Shown here piece after piece: positions 1 through 38,346 of a DNA stretch of 38,346 bases. Position 1 is the first letter of the stretch. Every line of letters starts with the position of its first letter. This DNA comes from a virus, in the IMG/VR virus record IMGVR_UViG_3300030104_005592, positions 1-38,346 of that record. The stretch is one strand, 5' to 3'. Both the position numbers and the translations under genes were made by a program. The notes under the pieces are model-generated. The model did no database searches. It saw only the letters and a list, made by a program, of their open reading frames with translations, and had not been told where the DNA came from.

Positions 1-45
1 GTGTCCGCTGGACAAGGCTGTAGAGATTTACCCACCCCCGGGTCG

Positions 46-408
46 TCAGTCGCCTCGAGCTCGCGCCCTCAAGGCCTCCCGCTGGGTCTTGGCCTGGTGG
101 CACGGGTGGCAGGTGGCCTCAAGGTTGCCGGCAACTGTGGCGCCTCCCTCAGCCTCTGGGATGATGTGATCAACCTCAGTTGCTGGTGTCGCTTTCCGCT
201 CTCGCTTGCACGGCTGGCAGAGGTACCGATCACGCTCAAGCACCTGTTCTCGCAGCCGGCGCCAAGGCCTGCCACCTCTGCCTCTGCCTGCACGGCCTCG
301 TGTCCAGCTCTTGGCCTGGTCGGCGTGAGCCTCGCAGTAGCCGTGCTTCTCCCTGGTGGTCATCCGGCACAGCTTGTCCCGGCAGGGCTTGGCGGTACGC
401 TGTGGCAT
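46..408 (-). CDS. HNH endonuclease next to the terminase genes
   Basis: Protein of 120 residues with an N-terminal Cys cluster (CRDKLCR) and a C-terminal HNH ββα-metal motif: EVDHIIPEAEGG, then NLEATCHPCHQAKT, where the two CxxC pairs would bind structural zinc. In HK97-type phages an HNH nuclease beside the terminase takes part in cos cleavage and packaging; that role is known for the family and inferred here. Its ATG overlaps the stop of the 57-aa gene upstream (TGATG). Transcription runs off the left end, and after joining the ends the next gene is TerS. Family call is firm. Confidence 0.9.
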   Translation of the reverse strand: MPQRTAKPCRDKLCRMTTREKHGYCEAHADQAKSWTRGRAGRGRGGRPWRRLREQVLERDRYLCQPCKRERKATPATEVDHIIPEAEGGATVAGNLEATCHPCHQAKTQREALRARARGD

Positions 409-581
409 CAGTCGAGTGTGCTGCCGTCGAGGTAAGTGGTCGGCTCCCTGTCCTCGTCATCCATGCCCTCGGCCTCAGCCATCGCCTGAACCAGTGCGGC
501 ATTGCTGCTGGCCAGGCGATTGATGGCATCTGTCTGCTGGCGGATAGCTTCGATGAGCTCGGCAGTCTGTTGTTCGTTCAC
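408..581 (-). CDS. Small acidic protein of 57 aa between spanin and HNH genes
   Basis: A short frame read from GTG at 581 to TGA at 408. The protein begins MNEQQTAELIEAIRQQ and ends TYLDGSTLD, with a probable coiled-coil helix in the first 35 residues and an acidic tail. The GTG overlaps the TGA of the Rz1-like gene (GTGA) and its own TGA overlaps the ATG of the HNH gene, so it fits exactly into the operon. This tight packing is the main evidence that it is real. I do not recognise a family. It might be an accessory packaging or lysis protein, but nothing in the sequence decides that. Confidence 0.7.
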   Translation of the reverse strand: MNEQQTAELIEAIRQQTDAINRLASSNAALVQAMAEAEGMDDEDREPTTYLDGSTLD

Positions 582-847
582 TTAGATGCCTCTTCGATTG
601 GCCGGTCGTTCCATGCCCTGACGTCATCCTTATCGCCCTCGCACGCGGTAGCCACCTTCTTCAGCTGCTCAGCCCACACCGGGCACCAGTCAATCCGCCG
701 AGGTGGCGCCGGAAGTGTCCGCGGTACCAGGTAATCCTGAGGAACCTGCTCCTTCACGTACTCGGTTCGGGTCAGCCACTGTGCCGGACCGCATCCGCTC
801 ATAAACAGCGTCAGGCCACACATACTCAGGACCAGAGCAAGGCGCAT
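578..847 (-). CDS. Rz1-like outer-membrane spanin lipoprotein
   Basis: Protein of 89 residues with a lipoprotein signal: a hydrophobic stretch followed by a lipobox at MSGC (Cys about residue 19), after which it is Pro-rich (VPRTLPAPPRR). The gene begins inside the Rz-like gene in another frame, the nested arrangement typical of Rz/Rz1 spanin pairs. The expected role is an outer-membrane lipoprotein that binds the periplasmic part of Rz and fuses inner and outer membranes at the end of lysis. At 89 aa it is longer than lambda Rz1 (60 aa), with an extra C-terminal domain containing two Cys. Confidence 0.85.
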   Translation of the reverse strand: MRLALVLSMCGLTLFMSGCGPAQWLTRTEYVKEQVPQDYLVPRTLPAPPRRIDWCPVWAEQLKKVATACEGDKDDVRAWNDRPIEEASK

Positions 848-1160
848 CTCTAACCAACTCCTTCAGCTCGGCCTCGGTCTTGGCCAGCTGTTCGCTAAGG
901 TTTCTCTCTCGCTCTGAGCGGATCAGGGCTTGCTGATCCCGCCAACGGATATCCGCCTGCAGCTGAGCGATCTGGGATAAGTTCTCTTCGTTGGTGACCC
1001 TGGCCTGATCCATGGCCTGTGTGAGATTGGCGTTCTCCTGCAGCAGCTGCTGGCGGTCTGACCACAGCCACCAGAATGAGAGGCCCGCAACGACCACCAA
1101 AGTGGCGATGATCGGAACCGCATACGCCGAGAGCTTGGCCTTCACAGTGCTCAGAATCAT
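690..1160 (-). CDS. Rz-like inner-membrane spanin
   Basis: Protein of 156 residues. One N-terminal transmembrane segment (about residues 13-33, VPIIATLVVVAGLSFWWLW) with few charges before it is followed by a long coiled coil (about 35-105, rich in Q, E, R and L). This is the type II N-in/C-out topology of i-spanins. It overlaps the holin-like gene upstream by 4 bases (1157-1160) and contains the start of the Rz1-like gene. The Ser/Gly-rich C-terminus lies in the overlap, where the other frame is under selection too. Confidence 0.85.
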   Translation of the reverse strand: MILSTVKAKLSAYAVPIIATLVVVAGLSFWWLWSDRQQLLQENANLTQAMDQARVTNEENLSQIAQLQADIRWRDQQALIRSERERNLSEQLAKTEAELKELVRDAPCSGPEYVWPDAVYERMRSGTVADPNRVREGAGSSGLPGTADTSGATSAD

Positions 1161-1417
1161 TGCTTCACCTTGCCTGCCCAGGCCTCAGCGATGTTGTTGC
1201 CGAAGTAGCTGACGATCAGTGTGGCGCTGATGCCGTATGACCAGCCGATGACCACCCCCATTGATTCAAGGACCTTCGGATCATAAATGCCCAGAAGGAC
1301 CCAACAGGGCGTCTGCAAGATGGCCCACCATTTGCCGGTGTAGTACCCGCGCCGGCGGTGCTTCCACCAGCGATTCGGGTCCGGATGGCTTTCAGTTGCG
1401 TCCATATTGGCTTTCAA
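1157..1417 (-). CDS. Putative holin-type small membrane protein
   Basis: Protein of up to 86 residues (an internal Met at position 5, base 1405, is an alternative start). A basic N-terminus (WWKHRRRGYY) is followed by hydrophobic segments around residues 30-45 (WAILQTPCWVLLGIY) and 52-72 (MGVVIGWSYGISATLIVSYF), then a short charged tail. Size, topology and position between the lysozyme and the spanins suggest a holin or holin partner. I cannot tell from sequence alone whether this or the neighbouring 89-aa membrane protein is the true holin. Confidence 0.65.
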   Translation of the reverse strand: MKANMDATESHPDPNRWWKHRRRGYYTGKWWAILQTPCWVLLGIYDPKVLESMGVVIGWSYGISATLIVSYFGNNIAEAWAGKVKQ

Positions 1418-1661
1418 GGAGGCGGTCGAGCTTCTCGTTCATCCGCCGGATATCGACCTTGAGCTCGTTGTAAGTCTTTTCAGTGCGCTCCTGGTCATTA
1501 AGCCGGGCCTGCTGCAGCGTCTGAACAGAACTTTCAACCAGTGAAAGTCGCTCATCCTGCTTGGACTGATCCCTGGCAATGGAAACCGCCAGCAACACAA
1601 CCGTCACCAGAACTGCGATGGGAATGCCCTTGTCGATGTGCCAACCTCGGCGATCGCTCAC
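1392..1661 (-). CDS. Small membrane protein with coiled-coil tail (holin accessory candidate)
   Basis: Chosen start is GTG at 1661, one base after the lysozyme stop (1663-1665), giving 89 residues. A transmembrane segment lies at about 13-30 (IPIAVLVTVVLLAVSIA), followed by a charged heptad-repeat region (SLVESSVQTLQQ through MNEKLDRLLE). The 3' end overlaps the next membrane gene by 26 bases. The position in the lysis cassette suggests a holin, antiholin or XhlA-like membrane anchor. Topology is visible; function is inferred. Confidence 0.65.
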   Translation of the reverse strand: MSDRRGWHIDKGIPIAVLVTVVLLAVSIARDQSKQDERLSLVESSVQTLQQARLNDQERTEKTYNELKVDIRRMNEKLDRLLESQYGRN

Positions 1662-1662
1662 T

Positions 1663-2091
1663 TCAGACACCGCGTACCTCGCCAGCCCGCATGATTTCCG
1701 ACAACTCAACGGCTCTCACGCCAACCTGGCGGGCCCATTTCGAATTGAGCATTTCGTCTGCTGCCCGATCCCAGTCCCGACGACCGATAGCTGCCCACAT
1801 GTTCTTGAAGCCCATGAGGCCGGCAAACCCAAGATTAAAAGCCATATTGCCGATCACGGTTTGACGAATAGGATCCAGGTCCCGGTATTCGTCCACGGTC
1901 TCCAGCTGACGCTCAACCTGGTCGATGTCGTTGTCGAGCATGAAGTCAGCCTCATCGCGACTGATGCCCACGTCTTCCAGGTTGCGACCATAGCCGACGG
2001 TCAGCTTGCCCACTGTGTCGAGGTAGGGCTTCAGTCGGAGGCCTTCGTGGCGCTCCAGCTGTGATCTGAGTAGTTGGCGATTCATAGGCAT
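1663..2091 (-). CDS. Endolysin, GH24 phage lysozyme
   Basis: Protein of 142 residues (140 from the second ATG at 2085). The T4-lysozyme-type catalytic pattern E-8aa-D-5aa-T is exact: Glu in LERHEGL, Asp in KPYLDT, Thr in GKLTVGYG. It would cleave the MurNAc-GlcNAc bond of peptidoglycan. No signal peptide or SAR transmembrane segment is visible, so it should need a holin for export. Both candidate ATGs lie directly behind the U-tract of a terminator hairpin (2092-2115) with no Shine-Dalgarno sequence, which is odd for a strongly expressed late gene. Confidence 0.92.
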   Translation of the reverse strand: MPMNRQLLRSQLERHEGLRLKPYLDTVGKLTVGYGRNLEDVGISRDEADFMLDNDIDQVERQLETVDEYRDLDPIRQTVIGNMAFNLGFAGLMGFKNMWAAIGRRDWDRAADEMLNSKWARQVGVRAVELSEIMRAGEVRGV

Positions 2092-2115
2092 AAAAAAGCC
2101 CGCTCGGAGGCGGGC
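2092..2115 (-). terminator. Intrinsic terminator abutting the lysozyme start
   Basis: On the minus strand GCCCGC and GCGGGC (2098-2103 / 2110-2115) form a hairpin followed by six T, ending one base before the lysozyme ATG. Transcription of the lysis and structural genes must pass through it, implying antitermination. Bases 2116-2223 between this and the next hairpin hold no gene that I can support and no clear sigma-70 promoter. Confidence 0.75.
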
Positions 2116-2223
2116 GAATAGTCATGTGTGGTTGCGGCTGCTGAATTGTGAAGAGGGCGCCAACCTCACCGAGCGGCTATGTGTCATGCCCGCCAGGCCG
2201 CACGTCGTATCTGGTCCGGACAC

Positions 2224-2258
2224 AAAAAAACCGCCAGCTCCAAGTGGAGGGCGGTTTT
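2224..2258 (-). terminator. Strong intrinsic terminator after the early leftward operon
   Basis: AAAACCGCC (2227-2235) pairs with GGCGGTTTT (2250-2258), with an inner CTCC/GGAG stem. On the minus strand it is followed by seven T. It stands 60 bases after the stop of the 240-aa gene and separates the replication genes from the lysis genes, where lambda has tR'. The plus-strand side also ends in four T, so weak two-way action is possible. Confidence 0.8.
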
Positions 2259-2318
2259 ATTGGGGATGGTTTCCCAAACTAGAGCCAGAGTACCAAAACC
2301 ACCCCAAAACGCAACACC

Positions 2319-3041
2319 TTATGCCACGCCCTCCCGCTCCTCCGACATCAGTCCAATTTCATTGGCAACTGGAGCAAGGGCTTTTCGCTCCATGTTGTCG
2401 AGGATACCCAGCATCTTGTCCCAGTCAGCCGCCCAATGCTCAGCCCAGTTTTGAACGCTCGGAAGCCTCTCGCCATACATATGGTAAAGGAACCTTGATA
2501 TACCAGCAGGACCACCAAGCGTAGATCCACCGCCAAATACCACATCACGGTGATGGCGCATTGCTGCATACATCAAGAGCTTCAGCCGAACGATTCGCTT
2601 ACCCTGCATGGCTAGAAGCCTGTCCTTATCTAGGGCTTTGAAAAATTCATTTTGCAGGTATTCATGAACACGCTCGCAATCTTCTGCGCTGAACTCAGTC
2701 GCTGGCGCGTACATTATCGCCCCGAAAGATCTCAGCGGCTTGGGCAGTGTCTTTATTGCCCCCTGAATTCGAGACCTCCACATTGCATCCCATCTCTCAA
2801 AAAAGTCAGAACCGCCTTTTAATGACTCCGAAGCTGTCACGAGAGGCTTCCGGCCAGAAAGCACGCGGCCCCTATCTGTTTCCTCATACAAGTTTCGGTA
2901 CCATCCCTGAGAGTAGACCTGGCCTGGCTCCTTAGGTGCTTTCTCTTCAGCGTTTTTCTTCGGAGTACGCGCCCGAGCGAGGGCGTCATCCTTTGGAATG
3001 TAAAAAGCATCGTGCCATGCCTTACGCGCAGATAATCTCAT
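2319..3041 (-). CDS. Unknown protein in the late-antiterminator position
   Basis: Protein of 240 residues, basic in its first 40 residues (AREGION rich in R/K: LARARTPKKNAEEKAPK) and mixed helical after that, with Trp-rich stretches (FFERWDAMWRSR; WAEHWAADWDKM). No recognised motif. Its ATG overlaps the stop of the YbcO-like gene (3038-3041). As the last gene before two terminators and the lysis cassette it holds the place of lambda Q or of similar late activators. That is a positional inference only; I see no zinc-binding Cys cluster of the Q type. Confidence 0.6.
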   Translation of the reverse strand: MRLSARKAWHDAFYIPKDDALARARTPKKNAEEKAPKEPGQVYSQGWYRNLYEETDRGRVLSGRKPLVTASESLKGGSDFFERWDAMWRSRIQGAIKTLPKPLRSFGAIMYAPATEFSAEDCERVHEYLQNEFFKALDKDRLLAMQGKRIVRLKLLMYAAMRHHRDVVFGGGSTLGGPAGISRFLYHMYGERLPSVQNWAEHWAADWDKMLGILDNMERKALAPVANEIGLMSEEREGVA

Positions 3042-3433
3042 GCAGCCCCCTTAACTTCGATGTGGCCCTTCTCTATGAGCCGGTCCTGAGTCCTTATAAC
3101 CCCTTCCAGGTGCCAGAGGTCCCGGGTTACCCTGGAATATCCATCATTGGCATACCCGCCATCCAGCCAGCCATGACATGCTGAGCAGGCATAGGCCGCC
3201 TTGTGGTCTTCATTCTTTCCACCAACGCCACCGCCATTCAGGTGAGCGAGGACTGTGGTGTCTGGGTTTCGATTACAAACCCCAGGGACTCTCACCAGGC
3301 AAGGCTCACCTTTGGCGCTGTCCCGGATCTTGCTCCGCTTCGGTCTGGTGGATTTCACTTGAGCCCGGAACTTCAGGCCACTCTTTGATTTCAGCGATGT
3401 CTTGGTTTTCAGCGGCGTTTTTCGAGTCAGCAT
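3038..3433 (-). CDS. DUF1364 / YbcO-like nuclease
   Basis: Start taken at ATG 3433, two bases after the stop of the upstream gene and behind GGGGAC; 131 residues. A Lys-rich N-terminus (TRKTPLKTKTSLKSKSGLK) leads into the family core: GEPCLVRVPGVC, then VLAHLNGGGVGGKNED, then ACSACHGWLDG. The paired Cys/His residues match a treble-clef, HNH-like zinc nuclease fold. DUF1364 proteins such as E. coli YbcO occur in the ninR-like region of lambdoid phages and are thought to act in recombination. Family call is good; activity is inferred. Confidence 0.8.
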   Translation of the reverse strand: MLTRKTPLKTKTSLKSKSGLKFRAQVKSTRPKRSKIRDSAKGEPCLVRVPGVCNRNPDTTVLAHLNGGGVGGKNEDHKAAYACSACHGWLDGGYANDGYSRVTRDLWHLEGVIRTQDRLIEKGHIEVKGAA

Positions 3434-3434
3434 G

Positions 3435-3746
3435 TCAGTCCCCGTGGTACCGTGATCCGCCAGCGCCATAGCCCCGGCCGTTGCTCTCTGCCCTCATGGC
3501 CGCCAGCTGTCGCCTGACCTCCACCAACTCCTGGTTGCGCTCGCTCAGCCGGATTCGCAGCTGAATCACCAGGTCTTCCTTTGAGAGGCTTTCGCCGGTC
3601 TCCTTACAAACCACACCGGACGCTTCACAGCGGTCGCAGGGCATCTCATAGAACATCGGCTTCACAAAGCCACCGCCATGGCACTTTGGGCAGGGCTTGA
3701 GCGGCCGCTTCTCCTGGTTGAACGCCGGGCCCGATCGCTTCCTCAT
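3435..3746 (-). CDS. DnaJ-type zinc-ribbon protein
   Basis: Start at ATG 3746, which overlaps the preceding stop as ATGA; 103 residues. Residues about 17-45 carry two CxxC pairs in DnaJ-like context (PCPKCHGGGF and PCDRCEASGVVC), followed by a coiled-coil segment (LVIQLRIRLSERNQELVEVRRQL) and a Gly-rich tail. A structural zinc site plus coiled coil suggests a protein-protein or nucleic-acid adaptor. It belongs to the replication/nin-like operon. Small proteins like this are common in Pseudomonas-type phages without known function. Confidence 0.75.
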   Translation of the reverse strand: MRKRSGPAFNQEKRPLKPCPKCHGGGFVKPMFYEMPCDRCEASGVVCKETGESLSKEDLVIQLRIRLSERNQELVEVRRQLAAMRAESNGRGYGAGGSRYHGD

Positions 3747-4111
3747 GCAGCCCTCCGCTTTTTCCTTTGAATGCGCGGATCCTCCCAACCGGCCAGATCC
3801 AGCTCGATATCAATCGCTTCCGGGCTTACCTGGTAGTGACGGGACAGATAAGACTTGCTCAGTTTTGGCAGCTGCTGATCAATGCGGGCCTTCTCTGCTG
3901 CACACTGGCGGATCAGCGCCTGGTCTTCTTCATCGAGGGCAACAACGGGCATATGCTCCCGGACCTTCCTGATCGTGAAAGAGCTGCAGCCAAACTTCAC
4001 TCCCAGAAACTTGTCGGAGAGCTCCTCGGACTGGGCTCGAAGATCGGCGCCGTGCATGTAGTCTTTCGCCGCCTGGCGAGCTCTCATCTTGGAAAGGTGG
4101 TTGGTTCTCAA
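3743..4111 (-). CDS. Hypothetical protein, possible HTH
   Basis: Protein of 122 residues with overlaps at both ends (4-base ATGA overlaps with the genes on each side). The middle contains LGVKFGCSSFTIRKVRE, which resembles a helix-turn-helix, and a second similar stretch YLSRHYQVSPEAIDIELDL. A basic tail ends RIQRKKRRAA. It could be a DNA-binding regulator of the replication operon; no named family recognised. Confidence 0.65.
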   Translation of the reverse strand: MRTNHLSKMRARQAAKDYMHGADLRAQSEELSDKFLGVKFGCSSFTIRKVREHMPVVALDEEDQALIRQCAAEKARIDQQLPKLSKSYLSRHYQVSPEAIDIELDLAGWEDPRIQRKKRRAA

Positions 4112-4782
4112 TGCAAACCTCCAATGCGCTTGGTCTTATCGTCTACTGCCAGCCCGAGGAACTCCTCCGTTTTTTCATGGTGGATGCGGACCACGCCTTG
4201 CTCACCCCCGCCCTGGTACACCAGCCGGGCCTTTTCCTTGTCGCCTATCAGTGCCGGCTGGTCCGTCGAACGACCACGCTTGAAGCCAGATTGCAGGCTG
4301 TTCTCGTGCTCGCTGGCGCCGATGAGCTTTCGAGGGAAGCTGTCGGGTGGTGTAGTGGTGAAACCTTGGTAGAGCTTCAGGAAGTTGTTCCGGAGGAACG
4401 GATATTCCTTGTTATCGGTCAGGGCAACGGTCTGCCAGCCGCCAAGCCTCTCGATTGCTGCGTGGATTTTCGGGTCATCGAAAACCACAGAGCGGTAGTT
4501 GCCCACGCAACGGATAGCGAAATCGACCTTGGCCCAAGCCTCCCCGCTGGCGGACTGGCTACTGCCCTGCAGCAACCGGACGATATCGGCAGGCTTGGGC
4601 GGGTACTGGCCCGTATCTGGGTTGGTGATGTGCCGAGATAGGGCGTGCTCAATGTCAGCCAACGAGAAGGCGATGAGCGACTGGAATACCATGTAAACCA
4701 CCCTGGGCTCGGGGCTCTTGCCATAGATCTCATGGGCCTGTGCCCACATATCGCCAAAGGCCTCCAGATCATTGGTGTTCAT
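4108..4782 (-). CDS. Replication protein in the lambda P position
   Basis: Protein of 224 residues. The N-terminus (LEAFGDMWAQAHEIYGKSP) and the segment ALSRHITNPDTGQYPPKPADIV resemble the DUF6475/P-like group of phage replication proteins, in which a replicative-helicase loader domain follows the O-like initiator. It overlaps the O-like gene by 14 bases. The expected role is delivery of host DnaB to the phage origin. Position is the strongest argument; I see no Walker motif, so it is not a DnaC-type ATPase. Confidence 0.65.
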   Translation of the reverse strand: MNTNDLEAFGDMWAQAHEIYGKSPEPRVVYMVFQSLIAFSLADIEHALSRHITNPDTGQYPPKPADIVRLLQGSSQSASGEAWAKVDFAIRCVGNYRSVVFDDPKIHAAIERLGGWQTVALTDNKEYPFLRNNFLKLYQGFTTTPPDSFPRKLIGASEHENSLQSGFKRGRSTDQPALIGDKEKARLVYQGGGEQGVVRIHHEKTEEFLGLAVDDKTKRIGGLH

Positions 4783-5740
4783 AGGTCACTCCTTGCTGGC
4801 TGTTCGAGCGCTGCTCGTGGATGCGGCGGAGCTCGGCGGCTCGATCGATACCTGCCTGTTGCGGGGCTTTCCGGCGCTCTGACCTCCGCTGCATGGCAAC
4901 CTGAGGCCACTTGTCGCGAAGCTTTTCGGGGGATTGGACGTGTGAAGCCCAGAATTTCTCGTGACGGATAGCCCAGTCCCACAGAATCCGGATGTGGCGG
5001 TGCTCCCGGCCATCCTGCTCTCGCATCAGCCGGATGGTGTTTGCCCAGCGGGAGAATTTCGGTTCTCGTGGCTTGTCCTCTCCCAGCTGATCGACCAGTG
5101 CGTCCCACATCCACACCGCAAGATCGAGATCGTCTTGTGTCCCCCAGAATCGGCCGTTCTCGATGGCGGCATCAGGCCTTGAGGGCTGGCTTTGCTCGTT
5201 GGGGTGATCTGGGTCGTCCTGCGCTGGGTGGTTGTCCGGCCGGTCAGGCCCGGACGTCTTTCCTGCCGTAGTCTCTGAGGTAGTCTCTGAAGTAATCTCT
5301 GTAATAGATTGGCGGTTTCCGCCCTCACAGTCTGGCGGGTTTGTGCATTCTTGAATGGCGCTTTCCGCCATACTGGTTGCACCATCTGTACATTCTTGAT
5401 TGGCGGATTCCGCCATTCTGGAGGACAGCGCTTTCAGGGCGGTTTCCAGAGCGTCAACGTTCACTCGGAAGTACAGCTTCGCCGGAACACCTTTCCTGAT
5501 CTCTTCCAGGAAGCCGGCCTTTTCCAACCGCTTGCGAGCGGTCTCCTGCTCCCGGCGTGTCATGCCGGTTTCGGCCTCCCAGTCGGACTGAGACTTATAG
5601 AACCAGCCGTCCTTGTTGGAGGTCCGGCCATGCCAGTAGATGCACTGGGAGAGCATCAAGGCACCAGTGATCCCGACACCCAGGTCGACGAAAGCCCTCT
5701 GGAAGGCGATAGGCCTGTCGAATAGTTCAATACCACTCAC
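4769..5740 (-). CDS. Replication initiator (lambda O-like), contains the origin
   Basis: Protein of 323 residues. Residues about 1-105 form a winged-helix DNA-binding domain (MLSQCIYWHGRTSNKDGWFY, then WEAETGMTRREQETARKRL). A low-complexity linker follows (about 110-200: repeated MAESA-QECT, then SETTSETT and a Pro/Asp/His-rich stretch), and the C-terminal domain (about 205-300) probably contacts the helicase loader. The repeats encoding the linker are the candidate iterons, as in lambda where ori lies inside gene O. It overlaps both neighbours by a few bases. Confidence 0.82.
   Translation of the reverse strand: MSGIELFDRPIAFQRAFVDLGVGITGALMLSQCIYWHGRTSNKDGWFYKSQSDWEAETGMTRREQETARKRLEKAGFLEEIRKGVPAKLYFRVNVDALETALKALSSRMAESANQECTDGATSMAESAIQECTNPPDCEGGNRQSITEITSETTSETTAGKTSGPDRPDNHPAQDDPDHPNEQSQPSRPDAAIENGRFWGTQDDLDLAVWMWDALVDQLGEDKPREPKFSRWANTIRLMREQDGREHRHIRILWDWAIRHEKFWASHVQSPEKLRDKWPQVAMQRRSERRKAPQQAGIDRAAELRRIHEQRSNSQQGVTYEHQ
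5268..5421. repeat. Candidate replication origin: iterons inside the O-like gene
   Basis: Three 12-bp tandem units (GTAGTCTCTGAG-type) run from 5268 to 5303. A palindrome ATTGGCGGTTTCCGCC follows at 5308-5323. Then come two 35-bp direct repeats at 5342-5376 and 5387-5421, 45 bp apart and identical at 30 of 35 positions, each holding a TGGCGnnTTCCGCCA palindrome. The layout of AT-containing short repeats beside palindromic iterons in the linker of an initiator gene matches lambda ori. Function is inferred from this analogy. Confidence 0.75.
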
Positions 5741-6477
5741 GCCACGTTCTCCTGGTCATCGAACAGGACGTGGCTGTAATGGCCATCCCAGTCCTTTCGC
5801 ATTTCAAGCCGACCCTGCTCATATTGGGCATAGAGCCACTTGGCTCCCTTCTGGGTGAGCACAACCTTCTCGCAGGGCCGATCGTCTCGGTTCAGATAGC
5901 GCCGCTCGGTGAAAAGCTTGTCCCGGTAGGCGGCCGCACTACGGTAGCCGTGGGGAGTCCGTAGTAGTCGCTTGCGCTCCACCAGGACAGGCTGCACTCG
6001 GTTCAGGTTGACGCCATTTAGCATTCGGCAGAATTCCACAGGCGTCAGGCCGGCCTTGAGGTTCTCGGCCAGGTCGTTGCAAACAGCGTTGAGGCGGTTG
6101 GTTTCGCCCTTGTAGTGGTCAACCTGGGAACTGAGGTCCTCGAGGGCGATCCGGGCTTCTTTGGTCAGGTTTCGAGCCCAGGAGGGCAGGGCAGCCTGCT
6201 CTTCCAGGTACTGCCAGCGGTCTACCACTGCAGCGGTGAACTCCGGAGAGAGTCGGGCAACCAGCACGAGAGAGTCCCGCTTGTTGAAGCGATACTCCTG
6301 GTAGATGTTGCCGCGGTGTTCGTAATCTGACCCCTCCAATGGAGAGGTTAAGATTTGATCAGCCGCCAGGCGTTCTGCCGACCGCTTAACATTGTCATGA
6401 CGGCTTCCGGTGAGATCCGCGATCTCACGGCTGCTCATCGTTGGGCTGCAGTTGTTCCTCAATACCAGATCAGTCAT
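5737..6477 (-). CDS. Rha-type regulator with ANT-like antirepressor C-terminus
   Basis: Protein of 246 residues. The N-terminal part resembles the phage Rha family (TMSSREIADLTGSRHDNVKR, then EYRFNKRDSLVLVARLSPEF, residues about 13-90). After a coiled segment the C-terminal part (LTPVEFCRMLNGVNLNRVQP through VVLTQKGAKWLYAQY, about 140-225) resembles the ANT/KilAC domain of phage antirepressors. It lies in the lytic leftward operon and may counter the CI-like repressor, which lacks an SOS-cleavable domain. That regulatory link is inference. Confidence 0.75.
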   Translation of the reverse strand: MTDLVLRNNCSPTMSSREIADLTGSRHDNVKRSAERLAADQILTSPLEGSDYEHRGNIYQEYRFNKRDSLVLVARLSPEFTAAVVDRWQYLEEQAALPSWARNLTKEARIALEDLSSQVDHYKGETNRLNAVCNDLAENLKAGLTPVEFCRMLNGVNLNRVQPVLVERKRLLRTPHGYRSAAAYRDKLFTERRYLNRDDRPCEKVVLTQKGAKWLYAQYEQGRLEMRKDWDGHYSHVLFDDQENVA

Positions 6478-6497
6478 AATCGAATCCTCTACTGATT

Positions 6498-6545
6498 ACC
6501 CGGCGAGGTGTTACCAGCACCGTTTGAGCCGGGTTTTCTTTTTTC
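6498..6545 (+). terminator. Plus-strand hairpin with T-tract opposing the leftward operon
   Basis: ACCCGGC (6498-6504) pairs with GCCGGGT (6528-6534), with an inner GGTG/CACC stem, and is followed on the plus strand by TTTTCTTTTTT. It lies between two minus-strand genes (RusA and the Rha-like gene). As drawn it would stop rightward, antisense transcription; on the minus strand there is no T-tract after the hairpin. Confidence 0.6.
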
Positions 6546-6954
6546 AGGCCTCTGGCCCTTTCCCCGTAATCACCACCCGAATCTCTCCATCCGGCCGGAC
6601 GATTTCGTCGCGTTTCAGGAATGGATGTGTCCGGAAGTGGCAGTCATCGATCTTCAGTGCGTCCGCCAGTCCATCGCGGCCTGACTTGAACGCGGCAATA
6701 ATGTTGTCGTCGTCCCGGGGTCGCCGATTGGGTGGATGGAAGCCCAGGAACACATGAATTTCGCCGCCAGCTTCGACCAGCTCCCTCAGTGGAGTGAGAT
6801 CCCAATTGCCAGCCTGGATGGCCTCCAGTGAAATCATCTTGCAGGTGTAGCGATAGACTTCCGCAGCCCGGGCCCTCTTCGCCCAATGCCCTCGGGAGTT
6901 CGGACTCAGGGCCTTGTGCGGCCAGGGAAGTTTGATTTCGAGTTTCTCTGGCAT
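6544..6954 (-). CDS. RusA-family Holliday junction resolvase
   Basis: Protein of 136 residues. The family features are LSPNSRGHWAKRARA near the N-terminus and the acidic catalytic region RPRDDDNIIAAFKSGRDGLADALKIDD, whose Asp residues bind Mg2+. RusA cleaves Holliday junctions 5' of CC dinucleotides; in phages it resolves branched replication and recombination intermediates before packaging. It overlaps the end of the upstream small gene by about 49 bases. ATG 6954 is preceded by CGGAGCAGG. Confidence 0.9.
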   Translation of the reverse strand: MPEKLEIKLPWPHKALSPNSRGHWAKRARAAEVYRYTCKMISLEAIQAGNWDLTPLRELVEAGGEIHVFLGFHPPNRRPRDDDNIIAAFKSGRDGLADALKIDDCHFRTHPFLKRDEIVRPDGEIRVVITGKGPEA

Positions 6955-7106
6955 TGCCTGCTCCGACTGCGTAATTCAAAAACTGTCTTAACGTGACATG
7001 TCACGTTTTCTCGTAGTGACTCCGGGCATTCCGCCAGCCTGGCCTTTCTCTCTTCCCGATCGGCGCCGGCGGCAACGTAGGCGTTCCATTCACCAAGTGA
7101 TTGCAT
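6906..7106 (-). CDS. Small hypothetical protein ahead of rusA
   Basis: ATG at 7106 has a clear ribosome site (GAGGTGG ending 3 bases before it); 66 residues, MQSLGEWNAYVAAGADREER at the N-terminus, very basic at the end (SKSNFPGRTRP). The last 49 bases overlap RusA in another frame, so the C-terminus may be constrained by that gene. It lies 21 bases after the tRNA. No family recognised. Confidence 0.6.
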   Translation of the reverse strand: MQSLGEWNAYVAAGADREERKARLAECPESLRENVTCHVKTVFELRSRSRQCQRNSKSNFPGRTRP

Positions 7107-7127
7107 GGTCCACCTCAAAGCGTTCTC

Positions 7128-7204
7128 TGGTAGCAGGCGAGGGAGTCGAACCCTCCGATATCCGGGTTATGAGCCCAGCGAGACACCGTTTCTCCATGCC
7201 TGCA
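7128..7204 (-). tRNA. tRNA-Met(CAT), initiator-like (tRNA-fMet features)
   Basis: A 77-nt cloverleaf with encoded CCA. Acceptor arms TGCAGGC/GCCTGCT pair at six positions and leave a T-T mismatch at 1-72. The D stem is GAGA/TCTC (A11:U24), the anticodon stem CTGGG/CCCGG has three consecutive G-C pairs around loop CTCATAA, and the T arm is GAGGG-TTCGACT-CCCTC. The unpaired 1-72, A11:U24 and the three G-C pairs are the known marks of bacterial initiator tRNAs. Odd: three bases (ATG) instead of two between acceptor and D stems. It lies inside the leftward early transcript. Confidence 0.88.
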
Positions 7205-7677
7205 TAACTGGCGGGTTTTCCGGTATCACCGCTCTGGCATTTGTTGATCCGGTGCCACCCGGGACCCCCTACCGGTGGGAGCCACAAGTTCGCAATGTCA
7301 TTGCGGTTGATGCGTCGGCCGGGAACCTCCCAACCCCTTACACATCCGAGGAGGGCTCTACCTGACGCGGCAGACTGAGGACCTGCCAGGTCATCCTTGG
7401 TCGAGGGAGCAGAGCCCTCCCGGATGCGGCCTGTCTTTCCAGGCTGTCAGCGCGATCAACTGGGGCGGTGGTGGGTTACCTTTGACTCGCGCTGCTGGCG
7501 TTCTATCGCCGGGACCCTGTCCCCGGCTGCAATGTCGGCACCTCGGCTTTCGCCTGGCCAGCTTTACCGTCTGCTTCTGATAGCGCTGCAGCTCGCGCTT
7601 GCTTCAAACCCTGTACAGATATCCACCCGTAGTCAGGCGGGTAATCCGCCAGCTCCGGAGTGGTTTAATGGAAACCA
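7205..7677 (-). other. Gap between cro and tRNA: structured leader, no firm gene
   Basis: These 473 bases lie in the leftward transcript. I see hairpins: GCCGGGAC/GTCCCCGGC (7508-7527, one bulge), GGGAG/CTCCC around 7403-7420, and a GC-rich stem around 7255-7285. On the minus strand an open stretch from about 7652 to 7499 could encode some 50 residues (ELADYPPDYGWISV near its start) but has no ATG or GTG start, and a 23-codon frame starts at the TGATG of the cro stop. I do not call either as a gene. A cII-like gene is not evident. Confidence 0.4.
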
Positions 7678-8034
7678 TCAGGCGGCACTCTCCGGGCCGT
7701 GATCGACAGGAAAGCCGGACCCTCGGCGCTCGTGATCGCGTCGTTCTTGCTCTCTGCGTTCAGCGGCCCGGCGCTTAGCACTACGGCGGTCTAAAAAGTC
7801 AGCAGCCCGCTCAAGTGGAATGCCGTCCGTTTGGTTCGGGTAAATGTCCGGGCGGAGTTCGTGGGGGGTGACCTGCCAGTCTGTGGCTTCGCAGACGGCG
7901 AGAACTTTTTCAGCCGATACTTGCCGGTGCCCTGAAAGCCATTGGTAAATCAGGCCCTGGGTAACCTTGAGGTGCCCAGCGAGCTGTCTTTGAGTAACCC
8001 GATTCCGGGCCATGTATGCGCGTAGTGTCTTCAT
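7678..8034 (-). CDS. Cro-like repressor
   Basis: Protein of 118 residues. The helix-turn-helix is at about 13-45 (TQRQLAGHLKVTQGLIYQW, then LSGHRQVSAEKVLAVCEA), of the Cro/YdaS type. The C-terminal third is highly charged and Arg-rich (KRRAAERREQERRDHERR), unlike lambda Cro and longer than its 66 aa. It is the first gene of the leftward lytic operon, divergent from cI and behind a promoter that carries the repressor operators. The assignment as Cro rather than CI rests on being first in the operon that leads to replication genes. Confidence 0.8.
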   Translation of the reverse strand: MKTLRAYMARNRVTQRQLAGHLKVTQGLIYQWLSGHRQVSAEKVLAVCEATDWQVTPHELRPDIYPNQTDGIPLERAADFLDRRSAKRRAAERREQERRDHERRGSGFPVDHGPESAA

Positions 8035-8042
8035 GACCTGAG

Positions 8043-8071
8043 ATATTAGTGATGCTATTACCTTGGGTCAA
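8043..8071 (-). promoter_or_regulatory. pR-like promoter for the leftward operon
   Basis: Read on the minus strand: -35 TTGACC (8071-8066), a 17-bp spacer, and -10 TAATAT (8048-8043). This is close to the sigma-70 consensus. The upstream operator covers the edge of the -35 box and the downstream operator covers the -10, so repressor binding would block RNA polymerase. The cro ATG follows at 8034. Confidence 0.85.
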
Positions 8072-8109
8072 TAGTATTGCTATTTGTGCGAGGTAATAGT
8101 TTTGCTATT
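8045..8109. promoter_or_regulatory. Three CI/Cro operators between cro and cI
   Basis: Three copies of a 15-bp pseudo-palindrome, half-site AATAGYA: 8045-8059 (ATTAGTGATGCTATT, weakest), 8070-8084 (AATAGTATTGCTATT) and 8095-8109 (AATAGTTTTGCTATT). Centres are spaced exactly 25 bp, about 2.4 helical turns. The first two overlap the pR-like promoter; the third lies just upstream of the cI start and could control its own transcription. Two more copies with the same 25-bp spacing lie at 11054-11093. No convincing pRM -10/-35 pair is visible. Confidence 0.85.
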
Positions 8110-8119
8110 CAATGCCGTA

Positions 8120-8659
8120 ATGGAGACAAACCGAACCTTATCCGAAGAACAAATTGCTGATGCCCGTAGGCTTAAAAGCCTGTGGGAGAGGGAGTTTAAG
8201 GGCAAAATATCTCAAGAAGAGGCTGCGCACCTCTGCGGATGGAGGACTCAGGGAGCTTTCAATCAATACTTAAACGCAAAAATACCTCTTGGACTTCCTG
8301 CCCTGCTGAAAATATCTGAGGCGCTGGGCGTGAGCCCGGAAGAAATTTCCCCTCGGTTGGCAGCTAAGCTTCCGAAGAAGGGCTCTGTCGACTTCAACCT
8401 CTCCGGCCAATCCTACATACCTGGCTCTGATAATCCGCCAGCCGCGGCATCCTCGGAAATTGATCTCCTCCTGGCAAAAGCCACTCCACGTTCACGGCAG
8501 CAGTTATTGAGGATTGCGGAGGCGGCGGCAGACGGTCGCCTCAGCGAATCTGACATCAAGATGTTGAGTGATATCGCCAAACGACTGGAAAAAGGAAGCA
8601 CCAATCACAGTGACGACTACCCAAACCTCAAGCCAGACACGGCTGATCCGGATTCTTGA
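8120..8659 (+). CDS. CI-like repressor without autocleavage domain
   Basis: ATG at 8120 is chosen because earlier starts would lie inside the operators; 179 residues. The XRE-type helix-turn-helix spans about 28-70 (ISQEEAAHLCGWRTQGAFNQ, then LPALLKISEALGVSPEEISP). The C-terminal part (about 105-179) has a helical stretch (TPRSRQQLLRIAEAAADGRL) but no LexA/S24 peptidase core: no Ala-Gly cleavage site and no Ser/Lys dyad context. It should maintain lysogeny by binding the AATAGYA operators. Prophage induction would need another route, such as an antirepressor. Confidence 0.82.
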   Translation: METNRTLSEEQIADARRLKSLWEREFKGKISQEEAAHLCGWRTQGAFNQYLNAKIPLGLPALLKISEALGVSPEEISPRLAAKLPKKGSVDFNLSGQSYIPGSDNPPAAASSEIDLLLAKATPRSRQQLLRIAEAAADGRLSESDIKMLSDIAKRLEKGSTNHSDDYPNLKPDTADPDS

Positions 8660-9479
8660 TCCTTCAGCGTATCGGGGAATGCTTCACTGGGTTGATCCAG
8701 AAGATGGGCATATCTCCGACGTCCATGTGGCGCGCTATGCAATAGATTTAGAAACCTCGGTGGAGGCCTACTCCAAGATTTACCCATGGGAAGACGGTCG
8801 TAACCGTGGGATGGTTAATGAGATCACCGGGTACCTGGTCTGTCATGCTCTGGGAATTCCCCAGCCGGCCCGGGCCTTTGTTGCTTACGTGCCCTTGCGG
8901 GAAATCTGCACGCCGGACTCTTCCCCTATGATCCGCCAGCTGGCCGAGCAAAGAGCTTATTACCCGGCATTCTGTACCCAGAGGCTGGACGGAAAGAGCG
9001 CCGCCTATCGGCTTCCACGGGTCGCGCTTCCTGGTCTCATAGAAGACGTGAAAGCATGGGACAAGCTGCCCACTACAATGGCCGTCGATGACCAGATTGC
9101 GAATGTCGACAGGCATCTCAATAACTTGATCAGGCTGGGTAGCAAGTCCTTTGCTGTGATTGATAACGGAATTCTGGCGGCTGCTCCCCGGGAAGGTGTG
9201 CATCACTGGACGGTTGATCGCCTGGACGCACTGGCGCTGTTCCGGAACAGACTCTGTGAGCACGTTTTTAACCAGGATCCACCAAACAAGGTGGTCAGTG
9301 CCACCCTTGGGGAAGCCCAAAACTGCGCGCCCGCCGTAGATTCAGTGATCGACGAGCTGGAGTTCTGGTGGTCTCAACTACTATCCGGCGAAGATTACGA
9401 AAAATTCAAAGCGTTCATTCTGGAAAGGACGTCTCAGATTGAAGTGATCCTGAGACGACGATACAACCGGCTGCTATAA
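8610..9479 (+). CDS. HipA-like kinase in the repressor operon
   Basis: GTG 8610 is taken as start because AAGGAAG precedes it and the conserved N-terminus (IRILDPSAYRG) begins soon after; 289 residues. It overlaps the end of cI by 50 bases, so it is probably translated with it in lysogens. Kinase features: GMVNEITGYLVCHALGIPQP in the N-lobe, the catalytic DQIANVDRHLNNLI (Asp about residue 167, Asn of HLNN) and a DFG-like AVIDNG. This is the short HipA-like family (HipA_2 type), not full-length HipA with its HipB partner. HipA kinases phosphorylate targets such as tRNA synthetases; the target here is unknown. Confidence 0.82.
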   Translation: MTTTQTSSQTRLIRILDPSAYRGMLHWVDPEDGHISDVHVARYAIDLETSVEAYSKIYPWEDGRNRGMVNEITGYLVCHALGIPQPARAFVAYVPLREICTPDSSPMIRQLAEQRAYYPAFCTQRLDGKSAAYRLPRVALPGLIEDVKAWDKLPTTMAVDDQIANVDRHLNNLIRLGSKSFAVIDNGILAAAPREGVHHWTVDRLDALALFRNRLCEHVFNQDPPNKVVSATLGEAQNCAPAVDSVIDELEFWWSQLLSGEDYEKFKAFILERTSQIEVILRRRYNRLL

Positions 9480-9487
9480 TTGGCATT

Positions 9488-10387
9488 ATGATGCTCGATT
9501 CCCTTATTACTCATGCAGACACCGCCGGCGCACCCAATGTAGTGGGTCGTTATCGGCTGCTGCGCGTTTGTCCGGACCCGGTGGCGGACGAGTGGTTCAA
9601 CGTGGGAATCTATTTTGAGGCCGCGGACGGGAGCCGAGACTATCGGTTGCTCGAAAACATGGAGGCTTTTAAATGCCTCTATGGCGCCCATGGCGTCGGC
9701 AACCTGAACAACCTGCTTTCAGTGGTCGCTGATGCGGCTAAAGCGGGCAGGCTGAATGAGCTTGGCCCTCACATCCGAGCCGGGCAAGAGCATTACGCGG
9801 CTGGCGAATCCACAGACGAGATTCTGTCCCAGATGTTCGATACGTTTGTGACCCTGAGCAGAAGACAAGTTGAAGAAGCCGAACCGAAAGAACGCACCGA
9901 AGGTCTCAACACAGTCGATCTTAGGAAAATAGTGCTGGGAGAGGTCAAGTCGAAGTACCGCGGCCTGTATAACCGCTCATTTCATGACAAGCCAATCTCG
10001 CTGGCGGATCCAGTCAACGATGAGAAGCGGGAATACGACCTGCCGATATTCCGTCAACCAAAACTCGGAAACGACACAACCAGGTTTGCCTCAATCATCT
10101 CGGCCTTCGTGAAAACCGATATCAACCGGGCGTATCACCTGGACCGTGGTGCTCTGACCCTGTTGAACGCCCGGGACGTCCTGAAGCAGAAGGGCCGGTC
10201 AGAAGGTGCTTTCTTTATCCTGCGGCCCCACGAAGGCGCTCCCGGTTTCGATGAGCAAGTGATGCGAAAGATCGACGACGATATCGACACTGCGATTTTT
10301 CATTTCCGGCATGACAAACACTTCCACTTTGAAGTGTTTGATGACCCCAGAATTCTCACCGAATACGCAATTGACTACGCGAGCTGA
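9488..10387 (+). CDS. DUF3037 family protein, partner of the HipA-like kinase
   Basis: Protein of 299 residues starting 8 bases after the kinase stop. The N-terminal half shows the DUF3037 signature (GRYRLLRVCPDPVADEWFNV, then GIYFEAADG), known mainly as a neighbour of HipA-like kinases. The C-terminal half (about 150-299) is of mixed alpha/beta character and has no motif I recognise. Together with cI and the kinase it forms a three-gene rightward operon in the place of lambda cI-rexA-rexB. It may be the antitoxin, sensor or substrate of the kinase; this is inference. Confidence 0.78.
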   Translation: MMLDSLITHADTAGAPNVVGRYRLLRVCPDPVADEWFNVGIYFEAADGSRDYRLLENMEAFKCLYGAHGVGNLNNLLSVVADAAKAGRLNELGPHIRAGQEHYAAGESTDEILSQMFDTFVTLSRRQVEEAEPKERTEGLNTVDLRKIVLGEVKSKYRGLYNRSFHDKPISLADPVNDEKREYDLPIFRQPKLGNDTTRFASIISAFVKTDINRAYHLDRGALTLLNARDVLKQKGRSEGAFFILRPHEGAPGFDEQVMRKIDDDIDTAIFHFRHDKHFHFEVFDDPRILTEYAIDYAS

Positions 10388-10399
10388 CTGACAGCTTGT

Positions 10400-10789
10400 T
10401 CACGCGCCGAGTTCACGCTGCGCTGACATCGCCAGGAAAGCAGACCGACTCATATGCCGGCTTCTGGCCTCGTCGTCGATCCTGCGCAGCAATCCTTCCG
10501 GCAGGCTGACGTTCAGCCGAACTGATTTAGTTTTCAGCTTGCCGGTGTCGATATCCACCATCATCCAGATCCCGCCCTGGTAATCGGGATTGGCCATCAG
10601 CTTGTCCAGCGGGGTGGGTGAGGGCACCACCATGTCCTCATCCTCGCAGTACAGCTCTACCGCCTCCTGGATGTTGCCCGCCAGCTCGTCCCAGCCGTCC
10701 GCCGCAGAGAAGCAGCCGGGGAAGTCCGGCACTTCCGCGCCATGGGCGTGCTTGTCATCACCTGTATGTACATAAACCGGGAACAGCAT
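10400..10789 (-). CDS. hicB: HicB-type antitoxin
   Basis: Start ATG 10789 with a strong ribosome site (TGGAGGTAATTATG), overlapping region with the hicA stop only 2 bases upstream; 129 residues. The N-terminal partly degraded RNase-H-like HicB fold (FPVYVHTGDDKHAHGAEVPD, then FPGCFSAADGWDEL) is followed by a C-terminal ribbon-helix-helix DNA-binding domain (KSVRLNVSLPEGLLRRIDDE). It should neutralise HicA and repress the hicAB promoter. Convergent with the DUF3037 gene, 12 bases apart. Confidence 0.9.
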   Translation of the reverse strand: MLFPVYVHTGDDKHAHGAEVPDFPGCFSAADGWDELAGNIQEAVELYCEDEDMVVPSPTPLDKLMANPDYQGGIWMMVDIDTGKLKTKSVRLNVSLPEGLLRRIDDEARSRHMSRSAFLAMSAQRELGA

Positions 10790-10791
10790 AA

Positions 10792-10980
10792 TTACCTCCA
10801 GTCCCATCCTGCTTGCCTGTAAATGCTGCGCAGTGTGCCCAGCGGCATATCCTTTCGCGGGTGTGGCACTACCACGTGCCCGGGCTTATCCGGGTGTTTG
10901 AACTTCTCGTGGTCGCCCTTGCCGCCCACTTTCACCCAGCCTTCCGCCTTCAATCGTTTGATAATGTCTGCGCTTTTCAT
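10792..10980 (-). CDS. hicA: HicA-type mRNA interferase toxin
   Basis: Protein of 62 residues with the dsRNA-binding-like HicA fold: MKSADIIKRLKAEGWVKVGG, then KGDHEKFKHPDKPGHVVVPH, where the His in GDHEKF is the expected catalytic residue. HicA degrades mRNA and blocks growth unless bound by HicB. Order hicA-hicB is standard. The start has no Shine-Dalgarno sequence, and the -10 region and a palindrome sit within 20 bases of the ATG, so the mRNA leader must be very short. Confidence 0.9.
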   Translation of the reverse strand: MKSADIIKRLKAEGWVKVGGKGDHEKFKHPDKPGHVVVPHPRKDMPLGTLRSIYRQAGWDWR

Positions 10981-10982
10981 AG

Positions 10983-10998
10983 TGTGTATGTTTACACA
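10983..10998. promoter_or_regulatory. Palindromic operator candidate for hicAB
   Basis: TGTGTATGTTTACACA has perfect 6-bp arms around a 4-bp centre and lies 3 bases upstream of the hicA ATG. Its position over a likely -10 (TAAACA on the minus strand, with TTGCCA 16 bp upstream as -35) suggests autoregulation by the HicB ribbon-helix-helix domain. Motif is visible; protein assignment is inferred. Confidence 0.6.
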
Positions 10999-11053
10999 AC
11001 TTCATGAGGCTGGCAATTTGCTGGTCTCCGCAAGATGGTATTAGTTAAAAAAT

Positions 11054-11095
11054 AATAGCAATACTATTGACTGCAAATAATAGCGTTGCTATTGT
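11054..11095 (+). promoter_or_regulatory. pL-like promoter with two CI operators
   Basis: Rightward promoter: -35 TTGACT (11067-11072), 17-bp spacer, -10 TATTGT (11090-11095). Operators AATAGCAATACTATT (11054-11068) and AATAGCGTTGCTATT (11079-11093) overlap the -35 and -10. Their centres are 25 bp apart, the same geometry as at cro/cI, and the first operator plus -35 reads almost the same as the pR-like promoter (AATAGCAATACTATTGAC in both). It should be silent in lysogens and fire on induction, driving the operon that ends with int. Confidence 0.88.
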
Positions 11096-11127
11096 TCACC
11101 CATAACGTTGATCAGGGAGACAACAAA

Positions 11128-11517
11128 ATGGGCCGCAGACAGAAACCAACCTATCCCCGAATGGAAGTTGAGCTGGCGGATACATCACTTCTACCGCCGC
11201 GCCGTGCGGAGGTCGTAATGCTGGCGGCCCGAGGAATGAGCACCAAGGCCATTGCCCGCCAGCTGGGCATTTCTCCAGCCACGGTTGAGTGGCATCTGGA
11301 CGAAGCCAAGGACCAGTTCCACGCGCTGGATCGGGTGGATCTTGTCTCCCAGGGCTGGATGCAGGGGCTATTCCGGGCCCGGATGCTTGCCTGGATGCTT
11401 GTCGCTTTCTCATCGCTGCCTGCAATGCGCAGCAGGCCCACACCAATCAACGGTACCCGTCCGCCAGCTGTGCGCAGCGTGATTGGCCGTACTGCGATCC
11501 GCGAATTCCGTGCTTAA
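11128..11517 (+). CDS. LuxR-type HTH protein, first gene of the rightward early operon
   Basis: ATG 11128 is preceded by AGGGAGA; 129 residues. Residues about 20-75 form a GerE/LuxR-type four-helix HTH (LPPRRAEVVMLAARGMSTKA, then IARQLGISPATVEWHLDEAK). There is no N-terminal sensor domain. The C-terminal third has no recognisable motif. It is immediately downstream of the CI-controlled promoter, the place of lambda N. It may be a transcription regulator of phage or host genes; no target is visible. Confidence 0.75.
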   Translation: MGRRQKPTYPRMEVELADTSLLPPRRAEVVMLAARGMSTKAIARQLGISPATVEWHLDEAKDQFHALDRVDLVSQGWMQGLFRARMLAWMLVAFSSLPAMRSRPTPINGTRPPAVRSVIGRTAIREFRA

Positions 11518-11530
11518 CCAGGAGATCACC

Positions 11531-11728
11531 ATGGCAACTCTGACTATCGAACTTCCGGAAAAGGTTACCCAGGGCCAAATGATGGAGGCGCTGGCCTCCC
11601 TGGGCTGCGAGCTTCGGCTCTCCAGTGATGGCAGGAACTACAAAGCCGTGCCTAGAGAACAGGGCAACGTGGTCCGGATGCCGGCGAGGGTCCGGGAGAT
11701 CCGCCAGCCGGGGCCCGGTGTCGCGTGA
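11531..11728 (+). CDS. Small hypothetical protein
   Basis: ATG 11531 follows GGAGATCACC; 65 residues. The first half looks like a small alpha/beta fold (MATLTIELPEKVTQGQMMEA, then LASLGCELRLSSDGRNY) and the tail is basic. The stop overlaps the GTG of the next gene (GTGA). No family recognised. The gene is part of the CI-controlled early operon. Confidence 0.65.
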   Translation: MATLTIELPEKVTQGQMMEALASLGCELRLSSDGRNYKAVPREQGNVVRMPARVREIRQPGPGVA

Positions 11729-11973
11729 ACATGGACGGGGTGGCTCCAGAGCCGTTCGCAGTGGCTGCTGCCGCGATCGCGATCTGGGTGCTGGCCCTGA
11801 TTATCGAAACGACCAAAGCAAGAGGGAAAAAGGATGTTGATTCTTACAAGGCGCACCGGAGAGACGATCGTCATCGAGACCCCGAGCGGGGAAGTGGTGG
11901 AGGTCACCGTTCTGGGGAACAACGGCCCGCAAATTCGCATGGGCGTTACCGCGCCAAAGCACACAAGCATTGA
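11725..11973 (+). CDS. Small single-pass membrane protein overlapping csrA
   Basis: Start GTG 11725 (GTGA overlap) or ATG 11731; about 82 residues. A transmembrane segment lies at about 12-30 ([20 protein letters not shown]). The C-terminal half is hydrophilic, rich in His, Arg and Gly, and overlaps csrA in another frame for about 140 bases, so only the first 36 codons are under independent selection. Probably a short membrane protein with an incidental tail. Function unknown. Confidence 0.5.
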
Positions 11974-12022
11974 CCGTGAAGAAATCTACAAGCGGAAGAA
12001 GGCGGAGGCCAGTCATGGCTGA
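11834..12022 (+). CDS. csrA: Phage-encoded CsrA/RsmA-type RNA-binding regulator
   Basis: Protein of 62 residues, full length for the family. It starts [20 protein letters not shown] and continues [20 protein letters not shown] and then DREEIYKRK. The RNA-contacting residues of CsrA are kept: L4, R6, R7 near the start and the Arg of REEIY near the C-terminus. CsrA dimers bind GGA motifs in hairpins at ribosome sites and repress or stabilise host mRNAs. In the early operon it could redirect host carbon, motility or biofilm programmes on induction. The family call is strong; the target is unknown. Confidence 0.93.
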
Positions 12023-12344
12023 GTGCTATGCCCACGAGGTGTTCGGGAATCTGTCCTGCTTTGCAGGAACCCCGGACCAGGTGAAATCGGCACTGGCTAA
12101 CCAGGTAGGTGACGACATGGTCGACTGGGGCAGGGTGGTACCGCTCCAGGTGGAAACGGCCAAGTCCCGACACGCTGACGAGCTCTACCAGGTGCTCCGG
12201 GATCTCACCTCAATGGCAAAGCTGGGTGTTCCGATTTCATGCATCAACACATACCTGGCAGCGATCCGGAACGCGGAGCAGCTGCTGGAGAAAGTCGACA
12301 ACGAATCCACGGAGGATTCCATCCATGAAAAACAAACTGTCTGA
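12015..12344 (+). CDS. Hypothetical early protein
   Basis: ATG 12015 overlaps the csrA stop by 8 bases; 109 residues, beginning [20 protein letters not shown]. It is mostly helical by eye ([38 protein letters not shown]). No motif recognised. Its end overlaps the next gene by 20 bases. The tight coupling to csrA could mean joint function but is also the rule in this operon. Confidence 0.65.
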
Positions 12345-12546
12345 TTTGAACGATCACCTCTTCGCCCAGCTTGAGCGCCTCAATGACGAGGATCTGAAGG
12401 GGCAGTTACTCGAGGAAGAGATCGAACGTAGCAAGGCGATCACTGGCGTGAGCAAAGAAGTGGTATCGAACGCCAGGCTGGTTCTGGATGCTGAGCGCTA
12501 TAAGCGTGAGCACGGCATGACTACTGGCCCGAAGATGTTGGAGTGA
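12325..12546 (+). CDS. Small helical hypothetical protein
   Basis: ATG 12325 follows GGAGGATTCC; 73 residues, acidic and helical ([20 protein letters not shown], then EEEIERSKAITGVSKEVV). This pattern is common in small phage proteins found in Pseudomonas-type prophages, without known function. The ribosome site lies inside the end of the preceding gene. Confidence 0.7.
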   Translation: MKNKLSDLNDHLFAQLERLNDEDLKGQLLEEEIERSKAITGVSKEVVSNARLVLDAERYKREHGMTTGPKMLE

Positions 12547-12549
12547 GTC

Positions 12550-13170
12550 ATGGCAACCTGGAATGCGCAACGGGATGACTGGCTTCGATCGCTGTATCCG
12601 GACACTCCGAACCGAACGATCGCGAAGATGCTCAATTGCAGTTACCTGGCAGTGAAAAACAGGGCGACGGTTCTTGGACTCAAAAAGGATCCAGCATACA
12701 TGGCCAGTAAGCCGGGGTGCTTCAAGCCAGGGCAAGAAAGCTGGAACAAGGGCCTCAGCTATCAACCAGGTGGCCGCTGCTCAGAGAACCAGTTCAAGCC
12801 CGGGCAAAAGCCGCAAACGACAGTGCCGGTTGGTACCGAGTCGGTCGACAAGGATGGCTACCTGAAGCGGAAGGTTCGTGATGATGCGCCACCAGGTATG
12901 AGCCGGAAGAACTGGAAGTTTGTGCACGTCCTGAAGTGGGAGGAGTACCACGGCCGTCCGGTACCGCCAAAGCACGTTGTGCGCTTGAAGGATGGCGATA
13001 AGCGGAACTTTTCTCCAGAGAACCTGGCGCTGGTAAGCATGGCTGAGAACGCAATCCTGAATAAGTTCTTCGCCATGGAAAACCCGCCAGAGGGGAGTTT
13101 CGACGTCCTCCACAACCTGGCCAAGATCAAGTTGGCAGCGAACAAACGGAAACGGGAGCTGACATGTTGA
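12550..13170 (+). CDS. HNH endonuclease with HTH N-terminus (homing type)
   Basis: Protein of 206 residues. The N-terminus has an HTH-like stretch (TPNRTIAKMLNCSYLAVKNR, about 18-40) and repeated CFKPGQ/QFKPGQ elements typical of modular homing nucleases. The HNH_3-type core follows: NWKFVHVLKWEEYHGRPVPP, then HVVRLKDGDKRNFSPENLAL, with His and the NLAL element at about 130-165. Probably a free-standing homing nuclease that has settled in the operon. GGAG precedes the start. Confidence 0.8.
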   Translation: MATWNAQRDDWLRSLYPDTPNRTIAKMLNCSYLAVKNRATVLGLKKDPAYMASKPGCFKPGQESWNKGLSYQPGGRCSENQFKPGQKPQTTVPVGTESVDKDGYLKRKVRDDAPPGMSRKNWKFVHVLKWEEYHGRPVPPKHVVRLKDGDKRNFSPENLALVSMAENAILNKFFAMENPPEGSFDVLHNLAKIKLAANKRKRELTC

Positions 13171-13550
13171 TTGCAAGTTACGACCAATGGCGCGAAGCGA
13201 AGAAGAAGGTACTCGAGGAAGAAAACCCGGAGATCGATTGTGAAGAGTGCGGGGGTCTTGGGGAAATCTACGAGCGTTGTCACTGCTGCGGTGGCGAAAA
13301 AGAAGAGGAGTGCGATCTCTGTGATGGTCGCGGGACCATTCGCTATCTCGATTCTTCAAAGCCACGGCCAGGCAATGATCTGGTGGGTCAAAGAGTTTAC
13401 TTCCAGGAAGTGATCGCAGATCTCAAGACCTGGTGCACCTACACCAAGCAGGACTTTCTCCAGGTGGCCGGCGGGTTCGTTAGCGAATTCAGAAAGCAAC
13501 ACGGAATCAGGGGTCGTCACGGAATCACCAGGTATAAAGGGCGGGCCTAA
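13164..13550 (+). CDS. DnaJ-type zinc-finger protein
   Basis: Protein of 128 residues. Three Cys-rich knuckles (DCEECGGLGEI, CHCCGG, CDLCDGRGTI; residues about 25-60) resemble the DnaJ CxxCxGxG zinc modules but without a J domain. The C-terminal half is basic and helical (DLKTWCTYTKQDFLQVAGGF). It overlaps the HNH gene by 7 bases. It may act as an adaptor or bind RNA or DNA; function unknown. A shorter protein with a similar zinc module lies at 3435-3746. Confidence 0.75.
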   Translation: MLIASYDQWREAKKKVLEEENPEIDCEECGGLGEIYERCHCCGGEKEEECDLCDGRGTIRYLDSSKPRPGNDLVGQRVYFQEVIADLKTWCTYTKQDFLQVAGGFVSEFRKQHGIRGRHGITRYKGRA

Positions 13551-13810
13551 TGGACGGAAATACAGCCAGAACCATCCTCAGCCTGAACGATCAGCGGGAC
13601 AAGGCAGAAGCCAGCAAACGGGAAGCGCTCCTGGAGCTGGCCGAGATGAAGCATGAGCTGCAGATTCTCAGGCACATGAAGCGAGAGATCTTGGTCTGCC
13701 TGCTCGATCGACGGCTGCCGCACTACCAGCGGGACGGATCATCACCCAGCTGCCACCACACAGTCAGCCGAATAGCGAGGATTGTACGCAGTGCACACGC
13801 AGGTAACTGA
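13550..13810 (+). CDS. Small coiled-coil hypothetical protein
   Basis: ATG overlaps the preceding stop (TAATGG); 86 residues. Residues about 8-55 form a strong coiled coil (LNDQRDKAEASKREALLELA, then EMKHELQILRHMKREI). The C-terminus is Ser/His/Arg-rich. No family recognised. It overlaps the following gene by about 20 bases. Confidence 0.65.
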   Translation: MDGNTARTILSLNDQRDKAEASKREALLELAEMKHELQILRHMKREILVCLLDRRLPHYQRDGSSPSCHHTVSRIARIVRSAHAGN

Positions 13811-13982
13811 CCTGAGCCACGAGGATCGCGCTGAGGCGATTATCGAGCTCATCGAGAACACCGGCATGGCCTATGCCCATTCAAGCGGCTGTGTGGTGCT
13901 GAAGGACGGAACATGGCTCCAGCCTGAGCAGTGGCAAGTGTGGGTGGAGCATCTGAAGAATGAGGAGAGGGAAGCATGCTGA
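13791..13982 (+). CDS. Small hypothetical protein
   Basis: GTG 13791 is preferred over TTG 13782 because AGCGAGG lies at a proper distance from it; 63 residues. The protein (VTDLSHEDRAEAIIELIENT, then SGCVVLKDGTWLQPEQW) is acidic and compact. It overlaps the next gene by 7 bases. No family recognised. Confidence 0.6.
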   Translation: MHTQVTDLSHEDRAEAIIELIENTGMAYAHSSGCVVLKDGTWLQPEQWQVWVEHLKNEEREAC

Positions 13983-14203
13983 CGGAAGCACAGAAGAAAA
14001 GGGTGGCCATGATTATTGGCTCTTCCGCCCATGATTGCGAGGTGTCCATGGTGTTGAACGCCGGAAGCAGCCCGGTTCGCACACTTACTGAAGTTGCCGA
14101 GACGCTGCACTACATGAACGCCAACGGCATCGAGAAGATCAGCCATAGAAAGGCGCTGATGAAGGCGGGCCGGAAGGCGCTGAATGTGTTGGGGGAGATG
14201 TAA
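13976..14203 (+). CDS. Small hypothetical protein
   Basis: Protein of 75 residues (MLTEAQKKRVAMIIGSSAHD, then VRTLTEVAETLHYMNANGIE). The second half looks like a small helical domain ending KAGRKALNVLGEM. Its ATG overlaps the end of the previous gene and the next gene starts directly after its stop. No family recognised. Confidence 0.6.
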   Translation: MLTEAQKKRVAMIIGSSAHDCEVSMVLNAGSSPVRTLTEVAETLHYMNANGIEKISHRKALMKAGRKALNVLGEM

Positions 14204-14509
14204 ATGGCCATGACACCAACCGAACGTAAACGCCGCCAGCGTGAGCGGAACAAGTTCCTGGACATGAAGCTCTTCACCATGGAGCTGGCTGCCAACGAAC
14301 GGGCAGCGATCGAGGAGGCGGCCCGGCTTCGGGAGTTCGACGACCAGACCGAGTACATCCTCGCACTGGTTTACAAAGATCGTGACATGTCACGAAAGGA
14401 AAACGTGTGCAGCTATCCCGACTGTAACTGCCCGTTCGATATGGGGCCAGATGGAAAATGCCTGGTTGGGAAGCCGAGGAAGGGTGAGGTTGAGCATGAA
14501 TCGAATTGA
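14204..14509 (+). CDS. Small basic protein with Cys cluster
   Basis: Protein of 101 residues. Very basic N-terminus (PTERKRRQRERNKFLDMKLF) with a helical middle that resembles a ribbon-helix-helix or phage replication-regulator type protein (MELAANERAAIEEAARLREF). A C-terminal Cys cluster (CSYPDCNCPFD, then GKCLVGKP) may bind zinc. Likely binds nucleic acid; unproven. Confidence 0.65.
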   Translation: MAMTPTERKRRQRERNKFLDMKLFTMELAANERAAIEEAARLREFDDQTEYILALVYKDRDMSRKENVCSYPDCNCPFDMGPDGKCLVGKPRKGEVEHESN

Positions 14510-14984
14510 TCGGGTAATTGAGATTGAAGACCTTATTGCTCGCGGGGAAATGACCGCCGCGCAGGTTTTCACTCAGATGAGGCAGCTGGTGATTACAGAA
14601 ACACCTGGGGCGAGATGGCGGGAGGCTGGCGAGCCGGATCCCCACGGCGACAAATTTAATCAGGAGCGGGCCCAGCTGTGCATGGGTCACTTTACTGATG
14701 ACGAATTGGCCAACGAAGTTTTCTTGAGGCCCACCATAGGGAACCTGACGGCCGCAAAGGAGCGGATTCGCTGGCTGTCTCGGAGACTGGAAGCGTCCCG
14801 CTCAGGGCAGGGCGCCGAGGAAAAGCTGCCGCACGCCGGCCTAGAAGTAATGGGCAACATCCAGATTAACGAGGGTGGCGATCTGCAAAATTATTACCGG
14901 GCCCTGGTGCTGACTTTCAACACCAACGAAGACGTCCGCCGGGCCATTGCAGCAGAGCAATGCACCTTCGGGTTTAAGGAATAG
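14496..14984 (+). CDS. Hypothetical early protein
   Basis: Start ATG 14496 sits in an overlap of 14 bases and follows GGTTGAG; 162 residues. Contents: an acidic helical N-terminus (RIDRVIEIEDLIARGEMTAA), a middle with FTDDELANEVFLRPTIGNLT, and a C-terminus NTNEDVRRAIAAEQCTF. No motif recognised. The earlier in-frame Met codons lie in the preceding gene and have no ribosome site. Confidence 0.65.
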   Translation: MNRIDRVIEIEDLIARGEMTAAQVFTQMRQLVITETPGARWREAGEPDPHGDKFNQERAQLCMGHFTDDELANEVFLRPTIGNLTAAKERIRWLSRRLEASRSGQGAEEKLPHAGLEVMGNIQINEGGDLQNYYRALVLTFNTNEDVRRAIAAEQCTFGFKE

Positions 14985-14987
14985 GCC

Positions 14988-15263
14988 ATGAGCGAGCCAC
15001 AACTGCAGATGCCCCGGGCCTGTGATAGCTGCGAACACTATAAGCCGGTCGGATGGGACGAGGACAAGCACTGTCCGTTTAAGGGGCAGTCCGCCAGCTC
15101 GCCCAAGCCTACACGCACACCCTTCGGCCGGTGCGATCTTCACGGCACCGAGGTGTTCGCCACCGAGATATGCAATAGCCACGAGCCAGAGCCTTTCGTT
15201 CACCTGGTGGACGTGACCAACAGGCCTGAGCCGAGAACTGCGATACAGGAGAGATTGCTGTGA
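14988..15263 (+). CDS. Small Cys-rich, probably zinc-binding protein
   Basis: Protein of 91 residues with Cys/His pattern CDSCEHYKPVGWDEDKHC, then GRCDLHG and ICNSHEP, enough for one or two zinc sites. The stop overlaps the GTG of the DHH gene. Similar short Cys-rich proteins follow at 16919. Role unknown. Confidence 0.68.
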   Translation: MSEPQLQMPRACDSCEHYKPVGWDEDKHCPFKGQSASSPKPTRTPFGRCDLHGTEVFATEICNSHEPEPFVHLVDVTNRPEPRTAIQERLL

Positions 15264-16111
15264 ACAAATTGATCAAACCCACGATGTGCATTTATCACGC
15301 GAACTGTGCCGATGGTTTTGGTGCTGCCCTGGCTGTATGGCTGCGCTTTGCAGATAACCGTCCTGAGTTTGTGCCAGCCTCCTATGGTGAAACGCCGCCG
15401 AACTGTTCGGGGCATGACGTTCTCCTGGTGGATTTCTCTTACAAGCTTCCCGTACTCGAGCAGATCCTTGCTCAGGCAAAGAGCGTGACGATTCTGGACC
15501 ACCACAAAACCGCCGAAGCGGACATCCAGCCCTTGCTCGATGACGGCCGTGTTAACGGTGAGTTCGACATGGGCCGGTCGGGCGCGGCTATGGCATGGGA
15601 CTGGTGCTTCCCAGATGAGGACCGCCCTCGGCTGATTGAATACATCCAGGACAGGGACCTCTGGCAATTCAATCTGGAGGGCACCCGGGAAATCTCCGCA
15701 GCGCTTTTTTCATACGACCAAGACTTCGAGGTGTGGAAAAACATACTCACCGCCCTCGAGGACGATGAAGGCCAGGAGTTCATCCTCGGTATGGGCCGAA
15801 CCCTGCGGCGGAAGCACAACAAAGACCTGAATGACCTCCTGAAAGCCACGAAGCGACGGATGCTGATCTGCGGGTACTCAGTACCAGTCGCCAACGTGCC
15901 ATATATCTTCGCGTCGGATGCCGGGAACATCATGGCTGAGGGTGAGCTTTTCTCCGCCAGCTACTTCGATACTCCTGAGGGTCGCAAGTTCAGCCTCCGC
16001 TCGAAGGAAGGCGGGATGGATGTAAGTGAAATCGCAAAGCGATTCGGTGGTGGCGGCCATGCCCGGGCGGCTGGCTTTCAGGTTCCGATCGGATGGGAAG
16101 GGTGTGACTGA
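15260..16111 (+). CDS. DHH-DHHA1 family phosphoesterase
   Basis: GTG start overlapping the previous stop (GTGA); 283 residues. Motifs in order: YHANCADGFGAALA (motif I), LLVDFS (II), TILDHHKTAEA (III, the DHH triad), IEYIQDRDLW (IV) and the C-terminal DHHA1 signature RFGGGGHARAAGF. All metal ligands are present, so it should be active with Mn2+. Relatives hydrolyse pAp, short oligonucleotides (NrnA) or cyclic dinucleotides. It may recycle nanoRNA or remove a nucleotide signal used in host defence; substrate cannot be read from sequence. Confidence 0.88.
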   Translation: MNKLIKPTMCIYHANCADGFGAALAVWLRFADNRPEFVPASYGETPPNCSGHDVLLVDFSYKLPVLEQILAQAKSVTILDHHKTAEADIQPLLDDGRVNGEFDMGRSGAAMAWDWCFPDEDRPRLIEYIQDRDLWQFNLEGTREISAALFSYDQDFEVWKNILTALEDDEGQEFILGMGRTLRRKHNKDLNDLLKATKRRMLICGYSVPVANVPYIFASDAGNIMAEGELFSASYFDTPEGRKFSLRSKEGGMDVSEIAKRFGGGGHARAAGFQVPIGWEGCD

Positions 16112-16560
16112 TGGGACTGCCATACGAAAACGCCAGCAGCGGTGACAAGGCCCTCGGTGAGATCCAGAAACTACTACGCGGGTTCGGGTGCCAGAAGTTC
16201 GGCAGCATGGTGGACGACCAGGAGCAGAGCCTGACGGTCCAGTTCCAATACAGGGGCAAGATGGTCAGTGTTCGGGCCAGCTTCGCCGGATATGCAGCGG
16301 CCTGGCTGCGGGAGCACCCCCACACCAGTCGAATGCACAAAACGAAGCAGGAGCACGAACGCCAGGCGTACGACAAAGCCAGCGTTGCTGTGTACTCAAT
16401 TCTCCGGGACTGGATCAAGGGGCAGGTGACGGCCATCGAAACCGGGATTCTCTCGTTCGAGGGCGCTTTCCTTGGTCAGATGATGCTCGAGCACGGCGAG
16501 ACGGTTCTGGATTACGCGCAGAGGCAGAAGCTTTTGCCGGAGCCGGGAGGTCAGGAATGA
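16111..16560 (+). CDS. Hypothetical early protein
   Basis: Start overlaps the DHH stop by one base; 149 residues. Two parts: about 1-70 alpha/beta (GDKALGEIQKLLRGFGCQKF, then VQFQYRGKMVSVRASFAGYA) and a helical C-terminus (YSILRDWIKGQVTAIETGIL, then FLGQMMLEHGETVLDYAQ). I recall similar sequences as conserved unknowns in proteobacterial prophages, but no function is known to me. Confidence 0.7.
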   Translation: MGLPYENASSGDKALGEIQKLLRGFGCQKFGSMVDDQEQSLTVQFQYRGKMVSVRASFAGYAAAWLREHPHTSRMHKTKQEHERQAYDKASVAVYSILRDWIKGQVTAIETGILSFEGAFLGQMMLEHGETVLDYAQRQKLLPEPGGQE

Positions 16561-16922
16561 GCACTAAATATAGAGATCCCAAACACGTTCCATCTGAAAC
16601 GCTTATCGCTCGACTTAACGAGCTGGCCGATGCAATAACCAGAGGCGGTGAATCGAAGGACGAAGAACTCACAATGCGCGTGCCTGCAGAGTGCGATCGA
16701 GACGCCGACCTAGTAATTTCAGAAGCCGCCCGAAGGCTGGAGAAGGCAGAAGCGAGAGTGAAAGACTTATCGAAATTCATCCGTGCAGGTGATCGTGTTT
16801 GTTGCGAACTGGAATCATGGCTTGCAACCGAGCATGACAAGGAGAGCCAGCGGGCAATAAACATCTGGAAGAAGCTTCGCCGGCAGGCCGAAGAGGCTGA
16901 GAGCCCAGGAGGTGAGCAGTGA
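16557..16922 (+). CDS. Hypothetical coiled-coil protein
   Basis: ATG 16557 overlaps the previous stop as ATGA; 121 residues. Helical and charged (SETLIARLNELADAITRGGE; SEAARRLEKAEARVKDLSKF). GGGAGG lies just upstream. Similar to the short DUF551/EaA-like filler proteins of lambdoid early operons only in general character; no family assigned. Confidence 0.62.
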   Translation: MSTKYRDPKHVPSETLIARLNELADAITRGGESKDEELTMRVPAECDRDADLVISEAARRLEKAEARVKDLSKFIRAGDRVCCELESWLATEHDKESQRAINIWKKLRRQAEEAESPGGEQ

Positions 16923-17146
16923 GCCAGGAAGAAATTATGCGGGACGGCTATCAGCCGAACGTTAACTGCATTCATTTCTACCGCGGGCGATGTGCCCACC
17001 CATCGGCGAAGCGATTAATCCTGCCGAATAAGCTGCGTGTCCTGACTGGCAGCTCGGACGATCGATGCAGCGGGTGTCGCTACCAGGTAAAGCATGAACG
17101 ACCAAGTCCGCCGTCGAACCCGCCAAGACCGCCAGGAGGTGAATAG
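16919..17146 (+). CDS. Small Cys-rich hypothetical protein
   Basis: GTG start overlapping the previous stop (GTGA); 75 residues. A likely zinc site is formed by CIHFYRGRCAHP and DDRCSGCRY. The Pro-rich tail (PSPPSNPPRPPGGE) overlaps the ribosome site of the next gene. No function known. Confidence 0.65.
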   Translation: MSQEEIMRDGYQPNVNCIHFYRGRCAHPSAKRLILPNKLRVLTGSSDDRCSGCRYQVKHERPSPPSNPPRPPGGE

Positions 17147-17541
17147 TGAGTCAGATGGAAATGTTCGCCGATGAACCGCCAGCTCCAGCCTTCGAGCACG
17201 GCGGTTACATGCCGCCAGCAACTCAGATCTATCGCGGCCAGGAGTTTCCAGCCAGATACAAAGCCGGCCACGGAATGATAACGCGGGAGCCGCCGACGCT
17301 GTTCTGGCTGATGGATCGGGTGATCGAGGTTCTGCAGGGCCGAACGGTTCACTGGTACGACATGAGCAAGGCCGTTGGCTTTCCGATTGAGACTTACACG
17401 CTGGCCTTTCATCTGAACCTGATGGTCAGCCGGGGCTTGATTGAGGATGAGCCGGTCTACCTGGGCGGCAAGAGGCCGGGCGATAAAGATTACGCGGGAT
17501 TTCAGTATCAGTATTCACTGCCAGAGGGGGTGCCTTCATGA
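17146..17541 (+). CDS. Hypothetical protein with winged-helix character
   Basis: GTG start directly after an AGGAGGTG site; 131 residues. The first 50 residues are Pro/Gly-rich; the rest (LFWLMDRVIEVLQGRTVHWY, then FHLNLMVSRGLIEDEPVYLG) looks like a winged helix of the kind found in small phage regulators. It lies just before the excisionase candidate. Function unknown. Confidence 0.6.
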   Translation: MSQMEMFADEPPAPAFEHGGYMPPATQIYRGQEFPARYKAGHGMITREPPTLFWLMDRVIEVLQGRTVHWYDMSKAVGFPIETYTLAFHLNLMVSRGLIEDEPVYLGGKRPGDKDYAGFQYQYSLPEGVPS

Positions 17542-17870
17542 CGGAAGTAATGATTCAGCCGCGGATCATCCGGGCAGGCCAGGCCCCAGACTATTGCGGC
17601 ATGGGGCGGGAAGTTTTTAACAAAGAAATTCGGCCGTATCTCACTGAAATTCCGATAGGCGAGATCGGAAAGGGATTCGATCGCCTTGATTTGGACAGTG
17701 CCCTGGACGAGTATATTTCTCGGCGAGGGCGTGCTCCGGCCCAAAAATGGAGTGAAGTAGCATGTCGAAAAGTGGGAACGGTCTCCGCCTCCGTGGCGGG
17801 ACATGGCACATCGAGAAGCGAATTAACGGACGGAGGATTCGCGAAAGCACTGGAACGAGCGATCGGGTAG
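17538..17870 (+). CDS. Excisionase-like / MerR-type small DNA-binding protein
   Basis: Protein of 110 residues, ATGA overlap with the previous gene. Residues about 14-65 resemble an AlpA/excisionase winged helix (RAGQAPDYCGMGREVFNKEI, then KGFDRLDLDSALDEYISRRG). The last 36 codons overlap the integrase gene in another frame. Position immediately before int and the fold suggest Xis, which would direct excision at attL/attR. In the CI-controlled operon it would be made only on induction, as needed. Confidence 0.72.
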   Translation: MTEVMIQPRIIRAGQAPDYCGMGREVFNKEIRPYLTEIPIGEIGKGFDRLDLDSALDEYISRRGRAPAQKWSEVACRKVGTVSASVAGHGTSRSELTDGGFAKALERAIG

Positions 17871-18877
17871 AGGCAGAGCAGTACCTCGTCCGAAGGCTCG
17901 AGGAAATCCGCCAGGCTTCGGTCTACGGTGTTCGGCCAAGCCGAATCTGGCGGGAGGCGGCTCTCAGGTACGCCCGGGAGTTCGCACACAAACGGAGTAT
18001 AAAGCGGGATGTGCAGGATCTGAAGTCGCTGGATCCTCACATTGGGAAACTGCCCCTGAGCCAGGTGCATTCCGGAACGCTGCAAAAGTTTATCGATGCG
18101 CGACGGAAAGAGGGCGTGAAGGCTGGCACCGTTAACCGATCGCTGGCGGTGGCTAGGAGGATTCTCCGTCTGTGCGCGGAGCTGTGGCGGGACGAATACG
18201 GAATGACCTGGCTGGAAACCGCGCCAATGATTCCGGATGTGGACTGGAAGGATAAGCGGGACCCAGCGCCGGTTACCTGGGCAGAGCAGGGTAGGCTCTT
18301 CCAGGAGCTGCCGGAACACCTGAAGGATATGGCCGAGTTCGCGGTGCATACCGGGTGCCGGGAAAGCGAGATCTGCGCTCTGAAGTGGGAGTGGGAGGTG
18401 TCGCTACCTGACAAGGGGTTCGGGTTCATCCTGCCCGCAAGCGTCACGAAGAACGGCTGTGACCGTCTGGTGGTCCTGAATGCAACGGCGAGAGCCGTGG
18501 TAAACCGCCAGCGAGGGAAGCACGAGCACCAGGTGTTCACCTTTAGCGGCCGGCCGGTAGCCTCTATCTTCAATAACGCCTGGCGGAAAGGGCGGAAGAA
18601 GGCAGGGCTCACACATGTGCGCGGGCACGATCTCCGGCACACCTTCGGCAGGAGGCTGAGGGCGGCAGGGGTGAATGAAGAAACCCGGGCAGAGCTCCTG
18701 GGGCACAAACGCGGATCGGTTACCACACACTACTCGGGGGCTGAGGTCGCTGAACTGGTGAAAGCGGTGGAGCTAATCGCGGAGAAGAGAGGACCGGATT
18801 CCGATGGCGTGGCCGTGGTGAAATTCCGGTTTGGGCACAAAATGCCCACAGAGGCAAAAAAAAGGGTCACGACGTGA
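17762..18877 (+). CDS. int: Tyrosine recombinase integrase
   Basis: Protein of 371 residues. An N-terminal arm-binding region (GLRLRGGTWHIEKRINGRRI) and core-binding domain precede the catalytic domain. Catalytic residues visible: R200 in HTGCRESEI, H289 and R292 in GHDLRHTFGRRL, His in LLGHKRGS and nucleophile Y324 in THYSG. It recombines attP (18899-18948) with the 3' end of a host tRNA-Met gene. It overlaps the excisionase candidate by about 110 bases, so both are made from the same mRNA. A 14-bp arm-type repeat is embedded in its 3' end. Confidence 0.95.
   Translation: MSKSGNGLRLRGGTWHIEKRINGRRIRESTGTSDRVEAEQYLVRRLEEIRQASVYGVRPSRIWREAALRYAREFAHKRSIKRDVQDLKSLDPHIGKLPLSQVHSGTLQKFIDARRKEGVKAGTVNRSLAVARRILRLCAELWRDEYGMTWLETAPMIPDVDWKDKRDPAPVTWAEQGRLFQELPEHLKDMAEFAVHTGCRESEICALKWEWEVSLPDKGFGFILPASVTKNGCDRLVVLNATARAVVNRQRGKHEHQVFTFSGRPVASIFNNAWRKGRKKAGLTHVRGHDLRHTFGRRLRAAGVNEETRAELLGHKRGSVTTHYSGAEVAELVKAVELIAEKRGPDSDGVAVVKFRFGHKMPTEAKKRVTT
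18836..18849 (+). repeat. Left arm-type integrase site candidate
   Basis: CACAAAATGCCCAC occurs here and again, exactly, at 19042-19055; the two copies flank the attP core at distances of about 50 and 95 bases. Each forms most of a TGGGCA-CAAAA-TGCCCA style inverted repeat. Paired direct repeats on both sides of the core are what integrase arm sites look like. It lies within the int coding region. Confidence 0.6.
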
Positions 18878-18890
18878 GTCGCAACCCTTT
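18856..18890 (-). terminator. Terminator of the late structural operon
   Basis: AAAGGGT (18861-18867) and ACCCTTT (18884-18890) enclose an inner CGAC/GTCG hairpin. On the minus strand the stem is followed by eight T (18863-18856), a strong intrinsic terminator that would end leftward transcription from the tail genes before it runs against int. It covers the int stop codon. Confidence 0.8.
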
Positions 18891-18898
18891 GGAAATAC

Positions 18899-18948
18899 TG
18901 GTAGCAAGGGGCGGAGTCGAACCGCCGACCCCAGCATTATGAGTGCTG
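18899..18948 (-). other. attP core: 3' half of elongator tRNA-Met
   Basis: On the minus strand the 50 bases read as a tRNA-Met from the anticodon stem to CCA: CAGCA-CTCATAA-TGCTG, variable GGGTC, T arm GGCGG-TTCGACT-CCGCC, then CCTTGCT-A-CCA. No acceptor 5' strand or D arm precede it, so it is not a functional tRNA. Integration would cut the host tRNA-Met gene and restore its 3' end from the phage. It sits 21 bases after int. Confidence 0.9.
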
Positions 18949-19200
18949 CCAGCAATTATAACTGTCTGATTTAATTAAGGTCATGCCGGACGCCCTCGCC
19001 CACATTGTTCTATTGGTGCGCATCCGTGCGCAGAGTGTGGCCACAAAATGCCCACGAGGCCAAACCAAAGGACATATTAAATTCCAGAAGCCGCGTGATG
19101 GTTTCGGTCATCAGCGGCATAGCGTTTCTAACCGTCCGTTTTATGGCTATTCGGATTAACGTGTTGATTTGACGCAGTCACGCATTTCAATAGTATATAT
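18949..19200. other. Non-coding P'-arm region between attP and the tail spike
   Basis: 252 bases without a gene. Contents: palindrome TGCGCATCCGTGCGCA near 19017, a second copy of the arm repeat at 19042-19055, a hairpin TGATG/CATCA near 19097-19114, and near 19190 a half-operator AATAGTA followed by TATATCTA. The rest is AT-rich and could hold IHF-type sites, as in P' arms; I cannot pin one down. Confidence 0.5.
19042..19055 (+). repeat. Right arm-type integrase site candidate
   Basis: Exact second copy of CACAAAATGCCCAC, in the same orientation as the copy at 18836-18849, on the other side of the attP core. Context GGCCACAAAATGCCCACGAGGCC extends the similarity (9 bases following share CGAGGC/CAGAGGC). 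Confidence 0.6.
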
Positions 19201-21114
19201 CTAATAGCTAACTAACGGTATCGCAACGCTAAATGCGATATTCGTCATCAAGCCCTCTATCCTGCAAGCTCCATTTATTGCAACCCTAGCGGACACAGAT
19301 GCCCCTGTATCTGTCTTGATGGCTGAAAACCATTTCGTAGTATCTATTCGGCCTGCGATATCAGCGGGAAGCGTTGCAAATTGCTCTGACGTTGCAGCCC
19401 CGCCGTCAATGTTTCCATCTAAATAAAGAACACCATCAATAACACTATAACGACAAACCTGCCCACTAGCGTCTTGAGTCCATCCGTTTTCAAGAGTCAA
19501 GTCATTTTCAGGCAATATGCTTATATCTTTACCAGTGAACGGGTCGGTCGCTTTGATTACTGATGGTCCTTTCGACACAAGCAAATAGGAAGTTGTAAAT
19601 GCACCGCTTTCAGCCTTGTCCGAGAATCTTCCGCCAGCGTCAAGCGTAAGGCCACTACCAGAGTAATAGTGATCCATTCCAGAAACATTAAACAGGTAAT
19701 TGCTTGATTCAATTCTTTCAAATTTACCTGTGATGAACCTTAGTCCAGGAGTTGCTATGGAGCAGCCAATTGTTGTCAGCACTGTCCCGCCAATTATCCC
19801 TATTGCGCTTGCGCCATCATCTGCCTCAAGACCATTTGATAACCACCCTTGAGGGGTAACTTTGTTTTCAACATAAACACCGTTAAAGTTAATAACGGAT
19901 GCTGCGCCCCCTTCGCCTCTGATAATCTCGTCTGTGAAGTTTTCGACGCTGCCTCCGTAAAAAGAAATAGGGCCGGTTCCTCCGTTGTATCTTATAAATC
20001 TGTCGAACAGTGCAGCGCGACATCCGTGAAAACTGATGTTGTTGGCGTTTAGCTTCGTGAACCCGTTGGAAAACCTTTCAAAGTACGTATCAATGAATTT
20101 GTAATAAAATCCACCGGCCCATGAAACAATAGTGTCCCAATTTGTTAGAGCCGCCCCGCTTGTTTGTATTGAAGCAGAAGATGAGAATCCAACCGACCCA
20201 GAGTTAAAAAACAGCGTACCATCAGGACTTTTCCCACTTACCGACATATCCATAATTACAAGGAAGAAATTTGTTATAAAAGTCCCGATGCCTGTATATA
20301 CAAGACCGCTACCACGTCTATTATTGCCTTTCAGAAGGATGTTCTTTGTGAAACTTAAAGAGCCTGAGCATTCAATTAGTTCATCTATGTATATAGCACC
20401 ACCAGTGGACGGCAATAAATTATGAGCGGCCTGAACTGCTAACGTGTTCTCTGTTTCTGTTGCTGCGGAGCTACCACCAAACCAGCGCGGTTTTGTTAGG
20501 TTTGGCTCTCTATCTCGCTCCCAATAATTACCATTGGCAAGTGTGATAAATACACCCTTTTGAGGATCGCTCGGCGGTGTTCCGGATTTAACCGTGCCGT
20601 CTCCAAATCTGACCTGATCAGTCAATCTAACATTCACCCCCACCGCCAAAGACAAAGCCTCAAGCTCCGCCACACTTCCAACGTAGATTGTCGCACCGTT
20701 AACGAGGTTTGCGCCCTGACCGCTTGCAACCGTTCTCGCCAACTCCTGGCGCAAAGCCGCATCCCCAACAGACACAAACGCCGCGCCCTCTGGCAGCCCC
20801 GCGCCTGTAGTGGTGTACGGCAAATCAGTGGAGCCAGACACGCGCCAGAACTCGCCGGAGGTGTCGCGCACCACTTGGTTGTACCCAGTAATCTCAATGC
20901 CCGCCGCGTAGTTTCCAAGGAACTCGTAGCCACTCGACGCAATGAAGGCGGCAAACTCATCTTCCATGCCCTGCCAGGACTTGCGAGACTTGCCGAGCCG
21001 GTCGTTATAGGCTGGCGCCTCACCCGTAACCAGATTATCGGCCACGGCGGCATTATCAAAAAGGTCACGCGGATCAGAGCTGCCAACAGGGTTGCCGGTG
21101 TTGAACTTGGTCAT
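19201..21114 (-). CDS. Tail spike / tail fibre with beta-helix domain
   Basis: Protein of 637 residues. The N-terminal 130-200 residues look like a phage-specific anchor (NTGNPVGSSDPRDLFDNAAV; FVSVGDAALRQELARTVASG). From about residue 205 it resembles a right-handed parallel beta-helix (KPRWFGGSSAATETENTLAV, then LPSTGGAIYIDELIECSGSL and repeated short strands). Such spikes bind or cut surface polysaccharide. The DNA from about 20560 down to 19201 is visibly more AT-rich than the N-terminal part, a sign of an exchanged receptor-binding module. No catalytic residues can be assigned by eye. Confidence 0.85.
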   Translation of the reverse strand: MTKFNTGNPVGSSDPRDLFDNAAVADNLVTGEAPAYNDRLGKSRKSWQGMEDEFAAFIASSGYEFLGNYAAGIEITGYNQVVRDTSGEFWRVSGSTDLPYTTTGAGLPEGAAFVSVGDAALRQELARTVASGQGANLVNGATIYVGSVAELEALSLAVGVNVRLTDQVRFGDGTVKSGTPPSDPQKGVFITLANGNYWERDREPNLTKPRWFGGSSAATETENTLAVQAAHNLLPSTGGAIYIDELIECSGSLSFTKNILLKGNNRRGSGLVYTGIGTFITNFFLVIMDMSVSGKSPDGTLFFNSGSVGFSSSASIQTSGAALTNWDTIVSWAGGFYYKFIDTYFERFSNGFTKLNANNISFHGCRAALFDRFIRYNGGTGPISFYGGSVENFTDEIIRGEGGAASVINFNGVYVENKVTPQGWLSNGLEADDGASAIGIIGGTVLTTIGCSIATPGLRFITGKFERIESSNYLFNVSGMDHYYSGSGLTLDAGGRFSDKAESGAFTTSYLLVSKGPSVIKATDPFTGKDISILPENDLTLENGWTQDASGQVCRYSVIDGVLYLDGNIDGGAATSEQFATLPADIAGRIDTTKWFSAIKTDTGASVSARVAINGACRIEGLMTNIAFSVAIPLVSY

Positions 21115-21137
21115 CTATTTAATCCTCTACCGATCAC

Positions 21138-21162
21138 AAAAAAGCCCGCTCAATGGCGGGCT
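21138..21162 (-). terminator. Intrinsic terminator between tail-tip J and tail spike
   Basis: AGCCCGC (21143-21149) pairs with GCGGGCT (21156-21162); six T follow on the minus strand. The tail spike starts 24 bases downstream, so full expression of the spike needs read-through or a promoter within the short gap, and none is evident. Confidence 0.75.
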
Positions 21163-21186
21163 CTGTGGAAAGTGGTTGTTTAGTCG

Positions 21187-23847
21187 TTAGCTGAAAGGCG
21201 CGTTATCGTCGTCGGCATACACCCGGTCATCGTAGTTGGTCGCCGTAACGCCAACAGATAACGGGCCGCTCGGGCTGATTTCGGTAATTAGTGCCGGAAA
21301 GCTCCAGCGATCGGTTGTGCCAAAGTAAATATGGGTCGGCTCTCTGTCCGAGGGAGTAACCGCTGGCCAGGGCTGCGGAATCGACACAAGCGCGGTGTAT
21401 TTGTCAGGGCCAGGTGTTGCCGTAAATGGCCCAACAACGTCGCCCGATTCGGAACGGTAAGCGACGACGTGTGTTTTGCCTTCCTCGAACTCCAGCGGCT
21501 CCGAAACAACAATTCGATCAGAGCTGATGGATTGCAGAATCGAGGCCTTACCGTAGCCGGGCACATCGTCCACCAGCGGAACGAAGGACAGGTACTGGCT
21601 GTTGAGCGCGTCCAGCTCCGTTTCAAACGAGTACGTCCAACGGCGATAGCGCTGGGCTCGCCTTCGTCTCATTCCAATACGCCAGGCGCGGGTCTGGTCT
21701 GTGACGCCTTTCAGGTTCACTTTATCCAGCTTGATCGCCTGGTCTCCTGGGAGCAGGCACTGGATGGTTTCCGTTGTCCAGGTGCCGGCCTTGGTGTATT
21801 CCACCTCTACGCCATCGGGCTCATCCACTTTCTTGCCCTGGAATTGTCGACGGAGCGGAGTTGTCATGTTCTCGGGGCTGTAGCCGTCCTCGAATTTTTC
21901 TCTTGGCTGATCTCGGACTGGGGTAATGACGCCATTTTCTAGGGTCATCTCGGCAAAGCCGGCCCTCAGAATAGTGTCGATCGCATCTTTGGCGGTGCCA
22001 TCTGAGAACACATAGTCAAAGGTGTCACCGCGTGGCGTCCAGATTGCCTCGTATCGCTCCATCTCATCCAGGTTGATCCGATCGTCTGCGTATCCGAGTG
22101 ACTTGGCGACATAGCACGCAGCGGCGCTGATGCTCCTGGTGGCCGAGTTGGCAGTGAATTCACCGTCGCTGATTGTTGGCAACTTGCGTGTGAACTCCAG
22201 GTTGATCTTGTTGTTGGAGCTGCTGGCAATCTCATCAGAACCGACAATATCCACGGCCATCGTGGTAATGCCTTCGTAACTCGTTACCGCTGGCAATTTG
22301 CAGCGCAGCGCCGTGAAGTCCAGACGATCGAGGGAGGTTACCGAGACATCCTCCGCTCCCAGACGGCTCACCCGGATCTCTGGCCGGATGGCTGAGGGCA
22401 GGCTGACGGTGAACGTCCAGCCGAGCTGATCGCGGGTGCTACCGCTGACCGTCTCAATCTGTTCCTGCCAGGTCGTGGCGCCAACTTCGCGATATTCGAT
22501 CCGAATGTCCCGGCTCCTGGCGTTTATGGACTCACCATCAACCACGCCCAAACCAGAAGAAGCGAAAAGATCAACCTCAATGGTGTCAGTGGTTTCGCCA
22601 TCCGGGCACACGACAAAGGGTCCGGCCCTGTTGCCGGTAAAATCCTCAGCGCTCCAGACAATCTCCAGTGTCACAGAAGCTGAGGGCAGGTTCCCATCCC
22701 AGTCGGGATCAGGTGAACCGTCCGCCAGCTGGCGCTCAACCTGTATCTCTGTATCGCTGGGGATTGAGATCAGCGCGTACTCTGTGCCCGCTTTGTCTAT
22801 GGACATGGCACCCGAAAGGCCAGATGAATCCGTTACAGGATCGCCGCCGGTCGTCTCCAGCTCGATCTCATCCTTGGCTGCGTTGATTGTTGAAACAACG
22901 TAGGTGCCATTCACGTCGACATTGGATTCGATGTTGACGGTCATGCCGGCGGCAAGGTGCTGAAAATTGCCATTGAATATAAGCGTTGAACTAATACCCG
23001 GGTCGGTGATTGTTATCGACTGGGTCATTTTTATAGACCCAAGGATCCCGGGCTCCCACAACTCGCCTACTGAAACGCCGGTTATCGCGTCGCCTGATGC
23101 CGTGCCTGATCCAAAATACGTGCGCTGGTCATAGGTGACGCCCTTCAGCCGGATTCCTGCGCTGCCTTGCGTGCCGCCAACTTCGGGTGATTGAAACCAA
23201 TTCTCGTGATTCGGGACACCGGAAAGATCCGCGCCGGGCTCATAGATGGTGAAGTCCGCGTTGTTCAACTCATTGATCGGCGTCTCACCGATTTTAACGG
23301 AGTCCGGATCAATCTCGTATTCGCCCACACCAACAGAAAGCAGCAGGCGAATCACCTGCGTTTTCCGGTCCTGGTAAAAGGTGCGCGGCTGATTCAGGTA
23401 GTCAGGGTAACGAATGTAATAGCCGAAACCCTCGGGGATGCCCTGTCCAAGCCGTGCGATATTGGCCCTGGCGTCTGCCGGATTTAACTGGCTGCCCTGA
23501 GATCCCTGGCCGCCTTGCTGGCCGGGAATGTCGATCAGCGCCTCGATCGCAAGCTGAGGGCCTGCAATAGGGCCAAAGACCGTGGGGAACACAATGGCCA
23601 GAGCATCCACCACGTCCCCGTACGGCACCGGCCGGAACTCGACCACATCGCGCTCACCGATAACAGCATCGGCCCAATCCATCGGTTTCACGATGGCGCC
23701 GTTAATCATGCACGAAATCGGCTGAGAATCACCGCGCCGGTAATTCGGCGTGAAGGATTTTACGAAAGCCTCAACGGTTAAGCCCGAACGATCGTAAGTC
23801 TCCGCCGGCTCACCCGGCATGATGCTGCTGTAGACCTTAATCGTCAT
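21187..23847 (-). CDS. Tail tip attachment protein J (host specificity)
   Basis: ATG 23847 is preferred over TTG 23856 because AAGG precedes it at the right distance; 886 residues. The N-terminus and the segment GIPEGFGYYIRYPDYLNQPR, then RTFYQDRKTQVIRLLLSVGV match the lambda gpJ/TipJ family (central tail-fibre protein). It has fibronectin-like and beta-rich domains in the middle (about 280-520), and a C-terminal region that should point at the receptor. It is shorter than lambda J (1132 aa) and the following spike may share host recognition. Confidence 0.88.
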   Translation of the reverse strand: MTIKVYSSIMPGEPAETYDRSGLTVEAFVKSFTPNYRRGDSQPISCMINGAIVKPMDWADAVIGERDVVEFRPVPYGDVVDALAIVFPTVFGPIAGPQLAIEALIDIPGQQGGQGSQGSQLNPADARANIARLGQGIPEGFGYYIRYPDYLNQPRTFYQDRKTQVIRLLLSVGVGEYEIDPDSVKIGETPINELNNADFTIYEPGADLSGVPNHENWFQSPEVGGTQGSAGIRLKGVTYDQRTYFGSGTASGDAITGVSVGELWEPGILGSIKMTQSITITDPGISSTLIFNGNFQHLAAGMTVNIESNVDVNGTYVVSTINAAKDEIELETTGGDPVTDSSGLSGAMSIDKAGTEYALISIPSDTEIQVERQLADGSPDPDWDGNLPSASVTLEIVWSAEDFTGNRAGPFVVCPDGETTDTIEVDLFASSGLGVVDGESINARSRDIRIEYREVGATTWQEQIETVSGSTRDQLGWTFTVSLPSAIRPEIRVSRLGAEDVSVTSLDRLDFTALRCKLPAVTSYEGITTMAVDIVGSDEIASSSNNKINLEFTRKLPTISDGEFTANSATRSISAAACYVAKSLGYADDRINLDEMERYEAIWTPRGDTFDYVFSDGTAKDAIDTILRAGFAEMTLENGVITPVRDQPREKFEDGYSPENMTTPLRRQFQGKKVDEPDGVEVEYTKAGTWTTETIQCLLPGDQAIKLDKVNLKGVTDQTRAWRIGMRRRRAQRYRRWTYSFETELDALNSQYLSFVPLVDDVPGYGKASILQSISSDRIVVSEPLEFEEGKTHVVAYRSESGDVVGPFTATPGPDKYTALVSIPQPWPAVTPSDREPTHIYFGTTDRWSFPALITEISPSGPLSVGVTATNYDDRVYADDDNAPFS

Positions 23848-24235
23848 AGTAAACAACCTTCAGAAACCGCTGCTCGAAATACCGCAAGTTGACCAGGCGC
23901 GGGCCATGGCCACCTCGTCCAGGTTCATCGGTTTCCAGGATCATCCGTTTGCCGTCTACATCAACCACGATGGCGATGTGAGTGCAGAGGGAGCCGCGGA
24001 AGGCGCAAGCAATTGCACCTGGTTGTGGCCCGACTTCACGGTAGTTTGGTGCCTCAGCCCGGACTGCATCAGTGAGCGCTCGTTTGTCGCTGCCCTCAAC
24101 ACCTCCATGAACCGGCATCCAGGGCTTGTTGAACAGGTAAACGCGGGCCATCCGGACGATGCCGTAACAGTCGGCTCCAGACTGAGAGCGACCATTCGGC
24201 TCGTAGGGAATCGCAAGGATCTCATCAAGGGTCAT
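23837..24235 (-). CDS. NlpC/P60 tail tip peptidase (lambda K-like)
   Basis: Start ATG 24235, which overlaps the gpL stop (TAATG); 132 residues. Catalytic Cys is C23 in SGADCYGIVRMA and His is H86 in LCTHIAIVVDVDG, followed by ILETDEPGRGGHG. It lacks the N-terminal JAB domain of lambda K. It should cut peptidoglycan stem peptides during DNA entry or tail assembly. Overlaps J by 11 bases. Confidence 0.88.
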   Translation of the reverse strand: MTLDEILAIPYEPNGRSQSGADCYGIVRMARVYLFNKPWMPVHGGVEGSDKRALTDAVRAEAPNYREVGPQPGAIACAFRGSLCTHIAIVVDVDGKRMILETDEPGRGGHGPRLVNLRYFEQRFLKVVYYDD

Positions 24236-24720
24236 TAAATGTACCTTAAGCCAGGAGCATACTCGGACGTGTAGCGCTTTCGGGGCCACGCGGCATTCAG
24301 AAGGTCGTAATACCCTGCCTCGATCTGCACCATCATTCCCTCGAAAGTTCCGCCTCTGAGCGTCATTTTGTAGGGCTTGTTGGCAGGCGCTGACAGATCG
24401 CTGGAGAGAAACACGCGGTAATTTACGGGCACTTCCTCGGCAGACTCCAGTGCGGCCTCCACAGCTTTCTGAGCCTCGCCGGTGACGTTAGCGATGGAGA
24501 AATTCAGGGTTTGATTTCCCTGGGTGTTCTTGGACGGCTCTTTATATTCGAACGGGCCTGCGTTGAATGTCACCGTTTCGCCAGTTTCAAGCGTTGCCGT
24601 AAGATCCTCGAAGGACGCCACAACCCGGATGGGCTCAAAGTTCGGTACCAGGATCTCCAGCGTTGGATGAATCACATGCTCAGACGGCGCCGAAGCGTAG
24701 ACCGTTTCAATGATGCTCAT
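24235..24720 (-). CDS. Minor tail protein, DUF1833 (lambda L position)
   Basis: Protein of 161 residues, all-beta by eye (HPTLEILVPNFEPIRVVASF, then NQTLNFSIANVTGEAQKAVE and KPYKMTLRGGTFEGMMVQIE). This agrees with the DUF1833 family of tail-tip proteins found between M and the NlpC peptidase. It takes part in the tail-tip complex. Four-base overlap with the M-like gene. Confidence 0.78.
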   Translation of the reverse strand: MSIIETVYASAPSEHVIHPTLEILVPNFEPIRVVASFEDLTATLETGETVTFNAGPFEYKEPSKNTQGNQTLNFSIANVTGEAQKAVEAALESAEEVPVNYRVFLSSDLSAPANKPYKMTLRGGTFEGMMVQIEAGYYDLLNAAWPRKRYTSEYAPGLRYI

Positions 24721-25181
24721 GGTTCAGGCCACAGGCTGTTCAGAGCAACGTCGATGATGCTCTGGTTCCGGATAAACTCCTGCCCATAAAGCCAGTATTC
24801 CTCGTTCAGCACAGGGCGTTCTCGTATCTCAAACTCTGCGCTGTATTCCCAATGCCTCAATCCGCGAAGCTTCGGGCCTTCGTACATGCCGGTGAATCGG
24901 CACTCGTAAGGTCGAAGCCCCATAGGAGAATCCAGTTGGCAGTTAAACCATTCGGTGCCATAGCTGATTTCGTAATTGAACCAGGCTTCAAACAGTTGCC
25001 CCTGCTCCTGGGTAAGCAGGAAAGCCACCGGAACCATTGTCGGGACACTGGTGTTCACCGGGCGCTGCTTGGCACGACCGCTGGCCATGCTGGTCCTGGC
25101 AAACGTGGGCGCCGCCTTTAGTCCATAGCCGTTACGAAGCGGCGTTGGCAGGTAGCTGGGAAACTCTTTCTCGGTTGCCAT
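24717..25181 (-). CDS. Minor tail protein (lambda M position)
   Basis: Protein of 154 residues. Segment RPVNTSVPTMVPVAFLLTQE, then QGQLFEAWFNYEISYGTEWF fits a family of phage tail-tip proteins with an M-like beta-sandwich. Begins at the last base of the tape measure stop. Role: joins the tape measure end to the tip. Family named from position and general sequence style. Confidence 0.75.
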   Translation of the reverse strand: MATEKEFPSYLPTPLRNGYGLKAAPTFARTSMASGRAKQRPVNTSVPTMVPVAFLLTQEQGQLFEAWFNYEISYGTEWFNCQLDSPMGLRPYECRFTGMYEGPKLRGLRHWEYSAEFEIRERPVLNEEYWLYGQEFIRNQSIIDVALNSLWPEP

Positions 25182-27292
25182 CAGTAGCCCTGCCTCTTGA
25201 GTCCGAACGCGGTTTGCATGGCTTTGGCCCTGGGTCCGCCGCCCATGATGTCAGCGACAAACACGTTAACCTCTTCCTGCCCGTTGCTGCCTCTTTTGGT
25301 TTCTGTCTCGCCGGCCCGGGAATTGTCCTCAATGACGTTGACCACGGTTCCGGATCCTCCGCCAGCAGCTTTCTGCAACTTGTGATCAGTAACGCTTTCA
25401 TCGGGATGCAGCATGGCCATGAAGCCGCCTTTCCCATCCAGGCCACCAGACCTTGGGCCAGCACCGGTATAACCGCCACCCTCGAAAGAGGCTATTGTCT
25501 GGGCTGTAATCCCCGCGGCCGCAGCGACACCCATCGCCTGGGCTACGTTGGCGTGAACTTCACCAGCCGCCAGGATGCCGGGCGCTGCCGGGCCAGACAT
25601 CGCTGCCATTTGCGCATAGGCCACGCGGATAGCCATGGCAGCTTGAATGCCATCGATAACAGCATTGGCAGCAGCCAAGCCTTGAGACATTACGTAAAAC
25701 GCCTCTCCAACTGCCCCCATTTCACCGTATAGGCTCTCCATCTGGTTGACCTGGTTGGAGGTGATGGAGACGATATCTGCCGCAGCACTTAGCCTGGCCT
25801 GCACAGCTTCTTTTTCTCGATCAATATCTTTCTGCCTCATGGCGTCCAGAGAGTCGTACATTTGGCGCTCGTTCTGGATCCGCAGGTTATTGGCTTCCAT
25901 TTCAGTGAGGGTTTGGTTTTCCCTCAGTTTCGATATCTCCTCGTCGCGCTCGCCAAAGGCCGCCAGAATGGCCTGCTTTTCTGTCTGGAGAGATGATAGA
26001 AGCGCCTCTCTTCGATCAGCCATCTGCTTTTCGATATCTTCAGCAGAATCTAAGCCTGCAACGGAATCGCCATTAGAACTATCAACCGAAGTAATGGTAT
26101 TGGATGCAGTTCCGGGGGTATTATCTCCGCGGCCATCGCTTGCACCAGGTAATTCAGGTGGGGAAACCAAGTCTATTAATGGAGCTTTCCGGCTTCCACG
26201 TTCCATACGGCGCCGGAAATCTACGATCTTGGTTTCTGTCTCGGCAATCATGTCCCAGATTTCGTCTTTGTCGTAGTAGGCAACAACGCCGTCTTTTCCA
26301 AAGAACCTAACGCGATTTGATGGGTTATCCAGCATGGAATAGAGCGTTTCTAACTCATCTTCCAGCCTGACAATATCGTCTGCGGCGGCACCTGCAGTCA
26401 TCGCCGCCAACTCTTCGGCCAAAAACTGCGTGATCTTTATTGCGCCATCCACCGCCTTTGCAGCTTTATTCATCGCGGTTACAACAGCAGTGCCTAGCGC
26501 TTGAGCGGATTTAAGAGTTGAATCATCCGAAAGAAGGTCGATCAATTCATTTACCGCTGGGAGGGCCGCCAGAACGATTTCATTCTTCATGCCTGTAGCG
26601 GCGCCGCTGAGCTCGTCAAAACCGCGACGGATATCTTCCAGTTGCTCAAACTCAAGATCGGAGAATACGTTGCCTGTTCGCTCAGCTTCGTCGCCAAGGT
26701 TTTTCATCTCTCTGCCGTTGTTGCGCAGCAACGGAACCAGAGCTGTGGCGTCAGAAGCAATGGCCTCCATATAGAAGGTCATATCTTTTTGACTTACTCC
26801 GGCCTCCTCGAGGCTCCGCACGTAGAGCTGAAGTGCGTCTGGACCCGAAAGCCGGGCGAATTGATCAGCGGTGACGCCAACCTTTGGCGCGATGTTCTCG
26901 AAAAAGTCGGCCATAGGACCGCCGCCGGTCTGAATAAAGTCGCCGATGCGGTCGTTCGTGTCCTTGAGAATATCGGACACTTTTTCCTGCTCAATTCCGT
27001 ATCGCTTTGCAGCGTAGGTCAGCTTCTGGAACTCCTGGGGACTTGAGCCCGCCAGCCGGGAAAGGTTTTGCACTTCTCTTGCGCTCTCAGAAGTCGATGC
27101 CACGAGAGCGGTCATCCCAGCTACTGCCGTGGCGCTGGCGGCTGTAATGGCGGCGCCGATCTGATTGGAGTAGCGCTCGATCTTCTTAGCAGTTTTCTCG
27201 GACTTGCGAGACGCCTTGTCCATACCCTGTTCGAAGCCGGACACCTTCGCTATTAGATCGAGCGTGAGCGTCCCGAGGGATTTCCTCGCCAT
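25181..27292 (-). CDS. Tail tape measure protein
   Basis: Protein of 703 residues. The N-terminus (GTLTLDLIAKVSGFEQGMDK, then ASRKSEKTAKKIERY) and the Ala/Gly-rich hydrophobic stretch AAITAASATAVAGMTALVAS are typical of lambda-type tape measures. Coiled coils and a second hydrophobic region (about 525-600, GAVGEAFYVMSQGLAAANAV and AQAMGVAAAAGITAQTIASF) follow. It sets tail length and is ejected into the host; from 703 aa a tail of roughly 100 nm is expected by the usual 1.5 Å per residue rule. Confidence 0.93.
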   Translation of the reverse strand: MARKSLGTLTLDLIAKVSGFEQGMDKASRKSEKTAKKIERYSNQIGAAITAASATAVAGMTALVASTSESAREVQNLSRLAGSSPQEFQKLTYAAKRYGIEQEKVSDILKDTNDRIGDFIQTGGGPMADFFENIAPKVGVTADQFARLSGPDALQLYVRSLEEAGVSQKDMTFYMEAIASDATALVPLLRNNGREMKNLGDEAERTGNVFSDLEFEQLEDIRRGFDELSGAATGMKNEIVLAALPAVNELIDLLSDDSTLKSAQALGTAVVTAMNKAAKAVDGAIKITQFLAEELAAMTAGAAADDIVRLEDELETLYSMLDNPSNRVRFFGKDGVVAYYDKDEIWDMIAETETKIVDFRRRMERGSRKAPLIDLVSPPELPGASDGRGDNTPGTASNTITSVDSSNGDSVAGLDSAEDIEKQMADRREALLSSLQTEKQAILAAFGERDEEISKLRENQTLTEMEANNLRIQNERQMYDSLDAMRQKDIDREKEAVQARLSAAADIVSITSNQVNQMESLYGEMGAVGEAFYVMSQGLAAANAVIDGIQAAMAIRVAYAQMAAMSGPAAPGILAAGEVHANVAQAMGVAAAAGITAQTIASFEGGGYTGAGPRSGGLDGKGGFMAMLHPDESVTDHKLQKAAGGGSGTVVNVIEDNSRAGETETKRGSNGQEEVNVFVADIMGGGPRAKAMQTAFGLKRQGY

Positions 27293-27309
27293 GAGTTTCT
27301 CCAGGCATA

Positions 27310-27335
27310 AAAAAACCCGCCGGTCTGGACGGGTT
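27310..27335 (-). terminator. Intrinsic terminator before the tape measure gene
   Basis: AACCCG (27314-27319) pairs with CGGGTT (27330-27335); seven T-rich bases follow on the minus strand. It stands 20 bases after the stop of the membrane-protein moron and 18 bases before the tape measure start. Confidence 0.72.
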
Positions 27336-27355
27336 ATTCGTGATTCGTTAGGTGT

Positions 27356-27724
27356 TCAGGTTTCTGCGAACTTGACCAGCTTTTTGGCTTCGTGGTCGTT
27401 TGGCTCAAGCGTAAGCTTCAGGCCGTCCTTGAATTCCAGATCCGCGAAATATCGCCGCTTGTGGTAGAACGAGCCCGTGATGGCGAACAGCAGACCGGCA
27501 ACCCAGCCAATCACCCCGAGGAACAGGCTACCGATGTAGCCGAACAGCAGCGTGCCAATAAGCGCACCGAAAATGCCAAATTGGCGCTCTTTCTCCTGTC
27601 GGACAGTGACCGACTCCACGTCGCTGCCCTGATAATCCTTCTGCTTCTCGCCAAGGACTTCCAGGTACTTGCCGGCAAAACGGGCCTTGCCGCTTGCGCC
27701 AAATGAACCGCCAATTATTTTCAT
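27356..27724 (-). CDS. Membrane protein moron, superinfection-exclusion candidate
   Basis: Protein of 122 residues. N-terminal soluble part about 1-48 (beta-rich, KARFAGKYLEVLGEKQKDYQ), then two adjacent transmembrane segments at about 49-92 (FGIFGALIGTLLFGYIGSLF, then LGVIGWVAGLLFAITGSFY), then a short cytoplasmic beta tail. Overlaps the HNH stop (ATGA) and is followed by its own terminator. The place just before the tape measure is that of HK97 gp15, a membrane protein that blocks superinfection through the tape measure. No sequence match to gp15 is claimed. Confidence 0.65.
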   Translation of the reverse strand: MKIIGGSFGASGKARFAGKYLEVLGEKQKDYQGSDVESVTVRQEKERQFGIFGALIGTLLFGYIGSLFLGVIGWVAGLLFAITGSFYHKRRYFADLEFKDGLKLTLEPNDHEAKKLVKFAET

Positions 27725-28446
27725 GCCGCCCCTCTAACTACTTGCGTTCCTATTTGGCAATATTTTAGCCATTCAAGCGGGGTTGTCATAATAAGTCTGT
27801 TGCCTTTGATTCTATTCAACTTAGCGGGGATAACTTGTATGTTGCCGGCAACATGAAGCCCGCTTGCTTTTTCTGATATTAACGGAACCAAGTGGTCAAC
27901 CTCATAAGGCAACCCTGACGCAGCTTCCCGCTCTTTGGCTAGGGAGTAAGCCTCTGCGATGACAAAGTTATCAAGCTCCCCAAACCATGCTGGCTTGCGT
28001 TTAGTTTTTCGAGATCTTCTAATCGAGTCTATTTGCCTCAACTTTTCAGCATTAAGGCTGCGCCATCTTTTGCGACTGGCGCGAACTTTCTCTTTGTTCT
28101 TCCTGGCCCATTCTCGGCGTATCTCTTCGTATTTTTCCGGCTTTTTGTCATAAGCGCGCTTCTTAATCAAGTTTACCTTTTCTCTGTTCTTTAAAACGTA
28201 CTCTCGGCGCCTAGCCTCGATTTGTTCTTGATTTTCGATGTAGTATTTTGAAGCCTTTTTCTTCAAAAGCGCTCGATTCTGTGAGCGGTATCTTGCAAGC
28301 CTTTCTTTGCTTGCCTTTTGACAGTCGCTGCACAGGCACTCTCCATTGCATGTTCTTCGCTCTGATAAATTTCCGCGCTTACATGGCCGGCCAGTGAAAA
28401 ATGTATTAACGCCACAAGCTCTTGCCTTTTCCCGAGAAATCTTAAT
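27721..28446 (-). CDS. HNH endonuclease (homing type), probable ATT start
   Basis: The standard start would be TTG 28266 (181 aa), but the same frame continues upstream to 28446 with a conserved zinc-binding domain: REKARACGVNTFFTGRPCKR, then RRTCNGECLCSDC. No ATG, GTG or TTG occurs in that stretch; GAGGCGA followed by ATC-ATT-AAG suggests start at ATT 28446, giving 241 residues. The C-terminal half has the HNH core (LPYEVDHLVPLISEKASGLH, then VAGNIQVIPAKLNRIKG). The middle is a Lys/Arg-rich repeat region. It is inserted between gpGT and the tape measure, normally adjacent genes, as expected for a homing nuclease. Confidence 0.78.
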   Translation of the reverse strand: MKISREKARACGVNTFFTGRPCKRGNLSERRTCNGECLCSDCQKASKERLARYRSQNRALLKKKASKYYIENQEQIEARRREYVLKNREKVNLIKKRAYDKKPEKYEEIRREWARKNKEKVRASRKRWRSLNAEKLRQIDSIRRSRKTKRKPAWFGELDNFVIAEAYSLAKEREAASGLPYEVDHLVPLISEKASGLHVAGNIQVIPAKLNRIKGNRLIMTTPLEWLKYCQIGTQVVRGAA

Positions 28447-28547
28447 GATAACGTCGCCTCAAATTATCGCCATTGAAAGGGTGCGGCATGGGAGTGGCTT
28501 GCTCCATTTTAGGCTGGGCGGCCTAGCCGCACAGGCTCATTGTACGA

Positions 28548-28862
28548 TTATTTCCAACTTTCCATCGCTTCCTCCATGGTCAATACTGGCTCGTCATGGT
28601 GTGGAGCCAAGCTGTAAAAACTAAAAGGCTGACTATCGCTTTTCCGATTTTGGTTAGCAAGAATAGTAGCAATCAGGGCCCCGGCCCTTTCAACGCGCAT
28701 GCCAGTGTTTAAGCTGCCGCGCCTTTGTCGATACTGGGACCACAACAAAAACTCAGTATAGCTGACGCGCCGCTGGGCTTGCGCAATAGTGCATCCACCG
28801 ACTCCGTTAAGTACAAGTTCGCACCAAAGCTCATCTTCAGGCGTCAGCTCTTCGTCTTTTTT
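28548..28862 (-). CDS. GT extension of the tail assembly chaperone (frameshift product)
   Basis: Reached only by a -1 frameshift from the G gene. After the slip the frame runs about 104 codons (DEELTPEDELWCELVLNGVG, then VSYTEFLLWSQYRQRRGSL) to TAA at 28548. Lambda-like phages make G and G-T in a fixed ratio; the T part binds the tail tube protein and G binds the tape measure. An internal ATG-containing part is also readable alone but has no ribosome site. Confidence 0.8.
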   Translation of the reverse strand, partial: KKDEELTPEDELWCELVLNGVGGCTIAQAQRRVSYTEFLLWSQYRQRRGSLNTGMRVERAGALIATILANQNRKSDSQPFSFYSLAPHHDEPVLTMEEAMESWK

Positions 28863-29194
28863 CCGTTAACCTCACCAATCACCCGCAGCAATTCCATTGT
28901 GATTTCGCTGTTCAACGGGCCTCGATCAGGGTCCGCCTCGCCGGTAATGTCACCAGGCGCGAATACCTGTTTGCCTTCCTTGTCGCAGATTGCCGAAGCA
29001 ATACGCCCGGCTACGGCATCAGACTTTGCATTGAGTGATTTAATGTCCGAGACAGCGCTGTAGTAAGAAAGCTTGCGCACATATACCGTGGCAGTCTTCT
29101 CTTCATTGCCGTCTTTCTTCAGGACAATTTCTTTCTCAACAGGGGCGCCGGTAAAGGCGCCCATGTCCTTCAGTGCATCAAGGGTCAGATCCAT
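28844..29194 (-). CDS. Tail assembly chaperone G
   Basis: Protein of 116 residues (MDLTLDALKDMGAFTGAPVE at the N-terminus), directly after the tail tube gene and overlapping its stop by one base. The segment TATVYVRKLSYYSAVSDIKS and the position agree with lambda gpG. It ends with a slippery run (GGA-AAA-AAG) six codons before the stop. Expected to hold the tape measure in a soluble form during tail assembly. Confidence 0.82.
   Translation of the reverse strand: MDLTLDALKDMGAFTGAPVEKEIVLKKDGNEEKTATVYVRKLSYYSAVSDIKSLNAKSDAVAGRIASAICDKEGKQVFAPGDITGEADPDRGPLNSEITMELLRVIGEVNGKKTKS
28856..28862 (-). promoter_or_regulatory. Programmed -1 frameshift site
   Basis: On the minus strand the heptamer A-AAA-AAG lies in the zero frame of gene G (codons GGA AAA AAG). 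It fits X-XXY-YYZ and is one of the most efficient bacterial slippery sequences. Slippage by -1 opens the GT frame. Position 10-15 codons from the end of G agrees with other siphophages. Confidence 0.85.
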
Positions 29195-29922
29195 TAGCTG
29201 GCAGCCTTCTTGATCCAGTTGGAGTCACCAGAACGCTGAATCGAAACCTCAGTGGTGACGACAGTGTTCTGAGCGAAGTCGAACGGGAAGTCGGAAACAT
29301 AGCCCTGGAAGGTGAACCAGGTGCGGGTGTCCGGGAAAACAAACGATGGCCTGCTTTCCAGCGAGGCGGTTGCGGTTGCGCCGGTTCCCGTGCCGCTATC
29401 GTTAACGGTTACGGTCGGAGCTGCCGAGTAGCCGCTGCCCGGGTCGGTGATGGTGATCTCGGTGACTACACCGCCAACGACAGTGGCCACACCGGTTGCG
29501 ACTTTGCCGTCGGAATCCTCTGGGGCAGAGAACTCGACAGTGGTGGTGGACTCACTGTAATCCGATCCACCTTCACTTACGGTTACAGAGTCCACGCCAT
29601 AACCGAAATTGGGAACCGCTTTGCCATCGGACCAGCCAACCGCCCAGGAAATAATGGGGTTTGGATTCATCCGGGACAGACCGTAGAGCTGCAGGTGGCT
29701 GTCATACTTCGGGTCAGCATTCAGGCCCATGGATGCCTGGCCAGGAGTGCGCAGACCGGACCGGTAAGAGCGCTCGTTATGCTCCAGACAGGTGTCCTCG
29801 ATCTGATCAGCGGGATCGCCACCCGGGGAAAAGCTGGTGGCGCATTCGATGCGGACCACTTCCGGTGTTTCACCGGTGTCGTCCAGGATGAAGATGTGCG
29901 TGCCTTGTGCCAATACAGACAT
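29194..29922 (-). CDS. Major tail tube protein with inserted beta domain
   Basis: Protein of 242 residues. The N-terminal 95 and C-terminal 50 residues form the tube core (MSVLAQGTHIFILDDTGETP; FTFQGYVSDFPFDFAQNTVV). Between them (about 105-190) lies a repetitive Gly/Ser/Thr-rich insert: VDSVTVSEGGSDYSESTTTV, then TEITITDPGSGYSAAPTVTV and GTGTGATATA. The GSGYxxxP motif is a known surface module in phage and bacterial proteins, likely projecting from the tube. Upstream terminator ends 30 bases before the start. Confidence 0.82.
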   Translation of the reverse strand: MSVLAQGTHIFILDDTGETPEVVRIECATSFSPGGDPADQIEDTCLEHNERSYRSGLRTPGQASMGLNADPKYDSHLQLYGLSRMNPNPIISWAVGWSDGKAVPNFGYGVDSVTVSEGGSDYSESTTTVEFSAPEDSDGKVATGVATVVGGVVTEITITDPGSGYSAAPTVTVNDSGTGTGATATASLESRPSFVFPDTRTWFTFQGYVSDFPFDFAQNTVVTTEVSIQRSGDSNWIKKAAS

Positions 29923-29951
29923 GTGTAAATCCTCGTGCGGGTTTCGGGCAT

Positions 29952-29978
29952 AAAAAAGCCCGCTCAGTGGCGGGCTTT
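29952..29978 (-). terminator. Terminator after the KilA-N moron
   Basis: AAAGCCCGC (29955-29963) pairs with GCGGGCTTT (29970-29978), six T follow on the minus strand. It overlaps the KilA-N stop codon. Nearly the same sequence as the hairpins at 2092 and 21138. Confidence 0.8.
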
Positions 29979-30483
29979 AAACTGCGGCGTCGAGCGCCAG
30001 GTTCATTTGTAACTGTTCTCGCCAGTATTCGACTTGCTGCTGGAGTGGCTCCTTCTGGTGGCGCCACTGAGCCAGTCCGCGACCTTGCTCGCTGGCCAGC
30101 TCTTTTCGTGATTCAAGTGCGTTGTGCGCGCGCTCGTATTCCTGCAAAGCGTTGCCGCTGCCACGAAGGACTGCATCGATATGGAGGTCGCACCAGACTG
30201 CGAACCGGATGTCGAGCCATTGCGCGAAACGGACCCCGAGCTTTGGATGCAGCCAGGTACCACCGCCACGATCCGCCCGGGCGCGGCTGGTTTTTACAAG
30301 TGACTCAGGATCACATGTAAGCGCTTCAGCCAGAGCTGCCAGATACTGCTTGGTCTCGTCTTGTTTGAGCCAGTCTGTAGGGCGTTTACCGAACTGTTTT
30401 GCCACATCAGTCGCGTTGATCCAGCCTTCGGTAGTGAAGCGAACGAACTGGCCCTGGTAATCGAAAGGAATGATGTCAGCCAT
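29977..30483 (-). CDS. KilA-N domain protein (moron between tail genes)
   Basis: ATG 30483 follows GAGGAG; 168 residues. KilA-N core at about 4-100: FTTEGWINATDVAKQFGKRP, then WLHPKLGVRFAQWLDIRFAV (the LGVRFAQWL motif is diagnostic). The C-terminal 60 residues are a coiled coil. KilA-N domains bind DNA in phage regulators and antirepressors. It is bracketed by terminators at 30578-30603 and 29952-29978, so it forms its own unit and could be expressed in the lysogen. Lambda-like genomes have tail genes next to each other here, so this is an insertion. Confidence 0.85.
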   Translation of the reverse strand: MADIIPFDYQGQFVRFTTEGWINATDVAKQFGKRPTDWLKQDETKQYLAALAEALTCDPESLVKTSRARADRGGGTWLHPKLGVRFAQWLDIRFAVWCDLHIDAVLRGSGNALQEYERAHNALESRKELASEQGRGLAQWRHQKEPLQQQVEYWREQLQMNLALDAAV

Positions 30484-30513
30484 CACTATTCTCCTCTGCC
30501 ATCTCGAATAGGA

Positions 30514-30572
30514 GGTACAGCCGGCCGGTTAGATGGCGTCGCCGGCATTCAGGAGCGACCCTAGGCTGTACC
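30514..30572. repeat. Long-range inverted repeat in the leader of the KilA-N gene
   Basis: GGTACAGCC (30514-30522) and GGCTGTACC (30564-30572) are perfect 9-bp inverted arms 41 bases apart. Between them GCGTCGC/GCGACC-type bases allow an inner stem (GCGTCGC near 30536 with GAGCGACC near 30553). The element lies between the terminator at 30578 and the KilA-N ribosome site. It could be an operator pair or a structured leader RNA. Confidence 0.55.
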
Positions 30573-30577
30573 GAAAC

Positions 30578-30603
30578 TAAAAACCCGGCTCGTGGCCGGG
30601 TTT
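30578..30603 (-). terminator. Terminator after the tail completion gene
   Basis: CCCGGC (30584-30589) pairs with GCCGGG (30595-30600) with AAA/TTT flanks; five T follow on the minus strand. It stands 19 bases after the stop of the 30622-30987 gene and marks the upstream border of the KilA-N moron. Confidence 0.75.
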
Positions 30604-30621
30604 CTTGAATCTGCATCTGGG

Positions 30622-30987
30622 CTATCGGTGGACGTGCCACTCGACGTCGAATCCATATCGTCTGTGACCGGTGTCGGGATCGGTGCTCTCCCCGTTCCAG
30701 CCGACCACGTGAGCGTGGGGCTCGATCGAATCGCGCAGCGCAGCGGCTACCTGTCGGGCCTCACTGCCTCGCCCGGCGTAAACATCGATCTGGATGGTGT
30801 AGCTGTCGAGATCGGGCACCTGTCCCAGATAGTTCTCTGGCAAGCCGCTTATGGTTTGCCAAACCGCGTATGGCAGGGTGACCCCCTGCGGAGCCTGCCC
30901 AAACGGGAACAACCGCGTGGGGCCGGTGCCCAGCAGAGCGGTGACATTCGTATCTGATGCGCATACCTGGAAGATTGGCGGGGTCAC
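30622..30987 (-). CDS. Tail completion protein, gp17/DUF3168 type
   Basis: Protein of 121 residues (MTPPIFQVCASDTNVTALLG, then LFPFGQAPQGVTLPYAVWQT). The pattern FxxGxAPQGxxLPYxVWQ is a clear mark of the DUF3168 tail completion family (lambda U-like / SPP1 gp17-like), followed by the IQIDVYAGRGSEARQVAAAL strand and helix. It caps the tail end that docks to the head. Overlaps the upstream gene by 4 bases. Confidence 0.85.
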   Translation of the reverse strand: MTPPIFQVCASDTNVTALLGTGPTRLFPFGQAPQGVTLPYAVWQTISGLPENYLGQVPDLDSYTIQIDVYAGRGSEARQVAAALRDSIEPHAHVVGWNGESTDPDTGHRRYGFDVEWHVHR

Positions 30988-31253
30988 TGCTTGCCCTCAT
31001 TCATCAAATCCGAAATAAAATCTTCAACTTCCTTGTTTTCTGGGTTGACGATGGTCACCTGGCCCTTTATTTCGTCTAGGTTTTCCACGTCTTCAACAAA
31101 GACCGACAGGCGAGCCATTACTACCCCATCAGGCATGATCTCGATATTGCAGCCAGTCACACCCTTAATTTCATGGCCGTCTTCGGTGTATATCTTTGTT
31201 CCCCGGCAGGCCTTCGGCGCTTTACCGGATGGCAAAACAATCTTGATGCTCAT
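30984..31253 (-). CDS. Hypothetical protein between head-tail genes
   Basis: Protein of 89 residues, beta-rich in the first 60 (IKIVLPSGKAPKACRGTKIY, then GCNIEIMPDGVVMARLSVFV) with an acidic C-terminus. Four-base overlaps with both neighbours keep it in the head-tail operon. No family recognised. It may be an accessory tail or regulatory protein. Confidence 0.62.
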   Translation of the reverse strand: MSIKIVLPSGKAPKACRGTKIYTEDGHEIKGVTGCNIEIMPDGVVMARLSVFVEDVENLDEIKGQVTIVNPENKEVEDFISDLMNEGKQ

Positions 31254-31762
31254 TTCACACCTGCCTTCTTCCGGGCTCGCCTGAGTGCTCGGTCGATACT
31301 TTTGCCGTATTCTTTGATGAACACGTCAACAGGCTCGTTTCCAACCTGGTTGATTGCCGGCCTCATGAAAGGCTGCGCGGGCGCGTTCTCCGTGCCGAAC
31401 TCCACAAAGCGGAAGTAGAACGTATCGCCTCCAGGGTTCCCGCTTCCTTTGCCTTCAACCTCGCCGGAATCCTTGGCCGCACCTTTGGCCCCGCCAAGCA
31501 CACCGACGCGGAAGCCAAGGTTGCCGGTTCTCTTGAACAGACGACCGCTCCATCGCTCGACGATGTTCGCCGCTATGTTCTCTGATGTTCGGGGATCATC
31601 CACCCGCTCAGCATTCTGACGGGCCTGATCCCGAATAACCTGTGCAGCCCGGCGAAGTGCGAACCGTCCGCCCTTGCGCTTCAGGTCATACTCCAGGCCA
31701 TCCAGCTTTCCCAGCAATTCCGGTAACCCGGTCATCTCATAGCTAACGCCATCACGAGCCAT
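31250..31762 (-). CDS. HK97 gp10-like tail component
   Basis: Protein of 170 residues. Start region MTGLPELLGKLDGLEYDLKR and the segment ALRRAAQVIRDQARQNAERV are typical of the HK97 gp10 family, followed by TFYFRFVEFGTENAPAQPFM, the highly conserved 'FVEFGT' motif. These proteins sit at the head-tail joint and determine connector geometry. Overlaps the upstream gene by 11 bases. Confidence 0.88.
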   Translation of the reverse strand: MARDGVSYEMTGLPELLGKLDGLEYDLKRKGGRFALRRAAQVIRDQARQNAERVDDPRTSENIAANIVERWSGRLFKRTGNLGFRVGVLGGAKGAAKDSGEVEGKGSGNPGGDTFYFRFVEFGTENAPAQPFMRPAINQVGNEPVDVFIKEYGKSIDRALRRARKKAGVK

Positions 31763-32090
31763 CGTTGCTAACGCCTTCGCTGTAGGGCAGGGTCAGATGC
31801 TCCCGGCCGCTCCGATCGTCGGGCAGTACGCCTTCGATGTTGAAGATCTGGCCTTTGTGGACAATCCGCATCGTTGCATCGATACCCGGGCGGTACCGGA
31901 TCTGGAATTCACCGGTGACCTCAGATTGGCCAGCCTGGGATTGCTTGAACTCTCGGGCGCTGGAAGGCCGCTTGGCAGCCCATACAGTAGCCACGACCTC
32001 CCAGCCCGGGATCATCTCTCCGGTTTCGGGATCCTGGGTCTGGCCAGGCTTTTCGATAGTGATCCTGTGCCGAAGCTGGCCAGCTCTCAT
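31752..32090 (-). CDS. Head-tail joining / head closure protein
   Basis: Protein of 112 residues: MRAGQLRHRITIEKPGQTQD, then EVVATVWAAKRPSSAREFKQ and FQIRYRPGIDATMRIVHKGQ. This is the canonical order of the phage head closure family (SPP1 gp16-like / HK97 gp7-type): RIxIxxP, VWAxxxPxxxxE, RYRxxI. It closes the connector channel after packaging. Confidence 0.88.
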   Translation of the reverse strand: MRAGQLRHRITIEKPGQTQDPETGEMIPGWEVVATVWAAKRPSSAREFKQSQAGQSEVTGEFQIRYRPGIDATMRIVHKGQIFNIEGVLPDDRSGREHLTLPYSEGVSNDGS

Positions 32091-32091
32091 T

Positions 32092-32451
32092 TCACTCTAC
32101 CCGGTCGTATTTCTTCAGGCGGTCGTACTCGCCCTGGGTCATCGACATGGTCTCGCCGGCTCCCTTGCAAATGCCGCCTCGGCAATGGCGAGTTTTCAGC
32201 GTGGCCTCAACCATCCGCGCTGTGGTTTTTGCTGCCGGCTTTTCGTCAGGTGCGCCGTTTTCAGAGGCCTCGGGCGCTGCAGCCTCGGATTCTGGCTCTG
32301 CTGCTGGTTGAGTCTCAGGCTCAGTCTGACTTTGCTCACCACCGGCCACTTCTGGCTGGGTTTCAGCTTCAGAGGCTTCGACCTGTTCAGGATCGACTGG
32401 CTTTTGCTCTGTCGTCTGGTCCTGTTTTGTCTTGCTGGGTTTGCGTGCCAT
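32092..32451 (-). CDS. Acidic low-complexity protein in the head-tail cluster
   Basis: Protein of 119 residues. Residues about 1-80 are nearly all E, A, P, Q, S and T (EQVEASEAETQPEVAGGEQS and similar), predicted disordered. The last 40 residues form a small conserved-looking domain (TRHCRGGICKGAGETMSMTQ, then GEYDRLKKYDRVE). The tail resembles the small domain of unnamed phage proteins found beside the connector genes. One base separates it from the head closure gene. Confidence 0.65.
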   Translation of the reverse strand: MARKPSKTKQDQTTEQKPVDPEQVEASEAETQPEVAGGEQSQTEPETQPAAEPESEAAAPEASENGAPDEKPAAKTTARMVEATLKTRHCRGGICKGAGETMSMTQGEYDRLKKYDRVE

Positions 32452-32464
32452 GAGCTATTCCTCG

Positions 32465-32812
32465 CTACGCGAAATGAAAGTGGCGGTACGGCGAAATCAG
32501 GGCCTCGACCGCCATTGGCAATTCAGAGGTTATGGCCCCTACAACAACGCTCTCCCGGTTGACGTACCAATGGCCGATCAGCAGAAGCATCGCGGTTGTG
32601 ATGTCGTCATCCAGAACCAGGGCGTCTTCGTCGGTTACCTCACCTGTATCCGGATCCTTCGGGATCTCTGCCGCCGTCGCATATAGCGTGCGGCCGGTGT
32701 GGTTTTCGACAAGGCGCTGGGCTGCGGTTGAGTAGGTTTCGAGCAGTGTGTCGTCTTCGACAAAGTCCGGCTCGAGCCGGACGTGTTGCTTGATAATGTC
32801 CAGCTCGAGCAT
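32465..32812 (-). CDS. Head-tail connector, HK97 gp6-like
   Basis: Protein of 115 residues: MLELDIIKQHVRLEPDFVED, then LLETYSTAAQRLVENHTGRT and ITTAMLLLIGHWYVNRESVV, ending MAVEALISPYRHFHFA. This fits the gp6-like (DNA packaging/connector) family exactly in order and length. It forms the ring below the portal. Bases 32813-32856 between it and the capsid gene hold a GC-rich hairpin (GGGC/GCCC) without T-tract. Confidence 0.9.
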   Translation of the reverse strand: MLELDIIKQHVRLEPDFVEDDTLLETYSTAAQRLVENHTGRTLYATAAEIPKDPDTGEVTDEDALVLDDDITTAMLLLIGHWYVNRESVVVGAITSELPMAVEALISPYRHFHFA

Positions 32813-32856
32813 ATCGGCTCCGTCAGTTCAGGGGCCGCCCAAGGCAGCCCGGTGAA

Positions 32857-34083
32857 TTAAGTGGCAGCGCCCTGCAGTGCCTTGATCGCGGCAGCGTCCT
32901 GCAGCACACAATCAAAGCGATGGAAGGCGAGGAAGCCGGTCTGGTCAAAGTCGGCGTAGCGCTCAACCAGGCGCTTCAGCACCATGTAACGAACCCGGCG
33001 AATGATGAACTGGGCGAAGTCGCCGGCGTACATGAACTTGGCGTTCACGCCGATATCGGCAATGCCCTGGTCCACAAAGTAAGGCACGTTCAGGATTGTG
33101 GCCGGAGCCGCACCGGATACCGCCGGGAGCCACAGAGGGCGGCCCTGCAAGTCTTCCATTTCCGTCATCAACTTCAGCGTGTTGTCGTTAAGACCGATGC
33201 GGAAATTCGCAGCGCGGCGGTAAGCCGGATCAATGCTGTGGATCAGTCCGTTCACTTCTTGCCAGGTGAATTCGCTGGAGCTGGCAGCAGTGGTGGTTCC
33301 AGTCACCGACGCTTGCAGGCCAGTGGGCTGTTCGGGAGTGCCAGCACCGGTACCTTGCACCAGGAACTTGGCCTCACCGCGTCCAAGACGGGAACCGATA
33401 CGGCTTGCCAGGAAGCCCTGAATGTCGATGCCCGAATCGTTCAGCAGCTCGTTGGAAACGCGGATCACCTTGGAGCTGAGCTTCTTGGCGCCAAGGTTTT
33501 TGATACCGAACACCACGTCACCCTCAGATGCCTGAGAGTTCTCGCCGATCAGCTCGCCTTCTTCAGCGGTACCGTCAGAGGTGGGCCACTCCAGCGTATG
33601 ACCGCTGTCAGTGGTGAGGATCTGGGCTACGCTGGCCAGACCGCCGTAGTCCTTCATCGCTTCGTGGATGCGATTCAGCATCTCGGTTGGTACCGTGTAG
33701 CCGCCAGCAGTGTCTGGGTCGGTGGCTTGAGCACGCATCTCGCGCAAGATCTGGCGCTGCTCCGCGGACATTTCGGACATTCCCTGACGCAGGAAACCGT
33801 CAAACGCTTGGGCACGCTGCTCATCAACGGACTGGCCACCGCGCTCTTCATTGTCCAGGTTGTCGCGGTGCTCTTCTTCGTTCTCCTCAACGAAACGCTG
33901 ATCGGCATCGCGCAGGGCTTCTTCGCGCTTGATCTGCTCGTCCAGACCGTCGAGCTTCTGTTTCCAGTCGCTCCACTGGCTGCGCTGCTCGTCAGTCCAG
34001 GTGGTGTCGCCGATCTTGTCATGCAGGTTGCGCATGTTCCGGGCGAGCTCGTTGTACGCTTGCTTCAATTCATGGAGTTTCAT
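32857..34083 (-). CDS. Major capsid protein, HK97 fold
   Basis: Protein of 408 residues. Residues about 1-110 are a charged coiled coil (delta/scaffold domain, MKLHELKQAYNELARNMRNL; EDNL-type acid stretches), expected to be cut off by the protease. The mature part begins near RAQATDPDTAGGYTVPTEML and contains LEWPTSDGTAEEGELIGENS, KLSSKVIRVSNELLNDSGID and the C-terminal MVLKRLVERYADFDQTGFLA. This matches the HK97 gp5 family. No separate scaffold gene is needed. Confidence 0.95.
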   Translation of the reverse strand: MKLHELKQAYNELARNMRNLHDKIGDTTWTDEQRSQWSDWKQKLDGLDEQIKREEALRDADQRFVEENEEEHRDNLDNEERGGQSVDEQRAQAFDGFLRQGMSEMSAEQRQILREMRAQATDPDTAGGYTVPTEMLNRIHEAMKDYGGLASVAQILTTDSGHTLEWPTSDGTAEEGELIGENSQASEGDVVFGIKNLGAKKLSSKVIRVSNELLNDSGIDIQGFLASRIGSRLGRGEAKFLVQGTGAGTPEQPTGLQASVTGTTTAASSSEFTWQEVNGLIHSIDPAYRRAANFRIGLNDNTLKLMTEMEDLQGRPLWLPAVSGAAPATILNVPYFVDQGIADIGVNAKFMYAGDFAQFIIRRVRYMVLKRLVERYADFDQTGFLAFHRFDCVLQDAAAIKALQGAAT

Positions 34084-34113
34084 AGTGCTGTGCCCTCCGG
34101 GGCGGTAGTAGGT

Positions 34114-34716
34114 TCAGGCGTGGATGAGTTCAAGGAAGCGCTCGCGGGCGCGGCGCTGATTGATGGCACGCTGGGCGAGACCCTTGATCTCTTCACAGCG
34201 AGCCTCGAGGGAGCGCTTTGCAGCGCCCGCATCCGGGTAAGCCGGGTAGGTCACCGGCGAGACGTCGAGCAATCGGCTGAAACGGTGGATGGTCCGCACG
34301 ATCAGTCCGTCGTCGTCTTCCATCCATTCGTCACCGTCAGGCGCAACCCGGAACGCAAAGCTGGATCCGGTGATGTCACCCCGGGTCAGCGGAGCCAACA
34401 CCAGGTCCCGGACGGACTGGGTGTCTGGCGGATTGATGTCGTAACGAAGGCCCTCGGCGTCAACCGAAAGCTCCAGCGTCCCGCTGCGAGTGCGCCCCAG
34501 CACGAAGTTGGGATCGTGGTTAAACAGTGCTCGAACATCGTCGTTGAGCACATCGTCGAAGGCGCCCGGGGCGATCTCCTCTTTGAACATGCCCAGGATC
34601 ATTTCACTGCGCTTATTGAAGACCGCACCATGCCCGACGATGCGGGCCGGCTGTCCTTCCTCGGTTTCTTCGGCACGCACCTCACAAAGAAGGGCGCGCT
34701 TCTCGACTTCGCTCAT
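34114..34716 (-). CDS. Prohead protease, S78 family
   Basis: Protein of 200 residues. Catalytic His is H67 in ALFNHDPNFVLGRT and Ser is at 118-119 in DITGSSFAFRV, as in HK97 gp4. It cleaves the delta domain from the capsid protein during maturation. Overlaps the portal gene by 4 bases (34713-34716). Confidence 0.93.
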   Translation of the reverse strand: MSEVEKRALLCEVRAEETEEGQPARIVGHGAVFNKRSEMILGMFKEEIAPGAFDDVLNDDVRALFNHDPNFVLGRTRSGTLELSVDAEGLRYDINPPDTQSVRDLVLAPLTRGDITGSSFAFRVAPDGDEWMEDDDGLIVRTIHRFSRLLDVSPVTYPAYPDAGAAKRSLEARCEEIKGLAQRAINQRRARERFLELIHA

Positions 34717-35948
34717 GAGGTGGGTTCCTCGTCATCGTTGGGGGTGTCGGATTGATTCAGGGCGCTCAGGGGCTGGGCGTTCACACTGACCAGCATCTGG
34801 TCCAGACCATCCCGTGGATTCATGTCCTCGAGCACTCGGACTTCGTTGCGATCCATCCAGCCGTCGTTGATCGCGGCGCGATAGAACTCGGCTCGTTCTT
34901 TCGCGGTACCGCGCAGCAGACCGGCAAGGTTGAACTTGCAGTAGTAGCCAGCGGCACGCTCGGCGCGAGTGAATACCCGGCGGTTGATTTCCTGCTCCCA
35001 GTTCACAACCCACGGCATCATGGTGTGGCGCACGAACTGAATGGCCTGTTCGCTGATATTGGAGAAAGTGGCCTTGTCCAGGTCGTTGATCATGTGGGCC
35101 GGCACGTTGAAGATGCCGGCAACCTCGGAGCGGTTCAGCTTCCGGGTTTCCAGGAACTGGGCATCCTCGGGCGGAATGGTGATCGACTTGTAGTCGAGAT
35201 CCGCCGGGAGCATCAGCGTCTTGTTCTCGCTGGCTTTCAGCTTTGAGACCGCGTTGTTCCAGGCGGTTTTCAGGCGCTCCCAACTATCCTTCTGAAGCGA
35301 GTCCTTCACTGAGATCAGGCCGGTAGGGCGGCCGCCACCGGTAAAGAAATCCTTGCCGTAGCGTTGAGCCGCCAGCCCCAGACCGATGGTTTCGGCGTGT
35401 TGCCGGATCAGGCTTTTACCGGTGCGGCCATCAGAACCCAGGGCCCGGACGTGGATCATGTCCTCGAGGGCGACGGCGCGACTGCCTTCGTCTTCCTCGG
35501 TGACGGCGTAGAGCCAACGGTTTCCGTTCTTGACCAGCTGGGTTTCCCAGGGACGGCGGGTGACGAGTTCGCGAAGCTCTCCGCTCGGGCTGCGCACGGT
35601 CTGGGTGTATCCGTTGCCCCAGCCGAGGACGTGGCTCTGTTTGGTTTCCCGCCACTTGTAGCTGGTCTGCCACTCATTGGGCTCATCGTGAAGCAACCAG
35701 TAAGCCGGGTGATCCTTGGCCGCCTCGATGTTGTCGCCCTTTTTCCGCATAACGTAGAGCGGCAGCTGGCCAATGGAAGACGACAACACGTAAATGCAGG
35801 AGTAGACCGCCGAGAGAGTCAGGGCGGACTGGTTATCAACCTGGATACCGATATTGGTGTCGAAGTACTCCGCCAGGTTCTGGCCGGTCAGAGGTGTACT
35901 CGGATCCTCAAGTGAGCGGGATTCCGGGGCGAACAGGGACTCAAGCAT
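34713..35948 (-). CDS. Portal protein, HK97 gp3-like
   Basis: Protein of 411 residues: NQSALTLSAVYSCIYVLSSS, IGQLPLYVMRKKGDN, PAYWLLHDEPNEWQTSYKWR, then YKSITIPPEDAQFLETRKLN and AGIFNVPAHMINDLDKATFS. This is the typical HK97-type portal motif series. The dodecamer forms the vertex through which DNA enters and leaves. Its ATG overlaps the stop of the small membrane gene upstream (TAATG). Confidence 0.95.
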   Translation of the reverse strand: MLESLFAPESRSLEDPSTPLTGQNLAEYFDTNIGIQVDNQSALTLSAVYSCIYVLSSSIGQLPLYVMRKKGDNIEAAKDHPAYWLLHDEPNEWQTSYKWRETKQSHVLGWGNGYTQTVRSPSGELRELVTRRPWETQLVKNGNRWLYAVTEEDEGSRAVALEDMIHVRALGSDGRTGKSLIRQHAETIGLGLAAQRYGKDFFTGGGRPTGLISVKDSLQKDSWERLKTAWNNAVSKLKASENKTLMLPADLDYKSITIPPEDAQFLETRKLNRSEVAGIFNVPAHMINDLDKATFSNISEQAIQFVRHTMMPWVVNWEQEINRRVFTRAERAAGYYCKFNLAGLLRGTAKERAEFYRAAINDGWMDRNEVRVLEDMNPRDGLDQMLVSVNAQPLSALNQSDTPNDDEEPTS

Positions 35949-36124
35949 TATTTCTTACCTCCGCCAGCGTTGCGCTTGGAGGCGCGGGCAGCCGCCAGAG
36001 CCATGATGAGCATGAGTCCGCCAGCAGCGATAAGGGCATCGGCCAGGCCGAATCTGAGATACAGGCCATAGGTCATCGCCCCGAAACCGGCAAGGCCCAG
36101 GGTGTCGATCAGATAAGTGCGCAT
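35948..36124 (-). CDS. Small membrane protein between TerL and portal
   Basis: A 58-residue protein from ATG 36124, adjacent to the TerL stop (36125-36127), to TAA 35950, overlapping the portal start. MRTYLIDTLGLAGFGAMTYG, then ADALIAAGGLMLIMALAAAR gives one or two hydrophobic segments, followed by a basic tail (ASKRNAGGGKK). Short membrane genes at this spot occur in other HK97-like phages and are of unknown role. Confidence 0.72.
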   Translation of the reverse strand: MRTYLIDTLGLAGFGAMTYGLYLRFGLADALIAAGGLMLIMALAAARASKRNAGGGKK

Positions 36125-37843
36125 TTACATCACCAGGATGTCGTCGTCAGAAAGGGTATCCAGTACGCTTTCGCCTACTTGGGCGTTCGCCAGTGCGCGG
36201 CCTATGGCCATAATGAGAGCCACCGCGCCATCGATCTTGTTGTGATCGCCCTGCTTGATCGGGCGGACCACGTCGTCATTGCCAGGCAGGTACTTGCCAA
36301 CCACGTTGCCAACACACCAGGTCATGATCGGATTGCCGTCATGGTGGAACCGGCCAGAGACGATCGCGGCCTCCAGCTCCTTCATTCCATCGGACATGTT
36401 GGTGTAGTTCTGAACCATGGTGATCGGGTTCAGTCCCTCGTCGTCCAGCTGGTGCGAGAGGTTCGCGGCGCCGTGTGGGTCAATGGGTGCCTCTTGCGCC
36501 GGCGTTTCCAGATTGGCTTCCTTGGCGCATTCCAGGATTTCCCGGTAGTCAACTTCGCTGCCGTCTGTGGCGTCCAGGTGCTTGGACTCAATCCAGCCCT
36601 GGTATCGCTCGCCGAGCCGGCGGTCTTCATTGTCGAACGCGGTGTCTTCCGGTACCCAGAATCTCGGGCTGACGCAGTAGTAATGCGTCTTGCCATCTAC
36701 CTGGCGGCTGAACAGCCGGGCCATGCTGTTCATGTCGAGCTTTCGCGCAAGGTCGAAAGCCAGAATGCAATCCTCGCCGCGGAACTGGTCGATCGTGAGC
36801 GATCGGTCCTCGCAGCGTTTCCAGTCCTCCATGTTGAAGAACCCCTCTTTCGAGGAGACCCACACATTGAGGTGCTTGGTCTTGTACTTGTTCGCCAGCC
36901 GGGCCCGGGCCACTGCCTTGTCGCGCTGGCTCTTCAGGTAGTCGAGCTTTACCGAAACGCCGGCGTTTGGGTTGGCCTTGAGAATGGCCTCGTCGGTAGT
37001 CCAGTCGTCTTTCGGATCGATGGTGTAGATGATGGCGAACAGCTCGTCATCCTGGCTGGTGCCTTCCAGCATCTCGATGGCGCGTTCCCGCATTTCATAA
37101 CAGGGCCCGGCGATGTCGAAACCCGCGGTGGTTATCACCCAAAGCAACGGCTGCGATCGGGCGCCCATGCCAGTGATCATCGTGTCGTAAAGGCGCGAGT
37201 CAGGATGTTCGTGATACTCGTCGATGATGGACATCGAGGGGCTGGAGCCGTCGCCCGGGTCTCCGATCACCGGTTCGAAAACGCTTCCATCCCCGCGCTC
37301 CAGCTTCTTTGCCCAGGGCACGATGCCAAATCGGTTGCGCAGGTTTGGCAGTTTTTTGGCCATCTTCAGGGCAGGGCGGAAAACCTCCCAGGCCTGTTTC
37401 TCGCTGGTGGCACCGCAATAGACCTCGGCGCCATATTCTTTATCTGCGCAGAAGGCGTACAACCCGGCGCCGGCCACCTTGATGGACTTGCCGTTCTTCC
37501 TGGGGACCTCTTCGTAGACTTCCCGGAACCGACGGAGCTTATCCTTCTTCCGGATCCACCCGAACACCATCGAGAAGCTGAACAGCTGCCAGGGCTCAAG
37601 GACGATCCGCTGGTTGCCTCTGGCCCACTCCCCTTTGGTATGGGGGAGGAGCTGGACGAACCTGCAGGCCCTTTCCGCCAGGTCCCGGTCGAACCGATAC
37701 GGATAGCTCTTTGCTTTCGCTGCCTTCAGGTCATTCAGGTGTCGGGCACAAGCTGCCTTCACGTAGCTGCAGGCGACGATCCGGCCACCTACCACATCGC
37801 GGGCGTACTTCTGCGCCGCGTTCACATTGGGGTAGGCGCTCAT
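36125..37843 (-). CDS. Large terminase subunit, HK97 type
   Basis: Protein of 572 residues. ATPase: Walker A VPRKNGKS (113-120), Walker [12 protein letters not shown] (D208/E209). Nuclease domain: first acidic residue D364 in [12 protein letters not shown], with further Asp residues near the C-terminus. It packages the genome and cuts concatemers at cos. Starts 3 bases after the TerS stop. Confidence 0.96.
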
Positions 37844-37846
37844 AGG

Positions 37847-38296
37847 TTAGAACTCGTCGAATTCGTTGCCCTCGTTTTTGCCGTCGTCATTTGCTCCGCC
37901 ACCGCCGAGCATTCTCATCCTGGTAAGCGGATCCAGCCCGAGCAGTGAGCCCAGTCTTGAAAGCTGCTGCACTGACTTGTCGCGGACGTTCACAACCGGG
38001 TGCATCTTCTCGCTGCCATCAGCGGTCGGGAGCGTTAATCCCTCGTTGGCAATCCGGATCTCGGCATCGAGCATCAACTGCCAGGCGTTGCAGTAGGCTT
38101 GAAGCAGTGGGGCGTCTTCGACTTCGAAGGTGCCGCGATCGATCAGAACCTTCGATTGTTGTTTCCAGATTCTCCGGGCTGCGTCACCCATCAATTCTTC
38201 GGGAGGATTGATCCGAGTGATCGAGCTTTTCTGAGTGCCAACCGACTTCCGTTTTCGGCCTCCGCCGGAGGCGCGAACTGGAGCGTTGTTGTTCAA
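37847..38296 (-). CDS. Small terminase subunit, P27 family
   Basis: Protein of 149 residues. Basic N-terminus (SGGGRKRKSVGTQKS), core PPEELMGDAARRIWKQQSKV, then LLQAYCNAWQLMLDAEIRIA, and the C-terminal LSRLGSLLGLDPLTRMRM, which fits the P27 family. It recognises cos/pac DNA and regulates TerL. Upstream only 50 bases remain to the window end. Confidence 0.93.
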   Translation of the reverse strand: MNNNAPVRASGGGRKRKSVGTQKSSITRINPPEELMGDAARRIWKQQSKVLIDRGTFEVEDAPLLQAYCNAWQLMLDAEIRIANEGLTLPTADGSEKMHPVVNVRDKSVQQLSRLGSLLGLDPLTRMRMLGGGGANDDGKNEGNEFDEF

Positions 38297-38346
38297 CCAG
38301 GACCTCCGGAAAAAGTTTCGTTATTTCTCACGCAAAAAAAAACGAC
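38297..38346. other. Right end, probable cos-side segment (with bases 1-45 on the left)
   Basis: Non-coding 50 bases before TerS with a run of nine A near the end (GCAAAAAAAAACGAC). Bases 1-45 at the left end hold GTCCGCTGGAC (3-13), an inverted repeat, and a CCCACCCCCGGGT stretch after it. Joined, these 95 bases lie between the HNH gene and TerS, where cos is expected. No direct terminal repeat between the two window ends is visible. Confidence 0.4.

Follow-up and report, generated by a model that had tools for sequence, protein, structure and literature searches.

The window analysed here, a whole stretch of 38,346 bases from a virus record, contains terminase, portal, major head, tape measure, tail fibre and integrase genes and therefore appears to belong to a temperate siphovirus. 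Positions 4602-20612 are 100% identical over 16,011 bases to a separate contig (L120) binned in a gammaproteobacterial genome of 2.1 Mb; both ends of the window, searched in that genome, gave no match. Its immunity region is a mirrored lambda layout, in which cro and the repressor gene diverge around one operator cluster and a second cluster lies at the other early promoter. From left to right it comprises cro, three operators, the repressor, a kinase gene, a DUF3037 gene, HicBA, two operators and the early genes, with the kinase-DUF3037 pair at the place of rexA and rexB and HicBA as an addition. The Cro-like helix-turn-helix (HTH) regulator (7678-8034, minus strand; Pfam YdaS_toxin 2.1e-14, PHROG transcriptional repressor 5.7e-23) is adjoined by a tRNA-Met gene (7128-7204, minus strand), and farther left lies a Rha/Ant-like antirepressor (5737-6477, minus strand; phrog_63 1.1e-34), which may provide a means of induction where the repressor lacks an S24 domain. 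Between the DUF3037 gene and the second operator cluster sits a complete HicBA pair (10400-10980, minus strand), consisting of the HicB antitoxin (10400-10807; Pfam HicB_lk_antitox 4.3e-42) and the HicA toxin (10792-10980; Pfam HicA_toxin 6.6e-22). The first gene past the second operator and promoter encodes a LuxR/sigma-4-like HTH protein (11128-11517, plus strand; Pfam GerE 3.8e-10), followed by a 62-amino-acid open reading frame (ORF) resembling the carbon storage regulator CsrA (11834-12022, plus strand), which has a comparable ORF in the related phage L001 (8485-8712), and by an early-gene DHH phosphoesterase (15260-16111, plus strand; phrog_4771 2.4e-99).

The five operator sites are 15-bp near-palindromes spaced 25 bp apart within each cluster, three in the right cluster (8045-8109; sites at 8045, 8070 and 8095) and two in the left cluster (11054-11093; sites at 11054 and 11079). 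The operator pattern has 12 matches in the window, where shuffles expect 1.24, and 10 of these fall at the five sites. The right cluster overlaps a leftward promoter-like site (8071-8043) and the left cluster a rightward one (11067-11095), promoter-like sites being no more numerous in the immunity region than expected by chance. A scan with the operator pattern found zero copies from the repressor through the end of the DUF3037 gene, which fits a single maintenance transcript, and the repressor, kinase and DUF3037 genes are likely to be co-expressed on one message, as the original prediction had supposed. The gene order and the rex-like position between the repressor and the second operator cluster, both given in that prediction, also hold, with five sites and promoter-like sites now located; its picture of the layout stands but was incomplete, lacking the type of repressor, the HicBA insertion and a related phage with a decayed pair.

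The repressor, in the cI position, probably starts at the ATG at 8123 and extends to 8659 on the plus strand; HTH_3 is the sole Pfam domain detected (6.7e-6), peptidase S24 was not found, and the protein ends in the tail TPRSRQQLLRIAEAAADGRLSESDIKMLSDIAKRLE. The kinase gene (8610-9479, plus strand) overlaps the repressor gene by 50 bases, its GTG start is preceded by an AAGGAA motif, and the DUF3037 gene (9488-10387, plus strand) begins 8 bases past the kinase gene, directly downstream as in HipAD, so that the coordinates, overlap and gap proposed earlier are right. An extended -10 sequence, TGCTATAAT, lies at the kinase stop codon (9471-9479), 8 bases before the DUF3037 ATG, and is kept in the remnant of the pair in L001; it could be a promoter of the DUF3037 gene's own, or chance. 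A clear ribosome site was not seen at that ATG.

HipAD, also described as DS-6 and as PADLOC PDC-M66, combines a HipA_2 kinase with a DUF3037 protein and confers phage defence (PMC12548924, PMC13092281). The 289-amino-acid window kinase matches phrog_11186 (3.5e-40), a family that carries no known function, and yielded no Pfam match, the gathering cut-off of HipA_2 (PF20613) not being reached. Its NVDRHLNN and AVIDNG motifs are intact, in agreement with the original prediction, and it keeps all nine positions that are invariant across 43 relatives (K56, E71, D160, D167, R168, N172, I184, D185 and W200). These include the catalytic Lys and Asp and the Mg-binding Asp characteristic of HipAD and PDC-M66 (K56, D167, N172 and D185 invariant, n = 43). 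Pfam HipA_2 matches 22 of the 43 aligned relatives (E < 0.01) and PADLOC PDC-M66A matches 10 (best E 2.6e-5). The AlphaFold2 model of the kinase (pLDDT 92.6, pTM 0.92) has as its closest solved structures in Foldseek PI4KII-alpha and HipS-HipT complexes, at modest TM-scores of 0.42-0.49, and the closest bacterial folds are those of Legionella HipT; as modelled, the kinase is predicted to adopt the HipA/HipT and PI4-kinase fold. HipA itself was not recovered by sequence in the PDB.

The DUF3037-like protein (299 amino acids) matches phrog_27972 (6.2e-21), likewise a family that carries no known function, and is homologous by profile to members of Pfam DUF3037, although its own Pfam match (E = 0.068) falls short of the cut-off. 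DUF3037 matches 16 of 41 aligned relatives and PADLOC PDC-M66B matches 18 (best E 1.1e-6), whereas the PADLOC models, including PDC-M66A and PDC-M66B, gave no match to the window proteins. Its AlphaFold2 model (pLDDT 91.7) is a mixed alpha/beta, soluble-looking protein whose domain packing is uncertain (pTM 0.65), and fold searches returned no convincing match in the PDB (best E 1.5e-3, TM 0.2) and otherwise unnamed viral proteins alone. Because both window proteins miss the Pfam cut-offs, the names HipA-like and DUF3037, used in the original prediction, rest on relatives and structure. By homology, the window pair appears to be a divergent relative of HipAD, too divergent for the HipAD models, and by analogy the DUF3037-like protein is probably the antitoxin.

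The order repressor, kinase, DUF3037 recurs in Moraxella phage Mcat22, Pseudomonas phage D14P and a prophage-like Acinetobacter record; Moraxella phage Mcat18 also has the pair, and the pair is found on small plasmids (3.5 kb) without a phage. Viral contigs were surveyed with an aligned kinase profile, since single-protein scans gave almost nothing; six aligned DUF3037 proteins varied too much to serve as a scanning profile. The survey recovered 76 loci, which form 53 kinase clusters at 90% identity. The original prediction had called for a search for such pairs behind repressors, and 38 of the 53 viral kinase clusters proved to lie in a repressor operon, 29 of them directly behind the repressor and 9 farther away, with the repressor at most 2.6 kb upstream on the same strand and one to four small genes between. 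For the other 15 clusters no repressor was seen in the 2.6 kb examined upstream, a distance limited by contig ends in at least three (L016, L047 and L070). The linkage of kinase and repressor is beyond chance (38/53), with clusters that are akin to one another and counts that do not equal independent events. A DUF3037 relative lies directly behind 99 of 100 kinase ORFs in the examined loci, a redundant set, the exception being L092, where an intact kinase has no detectable DUF3037 behind it. Divergence among the kinases closely mirrors that among the DUF3037 proteins (Mantel r = 0.94), as expected of a cognate pair. At two loci, inspection by eye shows further likely defence genes next to the pair: in L054 these are an AAA ATPase and an HNH protein, in L073 a C5 methylase and a dGTPase-like gene.

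The spacing between repressor and kinase differs sharply with repressor type. Repressors were classified by reading their sequences, with a Pfam check that detected S24 in five members (L005, L009, L019, L049 and L056) and not in four short ones; Pfam S24 was also detected in the repressor of L001. Where the repressor lacks S24, the kinase ORF overlaps or abuts it in 25 of 26 loci (strict overlap in 23), whereas none of the 15 loci with an S24 repressor does so, the gap there ranging from 34 bp to >2 kb (Fisher p = 2.5e-10); ORFs were taken from the first start codon (in the window, GTG 8610), which biases towards overlap equally in both repressor groups.

Many of the short repressors also end alike. 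The tail consensus [AT][ST]PRSxxxLxxIAxAAxxGRLTEDDLxLLxxIAxRF is present in 15 of 23 short repressors of the kinase-based survey as well as in the window's own, and the tail-bearing repressors have DNA-binding domains unrelated to one another. Among 21 tail loci, mean identity is 53% for the tail, a value inflated by the choice of these loci by tail, 27% for the kinase, 24% for DUF3037 and 20% for the HTH part. Tail divergence tracks kinase divergence (r = 0.39, p = 0.0002), a correlation not seen for the HTH part (r = 0.11, p = 0.075). When the tail by itself served as the search pattern, 18 of 19 loci had a kinase neighbour, the remaining locus being an actinobacterial false match, and in a wider profile search every new match above 60 bits had the kinase-DUF3037 pair. 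We caution against the interpretation that the tail is an exclusive signature of the kinase, which is ruled out by its occurrence without a kinase in a conserved family of Pseudomonas regulators (L145-L156, 44-57 bits), in L144, L157 and L160, and in weaker Halomonadaceae matches. In L144 the tail-type repressor is followed by a DUF262-like gene in the kinase's place. These sequence comparisons suggest that the tail is a general small domain enriched at kinase loci, perhaps serving oligomerisation, and a docking role is unproven because the kinase-free Pseudomonas regulators have it too.

Flanking genes of the window recur in phage L001, which has an S24 repressor and lacks the kinase. It keeps the last nine kinase codons and the DUF3037 gene up to residue 126 (83% identity), and therefore appears once to have had the pair in this position and to have lost the kinase. 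This apparent order of loss, with the kinase gone and part of DUF3037 kept, is what a toxin-antitoxin pair would permit. L001 bears a BrnTA-like pair (6837-7449, minus strand) where the window has HicBA, so that this slot looks like a toxin-antitoxin hotspot.

We consider it the likeliest explanation, with a probability of roughly 0.6, that the pair is a prophage-borne toxin-antitoxin system of the HipAD type, made from the repressor operon in lysogens and acting in abortive defence, because HipAD is a working phage defence and because a kinase made from the cI transcript of phage 933W aborts infection by a foreign phage. Both precedents favour the original prediction's proposal of a lysogenic defence acting through the kinase. 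In HipAD, deletion of the kinase abolishes defence, and in one of two studies deletion of DUF3037 is toxic; in the other, a catalytic mutation of DS-6A removes protection (PMC12548924, PMC13092281). The PDC-M66 models, which match relatives of both window proteins (10/43 for the kinase, 18/41 for DUF3037), thus represent a system of demonstrated defence. Under the HipAD-type reading, one maintenance transcript would yield repressor, kinase and DUF3037 during prophage dormancy, and the kinase would be bound and silenced by DUF3037. An infecting second phage would disturb the host, or DUF3037 itself, and free the kinase, which would then phosphorylate a target in the host or the phage, perhaps one involved in translation as in the case of HipA, stopping the infection and saving the lysogen population. 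The link to the repressor transcript would mean that the module is made as long as the host matters to the prophage, and is off once Cro takes over. Evidence against the defence reading is that the window proteins miss both the Pfam and the PADLOC models and that 15 of the 53 clusters have no repressor in the 2.6 kb examined; the intact kinase of L092 without a detectable DUF3037 argues against a strict toxin-antitoxin reading.

Exclusion genes on the PRM transcript have precedents in Rex, 434 hex and 933W stk (PMC3564112). Like lambda RexAB, and like RexABpp of Pseudomonas putida, which is proposed to exclude other phages (PMC12894663), the window pair consists of two genes after the repressor and before the second operator cluster for which exclusion is proposed, but RexAB are a DNA-binding sensor and a membrane channel, not a kinase and a soluble-looking mixed alpha/beta protein. 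The 933W Stk kinase is made from the cI transcript and aborts HK97 infection (PMC3564112), much as the window kinase lies behind a repressor, but it is a eukaryotic-like tyrosine kinase, and the parts of the source available to us describe no DUF3037 partner (PMC3564112). The 434 hex exclusion gene overlaps the repressor gene on the PRM transcript (PMC3564112), whereas Hex is not a kinase and inhibits RecA-driven repressor cleavage. With HipBA and HipBST the window shares an HTH gene overlapping or adjoining a gene for a HipA-fold kinase; it differs in that separate phage operators belong to its HTH protein, whose C-terminus is also different, in that HipS and the HipA N-domain are absent, and in that a DUF3037 gene follows the kinase. 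With HipAD the window pair shares gene order, catalytic residues and the models matched by relatives (HipA_2, DUF3037 and PDC-M66A/B), but it overlaps and follows a phage repressor inside an immunity region, the placement of E. coli HipAD in its prophages lying outside this comparison.

The toxin-antitoxin anatomy, the occurrence of the pair on 3.5 kb plasmids and the adjoining HicBA, another toxin-antitoxin pair, would also suit an addiction module that kills cured cells and keeps the prophage in its lineage without a role in defence. We consider this quite improbable because HipAD relatives give measurable phage defence (PMC12548924, PMC13092281), because a chromosomally integrated phage profits less from addiction than a plasmid does, and because placement on the repressor transcript is the position of an exclusion gene. 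That the two genes have no function and merely occupy a slot prone to recombination is extremely unlikely: the slot is indeed variable, L001 having other genes, a DUF3037 remnant and BrnTA instead of HicBA, but in the window neither ORF is truncated, every invariant residue is retained, and a separate assembly contig carries the genes in identical form.

Two further interpretations concern the repressor itself. One holds that it is a third, HipB-like member of the system, which engages the kinase, alone or in complex with DUF3037, through its C-terminal part, so that the immunity state directly gates the toxin. An HTH gene overlapping a HipA-like kinase gene is the layout of hipBA, and the confinement of overlap or abutment to S24-less loci (25/26 against 0/15), the tail common to repressors with unrelated HTH domains (53% against 20% identity), the kinase neighbours found from the tail alone and the covariation of tail and kinase all speak for it. 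We nevertheless regard it as unlikely, because the same tail is borne by a kinase-free Pseudomonas regulator family and several other loci, the antitoxin role is already filled by DUF3037 in HipAD, and deletion of an HTH gene in the Sda1 operon left defence unchanged (PMC12548924); the tail may do no more than mediate dimerisation and be passed along with the overlapping genes, and its high identity stems in part from choosing loci by tail. The other holds that the kinase is an induction switch for its own phage, phosphorylating the S24-less repressor or Cro in place of RecA-driven autocleavage, in keeping with the missing S24 domain of the window repressor, with the S24-type repressor of the close relative L001, which lost the pair, and with the limitation of overlap to S24-less repressors. 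It is very improbable given that in 15 clusters an S24 repressor lies next to the kinase-DUF3037 pair or no more than 2.6 kb from it, which rules out that the kinase substitutes for autocleavage in every case, that the pair also occurs on small plasmids without a phage, and that the window's Rha/Ant-like antirepressor could serve induction. A three-part system in S24-less prophages, in which either the tail contacts the kinase-DUF3037 pair or induction is governed by the kinase and not by RecA-driven cleavage, is a tentative idea that we consider unlikely; if the tail contact were real, one protein with an exchangeable DNA-binding domain would set both immunity and the arming of a kinase defence.

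Defence by HipAD-type kinase and DUF3037 proteins is already known, as is its presence in prophages: the discovery of HipAD is credited to work on E. coli prophages that protect against temperate phages (Brenes and Laub 2025, cited as ref. 35 in PMC13092281), and the original prediction that no function of the pair in a prophage was known is not supported on the same basis. Three things seem undescribed, in that no account of them was found in the literature searched, few subscription papers among it: the divergent branch itself, the residence of the pair in the repressor operon of many prophages unrelated to one another, and the rule of overlap with S24-less repressors. These patterns mean that the rex position in many unrelated prophages is a home for pairs of a HipA-type kinase and a DUF3037 protein, including a divergent branch overlooked by current defence-finding models, and the strict split in overlap between S24-less and S24 repressors makes it testable whether the repressor is part of the toxin-antitoxin unit and how such prophages induce.
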